This document shows positions 1 through 64,000 of a DNA stretch of 64,000 bases, one piece after another (positions within the stretch are counted from its first letter, which is position 1; the number at the start of each line of letters is the position of its first letter). Both the position numbers and the translations under genes were made by a program. The notes below the pieces were generated by a model. That model did no database searches. It was not told where the DNA came from and worked only from the letters and a program-made list of their open reading frames with translations. Origin of the DNA: Ectocarpus siliculosus (Eukaryota; Sar; Phaeophyceae; Ectocarpales; Ectocarpaceae). Where the stretch lies: the NCBI GenBank assembly GCA_000310025.1, contig FN648527.1:22533-86532 (forward strand), in the 5' to 3' direction.

Positions 1-433
1 ACACTCCACTACGACTCTCTGACTGGGTGGACTTACGCTTTGCTGGGGAGCTACGGGAGAGGGCGTTCATGTTGTGTTGCATCTGAAGGTCGACGCGGGA
101 ATGAGAGGAGGAGAGGATGTCGAAAGCGAGAGTGACCGGGATGTATGTGCACTCTTTCATTCATTCTGCATTGACTAACTTCTGACTAACTTCCAGCAGA
201 TATTCGAACTTCTGGCACACCTCCAGCAGTTATCCCATGAAATGTGCACTCTTTCATTCACCCTGCATAGATAGTTATCTTGTGACTAAACTTCCACCAA
301 TTGTTCTAACTTCCGACTATTGTAACTTCCACCAATTATTCCATGAAACGGTGTGATATCACGAAAAGTTGATCTCTGTATATATACATACGATGTAGCG
401 TAGTCTACAGCAGCACCTTCAATACAACAACAG
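1..433 (-). mobile_element. Helitron-like copy H0, downstream part
   Basis: This stretch matches 11435-11850 in the same orientation: the start of the accessory ORF of the Helitron-like family (positions 1-110, read on the minus strand) and its upstream non-coding leader with the repeated phrases for a conserved 5' region. The copy continues off the left edge of the window. On the right it is interrupted at 433 by the Gag-only LTR retrotransposon and resumes at 4836. The five bases AACAG at 429-433 are duplicated at 4831-4835, which is the insertion footprint. Homology is direct from the sequence; assignment to Helitrons rests on the better preserved copies H1-H4. Confidence 0.7.
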
Positions 434-674
434 TGTTTGTGTGTGTACTCGGCAGGATACAATTCTCCGAGATCTCCGAGGGCGTTACGCAGATGAGATA
501 GATATGGGTATGATAGACAGACTTGGTGCAGCAGGCTTTGCCTCTTCTTGCTCACGTCTGTCACTCGTTAAACTCTCTAATAATCAAGGAACTTGCGTCA
601 CTCCTTTGTGCAACACGCTCTCGACAAGAGCCCGCGAGCGTGATAACATAGTACACGCGCCGACACCCCAAACT
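434..674 (+). repeat. 5' LTR of Gag-only element
   Basis: Direct repeat of 4590-4830, 241 bp, beginning TG. Its boundaries are fixed by the 5-bp target duplication and by comparison with the uninterrupted copy at 11850-11870. Confidence 0.9.
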
Positions 675-728
675 CGATATCGTGGAGTCAGCTGACGTCG
701 GTAGGGAAAGGTTTGGGAGGTAGGCACC

Positions 729-935
729 GGAATACAAGGACAGCAGCAGCAGGGCGGTTTTTGCTCGCGCTCGTCAAGGAGATCCAGGGAACAGGGTTTG
801 GAATACAAGGGCAGCAGCTGCAGGGCGGTTTTTGCCTGCGCGTGCCAAGGAGATCCAGGGAAAACATTTGGAACACAAGGGCAGCAGCGGCCGGGCGGTT
901 ATTGCCAGCGCGCGTCAAGGAGATCCAGCTACAAA
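729..935 (+). repeat. Three tandem ~71-bp repeats in the leader of the Gag-only element
   Basis: The phrase GGAATACAAGG (with one variant) recurs at 729, 800 and 870, each time followed by a CAGCAGC-type stretch, GGGCGGTT and a conserved GGAGATCCAG. The array lies between the 5' LTR and the Gag start. The position is that of a packaging or translation leader, but no function is shown. Confidence 0.85.
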
Positions 936-1015
936 ACAATACTGCAGTAGGCAAGAGACACATTGTGCCGCGTTTTATTTTTTTTGCGGCGTAATTTGGC
1001 GGAGGAAGAGAAGAG

Positions 1016-3115
1016 ATGGTGAGGGAGAAGGACATGACGGAGAGGGAATATGGGCATCTATCGGAGAAGAATGATGCACCGGCAAGAGTAATGGCTGCCG
1101 GGAGAACGTCTACCTGGGCAGCTGGTGGAGCTGGTCTCGGTACACAACGGGTGAGCATGATGAATGACGGAAATTGTGCGTTGAGCGGCTACAGCAGCAG
1201 TCGCATACCGCCCAAAATCCCGAAAGATTCGGCGAAGGCCGTGAACTGGCTGCGGAGATTGCGGATTTTCCTGGCTAGCGAGGGTTTGGAGCAGACGCTT
1301 GAAGACACCTATCCCACTGGCTATGTTCCTGTCATCAGCTGTTTGGATTGCGTATATCTGAACCGGGTTCATGGTGCGGCGCTCGTTACGGCACACAAGC
1401 GGGCGTGGGGATATCTGTTGGAAGCAACCTGCGGCACGGACATTGAAGAACGGTTGGCTGCTTGTGACTGCGTCCCTGAGGCGTGGAGGGTGATCCGCGA
1501 ATGGGTTTTGCCTACTTTCGACGCCGAGAAGACATTGCTTGTGCGACGGTTGGAGGCAGTTGAGATGTCCCCTGGCGAGAACCCGAAGCTTTTCTTTGCC
1601 AGAGTTGATGGCATCATCAACATCATGCGAGCTGTCGGCATTGAAAAATCCGAGCGGGAAATCGTCCACATCATTGTTCGCCAGCTTTCGCCCGAGTACG
1701 ATGTCGAACGCAAGTCTATCCTGGCCGACCCCACCATTCCCCGAGCGAAAGTGGAAAAAGTTGTTCGCACGGCATACGCTAACAACGTCGAGATCAAGGA
1801 ATTGGGCAAATCGAAGGCGGTCGGTGGTTTGGGGTGCGGTCATGGTGGCGTCGGTCAGAAGGGGAAACAACGGCGGCGGCAGCAGCAGCAGCAGCAACAA
1901 CAGTGGGTTCATCCACAACCACCACCTGTACACCACCCACCTCCTAATTTCCCGACGTGGGGATCTGGGGGGCTCTATGACTGTGGGCGCAACGCCGTGT
2001 ACCCGCAAGAGGAGTCAGCTCCGCCGCCAGGCGCTCCGATGGGTGCCGTTCATCAGTGCGTGAGGTGCGGGAGGCATGGACACTCACTCGGCGACTGCAA
2101 TGCGCCACGACGCTTTGAAGGCCACTGCACTGCCTGCGGTGAGTATGGTCATCGGCGCCGCATGTGTTGCACAACCGGCCGCATGCAACAGCACGTGCAT
2201 GTCGGTGATGGAGAGGGTCTCAACGCGAGTGGCAACGACACTATGCCGTACCAGCAGCGGAAGCGACGACGCTGGAGGAGGCACAGGCACAGGCGTCAGC
2301 CGGAGTCGCTCCTCCCCTTTGCAGATGGAGCGGTGGCATGGGGCACAGCAACTGCTGTGGGAGCGGCAACCGGTGGTGGTGGTTTCCCCGCTACGGTGGC
2401 GGGGGGAACGGCCGCGGCGCAGGCACTCGCGGCTGGAGCGGCGGCATCGGAGGCAGCAACGGCGGCGAGAGCGGGGACCCCCGGCAACAGAGTCTTCCCC
2501 GCGGCGGCGGCAGGGGGAACGGCCGGGGAGCAGGCACTTGCTGTTGAAGCGACGGTATCAGTGGTGCCACCGGCGGCGGCACCGGCGACGGATGAACTCG
2601 AAAGCATGAAAGAAGAGCTTGCTGACATACGGAGGCAATGGGGGGAATTGGCGGCCAAGAAACCGGCACTGCATGTGCAGCCGGGCCCACCACTTGTGTC
2701 GTCAGCAGGCGTGGCTTCAGCAGCGGAAACAACGGTGGGGACGACGACAGTTATTGGTGTTTTCCCCGGCTCGTCGATCGGGGGAACGGCCGGGACGCCG
2801 TCAGCTGCAGGAACGGTGGCACTGGAGGTTTCTTCGACCTGCGGCCAGATACTCCCCGCCGTATCAACTAGGGGGGCGATCGCAGTGCCCACATCAGCAG
2901 CTACACCGGCACCAGCAGCGCAAGAAGCGGAGGACGCGTGCGATGAGGATGGCTGTTGGTTGGACAATGGCGACGAAGGCGGCAACAGCAACGGCGGCAG
3001 CGGCGACGGCAGGTTCGTGGCGTTGTCTGCGGGTGCGGGTGCGGGCGCGGGGCATCCCGGCGCCAATCCGACCGTGTACAATGGTATCTGCGTGGTGCGG
3101 GACGATGGGGGGTAA
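1016..3115 (+). CDS. Gag polyprotein of Gag-only LTR element
   Basis: An open frame of 699 codons. Residues about 60-265 have the helical pattern of Copia-type Gag (UBN2-like family), with a WLRRLRIFL-type segment, a conserved W at the domain centre and a final segment ending near AYANN. A Gln run follows at about 288-296. Two CCHC zinc knuckles sit at 348-361 (CVRC..H..C spacing C-x2-C-x4-H-x4-C) and 371-384, the usual RNA-binding module of retroelement nucleocapsids. The remaining 300 residues are low-complexity Ala/Gly/Thr-rich repeats with no recognised enzyme domain. Gag proteins assemble into cytoplasmic virus-like particles that package element RNA; here the particle would need a partner's enzymes. 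The ORF looks whole. Confidence 0.85.
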   Translation: MVREKDMTEREYGHLSEKNDAPARVMAAGRTSTWAAGGAGLGTQRVSMMNDGNCALSGYSSSRIPPKIPKDSAKAVNWLRRLRIFLASEGLEQTLEDTYPTGYVPVISCLDCVYLNRVHGAALVTAHKRAWGYLLEATCGTDIEERLAACDCVPEAWRVIREWVLPTFDAEKTLLVRRLEAVEMSPGENPKLFFARVDGIINIMRAVGIEKSEREIVHIIVRQLSPEYDVERKSILADPTIPRAKVEKVVRTAYANNVEIKELGKSKAVGGLGCGHGGVGQKGKQRRRQQQQQQQQWVHPQPPPVHHPPPNFPTWGSGGLYDCGRNAVYPQEESAPPPGAPMGAVHQCVRCGRHGHSLGDCNAPRRFEGHCTACGEYGHRRRMCCTTGRMQQHVHVGDGEGLNASGNDTMPYQQRKRRRWRRHRHRRQPESLLPFADGAVAWGTATAVGAATGGGGFPATVAGGTAAAQALAAGAAASEAATAARAGTPGNRVFPAAAAGGTAGEQALAVEATVSVVPPAAAPATDELESMKEELADIRRQWGELAAKKPALHVQPGPPLVSSAGVASAAETTVGTTTVIGVFPGSSIGGTAGTPSAAGTVALEVSSTCGQILPAVSTRGAIAVPTSAATPAPAAQEAEDACDEDGCWLDNGDEGGNSNGGSGDGRFVALSAGAGAGAGHPGANPTVYNGICVVRDDGG

Positions 3116-3597
3116 TGCCATGGCTGGACATTCGATCGTGGCTGGAAGGGTGCGGCATGAATTGAGAGGCTACGTGTTCGGGGGCTACCGTGCGAGATGA
3201 CCGGTGGTTGCACCATGAGTCTACGCGCGATTCAGGCACGTTCGTGAGAATTATGTTTATTTGGCTTTCTATTTTCTGGGTCGATTTTGTTTGTTGAAAG
3301 CCATGAGTTTGAGAACTGCGTCGACGTAGGCTGTTGTGTTGCGATGCGCACGAACGAACGTGGTGTTTATGGTCTGTGGTACATGTGTTATTCATTTGTC
3401 AAGGATATGGTTTGCATAGTCTAGGACTTCACCGCGCCGAATGGTGCAGTTGATGTTGTTGGGTCACTGCTAAATTAGCACTGCTGTCGAAAATCATGGG
3501 GGGGGATGAATGTGATGCTGAGATGCCATGATCTTCGCCGCAGTACAAGCAGAGTTCTAGCGGACGTTCGGGTTTGATTGTTCATTTTGTTCACGTT

Positions 3598-3835
3598 TTC
3601 CGCGTTTTACCTGCGGAAAATGAGGAGAAGTCCTCCGTTGTTGTTTGTTTGCGATTCCGCTTTTACCTGCGGAGTTTGAGGCAACTTCGTCCTCAATTCT
3701 TGTTTGTTTGCGATTCCGCGTTTACCTGCGGAGTTTGAGGCAACTTCATGATACTTGTCTGATTCCTCGTTGCTAGGATAAGAAATACATTTCTTGTTTA
3801 TTCGCGATTCCGCGTTTTTCCCGCCGAGATCGGAC
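3598..3835 (+). repeat. Diverged tandem repeats with GCGATTCCGC core
   Basis: The phrase GCGATTCCGC recurs at 3651, 3710 and 3803, and a partial copy begins at 3598. Each is followed by a T-rich stretch and, in the first three, by ACCTGCGGA. CCGC and GCGG flank a short loop, so each unit could form a small hairpin. The array lies in the 3' non-coding part of the Gag-only element. Confidence 0.7.
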
Positions 3836-3890
3836 GTAACATCATGATATTCGTTTGATTTCTCGTTGTTTGGATCCGAGAGTAGTTGCA

Positions 3891-3995
3891 GCAGGGGGGC
3901 TGTTAAGCTGCTGTGTTTTGAGAGATGATGCAGCAGGGGGGCTGTTAAGCTTTTATGTTTTGGAAGATACTGCAGCAGGGGGGCTGCTAAGAAAT
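3891..3995 (+). repeat. Three 42-bp repeats carrying polypurine-tract-like G-runs
   Basis: The phrase GCAGGGGGGCTG occurs at 3891, 3933 and 3975, exactly 42 bp apart. It closely resembles the element's real polypurine tract and LTR start (TAGGGGGGCTGTTTG at 4581-4595). The units lie about 600 bp upstream of the 3' LTR. Confidence 0.85.
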
Positions 3996-4577
3996 CCATG
4001 CCTCGATGTTTGAGAAACGGCATAATTGGCGAAAGTTTCCTCTGGCGTCTTCGAACGCCAGGTTTTTAACGTTTGTCTATTTGTGCCGCATGTATTTGGT
4101 ATTGATGACTGTTCTGAACGATGTATTGGAGGAAGGATTTGACATATTTTGGTAAGACATGGTTGAGGCCTATGTGCTTCCGAAGCTTATTTCAAATTGG
4201 TCAATGAGTTGAAACACAGTTTTGTGCGAGGATTTTGTTCGAGGTATTTGTTGACGCGTTTTGCCAGAGTTGTCCGTCCAGAGTCTTTATGACGTGGCTC
4301 TGATGTAATGTTGATCTTTGCTGAGTATTCTTCCAAAGATAATTCTTTGTGTTTGACTGCTTGAGAATGTCGTGACGACGTTTGCTCGAGAGGGGTGCTT
4401 GTTAAGACTCTTAGTGAAGTTCCATAGTCGTAGGAGGAGTAGTAACCTGAAACTTGAATATTCGATAGATCCGGGAGTTGACATGATTTGTGGATACGAA
4501 AGATGAATGGTTTTTAGATTTGTTGCCGTTTTACCTGGCTATATGTACGGAGGATCTCGTAGATCGTATCTCGTTCC

Positions 4578-4589
4578 GAGTAGGGGGGC
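4578..4589 (+). other. Polypurine tract of Gag-only element
   Basis: The purine-rich stretch GAGTAGGGGGGC ends exactly where the right LTR begins. This is the usual position of the plus-strand primer in reverse transcription of LTR elements. Confidence 0.75.
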
Positions 4590-4830
4590 TGTTTGTGTGT
4601 GTACTCGGCAGGATACAATTCTCCGAGATCTCCGAGGGGGTTACGCAGATGAGATAGATATGGGTGTGATAGACAGACTTGGTGCAGCAGGCTTTGCCTC
4701 TTCTTGCTCACGTCTGTCACTCGTTAAACTCTCTAATAACCAAGGAACTTGAGTCACTCCTTTGTGCAACACGCTCTCGACAAGATCCCGCGAGCGTGAT
4801 AACATAGTACACGCGCCGACACCCCAAACA
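4590..4830 (+). repeat. 3' LTR of Gag-only element
   Basis: Direct repeat of the 5' LTR, same length, ending CCCCAAACA and followed directly by the AACAG target duplication (4831-4835). Confidence 0.9.
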
Positions 4831-4835
4831 AACAG

Positions 4836-6600
4836 CAGTACAACAACAACAACAGCAGTGTTCACAGTATTGATGATGCCGTGAGATTTGCGTGCGTGCA
4901 TGTTCAAGCTCAAAACAGAGCAAGTAAAGTCTAAGTTGTGGCATACCACAACAACAACGATCAATCTACATTTGTCAAATCTTCCTTGCTACATACAGCT
5001 GCAGAATATTAGGAACAATAAAAACACACATGGAAAGATGCAGAATATGTGCAACTTGGAGGGTGTGTGCGGCATATACGTAGTACGTACGTAACCTCCG
5101 TGCGGTGACAATACACGATGCACATACATACTTACTCCAGTTCGCGTTGCTTCCGCTAGAGAAGAAGGCGACAGGATGCATGCATGCACTACTACTACTG
5201 TACCTACCTACAACGCATACCATTTTAGTACGGACAGTCTGTCGATATCTATCTACAGATGAGACCACGCGGCAAAAAAAAGTCTGTGCTAGGTATTTGC
5301 TTGTAGACTATGCTTGTACTTCAAGTATGTGTCATGATTTATGAGTTGACGTTCTCCGAAATCTCATCCAATGAGCTGCGTGATTCTTTAGAGATCACAG
5401 TCCCTTGATGTCCCTTGCGTAGACTCGCCCGGATGCACGATATTTAGCCGTACTTTACGGTGCTGAAACTCGGCTCGCCCTTGGAGTCTAGAGCTCGCGA
5501 CAGGGGCGCTGTGGTCTCGAGAGTGGCACGCCCACGTCGGCGAAGACGGCCCAAAAAATTGTTTGAACCCCATTTAAAAACAAATAAAACCGACTTGCCG
5601 CACCGCAACGTCTAGCCCAATGACTGAAAAAGTGGTTGCGTGCATTCACCGTGCTGTAACTCTACTCGCCTTTGGAGTTTCGAGCTCCCGACAGGGGCGA
5701 TGCAATCCAGACACTGGCCCGTTGCAGCGGGCAACAACCGGCGAAAAAAAAAGTATCAAGGCGACCGCGAACTGATGCACCGCAAAAAAACGTCTTGCTT
5801 TTTGAGTGCAACAATGATTGAACGCTTGCGTCTCAGGCCTCCGACATAATTGTAGTTAAGTCTATACTTACAGGATGGTCGTCGTGACGTGATACATATA
5901 CTGTTATTAGTATGCGAAAAAAAAAAAAAAAAGACGGCTCGATTTTTGTATTTCTACAGCAGTATGGACCAGACGCCGACTGTACATAGAAGTCGTACGA
6001 GTGTCGACTAAGTGGTGCTGTTACATCATCGTCCACGCACTTCTGCCAGGGCTGGTTTGTTGATTGGAATCTTGTAGGTCGAGATACAGTAGTGGGATTC
6101 TCGGGTTGTGGAGGCAAAAGTGAACCAGAGCAAACAAATTCACGAATAGCTCGATTACTGCTCTGTTTTTGCAACAGCAGTATGGACTAGACGCCGAACG
6201 ACGTCCGTCCGTGTACTACCGCAACGACCTAACTGGACGGGATACTTCCTGCTACGGGGAACCATAGTTAGTACAATGCGATGCAAACATCCGTTCGTGT
6301 GTCGCGCGGCTGCCGCATGTGTCGACGACAGGTACACGTAAAACTCTCGCCATGTTGTCGTTACCGCGCAGGAGGACCCCTCGGAGATGTTCCACATGGT
6401 GCTACAACGACAGCAGTACTACTAGCTGTACATAGATGTCGTAGGAGAGTGGAGTTGTGCTGTCACGGCATCTCCCACGCACTCTCCTGCCGGTGCTTGT
6501 GTCGATTGGAGTCTTGTAGGCCGAAATACAAGGTTGCGCTCCCGGGTTGTGGAAGCAAACCTGCCTGCAACAACAACAGAGAAGGCGGTGTTCTATTTAC
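4836..6600 (-). mobile_element. Helitron-like copy H0, upstream part
   Basis: This segment matches 11865-13634 at high identity in the same orientation and is the non-coding upstream part of the Helitron-like family. It holds an internal duplication: a block beginning with a GTGCTG(T)AACTC phrase and containing GACAGGGGCG occurs at about 5457 and again at about 5659. Toward its distal end it contains repeat modules alpha and beta (described separately). No gene is recognisable; short ORFs here are not conserved in a coding manner. The outer limit beyond 6600 cannot be set because copy H1 is cut off there. Confidence 0.65.
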
Positions 6601-6750
6601 TACAGTATCCCGCTCAACTTTGTTTTTTTGCGGCATGTGGTTGCATATTTCTTTGCCACTGCCGGTAAAGACCGCTGGATCTTTACGCAGTCCATCTTTC
6701 GCATTTATTATTTTTCCCCGAACGACGCAGGACGGGTCGACCTTCATCAT

Positions 6751-6920
6751 TGTTGTTGTTGTTGTCTCCACATTTAAAACCCGTTCCGATCTCTCTCTAT
6801 CCAGTACCTTCATATGTCCGTACTAATCCAACACTTGACGCTGTCGATTCCCGTGGTCACAGGCTAACTTACCCTAAAAAGGTACGCTTAAAACAAAAAT
6901 GGCCCCGAGGGGTCCGCAAG
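6751..6920 (+). repeat. Dispersed repeat D140, copy 1
   Basis: This block begins with TGTTGTTGTTGTTGTC, runs through a CCAGTACCTTC phrase and GTGGTCACAGG, and ends with CCCCGAGGGGTCCGC. The same order of phrases is found at 7782-7951 (+), about 42735-42860 (-) and about 59560-59690 (-). Downstream homology between copies 1 and 2 continues for about 220 bp (to roughly 7150 and 8160), so these two make direct repeats of about 390 bp that bracket 630 bp. An LTR or TRIM-like origin is possible but not shown. Confidence 0.6.
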
Positions 6921-7150
6921 TAAATAGAATTAAGGAATAATAAAATAAATAGGAATCAACGACAGATAGATATTCTGGAGTTCTCCGCTCCCTCTGCCGG
7001 CTATGCGAGGTAACAACTGAGACTAGGAGTCAGCATCACGGGCCAGAGAGAAAGAGGTACACCCCCTTGGTTCAATCTTGGTGCTTCACACGCAAGCAGA
7101 GACAGACAAGGCCATCTGAAACAAAAAAAATGAGAGAAAAAAGAGTGACA

Positions 7151-7781
7151 AAGAGAAAAAAGAGCGACAAAGAGAAAAAATATAGTCTATGGAAACAGGA
7201 AGAAAAGAGAAAAAAAGAAAAGGAAAAAGGAAACGAAAACGAAAAAGAGCGAGGACAAAAAGAGACCAGACCGAAAATAACAAGAAATAAGAGACAGAAA
7301 AAGGCACACGGTGGAGACACCACTGTAACGAACGAACAGCAAACACACGAACACCGCCACCAACCAGCGATACATTGTAATGGTACGTCGTCACTAGTGG
7401 GGAGTTGGTGCAATGGTGCAGATTTGGGGGGGGGGATTGGCTAAAAGAAATTCAATCCGGCACGTATCACGCCACTCGGTCCGTCTCTTCTCGTGTACTC
7501 TTCCCTCGCCGTCTCATCATGCCTACCTTCGACTTTCTTATCGACCAGACGCCGACTGTACATAGTGGTAGGAGTGTGGAATTGCTGTGCTGTGACGGCA
7601 TCTTCCATGTACCCACTCCTCCCACCCGTCCGTGCTGGTGGGTCGATGGGAGTCTTGTACGTCGGTATACAGCAGTGAAATTCTCGGGTTCTTTATGGAA
7701 GCAAGTTTGCCTGCAACAGCGAGAGCAAAAAAATCATGCATGCATATAGCTCGACCACTGTTTGTTGATGCTTCACAGCAG
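7151..7781. other. Spacer between D140 direct repeats, no recognised gene
   Basis: A purine-rich AAAGAGA/GAAAAAG tract (7130-7270) is followed by alpha module sequence. The long ORF calls here come from the homopurine composition and match no family I recognise. Confidence 0.5.
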
Positions 7782-7951
7782 TGTTGTTGTTGTTGTTGTC
7801 TTCACATTAACAACCGTTCCGATCTCTCCCTACCCAGTACCTTCGTATGTCCGTACTTATCCGACACTCGACGCGGTCGATTCCCGTGGTCACAGGTTAA
7901 CCTACCCTAAAAAGGTACACTCAAATAAACTGGTCTCGAGGGGTCCGCAAG
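7782..7951 (+). repeat. Dispersed repeat D140, copy 2
   Basis: Direct repeat of 6751-6920, with the same TGTTG array, CCAGTACCTTC phrase, GTGGTCACAGG and GAGGGGTCCGC end. Homology with copy 1 continues downstream to about 8160. Confidence 0.6.
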
Positions 7952-8364
7952 TCAATAGGAATCAACGACAGATATTCTGGAATCCTCCACTTCCTCTTCG
8001 CGCTTTGCGAGGTATCAACTGAGACTAGCAGTCACAATCTATCATGGGCCGGAGAGAAAGAGGTACACCCCCTTGGTTCAATCTTGGTACTTCACAACGC
8101 AAGCAGAGACAAGGCCATCTGGCACAGAAAAAGAGAGACAAAAGAGAGAAAAAATATAGAAAAAAGAGAAAAAAAGGAGTGTGGACCAGACGCCGGGCGA
8201 CGTCCGCCTACTACGGCAGGCAACGACCATGGCTGGATGGGATACCTCCTGCGACGGCGAGCCATACTGCTACACAGGCTGGAGGTCGAACCCCCTTGTG
8301 GAGAAAATACCCCTCCCCCCCCCACCTTGCCAAGGTGGATGTGCCTCATTTTCCTGAATTTTGT

Positions 8365-8850
8365 ACCTTGACAATCTCGGCCGTGCGGCAACCTTGGGAG
8401 TCACCACGCAAAGGGGTAAAACATCCAAAGGTTATCACAATGCAGGCAACACGCTACCTTGGCAATCTCGGCGGTGCGGCAACCTTGGGACTCACCACGC
8501 CAAGGGGTAAAACATCCAAAGGTCATCACAATGCCGGCAACACGCTACCTTGGCAATCTCGGCGGTGCGGCATCCTTGGGAGTAACATCGCCAAGGGGTA
8601 AAAAATACGAAGGTCATTGCAATGCCGGCAGCACGATACCTTGGCAATCTCGGCGGTGCGGCAACCTTGGGAGTCATCTCGCCAAGGGGAAAAAAATCCG
8701 AAAAAATCCAAAGGTCATTGCAATACCGGCAACACCCAACCTTGGCAATCTCGGCGGTGCGGCAACCTTGGAAGTCATCTCGCCAAGGGGCAAAAAATCC
8801 AAAGGTCATATGCCGGATATAACACGCGACCTTGACAATCTCCTTGTGTG
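8365..8850 (+). repeat. 91-bp minisatellite, about five units
   Basis: The phrase ACCTTG(A/G)CAATCTC starts at 8365, 8456, 8547, 8638, 8739 and 8829. Period is 91 bp, except one 101-bp unit with an A-rich insertion near 8690-8705. Each unit contains CCTTGG and CCAAGG separated by about 11 bp, so each can form a hairpin. The array reads open in several frames only because it is repetitive and 91 is not a multiple of three. Confidence 0.92.
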
Positions 8851-9227
8851 TACGGGAAAGAGGAGATCATTGATTGGTGGTGTAGAATATTTGTATACCG
8901 TTAACGGGTTTTTTGTTGTTAGGCCGCTCACTCTGCTGCGATCCTCACCCTGAGTCGTTTGCACAACTTCCATCCACACCCTACAGAGCTGACCTGACTG
9001 ACCTGTTCGACATCAAGAAGAAGCAGAGCACACATTCATAATCTGTGCGTGTGTGTGCACATCAGGTACGAGTCGTATTGTGTGTCGTGTGCTATACAAA
9101 AGTTGATGGATGTTTTCCCGCGCGCACCGCGCACCACACTTACTTACTGCTGTACGCGAGACACAGATACAAGTAGCAGACACCATCACCCGTATCACTA
9201 CACAACCCGACAACAACACGTCCGTAT
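8851..9227. other. Intervening sequence, nothing recognised
   Basis: Between the minisatellite and the end of Helitron-like copy H1. It includes CT-rich and CAC-rich stretches and no conserved ORF. Confidence 0.5.
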
Positions 9228-9236
9228 AATGTAAAT

Positions 9237-9990
9237 TTAGAGCAGAAGAAAGATGTTGATGGGGAGGAGGTAATGTGGAGGCATTAATAAAGTGAAAGTT
9301 TATCTGAGCATCAAAAATTCGTTTAGCTGCGATGATTTCTTCGACACGGAATACATAGTTCTCAAAATGTTGTTGGAGGTCGAATATGCCGTGATAAGCA
9401 CGTCCATGCAAGGTGAGCATTGAAGGGGCTGGCGGTTCAGTCCATGCCTTTTATTGAATACAGCCTGCGCCTAATGCAGTAAATCCGAAAAGCCCGTTGT
9501 ATCGTGATATCACACCGTTTCATGGAATAATTGGTGGAAGTTAGTCAGAAGTTAATGAATTTAGTAGTTTCAAACAGCGCCATAAGATGGTGGGGGATAA
9601 ATTGGAGAGGATGGATACACGACTTGCCTTTGTTACAACAATTTAATCCCTTTTCTTCTTTCCAAAGTATAGCATTGCAGTGAGAACATGTGATATTTTG
9701 CGGATCATCCAAGTCCGTGTGTTTTAGCTCAAAAGGTGCCGAGAGGAAGTCGAATGTTTGCGAGTCAATGTCTTGCACTCCAAGGCAGATTTGGTTATTA
9801 GCATCACCGCGATGGCTGTCTAGACTGGGTGCCGGTAACCTTGGTGCACGACTCCTCATTTGGCTAAAATGTTGACGCATCCTATCGAGTTCAGGGTCTG
9901 AGTCGTGTGGTGTGTTGTTTGCATTGCGACGTCTACATTCCGCTAAGATTTCAGCTTGCGCGTTATCCGGACAGGTTTGTGGTGTTCGAG
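9237..9990 (-). pseudogene. Helitron-like Rep N-terminal region (H1 copy)
   Basis: On the minus strand this encodes, in two frames, a stretch with the phrase MRSRAPRLPAPS, then CSHCNA and NCCNKGK (a C-x2-C ... CC zinc-type pattern), then LTLHGRAYHGIFDLQQH. The order CxxC...CCxKGK followed by a short alpha/beta segment and HGRxYH is what is normally seen just before the helicase-like N domain of eukaryotic Helitrons. Compared with a full Helitron protein of well over 1000 residues, only about 200 residues remain and the HUH nuclease and SF1 helicase are absent. The open frame is interrupted near 9480-9545. It is broken coding sequence, not a working gene. Confidence 0.65.
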
Positions 9991-10337
9991 TTTCAGGCGT
10001 CGTTCGGGGTTGGGTGAGCGATCTTCGTTGGGTATTTCGACGAGCTGAAGGTGTTCGTCGATTTGGAGTTTTTTGTACGTTCCTCGAGGGAGTGTTACTC
10101 TCGCTGGGGGTGTGGATTGTGACGTGCAGTATGTGATCGTGTTTGGCGATTGTGAGATGCGGCTGCTGAACGAGTTACCCAATGAATTGGCGTCAGCCGA
10201 TATCGATGATTGTCAGACATGGGGTGACATCTTTACTCTATTGATAGTTGGCGAAAGCCAGTTCCAGGTGGCAACAATGTGCCTTGAATTTCTTGAGACG
10301 TTTACTTTTTTTTGAAATGGAAACACGCGTCTTACTT

Positions 10338-11500
10338 TAGAGGTCGGCGTGGGTAGTTCCCAGGTCGCGGTGCTCGTCGGTCTTGTTGAGGATCTCGTTG
10401 ATGGTCTGGTCCCACAGGTGGCGGGCGCACTCGTAGTGAAGCGGCGGGGAGTCTCAATCCTTGATGATCAGGTCGTCCTCGACGATGTCGCACGACGGCA
10501 ACGTCTTCCTCGTTAGTCGCTGCGTCGGGACACTTTTGCAGTGGATATCGGATGGGTGACAGGGAAAAATATAAGGAAAAAAATTCACATGGTTTTACAT
10601 TATAAAAAAATGATATTTTTGTTTATGACGTCGACGGTTGAACTCCGTGCACTGACAGGGGAAAATATAAGGAACATAGTCTATGTCACATGGTCTCCTC
10701 ATGCTAAAAAATGTTGTTTTTTTATGACGTCGACCGGTGAACACGGTGTACTTTTGTGACATATGGGCAACTAATTTTCAGCAGCAACAATCGGATGCAT
10801 TCGCGCACCCATATCAAGGTAACAACGCACACACACGACTGGTCACCACACAATCACGTTCCGATGTAAACGGGTGTACACATGATTTACCCCGATAAGG
10901 CTGGCGGGGGCGACGGTGACGTGCATGAACTTCTTGCCGTCCGAAGACTTGGCACCAGCGCAAAGACGCCACACCGCGTGGATAATATTCCACTCTGACA
11001 ATAACAGCAAGCAAAGGGCAATGTTGTGGAGAGATTTAGCGGTTGCGGTTGCGATGCAGTTTCATGCCAGGCCTTCATGCAACACCTGAACAACATTCAG
11101 GCACACATCAGGCGGAAACTACTTGATACAATCAAAGAGAGAACTTTCCTTTACCTTTGTAGCCGCGGCTGTTGACCTGGTCGGTTGGGATCCCGAGCGA
11201 AGGAGTACCTCCCATCGGCGCGAGGAAGAGCTGGCACGGCTTGGGGTACGTTGTCGACGGGGTAAGGATGGTGCACGATACGCCACAACTGTCCGCGTCG
11301 CGGTTGTTGGTACGGTCGCAAGGGGCCAACTTGCCTTTACCGTCGCGCTTGTTTATGAGCTTGAGGTGACCGCCGTCGCAGTCGGGCCCGGGGCAAGGCC
11401 AGTTGGGGTCGCCCTGTTGTACAGGGCGGCGGTACACTCCACTACGACTCGCTGACTGGGTGGACTTACGCTTTGCTGGGGAGCTACGGGAGAGGGCGTT
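10338..11500 (-). pseudogene. Spliced Cys-rich accessory gene of Helitron-like family (H1 copy)
   Basis: This has the same three-exon layout as in H3 (see 30277-31314), read on the minus strand. Exon 1 is at about 11153-11500 and encodes the SSPAKRKST start and the Cys-rich core. Exon 2 is about 10890-11000 and exon 3 about 10338-10535. The position of the family's ATG is altered in this copy, and exon 3 carries a small deletion compared with H2. Function unknown. Confidence 0.55.
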
Positions 11501-13634
11501 CGTTGATGTTGTGTTGCAGCTGAAGGTCGACGCGGGAATGAGAGGAGAGGATGTCGAAAGTGAGAGTGACCGGGATGTACATTGTGCACTCTTTCATTCA
11601 CTCTGCATGGACTAACTTCTGACTAACTTCCAGCAGATATTCTAACTTCTGACAACGCCTGCAGCAGTTATCCCATGAAATGTGCACTTTTTCATTCACT
11701 CTGCATAGATTATCTTGTGACTAAACTTCCAACAATTATTATTCTAACTTACGACTATTGTAACTTCCACCAATTATTTGTGATATCACGAAAAGTTGAT
11801 CCAAGTATATATACATACGACGTAGCGCAGTCTACAGCAGCACCTTCAATACAACAACAGCAGTACAACAACAACAGCAATGTTCAGAGTATTACAGAAG
11901 ACATATGCCTACAACCTAGCAGCACTTGCAGCAATTGATAATGCCGTGAGATTTGCGTGCATGTTCAAGCTCAAAATAGAGCAAGTTAAGTCTAAAGTTG
12001 GCCACAACAACAACGATCAATCTTCATTTGTCAAATCTTCCTTGCTACATACAGCTGCAGAATATTAGGAACAATAAAAACACACACAGAAAGCTGCAGA
12101 ATATGTGTGGCATATACGTAGTACGTACGTAACCATCCGTCCGTGCGGTGACAATACACGATGCACATACTCCAGTTCGCGTTGCTTCCGCTAGAGAAGA
12201 AGGCGACAGGATGCTGCATGCACTACTACTGTACCTACCAACAACGCATACCATTTTAGTACGGACAGTCTGTCGATATCTATCTACAGATGAGACCATG
12301 CGGCAAAAAAAAGTCTGTGCTAGGCAATGCCAGGTACTGCTTGTATGCTTGTACTTCAAGTATGCGTCATGATTTATGAGTTGACGTTCTCCGAAATCTC
12401 ATCCAATGAGCTGCGTGATTCTTTAGAGATCACAGTCCCTTGATGTCCCTTGCGTAGACGCGCCCGGATGCACGATATTTAGCCGTACTTCACGGTGCTA
12501 TAACTCGGCTCGCCCTTGGAGTCTAGAGCTCGCGACAGGGGCGCTGTGGTCTCGAGAGTGGCACGCCCACGTCGGCGAAGACGGCCGAAAATTTTGTTTG
12601 AACCCCATTTAAAAACAAGTAAAACCGATTTACCGCACCGCAACGTCTAGCTCAATGACTGCAATAGTTATTGCGTGCATTCACCGTGCTGTAACTCTAC
12701 TCGCCTTTGGAGTTTCGAGCTCGCGACAGGGGCGATGCGATCCAGACACTGGCCCGCTGCAGCGGGCAACAACCGGCGAAAAAAAAGTATCAAGGCGACC
12801 GCGAACTGATGCACCCCAACAAAACGTCTTACTTTTTGAGTGCAACAATGATTGAACTTTTGCGTCTAAGGCCTCCGACATAATTGTAGTTAAGTCTATA
12901 CTTACAGGATGGTCGTCGTGACGTGATACATTTCTTGTTTTTAGTATGGAAAGAAATAAAAAAAAGATGGCTCGATTTTTGAATTTCTACAACAGTATGG
13001 ACCAGACGCTGACTTTACATGGAAGTCGTACGAGTGTCGACTTAGTTGTGCTGCCACAGCATCTTCCACGCACTTCTGCCAGTGCTAGTTTGTTGATTGG
13101 ATTATTGTAGGTCGATATACAGCAGTAGGATTCTCGGGTTGTGGAGACAAAAGTGAACCAGAGCAAAAACTTTCCTGCATAGCTCGATTACTGCTGCTGT
13201 GTTTTTGCAACAGCAGTATGGACTAGACGCCGAACGACGTCCGCGTGCTACAAGTACCGCAACGACCTAGCTGGATGGGATACTTCCTGCCACGGCGAAC
13301 CATAGTACAATGCGATGCAAACATCCGTTCGTGTGTCGCGCGGCTGCCACATGTGTCGACGACAGGTACACGTAGAGCTCTCGCCATGTTGTCGTTACCG
13401 CGCAGGAGGACCCCTCGGAGATGTTCCACATGGTGCTACAACGACAGCAGTACTACTGTACATAGATGTCGTAGGAGAGTGGAGTTGTACTGTCACGGCA
13501 TCTCCCACGCACTCTCCTACCGGTGCTTGTGTCGATTGGAGTCTTGTAGGCCGAAATACAAGAGTGGGTTGGACTCCCGGGTTGTGGAAGCAAACCTGCC
13601 GGCAACAACAGAGAAGGCGGTGTTCTATTTACTA

Positions 13635-15444
13635 GAGCCTCAGGAGATTACCCTTAGCCGTAGGTTCCTCCACCATGCACAAGGCCGACTGATTAGCCTC
13701 GCCCTTCCATATCTCCGGGTATTGACGAGTTTGCAAAGGCAGTTTGTTGGATGCCAATGCATTCATCTTAGCCGATGCCGGAGACGTCGGTGTTTTGTAA
13801 CGTCCGGCATCGTGGGCTAAGGTGTTGGAGAACTTTGTGAATATCTCCTTGGTGAGTGCTCCTCTCCTGGCCATGTAAGGCGAGCCCAGCTCGTGTCGAA
13901 TGGTTGGCATATTGTCGAGCTGCTGTCGGTAGCGTTCTCTGATCGTGAGGAGTTGAGCCTCGCGTGGCATCCTGTCTCCCCATTGAGGAAAGCACAACTG
14001 CAACGCTTTCTCCTCCAAGATCTGAAGATCATGCATAGAGAGTAGTTGCCAGAAGTAACTTTCTTCTGTGGCGTACGGGGCCTCCGGGTCAAGGTTTGAG
14101 GCTCGGAAATACTGCACCGTTCGCACTTGCGCGCCAACCACGACTCCTTGAGTCCCAACACTATACCATTGAATGCTGCGATGGCTGCCCGACGTGTAGC
14201 ATGTTTCCGTGCTTCTTCTTCTGTCATGAGCCTCAGGAGATCCAGTGCCGTCACCTCCGTTTTCCACCCCTCACATCATGGACTAGCATTTCTTGGCCCC
14301 GCGATGCCTGGTACTCTGTGACGACTGCCATTTCCGGTGGCAGCAACCCAAGGAGAATTTCCACTCGCGCCGGAGTGAAATCATCTGGCTCAGGATGAAC
14401 CACCTGATGTACCGAAGCTGGATGAGTAGCCATGCGATCAGGCGGAAACTTCGCTACCGCACCGGACTCCATGGCGTACTCCTTTGTGACGACGTCTCGG
14501 AAGACCAGCGGATCATGTCGAGCGTGTGTCCTTCGTGTTGATCTGCAACGGGGGTCCTTCAAAACCTCCTTCTCCCGTACCTTGGACGATGCGTTTCTTG
14601 ATACCTTCCCACACTTGGCGACACTGTTTAGGGTCCGCCATGTTGACCGCATACACCGAGGAGAAGGGTGACGGTCCACAGTATCCTCCGTTGTATCCGT
14701 ATCCGTGAGGCGCAGACCCCACACCTCCCCCTCCTCCATGTTGTAGAGGCGAGAAGCCATGACCTGGACCCCCAGAATGCCGCTGTCCCCCCCCTCCGCG
14801 GTTGGGAAATGGCTGAGGTTGTTGATGAAACCCTCCCTGCGACGGGAAGCCTCCCCCGCTATAGGGCATGTGGGGACATCCTCCGTCAACGTTCGCATGG
14901 GACGAAAACTGTCCGTGGGATGGTGCCAGCTAATGAGGAACGCCCCATGAATGGTGGAATCCTCCTTGGTGCTGAAGAGGTCCTCCCGCCTGTGGGTAGT
15001 GTGCGGGAAATCCGCCCTGACGAGGGGATGGTCCTCCCTGTTGCGGAGGTGCCGGCAGAAGTGGCTCTCCTGGCTGATGAAGATGTTGAGGTGGTTGTCC
15101 TCCACCATTCTGAGAAAACTGCCCTCCTTGCTGTTGGAGTTGCGAAGGCGAAGGTCCTCCCGGTGGAGGAGGCGGTCCTCCCTACGGCAAAGGAGGCAGT
15201 CCTTCCTGCTGTTGGGGTTGTTGAGGCAGCGTCCCCCAGGCGGCTGAGGAGGCGGTCCTCCAGGCGGTGGAGGAGGCGGTCCTCCCTGTTGTTGAGATTG
15301 CTGAGGAGGCGGTCCTCCAGGCGGCGGAGGGGGCGGCCCTCCCGGCAGTGGAAGGGGCGGCCCTTCCTGCTGGTGGAGATGCTGACTAGGCGGTCCTCCA
15401 GGCGGCGGAGGGGGCGGTCCTCCCGGCATTGGAAGGGGTGGCCC
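13635..15444 (-). pseudogene. Ty3/Gypsy Gag fragment, main part
   Basis: A minus-strand fossil of a Gypsy-type Gag of the same kind as the one at 53556-55847. It shares a Pro/Gly-rich N-terminal region (PPPPPGGPP repeats), a conserved VEILLGLLPPEMAV-like segment and a YFWQLL...LCFP segment. It is incomplete at its C-terminal side, has several breaks, and is split by the Copia element inserted at 15445. No pol region accompanies it. It abuts the truncated Helitron-like copy H1 at 13634. Confidence 0.8.
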
Positions 15445-15796
15445 TATTAGATATATTGGGGGTACTCGTAGCATAGTATGACGGGTTATCTTTTGGTACA
15501 CATACCTACGGAAATTGCAGTGATGAAAACGAAGGGTCCAGAACTTTCTGGACATTTTCCTTGGAAGTGAGAAGAGTTTGATGGAGATTCGGATAGGTCT
15601 GTTCGGTACTTTAACCGTGATGAGCGTGACGCGTGCTTGATGCCGTGACAGATTTACGAGCGCAAGCACGCCCCCGAAGAATACAATACTTTTGCAATAC
15701 GTTTTCAACACGTTTCCTACCCATCCACGCTTCGCCATGAGCCACCCGCTTTGAGCTCCAACCACAAAAGAACCGAGCCACCCGAATTATCGATCA
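15445..15796 (+). repeat. 5' LTR of Copia element
   Basis: Near-identical direct repeat of 22388-22738. It starts TATTAGATAT and ends ATCGATCA, flanked on the left by GGCCC. Confidence 0.92.
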
Positions 15797-15883
15797 CGCT
15801 GGCGGATGACACGTCGTCTACGAGATTCGCGGTCGAGCTTAGTTTAGGAGTGTCGCTTTGCGGCGATCGAGAGCGGGATCAAG

Positions 15884-18800
15884 ATGTCCGACGCCGGGAG
15901 CGAGAGCGACGACTTCCGCCGAGCAGCCGCTGAGAAGGCTCGGATCGAGCAGATGGTGAACCAGAGGCTAGCAGCTAGGCTGGCCGAGATGGATGTACGA
16001 CAACAAGACGAGCAGCGACGCACAGATGACATCCGGAGCGGGAACGAGCAACAAGGGGCACATCCACCGCAACACTCGGGGAGCTCATCGGCCAACCCCT
16101 CCGCCGACAACATCGCAAATGCGATCGCCAACGCCGTGACAGGCCGTCTCCAGACCACATCCGTGGGGGATTTCGGTAGAGTACCGCAAGTAGGGACTTT
16201 GCGCATGACTGAGACTAGACGACTAGATCCTTGGGATGGGTGTTTCAAATCAGGGGAGGATGAACAGGCCAAACTCTTGATTTTCAAGTCCAACATGCTT
16301 GCAATATTTCCGCAGGAAGGTGTATACGAGGTCATGATGAGTGAAGAGGACATTCCTGTTGGACGCGAAGGAATAGACATGGCTCAACTCAAGTCGCAGT
16401 ATGGAGAGCACAAAGTGAACAAGGCGATAGCAGCATGGAATCTACTGATCACCACCGTGACTTACATGCCGATCTTGACACAGATCATTTCCGATGGTAG
16501 CCCGAGTAGAGGTTGGAAGATCTTCCTCGAGTACTACGAGCCCCAAGCTCGTGAGGAAAAAACGCGCCTTTCGTCAGAATATCACGGTATTAGGATGAAA
16601 AAAGGGGAGTCTCCCCAAGAGTACTTCGGCAGGTTTACTGTTTTACGCAATAGACTAGCCTCGTACGGCGTCACGTTTTCCGATGATGATGCTAACAGTC
16701 ACTTGGTGTTGAACCTTTCGTCTGATTATGATCTGGAGAGGAGGATGCTGGGCAATACGGACGTGTTGACTCGCCAAAAGATAGAGAGAGCGGTGAGGAA
16801 TGCCTATTCGGACAGGGGGCGCGCCCGGGAGGAGGAGCAAGACATTGGCGTGGGGCACGCTTTCGTCGCTTCCGGTGCACACCGGGGCGGCGGAGGTGTC
16901 CAAAATGGGTCGAGTGGGAACGGCGGCGAACAGGACGGCAAAGGTGGCGGTAGGAGCAGGAGCACCGGAGCCAGAGGAGAGAAGCGCTGCGAGGTTCACC
17001 CGTGGGCGTTTCACACCAACGCGGAGTGCGATGCCCAGAGGAAGCTGCGAGAGCGGCAGCAGCGGGCTCAGCAGAAACAGCAGCCCCAGCAGCAACAGCA
17101 GCAACAGCAGCAACAACAGCCCCAGCAGCAACAGCAGCAACAACAGCCCCAGCAGCAACAGCAGCAACAGCAGCCCCAGCAGCCCCAGCAACAACAACAG
17201 CCCCAGCAGCAACAGCCGCAGCATCAGCCTCATCATCAGCAAGGCGGCCGCGGTGGGGGGGGCTGGGGTGGTGGACCTCAGCACGGACCCCACGGCGGCT
17301 ACGGAGCGCAGCAGCGGTATGGATACTCGGCTCCCCCTCGCCCGCAGCAGCAGCACTGGCGACCCCCCGGGCATGCAAACGTGATGCACCAGCAGTATAG
17401 TGCCACGCCCTACGGGGGCCCCGCAAGTGGTAGCGAGTATGGGAGTTGGGAGCAGCAACAGCCACCGTACCAGCAGCCTCCGCCGGACTACACCCAGCAA
17501 CAACAGCCGTACTACTCGTCTCCGGCACCATACTATCAGCAGCAACCACCACCGCAGCCACCGCCGCAGCCTCCGCCTCCGCCGACGTTCCAGCCGCAGC
17601 CGTCGCAGCAGCAGCAGCACTCCACCCATGCCCCGCCCTACTCAGCTCCTCCCGGAGCAGCAGCACCGTCCCCCGGGTCCCTTCACTTCTTGATGGCACG
17701 TTTTGTGCCTGCAGGCGAGATCGTACCGAGTGGTGTGGTAGCAAGTAGCGAGCATGAGAGTAGAGGATTTGCCTTGGCTGCACGAAACCCGCATTCGCAT
17801 TTTGGCAGAGAGAAATTTTGGGCCGACAGCGGCGCGACCAACACGTTTGTTAGCAGCAGCCATCAAATGTTCGACTTGAGGCCAGTGCCGCCCGGTAAGG
17901 AGTACATCCAAGTAGGTAACGGTGCCTATTTCCGCGTGCATTGTGTTGGGAAGGTAAACATGGCGTTCCATATGCCCGGTCCTTCGGGTGAGACCGATTT
18001 TTGCGTGCAGATGTCGGACGTGTACGTAGTCCCTGGCATCTCCTTCAACCTGTTTTCCCTGCACCATACGCAGCGTAGGCAGAAGATTACGTTAGACGAA
18101 CATGGCGTGCACCTCTTCGATGGCCGGCTTTCATTCACTTACTGCGACGTAGGATGTTCTCTTTGGGCGACTCGCCTACCTGCGGAATATTCTGGTAGTG
18201 CTGTGACATACAGCCCCGATGCCCCCCCCCGTGTTTCTGCCCAAGCCTCCCCGCCTAGCGTTAGCACAGGCCTTGTCGTGGCAAACTCCCCTTTTCTACA
18301 GAGTGCAGGAGCGGGCACGAGTTCGAGTGCGAGTGCGAGTACCGGCTTCCAGTCCGTCGCTGCGGCCGGCGTTGTACCTTCGACTCCTGGCGTCCAGCCC
18401 ACCGGATCCGACGGTGTAGTACCTTCGAGTCCCAGCGTCCCCTCCACCGCTTCTGGTGTAGTGCTACCGCATTGTGCTTTTCAGACCGTTGACATAGACG
18501 TAGTCCCCACGACCATCCCCGACTTTCAGCCTGTCATCACGGCCGCTGTAGAATCGTCCGAGCTAGTGAATCCCCCTGCAGTAGGCACGACTGATTTTCG
18601 CGAGATCGATATCAACCCCCTTGTATCCAAGAATGACTTACCGATCATGGACATGAGCATGTTTCTGGATGTTGGATTGATGGATGCGAAAGACTCTGTT
18701 CCCCCTGGTGATTTTTTTCCGGATGCGCTGGAATTCCCTGAGTCTGCGGTGAACCCCCCCCTTGCATTTGCTATGCAGCATGAGGAGTTGGACGTGTTGA

Positions 18801-19222
18801 GAGGTTATCTTACAGAATGCAGTGAGCAGCAGTCCGTAGCCCCCCCCTCCCTCTCGCATGCCTTGGCGATTATCGCCCCCGGTGCTTCCCCGTTTTCGGT
18901 AGGAAAATCCACGTCCACCATCGACATTAATTTGTTCCATGCCTCCACCGGTCATGTCAATGATTTCCTGATGCGTGAAACGGCAAAGCAGCAGGGCGTA
19001 CGATTGGTGGGGGAGATGCAGCCGTGTGTGGGCTGTGTGGAAGCCAAGGGTAGGCGTGCCCCGGTGCCGCGGCGTGGCACCCGCGCGGCGGTACCGTTCG
19101 GCAAAGTTCACATCGATCTCACGGGCCCGTTCTCTGACGCACTGGACGGCTCCCGGAACCTGATCATGTTCGTGGACAGCGCCTTGCGAGTTACGGGATG
19201 CGGGCCAAGAGCGACACCCTGA
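15884..19222 (+). CDS. Copia Gag-protease region, running into integrase
   Basis: This open region starts with an ATG 88 bp after the 5' LTR. Residues about 95-310 form a Copia-type Gag domain (LSSEYHGIRM, conserved GESPQEYFGRF, LNLSSDYDLERR). A zinc-knuckle variant with spacing C-x2-H-x4-H-x4-C is at about 369-382. A long Gln-rich tract (about 393-455) and a Pro/Gln/Tyr-rich segment follow. The aspartic protease motif DSGATNTF is near residue 648. A low-complexity linker leads to the integrase zinc-binding part (HASTGH ... CVGC) and the beginning of the integrase core (HIDLTGPF). Gag forms the particle, protease matures it. Confidence 0.85.
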   Translation: MSDAGSESDDFRRAAAEKARIEQMVNQRLAARLAEMDVRQQDEQRRTDDIRSGNEQQGAHPPQHSGSSSANPSADNIANAIANAVTGRLQTTSVGDFGRVPQVGTLRMTETRRLDPWDGCFKSGEDEQAKLLIFKSNMLAIFPQEGVYEVMMSEEDIPVGREGIDMAQLKSQYGEHKVNKAIAAWNLLITTVTYMPILTQIISDGSPSRGWKIFLEYYEPQAREEKTRLSSEYHGIRMKKGESPQEYFGRFTVLRNRLASYGVTFSDDDANSHLVLNLSSDYDLERRMLGNTDVLTRQKIERAVRNAYSDRGRAREEEQDIGVGHAFVASGAHRGGGGVQNGSSGNGGEQDGKGGGRSRSTGARGEKRCEVHPWAFHTNAECDAQRKLRERQQRAQQKQQPQQQQQQQQQQQPQQQQQQQQPQQQQQQQQPQQPQQQQQPQQQQPQHQPHHQQGGRGGGGWGGGPQHGPHGGYGAQQRYGYSAPPRPQQQHWRPPGHANVMHQQYSATPYGGPASGSEYGSWEQQQPPYQQPPPDYTQQQQPYYSSPAPYYQQQPPPQPPPQPPPPPTFQPQPSQQQQHSTHAPPYSAPPGAAAPSPGSLHFLMARFVPAGEIVPSGVVASSEHESRGFALAARNPHSHFGREKFWADSGATNTFVSSSHQMFDLRPVPPGKEYIQVGNGAYFRVHCVGKVNMAFHMPGPSGETDFCVQMSDVYVVPGISFNLFSLHHTQRRQKITLDEHGVHLFDGRLSFTYCDVGCSLWATRLPAEYSGSAVTYSPDAPPRVSAQASPPSVSTGLVVANSPFLQSAGAGTSSSASASTGFQSVAAAGVVPSTPGVQPTGSDGVVPSSPSVPSTASGVVLPHCAFQTVDIDVVPTTIPDFQPVITAAVESSELVNPPAVGTTDFREIDINPLVSKNDLPIMDMSMFLDVGLMDAKDSVPPGDFFPDALEFPESAVNPPLAFAMQHEELDVLRGYLTECSEQQSVAPPSLSHALAIIAPGASPFSVGKSTSTIDINLFHASTGHVNDFLMRETAKQQGVRLVGEMQPCVGCVEAKGRRAPVPRRGTRAAVPFGKVHIDLTGPFSDALDGSRNLIMFVDSALRVTGCGPRATP

Positions 19223-22124
19223 AGGTCGTGCAGCGGTTCCTCGCCGACATGAACGGCATGGGTACCCCGGGGTGTTTCCGCATGGACAACGGCGGCGAGT
19301 TCACCGGCGCCACGTTCACCACGTTCTGCGACGCTGCTGGCATCCGGCGCGAGTACACCGCCCCCGACACCCCCAAGCAAAACGCGGTGGTCGAGAGCGC
19401 CATCTGGCGCGCCATGAAGGGGGGCCACGCCGCGCGACGTCACATCCTCGCCATGGGACACACCGACCTCTCCTCCATCCCCCACGTCGGCGCCAACGGA
19501 CACCGCCTGTGGCTTGCGTCGGCGCTGTGGGCCTCCGCCTGCTTCAACCGCTCCGCGACAAAGGCCAACGTGGGCTAGAAGTCGCCGTTCGAAGTCTTCT
19601 TCGGCCGGAAGCCGCCCCTGACCGTCGTCCCTTTTTTCCAGGAGGGGATGATGCGCGTGAAGCGGGCAACCAAGGCGGACGTCCAATCCGCGCGGTGCTT
19701 CTACCTGCACGGCGCCAACAACCACTCCACGTCTACCGCCGTCGTTCTTCGCGCTGACACCGGTCGCCTCGCCCTCAACTAACAACGTCGTGTGGGTCAA
19801 CCGCCGGGCGGGAGCACCGGTGCCGGTGCCGGGCATCGGGGGGGGGTCTTCGGTCACCGCGGCGCCTTCGCCGGCCGCCGCCGCACCTCCGGCCGATGCC
19901 GCACCGCCGCCGCCCCCGCCAACAAGGACATACACGTTCACCCCGCCTGCACCAGCAACCACTGCACTGCCGCCGCCCGCTTCCCCGCCGATCTTGACAG
20001 CATCCTCAGCCCCGTCGCCGGTCTCCGTCGCCCCATCATCAGCCCCACCGTCGACCGCAGCCACGCCGCCCCGTTCGCCCCCGGGCCTACCGCCGCCGCC
20101 GCCGCAGCCCGCCAGCGCCGCCGCCCCAGCTCCTCCGCACCCGCCGCTTTCGAAACGAGCCGTCAAGGAGTTGGGACGGGAGGACACGAGAGTTCACGGC
20201 CGCACGCGCGGCGATGGAGTGCGGTTCATGGATGAGCAACAACAACCGCCGTCGCCACCAGGTGGCGGCACCGCTCTCCACCACCGCCTTGGGTTGTTGG
20301 ACATGATGGACAAGGCCACCCTCATCTCGTCGCTCGCCACCCGGGAGGCCGTAGACCAAGGACGCCGCGACCTACCGCCCCCGCCGCAGCCGGATCCGAG
20401 TCTTGGAGGCCGTGGAAGCGGGGGGGCTGTGGGAGCTGGAGGGGGCGTGGATTCCGCGGGGGGGGGGGAGACCGCAGATGTTCGCAACGATGTTCGCCAC
20501 CCGCGAGGATGTGGACGCCGCTCTTCGCGCCGAGCGCCCACCTGACAAGATGCCTGACCTTCCGCACTGCATGGCCAGCGACCTCCGCGAGCCGAAGACG
20601 TTCAACGAGGCAATGCGGTCCCCGCACTCAGAGTTGTGGGATGATGCAGTCGGTCGAGAGTTTTTCGGTTTGTTGGATGCAGGAACTTTTAGTTCGGTGT
20701 AGCAACCAGTAGAGAACGCCATCAATGCTAAGTGGGTATTCAACTGTAAGGCAGACGAGTATGGATGGCCGACGAAATTCAAGGCAAGACTTGTAGCGCA
20801 GGGGGACATGCAGAGGGCTTCGATTGATTTTGGAGAATTGTTTGCACCCACCGTATCAGTGTCTAGTGTGCACTTGTTGGCAGCATTAGCATGTGAGCAG
20901 AATCTTGACTTGTGCCATTTTGATATTCAGTAGGCTTTTGTGCAGTCTGAGCTTGATGAGGATGTTTTCATGCGCTTACCGCAGGGATGTGGTAGGTTAT
21001 CTGGCCTGATCGTGAAGCTGTGCAAGAGTCTGTATGGTTTGAAGCAGGCATCACGACATTGGCATGCGCACCTGACGAGGTGTTTGTTACTATGAGTTTT
21101 TTTGCAGTGTCTGGCGGATGCATGTGTTTTTCGATTGATGGAGGAGGGACGTGTGATCATGATCATCGTGGTCCACGTGGATGACATTTTTGCTGTAGGG
21201 CAGAAGGAGAGGTGTGACAAGTTTGGCAGGGATCTCAACGAGATGGTCCCCGTGAAGAACCTTGGAGAGTTGAGGTGGTACTCCGCGTGCTTTTACGAGA
21301 GAGACGTAGAAAGAGGGCTGTTGAAGATTTCGCAGCAGAGGTTTGCCGAAGAGTTGGCTGCAGAGTACGGCATTGAGTGGGGGAGGAGCGTGCCCTTGCC
21401 TGTGAGCGTGAAGCTCACCGACTTTGACGAGAACGAAGCGTGCGCTGATGTCCCTTTTCGCGAGTTTGTAGGATCCCTGATGTGGTTGGCCACTCAAACA
21501 AGGCCGGACATCGCGAACGCGGTACGAGCAGTAGCGCGGTATTGTGCATCTCCCAAAATGGTGCACTGGAAGGCAGCACTCGGTATTTTAGGATAGGTAA
21601 GGAGGACGAGTTGGATGGGGATTACATTTGAGAGGGGAGTAGTGACAGGGATGAGCATGCAGGTGTTTGTGGATGCCGACTATGCAAGCAAGGCGACAGA
21701 CCGTAGATCGGTGTCCGGGGGGCTAGTGATGTGTGGGGGTGGGTGTGTGACTTGGTTTTCGAGGACGCAGAAGTGCGTTACGCTTTCCACCACGGAAGCA
21801 GAGTATGTGGCAATTGCTGACGTCTTGAAGGAAGTATTGTTCTTGAGGCAGGTGTGGCGTTTTATGTTGCCAGGTGCGGGTATGCCGTGCATCCCGGTGT
21901 TCGAGGATAATCAGGGAGCGATCCAGATTGCGCACAACCCAATCACGAACTCCAACTCGAAGCACATCGATGTACGGCATCACTTTATCAGGGAGCTGGT
22001 AGAGAGGAAAGAGATTTCAATTACCCATGTGCCGACGCAATTTCAGCATGCAGATTTCTTGACGAAGGCTATTAGCAAGGAGTCTTTTGCGCTGCACCGT
22101 GACTTTGTGATGAACTTGCAGTAA
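19100..22124 (+). pseudogene. Copia integrase-RT-RNase H region (fossil)
   Basis: Copia pol remnants in the expected order. The integrase core has the DNGGEF and VVESAIW motifs. A Pro-rich linker follows. Reverse transcriptase has VHVDDIFAVG as the YVDD-equivalent, and RNase H has VFVDADYASK, STTEAEY and HIDVRHHFIRE. The linker is unusually long and Pro/Ala-rich. The region carries several breaks, so it is a fossil. Confidence 0.85.
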
Positions 22125-22387
22125 AGGGGGTGTTTTGGGGTCGATTCGTATTTTGTATGGAAAGAGAAAGAGAGAGATGAGATCGAACAAGAGAAAGAGA
22201 GAGTCTGGGTAAGGTGGTAAGAGTTTCGGTTGTGTTGGGATTATTCTTATTTGTTTTGTAGAGTTTTGCTAGTGCTGGGATTTTTCTTGTGATTGTCTTG
22301 GAGTATATTTTGTTTTGTTTTGGAGATGATGGTACAGAAGAGGATTGGTATTTGCCGAAGCATGACGATGCATACGAGCAGGGAGGC

Positions 22388-22738
22388 TATTAGATATATT
22401 GGGGGTACTCGTAGCATAGTATGACGGGTTATCTTTGGTACACATACCTACGGAAATTGCAGTGATGGAAACGAAGGGTCCAGAACTTTCTGGACTTTTT
22501 CCTTGGAAGTGAGAAGAGTTTGATGGAGATTCGGATAGGTCTGTTCGGTACTTTAACCGTGATGAGCGTGACGCGTGCTTGATGCCGTGACAGATTTACG
22601 AGCGCAAGCACGCCCCCGAAGAATACAATACTTTTGCAATACGTTTTCAACACGTTTCCTACCCATCCACGCTTCGCCATGAGCCACCCGCTTTGAGCTC
22701 CAACCACAAAAGAACCGAGCCACCCGAATTATCGATCA
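22388..22738 (+). repeat. 3' LTR of Copia element
   Basis: Direct repeat of the 5' LTR, preceded by a purine tract and followed directly by the GGCCC target duplication. Confidence 0.92.
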
Positions 22739-22743
22739 GGCCC

Positions 22744-22830
22744 TCCCTGCTGTTGAGGTTGCTGAGGAGGCGGTCCCCTAGGCGGCGGAGGGGGCGGCCC
22801 TCCCTGCGGGGACTGCTGCTGGTTGTTCAT
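22744..22830 (-). pseudogene. Ty3/Gypsy Gag fragment, N-terminal end
   Basis: Continuation of the Gag fragment at 13635-15444 on the far side of the Copia insertion. On the minus strand it starts at the ATG at 22828-22830 (MNNQQQSPQ), much like the MNHQQH start of the large Gypsy Gag at 55847. It enters the same PPPPP-rich repeats. Confidence 0.8.
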
Positions 22831-23482
22831 GTTGTCTTTGCCATTGAGAAGTGAACAGTAATCACAAATCATCACTCCGCAGTATCGCCGGTGTTGGTAT
22901 CACAACCTTCAGACGTTGAGAATGAGTGACAGACCTGTGTTCACGATGTCCACAATACAGTGTTTGTCGTGCATTATCGTAAAATTCGAGATGAATGTCT
23001 GCGGTGGCGTGAGAAGGTAAACACTGACGGCACGCGGTGATTGTGGTGACCACTAGCATTAAAACCGGGTACAAGGTCGGTGTGGACATGGACGTGTGCC
23101 TTGGGATATCACCGAGAACCTAAAGCGTGAAGGAAATCCCGTCAAGGTCATATCCATCGCAGAACCAAGGTGCTTGGTATGATTCATTATTAATTCTCTG
23201 GCATTATAAAGACCGTTGTAACCAACAACATGACCCACACATGAACAACCATCCTACAAAATGTATCGGCCAACATCGTGCGCCGACGATTCTTCCAGGA
23301 CGTACGTTATGACAATAACTTCCTGAAATACATACCAGTAATATGCCATAGGCGGTTTATGTGTATGATACATTGGCGTTCATGAGTGTGATAAGCACGG
23401 CATCCTCAAAAACTATATATACCACATCCCTCAACATTGTGGACACTATACAACATTCCCACACAGTCCAGTCCAACGTGTC
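22831..23482. other. Unassigned sequence upstream of Gypsy fragment
   Basis: About 650 bp with no conserved ORF. It could be the leader of the Gypsy fragment, but it does not resemble the leader at 55850-56000, so the end of that element cannot be placed. Confidence 0.4.
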
Positions 23483-23869
23483 TCATTTTTCCTCCTTGAC
23501 ATCCTCGCTGAAGACAGGCTTACTGCCTGCTAGGACACCGTACTGTTCATAGGTGTTCCTTTCACCGGCCCCGCAGAGCATCCCCAACCACACGGGCGGC
23601 ATCCCTCTCGTGGAAGTATACTTGATAGGCATGTGAAGCCCACGACACTGACCGAGTCCTTTGTTTCTTTCGGGGCTGCCTGTCCCTGGGTCGTTATACT
23701 CATATTTGCGTGACTTCGTGGGAGCTACGGGACCGTCAATAGCAATGTCTGTCGCACGAGTAGCAAAGTATTCCCGCTCTCCCTTAAGAGCAGTCAACAA
23801 AATCCTTCTGTCTTCATCATCATCATCCGTGTTCGCTGTGTTCCCCCCCTCATCAGAAGGTGCCAGCAT
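23483..23869 (-). CDS. Hypothetical 128-residue ORF
   Basis: A minus-strand open frame from an ATG to a stop with plausible amino-acid composition: an acidic segment (TANTDDDDEDR), a charged helix (LLTALKGEREYFATRA) and a Gly/Cys-containing C-terminal half with GLGQCRGL and VWLGMLCG. No family is recognised. Further coding-like residues lie upstream on the same strand in another frame (about 23885-24000, with a VEGRVIRKRYDGNP phrase that suggests a beta-barrel), so this may be part of a decayed larger gene of unknown origin. Confidence that it is, or was, coding is moderate; no function is assigned. Confidence 0.35.
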   Translation of the reverse strand: MLAPSDEGGNTANTDDDDEDRRILLTALKGEREYFATRATDIAIDGPVAPTKSRKYEYNDPGTGSPERNKGLGQCRGLHMPIKYTSTRGMPPVWLGMLCGAGERNTYEQYGVLAGSKPVFSEDVKEEK

Positions 23870-24094
23870 AACCTCATCCGCTGTAGTGGAATGTGGTTGA
23901 ACGTGACGGTAAAGATCGTTGTGTCTTGCTGCGGGTTTCCGTCATAACGTTTCCGAATGACCCTGCCTTCTACGGTCGTCATGGTTTGGGTGTGCGAGGT
24001 GTCGATGATGGAATCCATGTTTTTGGCACCGGACACAGAAATAATGGATCGGCAGGGAAGTATGGTAACGACACAGGTGTGGTGATGAGAATAT

Positions 24095-24665
24095 GCCACC
24101 CATGGCCGAGGCAAGTAATGGAAGATCGTAATGGAGCACCCAGTGTAACGACATAGTAGTACTATTTAGGTATACATATTAATGTCGTCCTGGATAATAA
24201 CAGTCGACTTGTAGCTCTCACTACTCACACTATTATCCAGTAGTCGACGTTTTAGAATGTGCTACACAACACACTAATGTGCTGTCATCACGATCGATCC
24301 ATCCCTTGTTCGGACATCTGCAGAATATGTCCCAAGAACCACGGATAATGACAGACGGTGTTGAAATGGCATCAAAGACACGGTTGGTTGAAGATGCCGC
24401 GTTTGTTTTTGGAAACTTATGCCACTGGTGGTCGAGACAAGTCATAGAAGATCGTAGTGCAGCACCCAGTGTAACGACACAGCAGTAATATTCTACTTTT
24501 TATCGTGTTCCTGGTCAATGACAGTCGACTTTTTTAGCTCTTGCACTCTATTATGCAGTAGTAGCAGTCGACCTGTTTAGAATATGCTACACAACACACT
24601 AAGGTGCTGTAATCACGATCGGTCCATCCCCTGTTCGGACATTAGCGTAATATTTTCCAAAGATA
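24095..24665. repeat. Diverged tandem duplication of about 325 bp
   Basis: Blocks 24095-24340 and 24417-24665 share long phrases in the same order: ATGCCAC, GAAGATCGTA, GCACCCAGTGTAACGACA, ACAGTCGACTT, GCTACACAACACACTAA and a CATCC(C)(T/C)TGTTCGGACAT phrase. They are clearly diverged. No gene is recognised inside. Confidence 0.8.
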
Positions 24666-26440
24666 TCATGAAATACATGTCTTCCGATGGATGCCTAGTA
24701 TATATATATGCGAAAAACAACCCAACGATGAGCAGCAGCCTTAACTGGTGACCACGTCATTTTTTGTTGTCGATGCGACACGGTTAATTGACTCCGATGC
24801 ATGGGGAAGATATGCGACAGACAGTCGTCGAGTGGTAGAAAGATACAACTATTAATTTTTATCGTAGCGCGTCAGTACATTAGGTACCTTTATCGCTACA
24901 CAAGTATATTTCCCGCTCTTCCTATACCATATACTTTACACACAACAAGCACCATGGAAATTAACCTACATTATCATTTAGCATTCCACTATTATTATGA
25001 TCGATCCATTTCCAGACGGTGTGTGTCAGCATATGATTCCCCATGTATGGTTGAACGATAACAGCGTCGCGTCGATGTTGTTTTTGCATGATTGAGGAGA
25101 GTACCCATCAGCAGCATGGCCATATCTGCCAGATGTAGCATAGCTCTCCCAGCGAATCACAGTCACATACCAAAGATTTCTGTAATGGTGGGTGAGGTAC
25201 GTACTTGAAAGACTGCTGCTGTAGCTGTACATCAGCTGCGGCCAGGGTGAGTGAAACGGCTGCTGCATGACGATTTCAGATAGGTACAGCGGAGAATTGC
25301 ATGCCTACAACGTGTGCGGAGATTTGATAAACACCAGCACAACCTTGCCAACCCTCGCACCGCATAGTGTCAGGTGCATCAAAACCAGCACCCTGTAAAT
25401 TGGTTAGGAACACACTCCAACCCACCAGAAAATAGGGAAAACGTAGCACTGCCTGCCAAGGACATAAACATTGGGTTGGAGACGTGTCCACGCTCGGTAT
25501 GCGGAGATAAGGCGGAAAAGGACGGGGTAAAAAAAGATTTGTACGAAATCTACGAACCGCTGTGGTAGAGCATCAATCAAGAGGTGATGACAACCAACTG
25601 GCATAACGGCGCGGGTATAGAGCAGATTGCCTACAGGAACCCGCAGCCATATGGATGGATGAAGCCTCTGCCGGTTGTACCAGGTGAAGAGCATGTGTGT
25701 ATGGCGCACTGGCCCCGAAAAAACGTTGTGTCCAGAGCGCAATATGCGGTGCATTAGCATTTTGTGAGGAAAGTGCGTGTACAGCAGGCCATGTCATCTG
25801 GTGTGGTCCCCATCAGCACACATGTCATCGGATACGATACCTTGTTGCCATCCTCAGCAGCAAACAGCTGTTATACCTCCCTCCGTCCAGGACAAGCACT
25901 GGTAGCCATGGTGCGTGCATGAGAGATACGATCTCGTGTTGTGCGCAGGACTCAAGCATCCCAGCAGCACAGCAAAGTAAAGCACGACAATTTTCTGACG
26001 TACACCCGTGAGCATTTTTACACTGGAATAAAAGGTGGTGCCAGCTCTAAAAAAAAAATCCATCATCTTGATTTTAGAATGGGAGTCAAAAAAGATTTTT
26101 GTTTCGTGCATGAATTTGGTTGTACATTCGTGTGTCCGCTGTGTTACGTTCTGAGGGATCATAATCCCCCCCCCCACCGGGAGCGATACCATGCACAGGG
26201 TGCAACTCACCAGTGTCTTCGATACCCCTATGAGGGGCCCATGTCATCGAAAACTAGGTCTGTTTAAGTCATGTATCCGAGGTGGTAGTCTACACGATTG
26301 TGAGCGAATCCAACCTCTCTAAAAGAGATCGTCAGTTGAAGCAAGCAGCAACTGAGCCAAAAGTAAACGCCCCTGCGTGTAAACAAAACTAAAGTTATCT
26401 CTACGTCCTCTACCATGTCACAGTGGTTATAACGCTATTA
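24666..26440. other. Unassigned region with orphan ORFs
   Basis: About 1.8 kb. Minus-strand ORFs at 25404-25760 (118 residues) and 25276-25491 (71 residues, ending with a Cys-rich MRCEGWQGCAGVYQ) overlap and resemble no family I know. AT-rich stretches occur around 24680-25010. I see no promoter or RNA gene I could defend. Confidence 0.35.
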
Positions 26441-27419
26441 TATTATATATACAAGGGCTCCGGACTTCGGGCGCAGAGGCGCCCTCGTCCTCAGTAGTAG
26501 GCTTAAAGGGAAGGTGTGAAGCCTGTGCACTGCATACCAAGGGCATGAAGCCGCAGGGTGACCGAATGAACGGTGTGAAGATGTTCGCGTTGTATTCGAG
26601 AAATGTGCCGTTCCCGGTGTAACATGAAGCCAAAAGAGTCGCGTGTACGTGATTTTTTGTCTAGCTTCGCCCGGTGCGGACGAAAAGGAGATGTATGCTA
26701 CGGTCGCCTTCCTATTCTTGCGCCGGTAAGAACGTAGTAACACTCTCAGCCAACGTTCTCTAAGTGGCTTTGCTGTGGCCAATATCCTGCCCAAAGGGGC
26801 CAAAGAAAGAACGAACACTGCATGCAACTGTTCGACGGTATTGCCGGTAGTTGATTGTACTGGTGTGTTACCGCCTAACTCTCATATTCAAACTCCTTCA
26901 GTGTGGCGGCTTTCTCTAATATCCCCCTCTAATGTTCTCGAGCTATTATTCTAACTTTTTCGGTGTCGTCCCGCTCGAATGGTCATATTCAAACTTCTCC
27001 AGTCTAATGTCGCGCCGTTCTCTAATGTCCCCCTCTAATGACGCCGATATGCGGTATCCCTCACAATGTGAAAGGAGCCGAACACCTACAACATTCAGAC
27101 AACGTAAGAACAAACACCGCACGCAGTGGTTTGACGGCGTTGCCGCTAGTTGACGGTGAAAGAGTTGACGCCTCCCGCCTCGGGTCATCGTTGCCCCTTA
27201 CGACCCTGGTGGTTATTGCCGATTACCACTGCGGAAGGTATGGTTTCGTTTGCAGCCTTGTACGCAGGTCTCGAGCTTCTTAATGTTGAAGCGTGACGGT
27301 GATGGCCGTGATGATGTCGGTGATGGTGCAGGCGGGAGGGTGCCTGCGCTGGCGGCAGAATGGAATTATTGGGGAGATGGATGTAAGAGCGTGTACGTGT
27401 CATAACCGTATAATGTAAA

Positions 27420-28160
27420 TTTAGAGCAGAAGAAAGAGGTTGTTGGGGAGGAGGTAATGTGGAGGCATTAATTAAGTGGATGTTTATCTGAGCATCAAAA
27501 ATTCGTTTAGCTGCGATGATTTCTTCGACACGGAATAGTTCTCATAATGTTGTTGGAGGTCGAATATGCCGTGGTAAGCACGTCCATGCAAGGTGAGCAT
27601 TGAAGGCGCTGGCGGTTCAGTCCATGTCTTTTTTTTAATACCGCCTGCGCCTAATGCAGTAAATCCGAAAAGCCCGTTGTATCGCGATATCACACCGTTT
27701 CATGGAATAATTGGTGGAAGTTAGTCAGAGGTTAATGAATTTAGTAGTTTCAAACAGCGCCATAAGATGGTGGGGGATAGATTGGAGAGGATGGATACAC
27801 GACTTGCCTTTGTTACAACAGTTTAACCCCTTTTCTTCTTTCCAAAGTTGAGCATTGCAGTGAGAACATGTGATATTTTGTGGATCATCCAAATCCGTGT
27901 GTTTTAGCTCAAAAGGTGCCGAGGGGAAGTCGAATGTTTGCGAGTCAATGTCTTGCACTCCAAGGCAGATTTGGTTATTGGCATCACCGCGATGGCTGTC
28001 TAGACTGGGTGCCGGTAACCTTGGTGCACGATTCCTCATTTGGCTAAAATGTTGACGTATCATATCGAGTTCAGGGTCTGAGTCGTGTGGTGTGTTATTG
28101 TTTGCATTGCGACGTCTACATTCCGCTACGATTTCAGCTTGCGCGTTATCCGGACAGGTT
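27420..28160 (-). pseudogene. Helitron-like Rep N-terminal region (H2 copy)
   Basis: Same content as the H1 version: RRRNANNN, MRNRAPRLPAPSLDSHRGD, a Cys pair CSHCNAQLWKEE, NCCNKGK, then the RYNGLFGFTALGAGG and LTLHGRAYHGIFDLQQH segments. The part 27725-28063 is open, and 27484-27693 is open in another frame, so there is at least one frame break. HUH nuclease and helicase are absent. Confidence 0.7.
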
Positions 28161-28519
28161 TGTGGTGTTCGAGGTTCAGGCGTCGTTCGGGGTTGGGTGA
28201 GCGATCTTCGTTGGGTATTTCGACGAGCTGAAGGTGTTCGTCGATTTGGAGTTGTTTGTACGTTCCTCGAGGGAGTGTTACTCTCGCTGGGGGTGTGGAT
28301 TGTGACGTGCAGTATGTGATCGTGTTTGGCGATTGTGAGATGCGGCTGCTGAACGAGTTACCCAACGAATTGGCGTCAGCCGACATCGATGATTGTCAGA
28401 CATGGGGTGACATCTTTACTCTGTTGATAGTTGGCGAAAGCCAGTCACAGGTGGCAACAATCTACCTAGAATTTTTTGAGACGTTTACTTTTTTCTGAAA
28501 TGGAAACACGCGTCTTACT

Positions 28520-29695
28520 TTAGAGGTCGGCGTGGGTAATTCCCAGGTCGCGGTGCTCGTCGGTCTTGTTGAGGATCTCGTTGATGGTCTGGTCCCACAG
28601 GCGGGGGGGCGCACTGGTAGTGCAGCGGCGGGGAGTCTCAATCCTTGATGATCAGGTCGTCCTCGACGATCTCGCCCGTGCACCCGTCGGCCAGGTCTTC
28701 CTCGTTAGTCGCTGCGTCGGGACACCCTTGCAGTGGATATCGGATGGGTGACAGGGAAAAATATATGGAAGAAAATGCACATGGTTTTACATTATAAAAA
28801 AATGATATTTTTATTTATGACGTCGACGGTTGAACTCGGCGCACTGACAGGGGAAAATATAAGGAACATATGTCACATGGTCTCCCCATACTAAAAAATG
28901 CTATTGTTTTATGACGTCCACCGGTGAACACGGTGTACTTTTGTGACATATGGGTAACTAATTTACAGCAACAGTCGGATGCATCCGCGCACCCATACCT
29001 AGGTAACTACGCACGCACACGACTGGTCACTACACAATCACGTTCCGATGTAAACGGGTGTACACACACATGATTTACCCCGATAAGGCTGGCGGGGGCG
29101 ACGGTGACGTGCATGAACTTCTTGCCGCCGAAGACTTGGCACCAGCGCAAAGACGCCACACCGCGTGGATAATATTCCACTCTGACAATAAAAGCAAGCA
29201 AAAAGGGCAATGTTGTGGAGAGATTTAGCGGTTGCGGTTGCGATGCAGTTTCATGCCAGGCCTTCATGCAACACCTGAACAACATTCGGGCACATATCAG
29301 GCGGAATTACTTGATGTAATTAAAGAGAAAAATTTCTTTTACCTTTGTAGCCGCGGCTGTTGTTGATCTGGTCGGTTGGGATCCCGAGCGAAGGAGTACC
29401 TCCCATCGGGGCGAGGCAAAGCTGGCACGGGTTGGGGTACGTTGTCGACGGGGTGAAGGATGGTGCAGGATATGCTACAACTGTCCGCGTCGCGGTTGTT
29501 GGTACGGTTGCAAGGGGCAAATTTGCCTTTACCGTCGCGCTTGTTTATGAGCTTGAGGTGACCGCCGTCGCAGTCGGGCCCGGGGCAAGGCCAGTTGGGG
29601 TCGCCCTGTTGTACCGGGCGGCGGTACACTCCACTACGACTCGCTGACCCGGTGGACTTACGCTTTGCTGGGGAGCTACGGGAGAGGGCGTTCAT
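28520..29695 (-). pseudogene. Spliced Cys-rich accessory gene (H2 copy)
   Basis: The three-exon layout is conserved with H3. Exon 1 starts at the ATG at 29693-29695; exon 3 ends with TAA at 28520-28522. Within exon 3, in the frame of the last 38 codons, a TGA lies at 28638-28640. The same TGA is present at the equivalent place in H1 and H3. So either the gene stops there or the amplifying source copy was already damaged. Confidence 0.6.
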
Positions 29696-29772
29696 GTTAT
29701 GTTGCAGCTGAAGGTTGACGCGGGAATGAGAGGAGAGGATGTCGAAAGTGAGAGTGACCGCGGGATGTGCAC

Positions 29773-30215
29773 NNNNNNNNNNNNNNNNNNNNNNNNNNNN
29801 NNNNNNNNNNNNNNNNNNNNNNNNNNNNNNNNNNNNNNNNNNNNNNNNNNNNNNNNNNNNNNNNNNNNNNNNNNNNNNNNNNNNNNNNNNNNNNNNNNNN
29901 NNNNNNNNNNNNNNNNNNNNNNNNNNNNNNNNNNNNNNNNNNNNNNNNNNNNNNNNNNNNNNNNNNNNNNNNNNNNNNNNNNNNNNNNNNNNNNNNNNNN
30001 NNNNNNNNNNNNNNNNNNNNNNNNNNNNNNNNNNNNNNNNNNNNNNNNNNNNNNNNNNNNNNNNNNNNNNNNNNNNNNNNNNNNNNNNNNNNNNNNNNNN
30101 NNNNNNNNNNNNNNNNNNNNNNNNNNNNNNNNNNNNNNNNNNNNNNNNNNNNNNNNNNNNNNNNNNNNNNNNNNNNNNNNNNNNNNNNNNNNNNNNNNNN
30201 NNNNNNNNNNNNNNN
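29773..30215. other. Assembly gap (443 Ns)
   Basis: Unknown bases at the centre of the inverted repeat. The open frames spanning it are artefacts. Confidence 0.99.
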
Positions 30216-30276
30216 CACTCTCACTTTCGACATCCTCTCCTCTCATTCCCGCGTCGACCTTCAGCTGCAACACAAC

Positions 30277-31314
30277 ATGAACGCCCTCACCCGTAGCTCC
30301 CCAGCAAAGCGTAAGTCCACCCAGTCAGCGAGTCGTAGTGGAGTGTACCGCTGCCCTGTACAACAGGGCGACCCCAACTGGCCTTGCCCCGGGCCCGACT
30401 GCGACGGCGGTCACCTCAAGCTCATAAACAAGCGCGACGGTAAAGGCAAGTTTGCCCCTTGCGACCGTACCAACAACCGCGACGCGGACAATTGTAGCGT
30501 ATCCTGCACCATCCTCACCCTGTCGACAACGTACCCCAACCCGTGCCAGCCCTGCCTCGCCCCGATGGGAGGTACTCCTTCGCTCGGGATCCCAACCGAC
30601 CAGGTCAACAGCCGCGGCTACAGAGGTAAAAGAAAGTTCTTTCTTTGATTGTATCAAGCAGTTTCCGCCTGATGTGTGCCTGAATGTTGTTCAGGTGCTG
30701 CATGAAGGCCTGGCATGAAACTGCATCGCAACCGCAACCGCTAAATCTCTCCACAACAATGCCCTTTTTGCTTGCTGTTATTGTCAGAGTGGAATATTAT
30801 CCACGCGGTGTGGCGTCTTTGCGCTGGTGCCAAGTCTGCGGACGGCAAGAAGTTCATGCACGTCACCGTCGCCCCCGCCAGCCTTATCGGGGTAAATCAT
30901 GTGTACACCCGTTTACATCGGTCGACGTCATAAAAAAATTAGCATTTTTTAGTATGGGGAGACCATGTGATATATTTTCCCCTGTCAGTGCACCGAGTTC
31001 AACCGTCGATGTCATAAATAAAAATATCATTTTTTATAATGTAAAACCATGTGAATTTTTTTCCTAATATTTTTCCCTGTCACCCATCCGATATCCACTG
31101 CAGAGAAAGGTGTCCCGACGCAGCGACTAACGAGGAAGACCTGGCCGACGGGTGCACGGGCGAGATCGTCGAGGACGACCTGATAAGCAAAGGATTGAGA
31201 CTCCCCGCCGCTGCACTACGAGTGCGCCCGCCGCCTGTGGGACCAGACCATCAACGAGATCCTCAACAAGACCGACGAGCACCGTGACCTGGGAACTACC
31301 CACGCCGACCTCTA
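30277..31314 (+). pseudogene. Spliced Cys-rich accessory gene of Helitron-like family (H3)
   Basis: Exon 1 is 30277-30625, starting MNALTRSSPAKRKS. It contains a Cys-rich core (CPVQQ, CPGPDC, APCDRT, CSVSC, CQPC) and ends in phase 1 at a G/GTAAAAG donor. Exon 2 is 30788-30891, after a TTGTCAG acceptor; it encodes WNIIHAVWRLCAGAK and KKFMHVTVAPASLIG and ends at a GTAAAT donor. Exon 3 begins near 31110 (CPDAATNEEDL) and runs to TAA at 31312-31314. The frame is kept across the first junction, which supports real splicing. The paired cysteines suggest a zinc-binding protein of about 220 residues; no known family is recognised. A one-base insertion near 31190 and a TGA in the last frame make this copy unlikely to be intact. 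Confidence 0.6.
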
Positions 31315-31689
31315 AAGTAAGACGCGTGTTTCCATTTCAGAAAAAAGTAAACGTCTCAAGAAATTCAAGGTAGATTGTTGCCACCTGCAACTGGCTTTCG
31401 CCAACTATCAACAGAGTAAAGATGTCACCCCATGTCTGACAATCATCGATGTCGGCTGACGCCAATTCATTGGGTAACTCGTTCAGCAGCCGCATCTCAC
31501 AATCGCCAAACACGATCACATACTGCACGTCACAATCCACACCCCCAGCGAGAGTAACACTCCCTCGAGGAACGTACAAACAACTCCAAATCGACGAACA
31601 CCTTCAGCTCGTCGAAATACCCAACGAAGATCGCTCACCCAACCCCGAACGACGCCTGAAACTCGAACACCACAAACCTGTCCGGATAA

Positions 31690-32340
31690 CGTGCAAGCTG
31701 AAATCTTAGCGGAATGTAGGCGTCGCAATGCAAACAATAACACACCACACGACTCAGACCCTGAACTCGATATGATACGTCAACATTTTAGCCAAATGAG
31801 GAATCGTGCACCAAGGTTACCGGCACCCAGTGATGCGAATAACCAAATCTGCCTTGGAGTGCAAGACATTGACTCGCAATCATTCGACTTCCCCTCGGCA
31901 CCTTTTGAGCTAAAACACACGGATTTGGATGATCCACAAAATATCACATGTTCTCACTGCAATGCTCAACTTTGGAAAGAAGAAAAGGGATTAAATTGTT
32001 GTAACAAAGGCAAGTTCGTGTATCCATCCTCTCAAATCTATCCCCCACCATCTTATGGCGCTGTTTGAAACTACTAAATTCATTAACTTCCACCAATTAT
32101 TCCATGAAACGGTGTGATATCACGATACAACGGGCTTTTCGGATTTGCTGGATTAGGCGCAGGCTGTATTAAAAAAAAGACATGGACTGAACCGCCAGCC
32201 TCGTCAATGCTCACCTTGCATGGACGTGCTTACCACGGCATATTCGACCTCCAACAACATTATGAGAACTATTCCGTGTCGAAGAAATCATCGCAGCTCA
32301 ACGAATTTTTGATGCTCAGATAAACATCCACTTTATTTAT
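31690..32340 (+). pseudogene. Helitron-like Rep N-terminal region (H3 copy)
   Basis: Open from about 31691 to 32068 with AECRRRNANNN, MRNRAPRLPAP, FELKHTDLDDPQNITC, CSHCNAQLWKEE and NCCNKGK, then another frame to 32323 with RYNGLFGFAGLGAG and LTLHGRAYHGIFDLQQH. About 18 bp present in H1, H2 and H4 (the SLDSHRG codons) are missing here. The catalytic domains of Helitron Rep are absent. Confidence 0.7.
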
Positions 32341-33379
32341 TAATGCCTCCACATTATTACCTCCTCCCCAACAACCTCTTTCTTCTGCTCTAAATTTACA
32401 TTATACGGTTATGACACGTACACGCTCTTACATCCATCTCCCCAATAATTCCATTCTGCCGCCAGCGCAGGCACCCTACCGCCTGCACCATCACCGACAT
32501 CATCACGGCCATCACCGTCACGCTTCAACAGCTCGAGACCTGCGTACAAGGCTGCAAACGAAACCATACCTTCCGCAGTGGTAATCGGCAATAACCACCA
32601 GGCAGGGCCGTAAGGGGCAACGATGACCCGAGGCGGGAGGCGTCAACTCTTTCACCGTCAACTAGCGGCAACGCAGTCAAACCACTGCTTGCGGTGTTTG
32701 TTCTTACTTTGTCTGAATGTTGTAGGTGTTCCGCTCCTTTCACATTGTGAGGGATACCGCATATCGGCGTCATTAGAGGGGGACATTAGAGAATGGCGCG
32801 ACATTAGACTGAAGAAGTTAGAATATGACCATCCGAGCGGGACGACACCGAAAAGGTAATAATAATAGCTCGAGAACATTAGAGGGGGATATTAGAGAAA
32901 GGCGCGACACTGAAGAAGTTTGAATATGAGAGATAGGCGGTAACACACCAGTACAATCAACTACCGGCAATACCGTCGAACAGTTGCAGTGTTCGTTCTT
33001 TCTTTGGCCCCTTTGGGATGGATATTGGCCACAGCAAAGCCACTTAGAGAACGTTGGCTGAGAGTGTTACTACGTTCTTACCGACGCAAGAATAGGGAGG
33101 CGACCGTAGCTTACATCTCCTTTTCGTCCGCACCGGGCGAAGCTAGACGAAAAATCACGTACACGCGACTCTTTTGGCTTCATGTTACACCGGGAACGGC
33201 ACATTTCTCGAATACAACGCGAACATCTTCACACCGTTCATTCGGTCACCCTACGGCTTCATGCCCTTGGTATGCTCTGCACAGCCTTCACACCTTCTCT
33301 TTAAGCCTACTACTGAGGACGAGGGCGCCTCTGCGCCCGAAGTCCGGAGTCCTTGTATATATAACATGACACATGATAA

Positions 33380-33916
33380 ACACTATATTGGCGAAATGGA
33401 GAGGGAAGGTTGCGATGGAGTGGCATATATTTCGTATTCGGAACACAACTAAAACAAACATTTGATTCCTGGAGAGGTGTACATCTGTTGCTTCTGAACC
33501 AACTGCCCCAAATGCACTTTCGAGCAGCCGAGGCATTACGTAGTGGCGTCAGAAGAGGTGCAGAGCAATGTAGACCGTGCAGACACGGTGGGGGTAGGGG
33601 TCGGGAGGTTGGGAGGCATACATGCGTGTGTGCATGTGTGTACAAGTGCACTTGTGCACAACAAGTGCACACACACGCATGTGCGGAGGTCAGTCTGAAA
33701 AATCCGCAGAACGTGGTATGCATATCGTATGAATATGCACCAACGGGCCAACGGGCAACGTCGAGACAGACACGCGGGCTCAGCCAACAGCGACACTGCA
33801 CAGTGGATGGCCGGTATTGCGTAAGATCATCAGGACACTGTGGTGTGGTATGTGGCTCTCTGGGCGTAGCGAGTCATAGGTGTGTGTAGGCGTAGAGATG
33901 GGCGAGTTCTAGGTGC
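33380..33916 (+). repeat. Left TIR of long-TIR element
   Basis: Inverted match of 39566-40069, preceded by the TGATAA target duplication. It includes a GTGTGTGC/GTGCAC-rich stretch near 33620-33680. Confidence 0.85.
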
Positions 33917-34247
33917 GAACACGGGCGTGCCCCTTTCGACTAGTAAAAAATATGTTCACCCGCCGCCATCTCGATGAAAAAGGACAATCAATCGCCGTCC
34001 TGTGGCCGAACCCACCAAGCACGCACACCGTGCGTTTTGTCTCTGGCATAGCTTTGTGCTTGTGGGTTGTGCCAGAGTGTATACCACCAGCTTTGGATAC
34101 GAGGAGGAGAGAGACAATCCAGTTTCCCTCTGTACAACGTGTATACTCTCAAGATGTGGTGATAAATCACATCCTCCGATCATCTTCCGTATGTAGATGG
34201 CTGCGTGTATCCGACTTCGCAAAAAGGGGGACAACTCTGCTGCAGCA

Positions 34248-34279
<32 letters not shown>

Positions 34280-35056
34280 GTCAACGCCCTCTACCGCATG
34301 TTTCCCCCTGCAGCTTGTCATAATGATCGATGTCCAACGATGCACAATTGAAAGAGCGTATCTCCCTGCATTATTACGGTGTTTGCGAAGTTGAAATTTC
34401 AGTTCCATCTTGGACTTTTTGATCCCCCCGAGCGCCGAAGACCGATGGATCTTTAGGAATTCAATATTTTGCTTTATGGAATTGCCCCCAAAGACCGCAG
34501 GAAAGCTTGAATTCAGTCTTGCTCATTTTGGTCTTTGAAGGAACAATTTTTGATTGGCCTACACACCCCGAGATACTCCCGACGTCCTCCCGACACCGCC
34601 GCACCATCCATCCCGTGGAGCTGCCCAAACACACACACCTTGGCCGCCGTAGACGACACCATGGCGAACCAACTACAAACAGCAGCAGTGCCGCCAGACC
34701 ACAGACGGTCAGACAAACGTCGCTGCACCGCACACCCGGTGCGCATTGCATGCTGCCGACATGGTGCAACTTTTGCTTCATCTTAAATGTTTATGCGTGG
34801 ACAGAAGCATGCCGCTCTACATGCATGCTCATAATTAGTAACACATCAAGCCGCGGCGTGAGGAGGGTGAGGCGGTGAGGCGGGCGGCATAGATCTCAGG
34901 AGTGCGGCACAGGTGGTGGAGGCGGAGGTGATGGAGATGGGGATGCTTCAAGCGGCGTGGGGGCGTGAGGAGCTGCAGCGCGTGCGTCCTGTGGACCGTG
35001 CTGTGGTGATTTGTTTGACAGGAAACGATCGACTCCGTCGACGACTGACTGCGATA
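33917..35056. other. Interior of long-TIR element, left of pogo insertion
   Basis: No conserved ORF. A CTGCTG/GTGTGT microsatellite lies at 34240-34280. Confidence 0.5.
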
Positions 35057-35082
35057 CAGTGGGGGGCCCTCTATAGTGCCGG
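35057..35082 (+). repeat. Left TIR of pogo-like element
   Basis: Begins CAGTGGGGGGCCCTC and matches the reverse complement of 38720-38745 with one difference at the third base. Preceded by TA. Confidence 0.92.
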
Positions 35083-35222
35083 TTGAATAGTGCCAACTGC
35101 CGGTATAGTGCCGGCAAAATCTCTCCACACAGAAAGCGCCCTCAATAGTGCCAAACGGCACTATTGAGGGCGGGCCTGGTATAGTGCCGGTTGGGCACCA
35201 CGTCAGCCCGCAATAGTGCCGG
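35074..35222 (+). repeat. Left subterminal TAGTGCC repeats
   Basis: TAGTGCC occurs at 35074, 35088, 35106, 35146, 35182 and 35214. One occurrence is part of a palindrome, CTCAATAGTGCC-AAAC-GGCACTATTGAG, near 35141-35168. Such subterminal arrays are typical transposase-binding regions. Confidence 0.8.
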
Positions 35223-35312
35223 TTCACACACGCACGCACACACACCACCACACTCCCAAAATACAGACACCGTGCTGCTGCAGTCCAACACAGCTCTACG
35301 CAGAGGCGCACC

Positions 35313-38209
35313 ATGCCGTGTGCGGAAGGTGAACTGTGCCTTCAACAGAACAGAACGCCAAAGGCCCCTCATGGCCACGTCTGCAAGGGAGGATGTGGCG
35401 GGCGGCTCCATGGCACTTGCGGCAGCGTGGAGGGTGACTTCGAAACATCCCGCATCTGCAGTTCTTGCGTCGCTGCTAAGACTGGGAAGCGCAAAGCGAC
35501 CGCAGCTGGGGTTGATGCTGGGGCGGGACCATCTAAACGTCCGACAGAGAAAGGGGGGGGGAAGAAGGCTTCTCGCGCGCGGCTGAGCAACGCTGACAAG
35601 GTTGAGGTCCTCAAGCTGCTGGATGCCAAGATTTCTCATGAGCAGATAGCAGATCGCTTTAAGTGCTCGGAACGGCTGGTCCGCAAGGTGAAAGCTGAAC
35701 GGAAGGAAGTGGAGGCTAAGGCAGCTGCAGGCGACGGAAGCCAGAAAACCGCACGCAGAGGAGACTTTCCGGAGGTAGGTAGAGTACACGACATGCCCGG
35801 CAATTTCCTCTCGAACGTTGTTTTTCCCCGCCATTTTTCAAAAATGCCCTCATGTCGCCGATTTCTACTGCTGTACCTTTTTTTTTTTTGCCCTTCCTTG
35901 TTTCTTTGCCTTTCCCTTTTCGTCTTTTCGTATGTATCATATGGTGTTTTTTTTTTTCATTTCACCTCCTTTTTTTCTTTCTCTTTGCCTTTTTTTGTTA
36001 TGTCTTTGGCCTTTGAGGTCCTCGATGTCCACACTCATAGACCTTCCGATTATTTGTCCTTGAAATTGAAAGAGCACTGTTGTGTACATATTCGCACCCG
36101 CTTTTTTTTCAAAACAAACAAGCAGATGTAAGCAGATGTAAGCAGATGTAGCGTGTACGAGCGTCTCCTCGCAACTTTCCCTTTCCCCTCCCGCAATTTT
36201 TTCTTTCCGGGTGTAGTGGCACTTAAAAAACATCAGCTTTGTTTACGGTGTACCGCGGCGTCGTCCCTCGTATCTGCGCCGCGCAGTGTAGATGCTTACG
36301 TTTGAAACTAATCGTTGGTCGTTTGAACCTCTGCATTGTATACTCTTTTTCGCCGGCAGGTGGATGAGATAGTTATTGATCTGCTCGATAAAGCCCGGAA
36401 GGCCAAGATGCCCGTCACACGGGACGTACTTCGAAGCTTCGGCCGTTCCACCGTGGCAACCCTGCTCGCTGAGCCCGCTACTTCTGCAGCAGTGAGGGCG
36501 AGGGTCGAGGACTTCAAGGCCGGTGAAAAGTGGGCCAAGAACTTCGTGAAGCGCAACAAGGTGCTGAGTGCGAGACTTCATGGCGAGGCTGGTAGTGTCG
36601 ACCCAGCGGCCATCGAGAAGGGCATGGAGGAAGTCAGGAGCCTTTGCGCGAAGTACCCAGCTAGGTTCATCTTCAACGTGGACGAGACAGGCATCCAGTG
36701 GAAGCTTATGCCCAGGCGCACGTATCTTTCCTCCTCGGAGGACCGCAAGAAGGCGCGGGGCTCCAAGAGCATGTACTTCAAGGATCGGATGTCTGCCATC
36801 ATGTGCAGCAACGCCGACGGCACTGCAAAGGTGGACATGGCCATCATCGGGAGGTCGAAGGTGCCTCGCTGCTTCACGGACGCGCCTTCACCTCTGAAGT
36901 ACTTCTCGCAGGCCAACGCGTGGTCTGACTCCGCGACGTTCCTCAAGTGGTGGCTTGAAGTCTTCCTCCCGTTCATTCGGCGCTTCACTCACGAAAAGGT
37001 GCTGCTCCTGATGGACGGCTGCTCCTCTCACGGCGATCTCGTTGATGATCGTGGGCAAGTTGCCATCAAGGTCTATCCTCCGAACTGCACCAGCCTGCAC
37101 CACCCTGCACCAGCCCATGGACATGGGGATCATCGCGAAGACGAAGGTCCTCTACAGGAAGGAGCTGCTCGACGTGAAGGCATCCACAATGTTGGTCGCT
37201 GAGACCCTTCGCGCCCAGGCCAAAGCCAGTAAGATGAAGGCCGGGACGATGGGGCTGGCGCAGGGGCACCACCCTCACCTACGGGACGCCGCTGAACTTC
37301 TTCAGAAAGCATGGGGTAGCGTCACTCCCCAGGACATCGCCAGGTCAGGTTTGAACATGTTCTGTTGCTATGTAGATGCTTCAACTCGGGCGGTGGTGCT
37401 AGCACAATAGCTTTGGTGGCACGTTTCGTGGCAGAGGTGGTACGGATTTTTTTTGAGAAAGTTTCCTGCAGGGGCATCCCTCGTTTGCAATAAAAATTTC
37501 CTCTTTTTTTGCATGCGGATGAGTCAACTTCTGCCGCTGGGTCCGTCTAATATCTGCGTTGCACTCAAAAACGGATGCGGTTCGTATTCTCGGCAACCCC
37601 GCGACCAGGTGCTTTGTCAAAGCCGACACCCTTCCGCAGGAGATGGCGGCTGAGCTCACCAACCTCCACGGGAAAACCCAGGCCCGCATCCACGAGCCTG
37701 CGTTGAGGTCCCTCACGAAGAGTGTCCACTCGTTGAGCACGAGCGTGCACGACGCGCAGCAGCAGGGGTCTCGCATCGAAGACGAGGACCTGAGTGAAAT
37801 GTTCGCAGAACTCAACGTCTCACCCGGAGAGCCTGCCCCGGAGGAGGCGGTGGACTTAGTTCAGGCGTGGGCTACCATCGAGGATGACCATGACGTGGTG
37901 GAGGCTTTTCGACAGGATGCAGCGGACGAAATGACGGCACAGCTAGCGGGAACGCGCCTATCTACCTACCGCGAGGAGGTATCCGAAGATGAGGCGGACA
38001 GTGATCATGAGGACACGGGGGGCGGCCGCCGCGCCCCACCGGCTTACGGTGAACTGTCTTCTCACTTCGGCGTCCTGAAGGTGGCCGCGCGGGAGAGTGG
38101 AAACGGGGACGCTGCGTTCCACCTATCGAAAGCGAAGATGGCGACGATCGCGGCGCATGCCGCTAAGGGCGTGCGCCAGACAGACATGAGAGAGTTTGTT
38201 GATGAGTGA
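35313..38209 (+). pseudogene. Pogo/Jerky-type transposase, three exons
   Basis: Exon 1, 35313-35774: a Cys/His cluster (CKGGCGGRLHGTC ... CSSC), then a helix-turn-helix DNA-binding domain (RARLSNADKVEVLKLLD, HEQIADRFKCSERLVRKV). Exon 2, 36360-37343: a second DNA-binding part (CENP-B/Tc5-type), then the DDE nuclease core with first Asp in NVDETGIQW, second in LLLMDGCSSH, third in LHQPMDMGII. Exon 3, 37609-38209: an acidic C-terminal tail ending MREFVDE. Intron 1 (35775-36359) has GAG/GTAGGT and GCAG/G; intron 2 (37344-37608) has CAG/GTCAGG and CCAG/G; both joins keep frame. Near 37094-37113 a 10-bp unit CCTGCACCA(C/G) is doubled just before the third Asp, shifting the frame. Otherwise length and motif order are those of an active transposase. 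Confidence 0.88.
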
Positions 38210-38589
38210 GGGGGGGACAGCTATACCGCAGTTTTTTTCTTTTTGTTTTGTTTTATTTTTGTCCGCTTCGTTGCTGGCGCGTTTATTGGTTTTGTTGGCG
38301 TGTCTCATCACGCAACATCGTAGGGAGGCAGCGAGGAACGTGATATTTTTTCAAGTATACTAAGTTGCACGGACGGGAGCTGTACACGGGGTTTGGCTCC
38401 GAAGGTGAATTCTGCGCGTGCATGCGGGAATGGTTTCGCGGCAAACTCAGCTATCAGAGTGGAACCCACATTTGTCTCAGAAAAGGCTGCCCCTGCCGCC
38501 CACAAAGTATATTCACCACACTCGATCCACATGCTACTCTGTTGGCCTCGCAAATGGTAAGCGATACACCATGAACTCAAACAGCAGTG

Positions 38590-38657
38590 CCTCAGTAGTG
38601 CCAGACCGGCACTACTGAGGGATATCGATCACCCGAATAGTGCCGTTTGGCACTATT
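38590..38657 (+). repeat. Right subterminal palindromes of pogo-like element
   Basis: Two palindromes built from the same TAGTGCC core: CCTCAGTAGTGCC ... GGCACTACTGAGG (38590-38620) and AATAGTGCC-GTTT-GGCACTATT (38636-38657). The second is the mirror of the left-end palindrome, loop included. Confidence 0.85.
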
Positions 38658-38719
38658 GAGGCACAATTCCCAGTTGTGCCGGTGCCCGCTATGGTGCCGG
38701 TGAACGCCCTGCGCACGTA

Positions 38720-38745
38720 CCGGCACTATAGAGGGCCCCCCATTG
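38720..38745 (-). repeat. Right TIR of pogo-like element
   Basis: Reverse complement begins CAATGGGGGGCCCTC; followed by TA. Confidence 0.92.
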
Positions 38746-38747
38746 TA

Positions 38748-39565
38748 TATATGTATCACAACTTGTTCGCGTGCTGTAGGGGTACGTACACACATGCATG
38801 CCTCCACTTTTTGCGGCGCTACGCTTCCCATGCACTCCCGGTAACTGAACTGGGCCAACCGCCTGTTCATGAAGTAGTACGTTGCTCCATCAGTATTCTC
38901 CATGACTGGGGGTGAGGGTGATAGTGGAGTATGTAGTAGTAGCCTTGTTGGGGTGAAAGCGGAAGCTCGGAAATAAATATGTTTGGTGTTCCGAGTCGGC
39001 TCAACCATCTGTCTGCCGCCGCCGGCAAAGGGGCTCCGTCGTATTGAACGCAACGTTCTAGGAAATTTCCGTATGTTCAAGACTGAAATATTGCGCTCCG
39101 GTCTTCGCAAGCTATTTTTGAAACCAAAATTCAATCTTGGGCCGGAATTCCTTCAAACTTCCAAGACTGAAATGGGAGACCATTTCGCAAACACCCTATT
39201 ACCGATTAAATGCAGAAATATTCTCACTCGTATTCCGCCAAGGCTCTGCGGCGAGTTCATTGTTTAAGGACATCAACAAGATTAACCGCTCCCGACAGAG
39301 TCCACTGGAAATTTCCGTCTGGAATGACAAGCCAATCACCAGATGTCAAGGGATTTAAACTTGACACATTCGACAGGCCGCCAACACATCCTTTCAAAAA
39401 ATCCAACAATCTCGGAAGCGAAATTCGCAACTTGCTGATTGCACATATTCGTAACTATTCGGAACGTAGCTTTCAACCCCCGGAGACTTCTTCGAAAAAA
39501 TGATGTGATGACAATCTCGAAAGTCCAGTGCCACCTTGCGAACCATTTGCTCCTCCTGCATCCAT
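38748..39565. other. Interior of long-TIR element, right of pogo insertion
   Basis: About 0.8 kb without a conserved ORF. Confidence 0.5.
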
Positions 39566-40069
39566 GCACCTAGAACTCGCCCATCTCTACGCCTACACAC
39601 ACAGGACTCGCTACGCCCAGAGAGCCACATACCACACCACCAGTGTCCTGATGATCTTGCGCAATACCAGCCATCCACTGTGCAGTGTCGCTGTTGGCTG
39701 AGCCCGCGTGTCTGTCTCGACGTTGCCCGTTGGCCCGTTGGTGCATATTCATACGATATGCATACCACGTTCTGCGGATTTTTCAGACTGACCTCCGCAT
39801 GTGCGTGTGCACACGTGCACACACACATGTATGCCTCCCAACCTCCCGACCCCTACCCCCACCGTGTCTGCACGGTCTACATTGCTCTGCACCTCTGCTG
39901 ACGCCACTACGTAATGCCTCGGCTGCTGGAAAGTGCATGTGGGGCAGTTGGTTAGAAGCAGCAGATGTACACCTCTCCAGGAATCAAATGCTTGTTTTAT
40001 TTGTTTTCCGAATACGAAATATATGTCACTCCATCGCAACCTTCACTCTCCATTTCGCCAATATAGTGT
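39566..40069 (-). repeat. Right TIR of long-TIR element
   Basis: Inverted match of 33380-33916, followed by TGATAA at 40070-40075. Confidence 0.85.
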
Positions 40070-40512
40070 TGATAACATAGTCCCCAGTCTCAAAACCACA
40101 GAACGTTGAGGGCGGCAGTGCACTAACAGCTCGAGGTGCTGCAAGGTTGGAGGCATATGTCCTCTGTAATACTGTGAACACTGCTGTTGTTGTATTGAAG
40201 GTGCAGCTGTAGACTGCGCTATATCGTATATATACAGTTAAACAAGAGAGATGAACTTTTCGTGATACCACACCGTTTCATGGAATTATTGCTGGAACTA
40301 AGTCAGAAGTTATAATATTTGCTGAAAATCTGTGCAGAGTGAATGAAAGAGTGCACACTTCGTTGAAGGTTCCGAATTTCCTCTCCAAGTTAGTCAGAAT
40401 TTAGTCTGTAAAGCGTGCAAACGTGCTCCAGCGCCACCGGCCCCACCCGGTCACTCTCATTTTCGACATCCTCCCCTCTCATCCCCGCATCGACCTTCAG
40501 CTGCAACACAAC

Positions 40513-41096
40513 ATGAACGCCCTCTCCCGTAACTCCCCAGCAAAGCGTAAGTCCACCCAGTCAGAGAGTCGTAGTGGAGAGTCCCACCGCCCTTTACAAA
40601 TGGCCGACCCCAACTGGCCTTGCCCTGGGCCCGACTGCGACGACGGCGGTCACCTTTAGCTCGTTAACAAGCGCGACGGTAAAGGCAAGTTTTCCCTTTG
40701 CGACCGTAACAACAACCGCGACGATGACAGTTGTAGCGTACCCTGCACCATCCTCACCCCGTCGACAACGTACCCCAAGCCGTGCAAGCTCTGCCTCGCC
40801 CCGATGGAAGGTACTCCTTCGCTCGGGATCCCAACCGAACAGGTCGACAGCCGCGGCTACAAAGGTCAAAGCAATTTCTCTCTCTAATTATATCAAGTAA
40901 TTCCGCCTGATGTGTGCCCGAATGTTGTTCAGGTGTTGCATGAAGCCCTGACATGAAACTGCATCGCAACGCAACCGCTAAATCTCCCCACAACAATGGT
41001 CTTTTTGCTTGCTGTAGTGGTCAGAGTGGAATAATATCCACGCGGTGTGGCGTCTTTACGCTGGTGGCAACTCTTCCGACGGCAAGAAGTTTAAGC
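40513..41096 (+). pseudogene. Accessory gene remnant (H4 copy)
   Basis: Exon 1 begins MNALSRNSPAKRKS and keeps the CPGPDCDDGG and CSVPC cysteines. It has an early stop (TAG at about 40657) and a GTCAAAG donor in the family position. Exon 2 keeps KKFKHVTV. Exon 3 is deleted. Confidence 0.6.
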
Positions 41097-41710
41097 ATGT
41101 CACCGTATACGGATAACGCCCAACACGCAGAACTAGCAAGATCTCGCAGACGAAAACGTGCTGGAATCTTAACGGAACGTCGACGACGCAATGCAAACAA
41201 TAACACACCACACGACCCAGACCCTGAACTGGATATGATACGTCATCATTTTAGCCAAATGAGGAATCGTGCACCAAGGTTACCGGCACCGAGTCTAGAC
41301 AGCCATCGCGGTGATGCTAACAACCAAATACGCCTTCGAGTGCAAGACATTGACTCGCAATCGGCGCGCCTTTCGAGCTAAAACACACGGATTTGGACGA
41401 TCCACAAAATATCGCATGTTGTCACTGCAATGCTCAACTGTGGAAAAAAGAAAGGAGATGAAATCGTTGTAACAAAGGCAAGTCATACATCCATCCTCTC
41501 AAGTCTATCCCCCACCATCTTATGGCGCTGTTTGAAACCACTAAGTTCATTTCTGCTCAAAGACGGTACAGCGGGCTTTTCGGATCTACTGCATTATTAG
41601 GCGCAAGTGGTACTAAAAAAAAAGACATGGACTGAACCGCCAGCCCCTGCAATGCTCACCTTGCATGGACATGATTACCACCGCATATTCGACCTCCAAC
41701 AACATTAGTT
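41097..41710 (+). pseudogene. Helitron-like Rep N-terminal region (H4), with basic N-terminus
   Basis: From the ATG at 41097 the reading is MSPYTDNAQHAELARSRRRK, followed by an ILTERRRRNANNN segment. This is a fuller basic N-terminus than in H1-H3 and is typical of eukaryotic Helitron proteins. It continues through MRNRAPRLPAPSLDSHRGD, then the frame is lost near the FELKHTD segment. The zinc pair, NCC-type and HGxxYH segments are recognisable further on in other frames. Confidence 0.65.
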
Positions 41711-41834
41711 ATGAAAACTATTCCGTGTCGAACAACTCGAGGTTGTACATATATATACGATTCTGAATTCACACAGAACATGTCACCCCTTAAGTATGAC
41801 GCAAAAATAGCGACAACTGTACACACATCGGATA

Positions 41835-42375
41835 GATCAGATCTCTATAGATCACTGTAGATCATTTCGGTCGCAGATCACCAAAATCTATACCGATCTG
41901 TTGATCTGTCCTTGTTTCCGACTCTTGATCTATAGACACAGATAGATCTACACATGTTTGCTGCTCTTGATCTATAACTACATAGATAATCTGTGGATAC
42001 TTCCGAGTCCTGATCTATAGACACAGATAGATCTATACATGTTTGCTGCTCTTGATCTATAACTACATAGATGATCTGTGGATATTTCCGACTCTTGATC
42101 TGTAGACCATAGATCATCTTTGATGTTTCCGACTCCTGATCTATAGACACAGATAGATCCGAACATGGTTGCTGCTCTTGATCTGTAGACCATAGATCAT
42201 CTGTGATATTTCCAACTCTTGATCTGCAGACCACAGATCATCCGTGATGTTTCGAACTCTTTATCTGTAGACACAGATAGATCCGAACATGGTTGCTGCT
42301 CTCATCTGTAGACCACAGGTCATCGGTGTATTTCCGCTCTTGGTCTGTAGACCACAGATCACGTGGTATTTCGTA
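41835..42375. repeat. GATC-rich satellite, block A
   Basis: Units of about 42-43 bp, often organised as 85-bp dimers (for example phrase starts at 41916, 42001 and 42086). They are built from TTCCGACTCTTGATCTATAG, ACACAGATAGATC and TGCTGCTCTTGATCTATAAC. GATC recurs about every 20 bp, often in short palindromes such as AGATCATCT. Confidence 0.88.
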
Positions 42376-42646
42376 CCACGTGTCACGGGCCACGTCAGCT
42401 CCTCGAGAGAGCCCACAGCTCCCACACTCCCAACGCGGCATACATCTGCTGTTCCTCAACGGCAACCAAGAGTACATCCCGCTGGAGGTGCCCAAACTGT
42501 CAAAGGCGGATGGCATCAAGGCGGTGCCAAGGCGGCTTTCCAACCCCAGCGAGGAGACGGAGAGTCCCTCCGTGGGCGAGGTGGGGCCGGACACCGACGA
42601 CGAATACGCGGACGAGTCGTTGGAGGTCGAGATGGCATCACCATGA
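42376..42646 (+). CDS. Hypothetical C-terminal coding fragment
   Basis: This frame is open from within the satellite edge to TGA at 42644-42646. It reads GIHLLFLNGNQEYIPLEVPK, then a basic then strongly acidic tail (GPDTDDEYADESLEVEMASP). Composition and codon use look protein-coding, with no start codon of its own outside the satellite, so it may be a last exon or a captured gene end. No family recognised. Confidence 0.35.
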
Positions 42647-42734
42647 AATAATGGCGGGGGCAGGGGGGGGTTACGTCGTTGTGGATGCCGTTGTTGTTTG
42701 CGTATTGCTCAGATTCATGGTTTTCGCTTCTTCT

Positions 42735-42860
42735 CTTCTTGTGTGTGCTACGGCGACCGCGTCAAGTGTCTGATTTGTACGGACAGAAGAAGGTACTGGG
42801 TAGAGAGAACGGAACAGTTTGTGATGCGAAGACAACATGAACAACAATGCTGTTGGTACG
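42735..42860 (-). repeat. Dispersed repeat D140, copy 3 (inverted)
   Basis: On the minus strand it carries TTGTTGTTCATGTTGTCTTC, CTACCCAGTACCTTC, TGTCCGTAC and GACACTTGACGCGGTCG, in the same order as at 7782-7900. It lacks the GAGGGGTCCGC end. Confidence 0.6.
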
Positions 42861-43074
42861 CTTATTTTGCGAACAACAATTTTCGTGCGGCCAGGCAACT
42901 TCAGAGGTGGGGGGGGGCGGGTAGGCACGACGTTTTTGCTACCACATTCACATTTACATTCAGATTTCCTTCGTCTTGTAAAATGCTCACCTTTACATCT
43001 TGGTGTGCAACTGTATCAGAGTGGTGTCGGGGCAGACACATATACTCTTATTCATCCGAACATGTATGCTAACC

Positions 43075-43680
43075 TTGATCCATAATCCACAGATCATCTG
43101 TGATATTGATATTCCGACTCTTGATCTATGCACATCGATAGCTCCGAACATGTTTGCCACTCTCGATCAGTAACTCACAGATCATCTGTCCTTGTTTCCG
43201 GCTCTCATCTATAGACACAGATCGAAACATCAACATTGTCTGCTGCTCTTGATCTATAGCGATCTGTCGATCTGTCCTTGTTTCCTACACTTAATCTATA
43301 GTGATCTGTCGATCTGTCCTTGTTCCCGACTCTTGATCTATAGACACAGATAAAATCTACACATGTTTGCTGCTCTTGATCTATAACTACATACATCGTC
43401 TGTGGATATTTCCGACTCTTGATCTATAGACACAGATAGATCTACACATGTTTGCTGCTCTTGATCTATAACTACATAGATCTTCTGTGGATGTTTCCGA
43501 CTCTTGATCTATCTATAACTCCACAGATAGATCTACAAAAGTTTGCTGCTCTTGATCTATAACTACATGGATCATCTGTGGATGTTTCCGACTCGTGATC
43601 TATAACTCCACAGATCATCTGTGATACTACCGGCTCTTGATCTATACACAATAGATGATCTAGATCATGGTCTATCCGAT
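43075..43680. repeat. GATC-rich satellite, block B
   Basis: Same family as 41835-42375 and interrupted from it by about 700 bp of unrelated sequence. Units with CTTGATCTATAACTACATAG and CAGATAGATCTACACATG are well conserved. Confidence 0.88.
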
Positions 43681-43738
43681 GTGTGCAACTTTACGAACGC
43701 ATGTGCACAATAACATTCCGTGGGCACAACAATACTGA

Positions 43739-43990
43739 TCTGCTGTACATAGCATTATTAATCAATCTAACGCCCACCACACTGAATCCGCGGACCCTGC
43801 GTACATTGAGTTCGCTGAAGTAAGCAGAACAAACGACGGACCCGTTGTAGGTGAAAACGTTTTAGCACCAGAAATTGCTAATTTATTCTTCACATCAGGT
43901 CAAGAAAACAGCGGATCACGCGTAAGTTATGCACGTGACAGTCCGGACGACAAGTCTAGGTTCCTGCCCCTGTGGAGTGCAGCGTACTAA
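43739..43990 (+). CDS. Orphan open frame of 83 codons, no start codon
   Basis: Open from TCT at 43739 to TAA at 43988-43990 with protein-like composition: SNAHHTESADPAYIEFAEVS, GPVVGENVLAPEIANLFF, TSGQENSGSRVSYARDSPDD. It is too short for confident assignment. It lies just upstream of the Helitron-like terminal block H5, so it may be element coding sequence not represented in the other copies. Function unknown. Confidence 0.35.
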   Translation, partial: SAVHSIINQSNAHHTESADPAYIEFAEVSRTNDGPVVGENVLAPEIANLFFTSGQENSGSRVSYARDSPDDKSRFLPLWSAAY

Positions 43991-44032
43991 ACTCTTCAGT
44001 TTCCGATGCTAATGCTCCACGGCTACGTTCTT

Positions 44033-44318
44033 ACCGGCGCAAGAAAAGAGAGGCGACCGTAGCTTACATCTCTTTTTCGTTCACACCGGGCGAAGCTAGA
44101 CAAAAATACACGTACACGCGACTCTCTTGGTTTCATGTTACACCGGGAACGGCACATTTCTCAAATACAACGCGAACATCTTCACACCGTTCATTCGGTT
44201 ACCCTGCGGCTCCATGCCCTTGGTATGCAGTGCACAGCCTTCACACCTCCCCTTTAAGCCTACTACTGAGGACGAGGGCGCCTCTGCGCCCGAAGTCCGG
44301 AGTCCTTGTATATATAAC
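44033..44318 (+). mobile_element. Helitron-like terminal block H5
   Basis: About 285 bp matching 33070-33364 and the reverse complement of 26441-26740, from CTACGTTCTTACC to TTGTATATATAA, including the GGGCGC-CTCT-GCGCCC hairpin. It stands alone, without the accessory or Rep parts. Confidence 0.75.
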
Positions 44319-45703
44319 ATGATGTATCACCGAAAAGGGCAGACATGAGTTTTTTCCCCTCGACACCTGGGCACAGACTTTTTTGCCCTCCGCCGCTCGA
44401 TAACGTTTGAACTCTCGCGTGCCACCTTCGTCTCTTTTTTTCATCTTCTTTTTCCTATGCATACAACACGTAGTTCTCTGTCTCGTTTTTTTTCCATCTT
44501 CTTTGTTTTTCAGTCTTTTTCTTTGAGTCTTTCTCTCGTATGCATGTGGTTTTTGCTTTTTTTTATCCGTTCCCGTGAATGCTGTTGTATGCACTTTCCG
44601 ATTACGTATGCGGCCGCTGTGTATACCGTGGGACTTATCAATGCCGTCAGTGGAGACGATAGCTTACCTGAGCATATTCTCGTCGATGCATTCAGCTACA
44701 TTCCCCGTGTATGCGCGGCACAGACCAGGTACCGGCAAGTAGTCCCGAGTCAGCCGCGGGAAACAGAAAACAAGGCACCTGCACCATGTGCATACTCTTG
44801 ACAGCACACGCCTCCTGCCCCACTGCCGCGGGTCGATTGGTTATGTCCGATGCCGCGAGGTTCCTCCACCCCGTGCAGTACAATGGCTGCTTTCGTGGCA
44901 CGTACAGCAGCCGCGACCAGTCAGCGCGCTACCATACAGGCCCCGCGCGTTTTTTTTTGATATTTTTTGTTCAGCGAGAGTACATCTCGGTTGGGATGAA
45001 CCACATCCCATGTGTGGGAGGGTACCTATCTGAGCGGCGTGGCGAGAGAGACTGCGGTACGCCGGCTTGCCGCCACTCATCTTACTGCACCCTCACCCCC
45101 CGAGCTAATGCACGCAGCAGTGAGGTCACAGGAGTAAGCGGGACACGGGAAGGAACACGGCAGACACGATGGATGTTGGACACACCACCGAGTACACACC
45201 TTTATATGGAGGGTCCCGAGCACGCTCTGGTCGCTTCCCCAATGCCTGCGCCGTGTCCCGTCCCGCCCTTTTCTAAACTGCCGCCGCTACTGCGTTAGGC
45301 GGCTGCTGCTGTCCTTCCGTTGCTTCACGCGCTCTGTAGCTCTCACACGTTACCTGACTTTGCTACAGCCCCTGCGTGGACTCGATCACGGAATGACACC
45401 CCCAACTATAGACTAACAATTTCAAACACCGTGACCCTGGGTATCCGATAGAAAATGAAGCCAAATTCTAATTCGACTGTTACAAAATAAACACCACCAG
45501 TATATTCTATCTGCTCGACGAACAAACCTTCCTATTTCCAGTATGTTGTAAATGGTCAGTCAAAAGGGGGAAAAATGATCAGTGAAGACCCATTTCTTCT
45601 CTGTCCCCACCCAATGTGAGCCCTGCCAGCTCTCTAGAGCTCCTGTAAACACAAAGCACACGAACTACAGCAGCAGCAGTAGCACGTTACACCGCCCCAA
45701 GCT
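44319..45703. other. Unassigned region
   Basis: It contains a T-rich stretch (44430-44570) and an ORF of 195 codons at 44711-45298 (+) with scattered cysteines (GTCTMCILL, SYCTLTPR) and no recognised domain. The ORF passes through a T9 run and is probably not a gene. Confidence 0.35.
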
Positions 45704-46452
45704 ATGGAGCAAGCTATGGAATTGCCAGCACCAGACGTCGAGGCGCACAAGGCCGGCAACGCAACGGCCTGCCACGATCAGTTGGTGTCTTTGATCACCG
45801 ACAACCCACCATCGGAAGATGGCACAAACAACAATCTGGCGCGTGCTTTCACCTTCGAAGTTGCCGCCGCCGTAGGGGGGTGTCCACGCACCCTTTCGAT
45901 GCCGGCACCGAGTGCTCGGGAGTGCGCGGCGCCAACTATCCCGGGGTGGACGACCTGGTCGATGGCTCCAGCCGCAGCATCAGCAGCAGCAGCAGCGGCA
46001 GCAGTAGCAACGACGAGGCGGAGGGGATGGATGTGGCCTGGTTTGGGGCACTGCTGCGCCCGTTCGACCCGGAGGAGCTGTGCCGGCTGAAGGCTGGGAG
46101 AGTGTGGTTGGTGATGGACACCCCGTTCGACCGTGGAAAGATGCCGCGGGGACAACGGCCGGGGAGCGCGTGTTCGCGACCGGAACAACGACAGGAGGAT
46201 CATGACGCGGGGAAGGGAGTTCGGAGGACCGGGCGAGTCCAACAATGACGGCAAGCTGCGCGACTTCTGCTGGGGTCTTAAACTCGCCAAGGCACGTGAT
46301 GTTTGTTGGCGTATTCTTCTTGTCATTTTTTTATTTTTTGTTGTGTGCAAGATGTTGATATTGTGTTTTGATCTTCAGATACAATCTTACAGAGACATGG
46401 CTAGACTACGATATTCCAGGCAAAGGCACTCTCACCTGCGCAGATCCTAGCT
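45704..46452 (+). pseudogene. Hypothetical small gene, probably decayed
   Basis: It starts MEQAMELPAPDVEAHK at 45704. Coding-like sequence then moves between frames: after a G6 run near 45877 the frame changes to GVSTHPFDAGTECSGV ... a Ser-rich run ... GMDVAWFGALLRPFDPEELC and WLVMDTPFDR. A further frame gives GGPGESNNDGKLRDFCWGLK. A plausible intron (GT at 46296, AG ending 46392) would join KLAKA to QTWLDYDIPGKGTLTCADPS and a TAG at about 46450. No family is recognised. It may be a host gene or a captured gene; at least two frame changes make a working product unlikely unless there are sequence errors. Confidence 0.35.
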
Positions 46453-46457
46453 AGTCT

Positions 46458-46924
46458 CTGCGAGTTCGATTGTAGACATGTGCCAAGCGTTCCATCATCA
46501 ACACAAGCGGGCAAGCAGTAGTACTCCAAGCAGGCAGATGATACTTCATGATCCAGTCAGGCAGGCGGGGTCATCACTCACAGTTGCGATAGCAGATCAA
46601 TAGCGCTCAGGTCAGGTTCGTTCACAAAGGGTTTGTGCTCAGTTTCCGGACTCAAAGGTCACTGACAGCTTGGGGGGCGAGATCGCTGCAAGCTGTCATG
46701 CGGAGGAACCGTTTCATCATCGCGCGGGGAATGGCAACCAATCGGAATTCTTCCACTGGTTTCCATTATTAGCCCGAGCGACGGTTACATCTTCTCGGGA
46801 AACCCCCCTCCGAGCACTTATGCAGTGCCCATCACAGGGACGAGAGCTCCGGACATTTGTGCCTTGCGTCACGAGTGTCCATCATCGCACAATTTAGAAC
46901 CGGTGTACGCGGCCGTCCGGAACA
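46458..46924 (-). repeat. Putative 3' LTR of the large Gypsy element
   Basis: Directly after the pol stop (minus direction) comes a G7 purine tract (complement of 46925-46931) followed by TGTTCCGGACGG, the pattern expected at the start of a 3' LTR. The far end near 46458 is a guess. I could not find a matching 5' LTR upstream of Gag. Confidence 0.4.
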
Positions 46925-46957
46925 CCCCCCCAGCATCGACCGTGGCACACGGCTATC

Positions 46958-49900
46958 CTAACGGGGCGGCCGCACGGTGCCCATACACGGTTCATACTTA
47001 CCTGCCCAGCTAAAATCTGGGTCTCCCCCGCTGCGTAGACGGCGTGGTACTCCTGCACATTCTTCCACTGCCAGTACACCCCCCCAGGCCGCCAGACGAC
47101 AGTCGGAGGGCTCTCGGCAGTGGTAGTAGGCCGTAGTCCAGGGATAAGCGGAGAGGGATGGTCGAGCGGCAACGCCGACGCCCGTATCCATTATGCGCTT
47201 CGTGAGTTCCTCCCAATCTCCGTCCGGGTACTCCACACGCCAGTAGGGGTCGCAGTAGTCGAAGACGTTGGCCTTGAAAACCTTGAGCTGTCCGTCGGTG
47301 TCGGCAGATTCTTGACCAACTGGCGTCCCCAGAGGAAAGAGCTGTAACGCTTGCTCCCTGGACGCTACTTCGCGTTCGCCCCGGGTAGGCGGTCCGGCGG
47401 GTCGTGGGGTGGCGTCCTCGCCGTGGTAGTCCTCGTATAGCGCGTGGAAGACGTCCAGCTGGAGTGGCGAGAAGCTGTCGCCGGCCTCATCCTCAGTTAT
47501 CCAAGGTGAGAGGGCACCATCTTGGTAACGGCCTTGGTACTCCCATGTCCACGTCGTCGTGTTACCGGTACCGTATACCACCCGTCGGTCCACGAGCGTG
47601 TACAGCGGCACGGCGACGACGGAGGTGTCGGCCAGGCCAAGGTCGGACGACCACACGAGATGCGCAACCTCGTCCTCGAACGGCAGCCGGAGGTCCTGCG
47701 GTCGCACGTGGTAGGGCTTGAGGTCGGGCGCTGCCACTTTGCGTCGGCGGATCCGGCGGCCGTTGAGTTGAACTGCGAAGCTTAGGCGGTCGTGGATGAC
47801 GTTGGTGACCTTCCACGGACCGGTGTAGTGGTCGTGCGTGAGCTTCGGGTGGTGACTGTCTCGGTGTAGCGTGTTGGCCGGTTCCTTGACGAGGACGGCG
47901 TCTCCGATGGCTGCTTTGGCTCCTGGTGACTCCCGTGCTACCCGGGCATTGTGGCGATCCCGCTGACGGTTCGGGGCCTCGTGGCGGCAGGTGAGGATCT
48001 CCCGCGTCATGCGTTGTTGATCTGCGACAGTCCGCTCGAGTCCGTGGCCGAAGGAGCTGTCGTCCAGGGCTTGGGAGACCACGTCGATGTGGCTCCGTGG
48101 TTCCCGACCGAATAGGACTCGGTAGGGGGAGGCTCCGCCGGGCAAGGCCGCGTCGGGTGTCACCCGGTGGATCCAGGTAGCCACGGGCACGAAGTCGTCC
48201 CACCGCTTGGGCCACGCGGTGCACAGATGGGACAGGGCCTCGTGCAGCCACCCCCCCAACCTCTCGACCGCTCCTTGTGCGCGGGGGTGGTTGGTGGGAC
48301 CGTAGTTCAGCGGTACTTTCAGCCATCGGCAGAGGTGCCGCATCACCTCCGCGGTGAACTCGCCCCCCGGGTCGCAGCGGATCGAGAGGGGCAGGCCGAA
48401 TACGAGCATGAGTCCTAGGAGCTTCCGGCTCACTCCAATAGCTTCCTTGGACTGGAGCGGGAAGGCTGTCAGGAATTTGGAAGCCCGGTCAACCACCACG
48501 AGTAGGTAGCGGTTGCCCTTGTCGGACGTGACCTTGAGGTCTTGGATATCCATCTCCAGCACCTCCCACGGTTGGAGGAGCCGTGCCGGCATCATGAGCA
48601 GCTGCTTGCTCCAGGCCCGCTTCCGCCGGCGGCACTTGCAGGACAGGACATAAGCCCGGACGTCCTTCTTGAGGGTCGGCCAGTGGTATTTGCGCTCAAT
48701 TAAGAGGGTAGTGCGCGCCGTTCCCGGGTGGCCGTACGTGCCGTGGACCAGCGCCAGCACGGCGTGAACCAGCTGTTTGGGAATGGCGATCGCATACGCG
48801 CGACCGCGCGGGGCGTGCCACAACAGATGATCGTCGGCCAGGACGTAATTGTTGTCCTCTCCACGTCCCGCTTCCAAATCGGTCCGGAGGCATCGAAGTG
48901 TTGGGTCTCGCCGCTGCGCGTCCACGAGCTTGGCGGTGTCGCGCAGGGTGTCCTCCATTTGCGCTAGCTTGGCAGACAGACCCCGTCGTAGGTCCGGCGT
49001 GTCCAGCGGGATGTTGCCGTCTCGGGGGTTCTCCCGCAGCGTCGCCGGTGTATGGAGTGGCATCGACGGCGGCGGCGGTGCGGTCGTTGGCGCGGGGCCA
49101 GCCACAGCGTCAGTGGGTGGCACCCGCGGCACCGGGGGCGGTGCCGGTTCTTGGACGGGTGCCGCAGCTGCTCCGGGGTGCGCGGGTTGCTTTGCGCGTG
49201 GCTGTGCGGCGGGCGGGGTCGGCGGTGGCCGGCGCCTGGGCTCCTTCTCAGGGTCGCGGTTGCGATGTTTGCTAGTGTTCGCCATCTCCCGTGGTGGTGG
49301 TGTGGTGCTGGGTGTTGGAGTTGGTCGTGTTGCTCGGCGGGCCATACCCCTCGTGACTCGGGGAATCACCACGAAGCGTGCCTGGTCCCCTGCTGCAGTG
49401 TCCAGGGTGGCGATATGGTCAGTGGAGTCTGTCCACAGGTTGGCCAGGGCGATCGCCAGCTCATCTTCCATGGTACCACGATGGTCGGCGTTGCGGTCGA
49501 CGATGCCGTGGATGCCCAGCGCGCTGAAGGCTTCCCGTAGCATGGGGGGCAGGGTGAACTCTTCCAGCGCCCTTGCGGCGTCAATTTGTCGCACGCTCGG
49601 TGGGACGGCGAAGTCCGTCTGGCACGTAGTGAGCTGCACAAACTCTTCCCGTGACAGGTCTCCCGCCTTGGCGAAGGGCCCGTCATCGGCTGGGTGAGGA
49701 TGGTACTCCGTTGGTCGGCGGCCCATGATGATCGCATGCGTGATGGTGACCGTCGGTTGCGCGAAACTGAAGACTCCCTTGTCGCCGGTCGGACGGTTCA
49801 GGAAGAAGTGGCCCTGGCGTCCCAGCAGCGCACCCACGGTCGGCGTCGTCGTCGCTCTCTGCTGTACGTGTCGCTTCCACAGGGCCAGCTTCGCCGCGGA

Positions 49901-52900
49901 GGTCTCGGGCGGGATGTCGGGGCGCCGCTTGATGGCCACTATGAATGCTCGGTACTTCCCAGTTGGAACGCCAACATCCGTAGCATACAGGGTGGCGTCC
50001 TCTACGGTACACCGGGCTTGCTCCAAGCGCGGTCGCAGGTCGTCGCGCCAGGCTGGGGTCCTTGCGAACCCCGCTGGGCACTCCATGAGCAGGAGTTGCG
50101 CTCGCGAAGCGGTGAAGGTCTCGGTGATTTCCGTTGCCTGGCGTGCGGCCGTCTCCCCGTGGCTGTGAGCGTGGTATCGGCGACATGCGTTACCGATGAG
50201 GACCTCCGGTCGCGCCTCCGCTAGTGTGTGCATGCATTGCTTGCCTGAGAGGGGCGAGCATACCAGGTGGATTCCTCGGCTCCATTTGTTAACACGGGCG
50301 TACTCCAACGTGATCCAGTCCGGTTCGACCGCGGCCTGGACGTGCAGGAGGTCCTGGAGCGCCAGCAGTGCTCCCCCAGCTCCACAGCCGAGGATGACAG
50401 CCCGTGGCAGTCTCGGAGCCAGGGCGGAACGTGTGTCCTCGTAGTTCCGACGTCGCTGAAGATCCCCATGCTCCAGCGGCTCCGGCGTGAGTTGTAGGGC
50501 GTAGAAGGCGGCCAGGCTCATCTCCGGCGTTCGGGAGGGCTCGGTGGGGCCTAGTGCGGTAAGGCGGACGCCATCCAGTACAGGCTCGTCATCCCGATCC
50601 AGGTGGATGTCTTCCGCCGCCTCCAGTGGAGTAGGGTCGCCGTCTCGTTCGTCAGCGGGTGGTGCCAGGGTCCTGAGCGGTACACCATCCAGTACGGGTC
50701 CTGTGGGGCCTTGGTTTTCCACCGGCTGCGTAGTGTCGTCGGGGAACGCTGTGTTGATTGCCGGCTCCGGCGGTCCTTTGCGGCGCAGTCGGGATAGGGC
50801 GTCCGGGGCCGTATGGTCTTTGCCTTTGCGCCACTGGAGGTCGATGTCGAACTGCATCAACCGTAGAGACCACCGGTGCATCTTTGCAGATAGGTTTTGG
50901 CTGGTGAACAGCCACGTCAGAGCTGCACAGTCAGTGATCAGTGTGAATCTGCGGTGTTGCAGGTAAGTTCTGAACTGCTCGATGCCATAAAGCACTCCGA
51001 GGACCTCGCGGTCGTCGGGGGAGAGCTTCTCCTCGCTCCGGGTGAACCGATGGCTGGCGTACCCCAGAGGTGCGTCGCGCCCCTCGACGGCTTGGGTGAG
51101 AACCGCTCCTGCTGCTAGCTCGCTGGCGTCCGTGTGCAGCGAGAAGGGGAGCCCCCAGTCTGGTGTCGCTAGCACCGGGTGGGAGATGAGGGCGCCGATG
51201 ACCGCTCGGAAGGCTTCGGTCTGCGGGGTGCCCCACGGAACACGGCGGTTTCGTGCTCGGCGTGAGCTGAACGCCGCATCCCGCAGCAAGTCCGTGATCG
51301 GCGCCGTGAGTGCACTAAAGTCCGGGACAAAGCTCCGTAGGAAGCCGGCGAGTCCCAGAAATGCTCTTACCTCTCCCACGGTAGTGGGCATCTCCAGCTC
51401 CCGTACCGCCTTGACCTTGGAGGGCGAGGGTCGTACACCCGCCCGGCCGACCATGACGCCGAGGAACTCCACCTCTGCCATGCAGAAGACACACTTGCGG
51501 AAGTGCACTGAGTACCCTGATCCGTGTAAGAGGCCAAAGACCCTTTCGATGAGAGCGAGGTGTTCGTCCAGGGTGGCGTTGTGCACGAGTATGTCGTCTA
51601 GCCATCGTTCTACGCCTCCCTCGGTCTCTACCTCCCGGAGGGTGTCGCCTAGGTGGGCGGAGAAGACCGCGGGGATGGTCGTAAGTCCAAAACCACACCT
51701 TGTAAACTCGTAGAGTCGACCCCGCGCGTCCCTAAAGGCTGTCTTGTGGCTGTCGACCTCGCGTATGCTGAGTTGATGATACGCTGATGGCAAGTCGAGG
51801 GAGTGTGAAGAACTTACTGCCCTTGATGCGGTGGTGCATGGTCGCCAGCGTGCCGATGCCTCCGCTATCTTTCTTCGTGACGGCGTTGAGCGGTCGGTAG
51901 TCGACCGTCACGCGGTTGCTTCCGTCTTTCTTCTTCACGATCGAGGTTCGGCTACACCAGGCGGAAGTCAACGGGCGTACCACACCCGTTGTCAACCAGA
52001 GGTCGACCTGCTTGTTGACGATGTCGGCTTGAATGGGGTTGTACTGTTGCTGTTTGCAAGCAACCGGCGTGACGCTTTCATCCACCAGAGGGATCGGCAC
52101 CTCGCGTCCCGGCAGGGCATCTACGATCTTGGGATTGGAGGGGAACAGTCCGTTCTTGTTTGCCTCGCCGATGATGTCGAGGAGCCGGGCGCGTGACTTG
52201 GGGCCGAGCTGTCCAGTGTTCGCTTCGCGGATGCGTATGCCCTGCTCCGCGGGTGGGTCCGGTAGCGGCGTGGCATCCGCGGGCGTTGGTTCCGGCCTCA
52301 GCGGTGTCGGCGACGGTGACGGCATTGGTTCCTTGAGCAGCACCATTTTCTCTATGTCGTCACAGTTGGTGGCGTAGGCCATGGCGACCTGCACTTCCGC
52401 CCCGATGGACTTGGGGGTGGTTGTGCGGTTGGCCAACTTGAGCTTCGGAAGAGTGCCGGGCCTCCACCACTGCACTCCTCGGGCCACGCTGATACCTGGT
52501 TCGTTCTGAGGGTCGAACCTCCTGAGGGGGAAGACGACCAGCAGCTGGGCCGTGTGGGGCTGGGTACCCGGCAACAGGGCCTTCACCTCGATGCTGACCC
52601 TCCCCGGGATGGTTTGTTGCTCCGCCAGAGTCATTGGCCAACGTAGGGAGCCACCGTCCTCCCATGCAGTCGAGCCCAGGTCCAGCGCTTCCGTGGTCAT
52701 CAGCTGTGGGAGCGTTGTCGGCTGCTCGTTCCCTCTCGTCTCCTGCGCTTCCGTGCGCCACTCCATGGAGAAGAATGTGTCCTGCGTGGGTCCATTGTAC
52801 CGGTCGGCAGCGACGGGGTGTGATAGGATCGTCCCAGTTGCTGCGCACCGCCTTCGTCCGGTCCTTGCGCCAAGTCTAGCGGCCTGCCACCCCGGTGTCC

Positions 52901-53465
52901 GACACCAATTGTCCTCATCGTCCGACTGGAGGGCGTGGGCACGATCCTTCCAAGGTCGAGGGTTCGGCGGTGGTTTCGGCGGTAGCAGCGGCACGCTGCC
53001 GGCCTCTGGTGCTGGCCTGAAAGAGCCCTCGCCGGCGAAGTCGATGACGCTGTTGTAGTGACGCATGAAGGCGGCGCCTAGGATCAGCCCGAACGGAAGT
53101 CCTTCCACTACGCGCAGTCGTGCTCGGAAAACGCGGTCCACCGGCGGAAAGACCAGCGGCAGGACCTCCGTGCCGACGATTGACATCGGCGCAACTCCAC
53201 TATTGGAGGGGTTGGCTGCCCGAAGTAGTCCTCGCCCCCTCTCAGAAACGATGCGTTTGCCGCGGTACTCGGTACGCTCGACAGCACGGATGAACCTGTC
53301 GCTGCAGAAATTGCCCCCGCCAGCGCCACTATCCAACAGTACGGTGGTGCGGTAGCCCAACCGGTGGCGCACCTTGTTCCACAGGTAGGCGGTGACCCAA
53401 GTCTGGTGGGAGCCGCGTGCAGGCCCCGACATCGCGGCTGCGGGGGCGGCAGTAGCGGCGGCCAA
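46958..53465 (-). CDS. Gypsy Pol region (PR-RT-RH-MTase-like-IN)
   Basis: Protease has VLLDSGAGGG (about 53340-53315) and FGLILGAAF (about 53085). RT carries an RVTVDYRPLNAV segment near 51900 and the active-site-like WLDDIL near 51600. RNase H has SLHTDASELAAGA and ITDCAALTWLF (about 51150-50900), ending in DALSRL. Next come a Pro/Asp-rich linker, the methyltransferase-like domain (about 50420-49480) and a long Pro-rich basic linker (49400-49000). Integrase has HGTYGHPGT and a C-x-C pair (zinc), then core residues in LEMDIQDL, IRCDPGGEF and GAVERLG (about 48560-48250). The C-terminal 250 residues include a DPYWRVEYPDGDWEELT segment near 47230. Pol copies RNA to DNA and inserts it in the nucleus. 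The region is long and largely open. Confidence 0.85.
49480..50420 (-). other. C5-cytosine methyltransferase-like domain within Pol
   Basis: About 310 residues between RNase H and integrase. AVILGCGAGGALLAL matches the SAM-binding motif I region (F-x-G-x-G-G) of C5 methyltransferases; VEPDWITLEYARVNKW matches motif II. LLLMECPAGF lies at the motif VI position, and YATDVGVPTGKYRAFIVAIK is a close match to motif VIII (DYGVPQ-R-R-FIVG). Late segments TVGALLG, TVTITHAI, LTTCQTDFAVPPSV and LPPMLREAFSALGIHGIV follow the order of the target-recognition and motif IX-X end. Motif order and spacing support the family; whether the domain was catalytic cannot be judged by reading. It is continuous with RT and integrase frames, so it is part of the polyprotein. 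Confidence 0.78.
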
Positions 53466-53555
53466 ACGCGTTGTCTCCTCGGGCGGCCCCCGCCTGCGAT
53501 GGCGTGGTGTGTTCCCCGGAGGGTCCCTCAGGGGGATGCCCTCCAGGGCGCACCC

Positions 53556-55847
53556 TCAGGCGCATCCACCGGCGCCTCCGGGCGCAGGGCAGGCAGCGGT
53601 GAGGCTGGACCATGTCGAGAGTGAGTCCAGAACGTAGAGGAGGTTCTCGTCGTAGTCTCCGTAAGCTGCCAGGTCCGGTTGTGGCGTTGGGGAGTCCTTC
53701 GGGTAGGCCTTGAAAGGAATGGGCGTCTCCGTGTGCAGGTAAGGGCAGTGGTGGGTCTCGACCATGCGCCGGCAACGTCGTCCATGAGCGTGGTTGAAGC
53801 AGACTTTATTCCTGAAGATGAAGGCTTGGATGACTTTGGGGTCTGCGTCCGGCGAGGGCGCGTCCGGGGGGAGCTGGGGCGCCTGGGTGGGTTGCTCCTG
53901 CTTTGCGGAAGGCACCGGCGGGTCGGGTGAGCGGCGGGGCCGTCTGGCGTCTCTCGACGGGGTGTCTGATGTAGGTATGGGGCGAGAGTCCCGGTCACGT
54001 TTCCGGAATTCACTTCCGAACGTCGCCGATGCATAGCGGCTGGGTCTCCGCTCGTGGTCGCGGCGTCCCGAACCCCGTCCCGTGAAGCGGTTGACCTTGT
54101 CACGTTGAGTGGCTCGTGCCCCGTCGAGGGCCGCCAAGTCGGGGTCATCCTCGTCCGACTCGGACGATGAATCCCCGCCTTCCATGGCGAAGGCGATACC
54201 TGACTGCCGTACCTGGCGGGAGAAAGTGTCCTCTCCGGGCGGTAGGCGCAGCGACTTCGTCTGAATGGCGGCCACATCCGTAGGTTGGGGCGCGTAGAAT
54301 TGCGAGTTGTCGCCCAGGGTGGTGACGAAGGCGCGGAAGCAGTCGTGGCAGATCTGCCCACGGAGACGCATCTGTGGGGAGCCAAGCGCGTGGGTGTCGA
54401 TAGGGTATTGCTCTCGCATGGTTTTGTTGTGGCCCATGACGCCGACGAGGTGGGCGATAAACGGAGTCTGGTCGGCTTGAGGGAAGCACATCGCGACGGC
54501 GCGGTTGAGTAGGTGGTGGAGATCTTCGGTGGTGAGTACCATCCAGTAGTAGGCCTCTTCCGAGAGGTACGGGCGATCCGGGAGCACAGCTGCGGCACGG
54601 GCGAGCTCGACGAGGCGGCTCAAGCCGGTCTCCCATGATTCGCCGTCCTTGAGGCGTATGCGATCCAGAGCCTGCCTCGCGTGGCGCCCGGAAAGACTCT
54701 GCCTGGCGATTTCGGAGACGAGCAGTCGGAGGGCATCCTTTGCGGTGAATTGTTCAAACTTGGTCCAGGACATGCCGCCATTGAGGTTGTGCACCTGTAT
54801 ATCATGGCCCCGGGTGATGGAAGACGTCACCGCCATGGTGGGTGGTAGCATGCCGTACAAAAGTCCCAAACGGAAGGTGGTGCACTCGTCCGGCCAGGCC
54901 TTCATGACGTTTGCAGCGCCCGCGGCGGCCGGTACGTCCTGCTCGAGTTTCATGACTCCCATGCCCGCGATCCTGAATGCGTCAGAAAGGCGATTGCAGA
55001 ACAGCGACGGGTCCTGCCTGTGGGTGAGCTCCATCGGTGGCGCGATGGGCGGTCCCTGAAAGATCGGCGTTCCGACGGCCTTGGGTGAGCCTCCCATCAT
55101 TCTGATGATATGGGAGGAGATGCTGTCACGATGCTTGTGGCTCTCCAGGCGGACAGGTAGGCCTAGGCCTGGGTTATCCAGGGTCGCAGGGGGCGTCGCG
55201 TACACGTGGTGAGGCGCAACGGCTCCGCCGTACGGCTGCGGTGGCGGCTGAGACGGCGCATGCCCATGGTGCAGTGGGCCATAGGCGTTGAGGGGCTGGT
55301 GTCCCGGGTAGTCGCCCTGCTGGCGCAGTCCAGGATAGGTGTGCGGGGTTCGACCCTGCACTGGCGGTAGTGGGTACTGCACCGGGCGCTGCGGCGGTTG
55401 GTGTTGCTGCTGCTGTAGATGCGGCGGTGGTGGATGAGCTCCCCCGTGTCCTCCAGGAGGCGGCGGGGGCGGCAGCAGGCCACCCCCAAGCCCTATCTGT
55501 TGCGATGGGGCCTGCGGCGGGGGAGGGGGCTGTTGAGGACCCGCAGGCCCGCCGTGCGGTGGCGGGGGGCCCGGCGGCATGGGGAGCTGCGGGGGCCCCA
55601 CGGGTCCGCCCAGTGGCATGGGGAGCTGCGGGGGGCCCGCGGATCCACCCTGCTGGGGCGGGGGGGGCGGGGGGGGCAGTGGCAGAGGGAACTGCGGCGG
55701 CCCCGCGGGCCCGCCCTGCTGCGGCGGGGGCGGCGGGGGGCCCGGCGGCGGAGGGGGCTGCGGTGGGCCTCCCCCGTGATGTCCAAGGGCGGGTAGGGCG
55801 ACCCCGGGGTTGGGAAGATGCTGTCCGGCGTGCTGCTGATGGTTCAT
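53556..55847 (-). CDS. Gypsy Gag with CCCH finger
   Basis: 763 codons from MNHQQHAGQH. The first 200 residues are repeats of Pro, Gly and Gln. Residues about 240-590 form the capsid-like helical domain (LTHRQDPSLFCNRLSDAF, RLGLLYGMLPPTMAV, SEEAYYWMVL, HNKTMREQYPIDTHALG). A basic, Arg/Ser-rich stretch leads to a zinc-finger pattern C-x8-C-x8-C-x3-H at about 681-705 instead of the usual CCHC knuckle. Gag binds element RNA and forms particles. The same Gag type is found as a fragment at 13635-15444. It looks open throughout. Confidence 0.83.
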   Translation of the reverse strand: MNHQQHAGQHLPNPGVALPALGHHGGGPPQPPPPPGPPPPPPQQGGPAGPPQFPLPLPPPPPPPQQGGSAGPPQLPMPLGGPVGPPQLPMPPGPPPPHGGPAGPQQPPPPPQAPSQQIGLGGGLLPPPPPPGGHGGAHPPPPHLQQQQHQPPQRPVQYPLPPVQGRTPHTYPGLRQQGDYPGHQPLNAYGPLHHGHAPSQPPPQPYGGAVAPHHVYATPPATLDNPGLGLPVRLESHKHRDSISSHIIRMMGGSPKAVGTPIFQGPPIAPPMELTHRQDPSLFCNRLSDAFRIAGMGVMKLEQDVPAAAGAANVMKAWPDECTTFRLGLLYGMLPPTMAVTSSITRGHDIQVHNLNGGMSWTKFEQFTAKDALRLLVSEIARQSLSGRHARQALDRIRLKDGESWETGLSRLVELARAAAVLPDRPYLSEEAYYWMVLTTEDLHHLLNRAVAMCFPQADQTPFIAHLVGVMGHNKTMREQYPIDTHALGSPQMRLRGQICHDCFRAFVTTLGDNSQFYAPQPTDVAAIQTKSLRLPPGEDTFSRQVRQSGIAFAMEGGDSSSESDEDDPDLAALDGARATQRDKVNRFTGRGSGRRDHERRPSRYASATFGSEFRKRDRDSRPIPTSDTPSRDARRPRRSPDPPVPSAKQEQPTQAPQLPPDAPSPDADPKVIQAFIFRNKVCFNHAHGRRCRRMVETHHCPYLHTETPIPFKAYPKDSPTPQPDLAAYGDYDENLLYVLDSLSTWSSLTAACPAPGGAGGCA

Positions 55848-55980
55848 GGTGATGACGGGTCGTTTCCGATGTAGTCCTGGCGGTCACGTCAGGTGCGGCG
55901 TCGGGTGTTGTCGTACAGCGGCGGGTGTTGTCGTACTCGGTCACCGCCAGCCGGAAGGTGTCTTAGCACGACGTGTTGCC

Positions 55981-56366
55981 CAACACTCTGGCGCGAGAAT
56001 GTCGCTCCTCAAAGCCCCTTTTTTTCATTTTAATATTATGTCATCGAACTATCACTTCAAGGTATTTCGTTCCCCCTATCGCTTTGGTAATCCGGAAGCC
56101 TAAATCAAAGAGGGCAGGCACCAAAGGTACGGTGGTACTCATCGTCACAGGGTACACGTCATCACGGCCAACAATCAAGGTGAACGGTGGAACCACGGCG
56201 AAAATGTCGGAGCACACACATAGCGAAAAGGGAAAAATCAAAACAAAACATACGGGTCCTCCTCCCGGAGGTACATGTCTACGCCTCCGTAGTGTACTAT
56301 TCCTGAAGCGATTGCTACGATGCAGTACAGGTATGGCGGCACTCAATTGGCGTCATGTAGTGGTGG
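55981..56366. other. Upstream flank of Gypsy Gag, no gene
   Basis: No ORF of note. A perfect short palindrome CCTCCTCCCGGAGG lies near 56259-56273. The expected 5' LTR was not recognised here. Confidence 0.4.
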
Positions 56367-56918
56367 TCAGTGGTCGTCAGCGCCCCGCAGGTGGCGGCTC
56401 GGGCGGGCGGTGGCGGCACCCCACGGGTGGCGGCTCGGGTGGATAGTGCCCTCGTGCAGCAGTTGTTGTATTATACGTTCCAGTTGGGAACCCCAGAGGG
56501 CGGTGCTGTTTGGGTCGCCTTGGGGTATGTGCCCACTGGTGTGGTCATCAACCGCTGTGCTATCGAGGGGCTGCGATGTGGCCGGGGAGTCAAGTTGTCC
56601 GTTGGAGTGATCATCGGTGGGGGCGACGGGGGCGGCGTTGGCCGCTCCTGAGGCGGTTGTGTCGTCGCCCTTGTGTGAGGAAATAGATGCCGTGTCTGTT
56701 TCAGGAGCGGGCGTGTCGTTGACGTCGTCCGGATCGGCAATCAAAGCTGGAGGCCCCTCAGAGTTGGTCGGGGTGGTGTCATTGTCAATGTGGACGTGGG
56801 GTTGTTCTGGGTCTCGGCCGTTCATGTTGCCGGCGCTGGGGTGCGGCAATGTGGGGAGGGGGGAAGCGAGGAACCAGGTTTTGTGGTCAGCTGGGGTGTC
56901 GTTGCTGTGGCGAAACAC
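56367..56918 (-). CDS. Hypothetical disordered protein ORF
   Basis: 184 codons on the minus strand, rich in Asp, Thr, Pro, Ser and His (NDTTPTNSEGPPALIADPDD, DTASISSHKGDDTTASGAAN). A short predicted helix (WGSQLERIIQQLLHEG) lies near the C-terminus, followed by an HPSRHPWGAATA / RPSRHLRGADD duplication. An internal Met (MNGRDPEQPHV) is an alternative start. No family recognised. It could be element or host coding sequence. Confidence 0.35.
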   Translation of the reverse strand: MFRHSNDTPADHKTWFLASPLPTLPHPSAGNMNGRDPEQPHVHIDNDTTPTNSEGPPALIADPDDVNDTPAPETDTASISSHKGDDTTASGAANAAPVAPTDDHSNGQLDSPATSQPLDSTAVDDHTSGHIPQGDPNSTALWGSQLERIIQQLLHEGTIHPSRHPWGAATARPSRHLRGADDH

Positions 56919-57840
56919 CTTCGCTGGTCAGCACGCAGGTTGATGTCGGGAATCGGCAGGTGAACTCGTCTTACACCCGCGCGGTTCCGTAGTAGACAGG
57001 ATGGATATTGGTGGGGTGGTGGTGTATCTTGTGGTTGTCGTTTACGGCTCTCCGTAATGGGGTCGAGGATAACTGTCAGATTTTTTCTTTTCTTCGGGGG
57101 GTCAATATGGGGGACATCTGGTCAGTATCGGGTTGTTTCAGTGTGGGCGGTTAGGGAGTGGCTTCACATGGTGTATCAAAATGCCTAAATCCTCATAAAG
57201 TGTCTGAATCCCCGTAGAGTGCCTATGCAGGTCGGAGTCGATGCACGATGTTGCGATCGGGCCCGACTTTGTTGTTTGGCAATGTCCGGTTCGATCGCGG
57301 TACGTGGTGGGTGCGCTTTGGGGTGGGTCTTATCACCACAGTGGTGGTTGTCGACCCGACCCCAACAGGGGATGCCACCGTTGTTATTTATATTTTACTT
57401 TCCTTCGCATGTGTACCGCAATAGTGTACCGCAATAGTGTACCGCAATAGTTTACCGCACTAATAGTCGCCTGTGGAGAGCCCTAAATGGGGGGTGCACA
57501 AATTCTACGAGGGCGTCGGAAAACCAAAAGAAAAAAAAAACCCGAAGAACAAAAGCGGAAAGCAGAAGAACAAAAGCGGGGACCGCGATAGAAAACCTGA
57601 AAACCTCGGCGAAGCCTTAAGTATACCCGGCACCCGCTGCCAAAGAAACCATAATAAAGCCTCAGGTACGCCCGGGGTTATCAGCCAAACGTACACCATA
57701 TTCGGGCACGAGGGAAGACTCGGATACGATGACAAGCAACAAAGGGGCGACGTGGGGGTACGCCATTGCGAGACGTAAACTAGCACCAGTAAGATGGGAT
57801 GACCGCTACTCAGGGACACGAGGCTACGGGCTCAACGACC
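56919..57840. other. Intergenic, with short tandem repeat
   Basis: No gene recognised. A 13-bp repeat is at 57411-57465 and an A-rich/GAAGAACAAAAGCGG repeated phrase is at 57520-57580. Confidence 0.45.
57411..57465 (+). repeat. 13-bp tandem repeat
   Basis: GTGTACCGCAATA recurs three times with a fourth, altered copy (TTTACCGCACTAATA). Confidence 0.85.
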
Positions 57841-58434
57841 CTACGACTCAGCGGCAAACGTCACACGGCGAGAGTGCTCGGAGGCGCCGCGCCCGTCATG
57901 GTGGGGGTCATCGGCGCCATTAGGCTTACAGGGAGCGTCGTTGGTCTCGTCGTCCTCGTCACCGGTCTTCTCCTCGTCGGTGTCGGGGCTGTGGCTGTCT
58001 TGTAGCCGACCGACAATATCCATGAGGGCCTGCGCGAGCCAGTCCGCCGGAGGGCTGGCCCATTTCGGTGTGCGGTGCTGTCCTCCCTTGAGCCTTTTGG
58101 AGGGTACAGTCGCCTCGAGGGGGGCGATAGCGGCGGCGGCCGTTGCTGCCGATCGTGCCCTCTTGCGGAGGGCCGCCCTTTTGCGTGTGCGGTTACTGCC
58201 GGTAGGGCCGGGCGCTCCCCCAGAGTGAGAGTTTGCTGCGGGTGCACGGTGTTTGGCCATGGTCACCGTGAAGATGAGGCGGCCACTGGGCTGGCCGCGA
58301 CGGCGGTTGGAGGGGGTGTGGCGGTCGTTGTTATTATTGTTGGTGCTGCCGGTGTGGTCGTTGGCGCGGCGGTCGCTGGTGTTCGATTTGCGTCGGCGTG
58401 GCATGAGTTCTGGGTTGATGCCGAGGCCTGTCAT
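57841..58434 (-). CDS. Hypothetical basic-acidic protein ORF
   Basis: 198 codons from MTGLGINPELMPRRRKSN to RRVTFAAES. Basic N-terminal half (RTRKRAALRKRARSAATAAA, KRLKGGQHR, a nuclear-localisation-like composition), a short helix (PPADWLAQALMDIVGRLQ), then an acidic tail (DTDEEKTGDEDDETND). Codon use looks coding. Layout (disordered, helix near the end) is similar to the ORF at 56367-56918 without clear sequence similarity. No function assigned. Confidence 0.4.
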   Translation of the reverse strand: MTGLGINPELMPRRRKSNTSDRRANDHTGSTNNNNNDRHTPSNRRRGQPSGRLIFTVTMAKHRAPAANSHSGGAPGPTGSNRTRKRAALRKRARSAATAAAAIAPLEATVPSKRLKGGQHRTPKWASPPADWLAQALMDIVGRLQDSHSPDTDEEKTGDEDDETNDAPCKPNGADDPHHDGRGASEHSRRVTFAAES

Positions 58435-58929
58435 TCGGTAATGTTAAGGACCGTGCAAGGGTGGCGTTCTTTGTTGTTTTTTGAGTGCACCGGTATGCAT
58501 GTTGGTGCTACGTCACTTGTAACGGATGTGGCCGTGGTAGGGGTACCGTACGGTGACACCTTATGGCGGGGGTGGTGGCGGTCACCTGTCTTGTGTGAAA
58601 ATCAATCGGCTGTCGAAGGACGTGTGGTTGTTAGACATGCATGGGTCTGTGGGCAGTGTTGGCAATATCAGGTTGGTGTAGTCGCCCAGAGCTAGTTGAG
58701 CTAGTTGACCTGTTGGCGGTCGTTGCGGCGGTTGGTTAAGGTAAAATGGTTGTGGCGAGCACGGCTTGGCGTTCACGTTAGTGGCACACACGCAGACACT
58801 AATCTTGGCATCCCCTGCCCCCCTCCAGAGAACGTTATAACTGCACGCGGTGGTATTGGGTGCGAGCCAGTGTGTCCCGAAGGCCAATACTTGACTCACC
58901 TGCGCTACATACTCACCCTTCATCTGCTG
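58435..58929. other. Unassigned sequence
   Basis: No feature recognised. Confidence 0.4.
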
Positions 58930-59190
58930 GTGTAATATGCTCATCACACCTCATATGTTGGCGCAGTACTGCATCAGGGGGGGCAGTGGGGGCAGAGCAA
59001 CATTTAACGGACGGTACTGCTGCCGGTTTGCCCCCTTGTGGGACAAGATCACCCCGCACATGCGACGGAACCAGCGAACCCCGTGAGGATGAGAGAACCA
59101 GCAAATGGAACAACCGACCCCCAGCACACAAGCAAGGCAGCCCCACTTACGTCAGATATCATGTACGAAAACTAGGTACAGTGTGCCATG
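58930..59190 (+). repeat. Diverged direct repeat, copy 1
   Basis: Shares with 60245-60500, in order, the phrases CCTCATATG/CCTCATGTG, GCGTCAGGGG-like, GATGAG(A)GAA-like, CCAGCA, CGACCCCCAACAC-like and TACGAAAACTAG. Clearly old. Confidence 0.6.
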
Positions 59191-59559
59191 TGAACTCCAA
59201 GATATGTACACCTCGCCAATGGGTCACCTGTTCAATCGCTGTGTAGAATAGGGAAGGGTGTTCGGTGAACCAAATCTTACCGGTAGTGGCGCACGGTGTA
59301 AAGGAGGATGAGGCAAGAGAAGCGCGGGCCAGATGTTGTGCGGGGCGTGGCAGAAGCGGTCAGTGGCCGATATGTAGATGTAGGAGGTTGTTCATCGGTG
59401 TGTTGGCCGGGGTCGATCGTCTGCAGCTCGGCTCTATTAGCATTTCGGTAGTCCTGTTGTTGTTTTTTATGGTGATTTGTGGGTACATAGAGAACAAATC
59501 ACGTCTGGAGGAATTTTCCTGGTGATATTAAACAAACAAAAAATAAAATAAATAAACTG

Positions 59560-59690
59560 TATCCCCCTCGTGGGGGCAGTTGGCTTGTGACCACGGGAGG
59601 CGTCCGGGCAGTTGGACCAGTACAGACACTTGAAGGTATTGAGCACAGGGAGCGGGGCGGTTGTTGAATGTAACGACAACCACAACACTA
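59560..59690 (-). repeat. Dispersed repeat D140, copy 4 (inverted, diverged)
   Basis: The minus strand reads TTCAACAACCGCCCC, CAATACCTTCAAGTGTCTGT, CGTGGTCACAAGCC and CCCCCACGAGGGGG, matching the order CCAGTACCTTC, GTGGTCACAGG, CCCCGAGGGG of copies 1 and 2. Confidence 0.5.
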
Positions 59691-60244
59691 ACCGCAGCCC
59701 GCATTTGAAATGGCGGCGTCTCGTGTGTGTGTGCCCTTCTCACACCACAGTGGTTGTCGCCAAGGTCATAGCCAGCGATTGGAGACGCGCTAACCGGCCG
59801 ACTAATTGTAGGGGTCGGGTCCAACGGGTAATATCACGGTCCGTAGGGGGGGGGGGGGCAAACTATAAAATATTGACAACAATGCGAATAAGGTCCTGAA
59901 TGATGATGCCACGGCCGTCTTTTTAGTATTTTTTTTCTTTTCACGGGGGCACACAACATCATGATTTCGCACACGACCTCCCCAACCTAGGGATCCATGG
60001 ATACAAAGAGGGGCCAAGTAGCAAAAGGGTAGTGACAGGTCAGCGGTTGGCTGAGCGTGTGCTGCGTGTAGTTGTCGTGGTCCGGGCGTGCCGGAGGGGG
60101 GCTAAAAATGATGCAAATGTGTACCTTGAGGTAGGTCGTTGGGTCAGCGGAGGTCTTTTTTTTTTTTTTTTTTACGATTGTTTATGTCGTTCCATGCTCC
60201 ACCTCACACCTGCGGTGGTGCCGACTGCATATCGTTTTTCAGGA

Positions 60245-60500
60245 CAATATGCACATTTTCATTATGCCTCATGTGGTGGTGCAGTAGCGCGTCAGGGGAA
60301 GTACGGGTGCGTAACGATATTATTAGTTGATTGGTGGGACGCACCCCCCCTTTGTGATGATGCCACAACAGCAACATACGACAGTACCGACAGATCCAGG
60401 GAGAATGAGGAAACCAGCAGACAGAACAATCGACCCCCAACACACCGGTAGTCAGTCCCACACACGTACGAAAACTAGATGAAACCGTGCCCTGTCATCC
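60245..60500 (+). repeat. Diverged direct repeat, copy 2
   Basis: See 58930-59190; offset about 1.32 kb. Confidence 0.6.
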
Positions 60501-63500
60501 CCCGTGCATGGTCACAACAACCCATGTGGCACCGGTAAGGTCGCCAGTATTGGATGGGGAAAGGCCGCGTGATCAGCACACGGTCCCAGGTGGCGATGGC
60601 GCCAGGGGGAAAGGAAGATGATGGCTGCACGACAAAGAAGCCCAGATGTTTGATTGTTTTTGTGGCACACAATCGGGTGCCCGGGGTCTTTGGGTGGTTC
60701 GTGTTCACGTTGTAGTCGGCACTGTGGTGTGGCAGTGTCGGGTCGAGGTTTGGTGGTCAAATCGGTCATTGTTCGTCGGTGAAGTGCCTTGTGGGTTGGT
60801 GCAGGTTGGTGCAGGTTGTGTGGTCATGTCCGGATTTGTCGCGGTCCGTGGTGTGCATATTTTGGAATGATCGTCGTTGATTTTTGGAATCAATTGTGGT
60901 TTGTTGAAGGCTGGTCTCGGCGTTGTGGCTTGGTGTAAATGACACGAAGCTCGTCGTGGCACAATCCAGACGGTATCGGCGCTGAGGGCGTCCCTCCCCT
61001 CTCCACAGGGGACACAAACAAAACAAAAACAAGGCACCCGCGAAGGCAGGGCGGGATAGATATGGCCGGAATGTCCGGAACAAGTATATTCCGAAGCCCA
61101 AAAGAAGGCGGTGTGGGGCGGGTTCAGTCGCCGGTCATCCTGAACGCGCCCAACTCGAGACAGTTCTATGTTTAGGTGAAGCGATGTGCTTCAGAAGAGA
61201 GGTGTTTGTTGTTGTGGTGGTGGGCGTGTACGGCACTGTATAGGCAAATAACCTTCGATCCGAACACGTTGTGCGTGTCATGAAAAAGAACAATATGTTT
61301 TAATTTTCCCGATTTTCACTCTCCCCACCACGCACCACGCGTACTCACCTCGCATGCATGCTATTATTGTACTCACCCATTTATACTCTCGGTTCTTCTA
61401 CTCACCGTAGGTGTTGGGTGGTTTATTGTGGTGTCCACATGGTGTGAAACACCGATGATTCCAGCCTGATGGTGGACCGAGAGAAGAGAAGAGAGGAAGG
61501 AAAACAATACCCAAACCAATGCATGCACTAGGCTGCCCACGTCCCCTCGTTAAAGTCTCTCCCCTCGATACTCTACTACACGCGTAGTTGGATCCACGTT
61601 CGTTACCGGATAGTCCCAAGTGTAATACGATGGTGCGGGGGTCTGGTCATGAGCAGTTGGGAAGGTGTCGCCTGCGTGAATGGGATGTGTCGTCGCTGTA
61701 GAATGTGTACGGGGTTGTTGGTTGAGGATAGCCTGTGAGACCACATTCGTTCCATGTGCCCCCGCATGCCCCCACACGGGGTAATGTTGTTCGTGAGGCT
61801 TTGTGGCGGTACGGTGGGGCTTGGCAGGTTCACGGGTTAGTATATTTTATCTCATTGTTTTCCGGTATTGCTCGTGAGAGCGTGGTGTCTTCCATGTAGG
61901 TCGGGGTTGTGTAGGATGTTTTTCTTAGTGTAGCTCCGCAGCTCGTGGTTCTGTAAATGTGTAGTATTCTCTAACACAAACCTGTGGTGGGGAGGGGTGA
62001 TATTTTCCGTACAGCAATATGAGGAGGGGTGATGGTTTCCGTGTAACTCGTGGTTATTTGTTGTTATGTACTTAGAAGTAGTTTTGATATTAAGTTACAT
62101 GCCCCTGTGCCAAGTCGTCCAGGAAAAGAATACAAATACCCCAAACCAAAAAAAATAACAAAACCCACATAGTACAATTTAGTGCTGCCGCAACTCTCGC
62201 TGGCTTGCTTCCTTCAGCTCGCTCTGTTTGTCTACGTTGCTTGCTTCTTTGTGTTATTTTTATCATAGTTTTATTTTTAGAGGGTATGCAGCCATTTCTA
62301 TCAAAATGCTGGTCCATGGGGAGACGATGTTAGAAACGTTGGGACAAACATGGTATTATTGCAGGCAAAAAAAGAAATGAAGCAGTCAGCACCCACACAG
62401 AACGCGTTGCTGTGTCTATTATACTCACCCTTTCTCCCGCCGAGCCTGCGTCTCTGGCTGACTTCCACTACAAACGATCCCTTCAGTGGAGGAGGGGAAA
62501 TGCAACCCGTGTGCAGTCAATTTGGTCGCACAGGGGCGCCGCGTACCACCACAGCCAGCCGTAGTTACGTTAATGTTGTTGTTACAATAACAACAGCAGA
62601 CTGGTGAGTTGCGGAGCATTGCATTTTTTCAGTGTCAGCTTGAGCGGCCCGGGGAAGAGAAAGACCGACCGAGAGCTTACCTCTCTCGTCCCACACGCAT
62701 TCATTCGTACACACACACCAAGATAACATTCGCCTCGTAAGATGTGATGGGAGCACCGCGCAATAGAGATCGCGGCTGTGAGCGTAGTGCTCTGAGCGGA
62801 ACACAAACCAGTATCCATCCAGGCAGAGACCATTCCGAGTCGTTGATGGTTTTATGGGGGCATGGAGAAAAAAAAACGTGTTTCTTGTTTTTCATATTAT
62901 TTCTGTTGTTGTGTTTGTCGGGTGGGCGCAACTAACTGCCAGCTCGTAGTAGGTACATGGGGATTCGGTCGACAGCAGTGGTCGACTCGCAAAATGTTGT
63001 GTCCGTTTATGGTACAATATATTCAGTGTGCTCGGTTGCTGCACCGTACAACATGTCCGATATCCGAATGTCGTGATTTCAAAAAAAAAAATGAATGTGG
63101 TCGGCAGGTACGCACGTGGTTTCCGCGCATTATGTTGGGCCAAACGTCCAGGGCGACCTCGGGGGTGTGTGACAGAACGACGGCCGAGGCCAGCAGTTTT
63201 TTTTTTGTTTTTTTTTGTTTTGTTTTGTTTTGTTTTGTGGTTGACAACTGTGCCGTGGGCGGCGGCGTCGATGTGGTTGTTGCTTATGATGCACACACGA
63301 TGGGCGTTCATGAGGGGGACCATACTCATTTGTATGAACGTAGCTCAGCTGTATGGCGGGTGGGGGTAACCGTTTTTTTGTGTGGATTTCCCACATGGAA
63401 ATTTCAAATTGCGGAGTATAGGGAAGTAGGGCAAACAATTTTACTTCCACCTGTTGTCACGGTCAGAAAGCATAAAATTGATGTCACACTGCCCTGCGTA

Positions 63501-64000
63501 GTATAGCTGGCGATGCACGGAGTGGGCGGAGTCTCGCTTTTTTTTTTCGTGACTATAGTCAGCGGGACACAGCCCGCGGCCCAAAATGATTGGTTGTCTG
63601 TTGGTAGAGCGGCGTAGGATGGAAGTATCCCCCATCCAAACACCGGGTTCGCCTCCACATGTGTGTCTATTAGATGCATTCCTCAGAGCATGAGGTTCGG
63701 TGGGTAGGTCTGACGGCAGGCACCGGTGTACCAAACAGAGCGTGTATTCGGGTGATTTCGAGGCTGGAATGCGTAACCACGACAAGTTCCATTTTCTAGT
63801 TTTCCAGCAGGGTCCGTGCATGTAGGCAGCGTAGAAAGAGGAAAACCAAACCTAGGATCAAAAGCACCCACCACCCAGCAAGCGTACGCGCCCACAGTTC
63901 GGCAGAGTCCTCATAAGTTATAAACGGCACACACCGGGGTAGGGTAGTGTATTGCGTACGGACGCAAATGTGGAGCGGTAGGTCACTGCACGCACAAGGG
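60501..64000. other. Unassigned terminal region
   Basis: No recognised gene over 3.5 kb. There are T-rich runs with TTTTGTTTTG repeats near 63200-63238. A minus-strand ORF at 63683-63895 (70 codons) has CTDPAGKLENGTC and VWYTGAC but no family. ORFs near 62862-63506 pass through homopolymer runs and look spurious. Confidence 0.4.

Follow-up and report, generated by a model that had tools for sequence, protein, structure and literature searches.

That retroelements can capture C5 DNA methyltransferases is already documented, in the account available to us for dinoflagellates and one charophyte (PMC5890265). KnitGypsy-Dnmt3 of the charophyte Klebsormidium nitens, a Gypsy-type element with a C5 methyltransferase (de Mendoza et al. 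2018, PMC5890265), is described there as an element of several copies with DIRS-like repeats, whose Dnmt3-related domain retains its key residues and is under purifying selection. The initial annotation of the locus studied here had given the dinoflagellate elements as Copia retrotransposons, which is wrong; according to the same source they belong to the LINE and DIRS classes, and the Copia elements there are said to be without a DNMT. Ty3/Gypsy and DIRS elements encoding DAM or DCM enzymes have further been reported with stramenopiles, red algae, green algae and charophytes as hosts (Morozov et al. 2019, PMC6338049). Among the stramenopiles, the brown alga Ectocarpus, host of the element Gypsy-10_Ec32, is described as lacking cytosine methylation (PMC12477816).

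Here we describe a Ty3/Gypsy-type Pol in the window, by which we mean the whole 64,000-nucleotide stretch of Ectocarpus siliculosus DNA that was analysed. Judging from sequence comparisons, this Pol very probably includes a highly diverged domain derived from a C5 methyltransferase.

The element and its Pol frame

The Pol ORF runs through its 1611 codons without a stop, whereas each of the five alternative frames there is interrupted by 22 to 69 stops (Table 1). Pol matches Ty3 Gag-Pol (7q5b) at E 9.2e-57, and its order of RT, RNase H and integrase, as assigned by Pfam, fits a Ty3/Gypsy LTR retrotransposon (Metaviridae). Repeat and gapped BLAST searches detected no long terminal repeats in the flanks within the window. 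Truncation, or LTRs that have diverged or lie more distant, are possible explanations, and the element is therefore classed by its Pol, as Ty3/Gypsy-type only. A frame change near 51735-51815 splits the RT, so that its two parts lie in ORFs of different frames. Upstream of it, at 53316-53339, stands LLDSGAGG, which we take to be retropepsin-like, just as we take WLDD to belong to the RT; a Pfam search gave no protease match.

Table 1. Features of the element, all on the reverse strand (window coordinates)
Feature	Position	Strand	Remarks
Gag ORF, 763 aa	53556..55847	-	N-terminus Pro-rich; without Pfam match
CCCH-like zinc finger of Gag ORF, CFNHAHGRRCRRMVETHHCPYLH	53733-53801	-	labelled by eye
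Protease/RT ORF	51732..53465	-	retropepsin-like LLDSGAGG and N-terminal part of reverse transcriptase
Pol ORF, 1611 aa	46958..51793	-	rest of RT, RNase H, methyltransferase-like domain, Pro-rich linker, integrase, C-terminal tail
Presumed RT motif WLDD	51584-51604	-	inside Pol ORF
RNase H	50849..51235	-	Pol residues 187-315; PF17917 E 4.2e-27, PF17919 E 2.7e-23
Catalytic (SAM-binding) half of C5-methyltransferase-like domain	49865..50464	-	Pol residues 444-643
Motif IV counterpart IGNACRRY	50174..50197	-	Cys aligned; P to A, Q to R
Motif VI counterpart LLMECPAG	50069..50092	-	Glu aligned; ENV to ECP
Motif VIII counterpart VGVPTGKYRAFIV	49937..49975	-	strongest single match
C-terminal half of C5-methyltransferase-like domain	49432..49864	-	place of target recognition, motifs IX-X
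Integrase	48284..48784	-	H2C2 zinc-binding residues 1004-1058, PF17921 E 1.9e-13; rve core 1074-1170, PF00665 E 4.6e-8
Tudor-like stretch near Pol C-terminus, FKANVFDYCDPYWRVEYPDGDWEELTKR	47195..47278	-	PF21743 PTM_DIR17_Tudor

A diverged relative of Gag at 13755-14595 is the sole relative of the element elsewhere in the window. Viral contigs were searched with four queries (domain, Pol, RT, integrase) and genome contigs with two (domain, RT), and neither set yielded a second copy or a relative; these locus searches need exact 8-residue words and thus reach close relatives only. Elsewhere in the window, a Helitron-like reading of repeats at 9.5 and 27.7 kb was dropped, as Pfam gave it no support.

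Similarity of the Pol domain to C5 methyltransferases

The claim that C5 methyltransferase motifs follow one another in order between RNase H and integrase is borne out: the peptides are present in Pol in the order claimed (ILGCGAGG at residues 467-474, AAVEPDW at 487-493, LLMECPAG at 568-575 and the motif VIII counterpart at 607-619), and the flanking domains are identified by Pfam. To these we add IGNACRRY (residues 533-540) as the counterpart of motif IV. The Cys, the Glu and one motif VIII Arg align with those of C5 methyltransferases and are presumably part of the catalytic set of these enzymes. PCQ has become ACR in motif IV and ENV has become ECP in motif VI, where only the Glu is retained, and overall identity to C5 methyltransferases is 15-20%.

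Two family libraries place DNA methyltransferases first. Among the 5027 PADLOC models, six matched the 200-residue catalytic half at E up to 10, headed by the type II methyltransferase PDLC03234 (E 0.0014, co-linear over profile positions 11-183 of 375) and followed, at E 0.009-0.025, by three cytosine methylase models (DruM) and another type II methyltransferase; the sixth and last was mad2 (E 0.072). A 433-residue construct gave E 0.0059. No match came from the controls, namely eight shuffles, one reversed sequence, Gag, the integrase, the tail, the protease-RT ORF and a Copia-type ORF. In the 38880 PHROGs families the 433-residue construct had two matches at E up to 1, phrog_363 (0.065) and phrog_116 (0.12); both are DNA methyltransferase families, and the C5 enzymes L001 and L070 also have these two as their best-ranking families. 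The 200-residue piece matched phrog_363 at E 0.023, with phrog_31056, a family of unknown function, second (0.089).

With a profile built from 51 C5 methyltransferases (hmmsearch --max), Pol residues 401-800 scored 8.1 bits (single-target E 5.9e-5), while none of 2000 shuffles exceeded 1.2 bits. When 233 pieces of the window's ORFs were scored, the top two were overlapping Pol pieces containing motif VIII (8.1 and 7.5 bits), and the next reached 2.6; reversed copies of 427 ORFs had a maximum of 4.4 bits. A set of 260 ORFs that had scored 25 bits or less in an earlier profile scan was excluded as a null, because its high scorers overlap or adjoin methyltransferase matches: seven reach 8.1 bits or more; six of them share sequence with the methyltransferase match at their locus but lie in a frame other than that of its start, and the seventh (L016) adjoins such a match. 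With a second profile, from 93 viral C5 methyltransferases, the score of the domain was equalled or exceeded by 1 of 1000 shuffles for the whole, by 14 for motifs I-VI alone and by none for the motif VIII region. Absolute scores were negative (-2.1 for motifs I-VI, -11.4 for the whole), so that it is only the rank against shuffles that is good; by the I-VI profile, the domain also scores best among 74 overlapping pieces of Pol.

The similarity covers the catalytic half, and the C-terminal half is without statistical support. Past motif VIII, 734 of 1000 shuffles score equal or better under the 93-enzyme profile, and PADLOC has no match for the C-terminal half. By eye only, LSREEFVQL at 49631-49657 has a likeness to motif IX. 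A significant PF00145 match, named beforehand as support, is absent: Pfam gave no methyltransferase match in any construct. NCBIfam likewise gave none (its single match was weak and unrelated), and tblastn against phages found no match at E up to 10. A local hhalign comparison aligned 278 co-linear columns at P 0.013, yet with a probability of 3.3%, and its global mode returned nothing. The proposal of a C5-methyltransferase-like domain in a Ty3/Gypsy Pol is thus upheld by PADLOC, PHROGs and the shuffle controls, but not by Pfam and not for the C-terminal half.

Structure prediction adds to this picture with a caveat. AF2 supplied with an alignment including 15 C5 enzymes gave pLDDT of 70 or more for 147 of the first 186 residues and under 50 for the C-terminal half. 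The best PDB matches of this model were DNMT2 and DNMT1 (E 2.4e-9, TM 0.41), which is not independent evidence, since C5 enzymes were in its alignment. Modelled alone, the domain gave no confident fold (pLDDT 32); roughly from the third strand onwards its strands and helices follow one another much as in the alignment-aided model, an observation given no weight at this pLDDT. A PDB search with the 16-row alignment also finds C5 enzymes and was set aside as uninformative on the window's domain, 15 of the 16 rows being such enzymes.

Possible roles of the domain and of the tail

We propose that a Ty3/Gypsy-type retrotransposon took a C5 cytosine-DNA methyltransferase domain into its Pol, between RNase H and integrase, and that the domain later diverged. 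After maturation of the polyprotein, the domain would remain with RT/RNase H or with the integrase inside the particle, where its methyltransferase-type fold could grip new cDNA or target DNA. In this scenario it would be chiefly a DNA-binding, perhaps SAM-binding, module, with methyl transfer weak, altered or lost. The Tudor-like tail may in addition steer integration to chromatin. PF21743 matched the 167-residue tail at E 0.003 and 17.7 bits, below the curated cut-off of 27.2; it did not appear at E up to 1 when the whole Pol was searched, nor was there a Tudor among the PDB sequence matches of the tail. The account as a whole, capture at this position together with a DNA-binding role, is one that we hold tentatively, with somewhat less than even confidence.

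The domain might instead be an active methyltransferase that methylates the cDNA of the element or host DNA, as proposed for the dinoflagellate and charophyte enzymes. The aligned Cys, Glu and Arg would allow this, and SymbioDIRS-Dnmt3 domains produced CG methylation in yeast, whereas the published elements reportedly retain the key residues that are altered here (PMC5890265). The target recognition half is moreover unrecognised, and CpG is undepleted in both element and window (observed/expected 1.04 for the domain, 0.98 for the window), although a lone copy of recent origin could lack depletion in any case. Together, the altered PCQ and ENV and the undepleted CpG argue for weak or no CpG methylation, and the latter fits a host described as lacking cytosine methylation (PMC12477816). 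We therefore regard activity as unlikely.

A little less likely still is a captured methyltransferase that has lost its function and is kept only since the Pol frame must reach the integrase. The low identity, the altered catalytic motifs, the unrecognisable C-terminal half and the broken RT frame of the same copy are all consistent with such a remnant, and because an open frame is needed to reach the integrase, openness is no proof of selection on the domain. Free drift this deep would, however, be expected to erase motifs I-VI and VIII, which score above shuffles, and a useless insert of about 300 residues would probably have gone by deletion.

Chance resemblance, with such motifs borne by an unrelated spacer or by some other class I methyltransferase fold, is improbable: motif I (LGCGAGG) is presumably of the general class I type, the lone PDB phmmer match (3e8s, E 0.47) is weak and concerns a generic SAM methyltransferase, Pfam is silent and the family E-values are modest, but DNA (C5) methyltransferases rank first in both PADLOC and PHROGs, shuffles (PADLOC only) had no match, and the order and spacing of the motifs are co-linear with C5 enzymes.

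Returning to the captured DNA-binding module, one may ask what its pairing with the tail would mean. A single Pol could unite a module derived from a DNA methyltransferase with a tail that reads chromatin, in a host lineage whose DNA has no appreciable cytosine methylation, and so carry its own epigenetic writer (or DNA clamp) and reader, independent of host methylation, as a further independent capture. This is speculative, and we rate it about as unlikely as the active enzyme. If true, a further capture that combines changed catalytic motifs with a candidate chromatin reader in one Pol would mean that capture recurs and that a methyltransferase fold can persist despite changes to the classical active site. 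Should the host be free of 5mC, the use of such a domain to its element could also be studied against a clean background.

Comparison with described elements

With KnitGypsy-Dnmt3 the window's element shares an intronless C5 methyltransferase domain within a Gypsy-type Pol. Its domain is far more diverged than the one described there and has altered motifs IV and VI; its Pol has a possibly Tudor-like tail, and no terminal repeats were found (PMC5890265). It does not fall within the KnitGypsy-Dnmt3 type, its motif residues being altered and no further copy having appeared in the window or the collections searched. The elements of Morozov et al. 2019 are harder to set beside it, as adenine and cytosine enzymes are lumped in the account available to us and a stramenopile Gypsy element with a C5 enzyme is not specified there (PMC6338049). 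Gypsy-10_Ec32 also has a Pol of Ty3/Gypsy type, one that carries a Tudor domain at its C-terminus, to which the weak Tudor-like match in the tail here may be comparable; its description, by which rather than by sequence it was compared, mentions no C5 methyltransferase domain in the part available to us (PMC12477816). SymbioDIRS-Dnmt3 and SymbioLINE-Dnmt of Symbiodinium are, as described, also retroelements that encode a C5 methyltransferase, fused in Pol in the DIRS case; they belong to the DIRS and LINE classes, with a tyrosine recombinase or an endonuclease, whereas the window's element is a Gypsy element with a DDE integrase (PMC5890265).

Architecture of the element and its neighbors

The Pfam domains of the element follow the Ty3/Gypsy order of reverse transcriptase (RT), RNase H, integrase zinc-binding domain, and integrase core, and Ty3 Gag-Pol is the best solved relative of its Pol (E = 9.2e-57). 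The RT is divided between the Pol ORF and the preceding ORF by a frame change at approximately 51735-51815, which may stem from mutation, misassembly, or recoding. Within the window, we found neither terminal repeats of the element nor a second copy of the domain or of Pol, and an 8-residue-word search, which reaches only close relatives, detected no second copy or relative of the element in the viral and genome contig collections searched.

Features of the retrotransposon and of other elements in the window
Feature	Positions	Strand	Basis or remark
Gag ORF	53556-55847	-	ORF scan
ORF with DSG protease motif and start of RT	51732-53465	-	ORF scan, motif
Pol ORF	46958-51793	-	ORF scan
Linker from RNase H to methyltransferase-like domain	50519-50701	-	Pol residues ~365-425
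Diverged Gag relative	13755-14595	-	three pieces, 28-43% identity
Copia-type Gag ORF	15848-19222	+	PF14223 and Pol_BBD; very Gln/Pro-rich
Copia-type Gag ORF	995-3115	+	PF14223, slightly below its cut-off
Transposase pieces, more than one ORF	35217-37202	+	DDE_1, E = 7.5e-18
Repeat copy	9222-11581
Repeat copy	27406-29771
Repeat copy, inverted pair	26422-28938
Repeat copy, inverted pair	30903-33384
Repeat ORF, ~210 aa	9545-10174
Repeat ORF, ~210 aa	27725-28357
N gap	29773-30215

No Pol matching the diverged Gag relative was found in the window, and this relative is a second member of the lineage, possibly nonautonomous or truncated. The Copia-type ORFs are recognized by Pfam PF14223 and PF22936. 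Together with the DDE_1 transposase and the Gypsy Pol, they suggest that the DNA is eukaryotic. The transposase pieces, which we take to be Tigger/pogo-like, also match a Tc5-type DNA-binding domain below its cut-off (E = 0.00054). A repeat family is present in several copies of ~1.5 to 2.5 kb (91-94% identity), some of them arranged as an inverted pair around the N gap; two copies encode an ORF that is Cys-rich in its C-terminal part and has no meaningful Pfam match.

Origin of the methyltransferase-like domain

The domain occupies Pol residues ~444-760. All four motifs named in the initial annotation (GCGAGG, VEPDW, MECPAGF, and the motif VIII match) were found in Pol in the order given there, with the motif IV counterpart IGNACRRY situated among them. 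Pol is open throughout its 1611 codons, compared to 22 to 69 stops in the five other frames of the same stretch. Because translation must pass through the domain to reach integrase, the open frame by itself does not demonstrate selection on the domain. In the linker preceding the domain, VLDGVPLRTL and VLDGVRLTAL resemble each other and may constitute a repeat or, alternatively, protease sites.

The claim of a C5-cytosine methyltransferase is very probably correct with respect to origin, being supported by two libraries and by shuffle-tested profiles, but the PF00145 match proposed as its test did not materialize: Pfam and NCBIfam searches of the domain constructs returned nothing relevant. 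The supporting libraries, PADLOC (5027 models) and PHROGs (38880 families), were built independently of the present question. With the 200-residue catalytic half (Pol residues 444-643), PADLOC placed a type II methyltransferase first (E = 0.0014), matched over positions 11-183 of its 375-position profile. Next came another type II methyltransferase and three models of DNA cytosine methylases (all at E = 0.009-0.025), followed by mad2 (E = 0.072); a longer, 433-residue construct gave a best E value of 0.0059. Eight shuffles, one reversal, and Gag, used as PADLOC controls, had no match, nor did the integrase, the tail, the protease-RT ORF, a Copia-type ORF, or the C-terminal half of the domain, while the RT/RNase H part of Pol matched an RT model. 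In PHROGs, the only families matching the 433-residue construct at E ≤ 1 were phrog_363 (0.065) and phrog_116 (0.12), both annotated as DNA methyltransferase and likewise the top families of the C5 comparison enzymes L001 and L070; the 200-residue piece matched phrog_363 (0.023), an unknown family (0.089), and phrog_116 (0.13). Pairwise tblastn of the domain against phage matched no enzyme at E values up to 10, and hhalign gave a probability of 3.3% (P = 0.013 across 278 co-linear columns).

Against a profile from 50 IMG/VR enzymes and M.HhaI, the domain scored 8.1 bits versus 1.2 for the top of 2000 shuffles, and against one from 93 IMG/VR enzymes, 6.1 versus 2.6 bits. In a global profile test, the domain was equaled or exceeded by 1 of 1000 shuffles over its whole length, by 14 over motifs I-VI without VIII, by none in the motif VIII region, and by 734 in the part after motif VIII, which thus lends the claim no support. 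For motifs I-VI (-2.1) and for the whole domain (-11.4), absolute scores are negative, so that support there is by rank only. Among 74 overlapping pieces of Pol, the I-VI profile scored highest at the domain.

Structure prediction, also proposed initially, gave no fold for the domain alone (pLDDT 32). When 15 enzyme rows were supplied, pLDDT was at least 70 in 147 of the first 186 residues, where strands alternate with helices, and below 50 in residues 187-332. Foldseek against the PDB ranked DNMT2 first and DNMT1 second for this model (E = 2.4e-9, TM 0.41), and the majority of its named top matches in BFVD were cytosine-specific methyltransferases. As the enzyme rows make this result partly circular, we weigh it as consistency only.

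Possible catalysis and DNA binding, and known systems

In alignment A2 (the domain and 15 C5 enzymes, 15-20% identical to it), the domain retains the motif IV Cys, the motif VI Glu, and, in motif VIII, the second Arg, all in altered contexts (PCQ to ACR, ENV to ECP, and QxRxR to TGKYR); catalytic roles and motif numbers follow M.HhaI. For the domain, the CpG observed/expected ratio is 1.04; Gag-Pol and the window both have 0.98 (0.92 to 1.08 across the window in sixteen 4-kb steps). Being close to 1, the ratio carries no deamination footprint of CpG methylation. Such a window-wide level is what a genome lacking strong CpG methylation should show; excerpts of PMC12477816 report Ectocarpus to be without cytosine methylation. 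The missing footprint is weak evidence, because only SymbioLINE-Dnmt elements had one in excerpts of de Mendoza et al. (PMC5890265). Considering the altered motif contexts and the missing footprint together, we favor a domain that would have been kept as a module for binding DNA, its catalysis being altered or slight, rather than an active methylation writer.

A stretch near the Pol C terminus matches PF21743 (PTM/DIR17-like Tudor), though below the curated cut-off: the 167-residue tail gives E = 0.003, a longer piece 0.015. With whole Pol as the query, PF21743 is absent from the Pfam listing, and no Tudor occurs among the PDB sequence matches of the tail. According to excerpts of PMC12477816, the Ectocarpus element Gypsy-10_Ec32 bears a Tudor domain at its C terminus and has a homologue in Tribonema. 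Such a tail, like the lack of cytosine methylation described for Ectocarpus, would suit a stramenopile host.

De Mendoza et al. (2018; PMC5890265, in part) reported that LINE and DIRS elements of Symbiodinium and the Pol of a Klebsormidium Gypsy element encode DNMTs whose key residues are retained; the DIRS domains were active in yeast. The hosts of DAM- or DCM-encoding Ty3/Gypsy and DIRS elements in excerpts of Morozov et al. (2019; PMC6338049) include stramenopiles, charophytes, and both red and green algae; this list, which pools both enzymes, may cover cases like ours. Among the matches listed from open-licence literature (titles and abstract openings), no further Gypsy element carrying such an enzyme of the C5 type appeared. 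Retroelement capture of a DNMT is thus already known, and the present element is distinct by its divergence and perhaps by a possible chromatin-reader tail.
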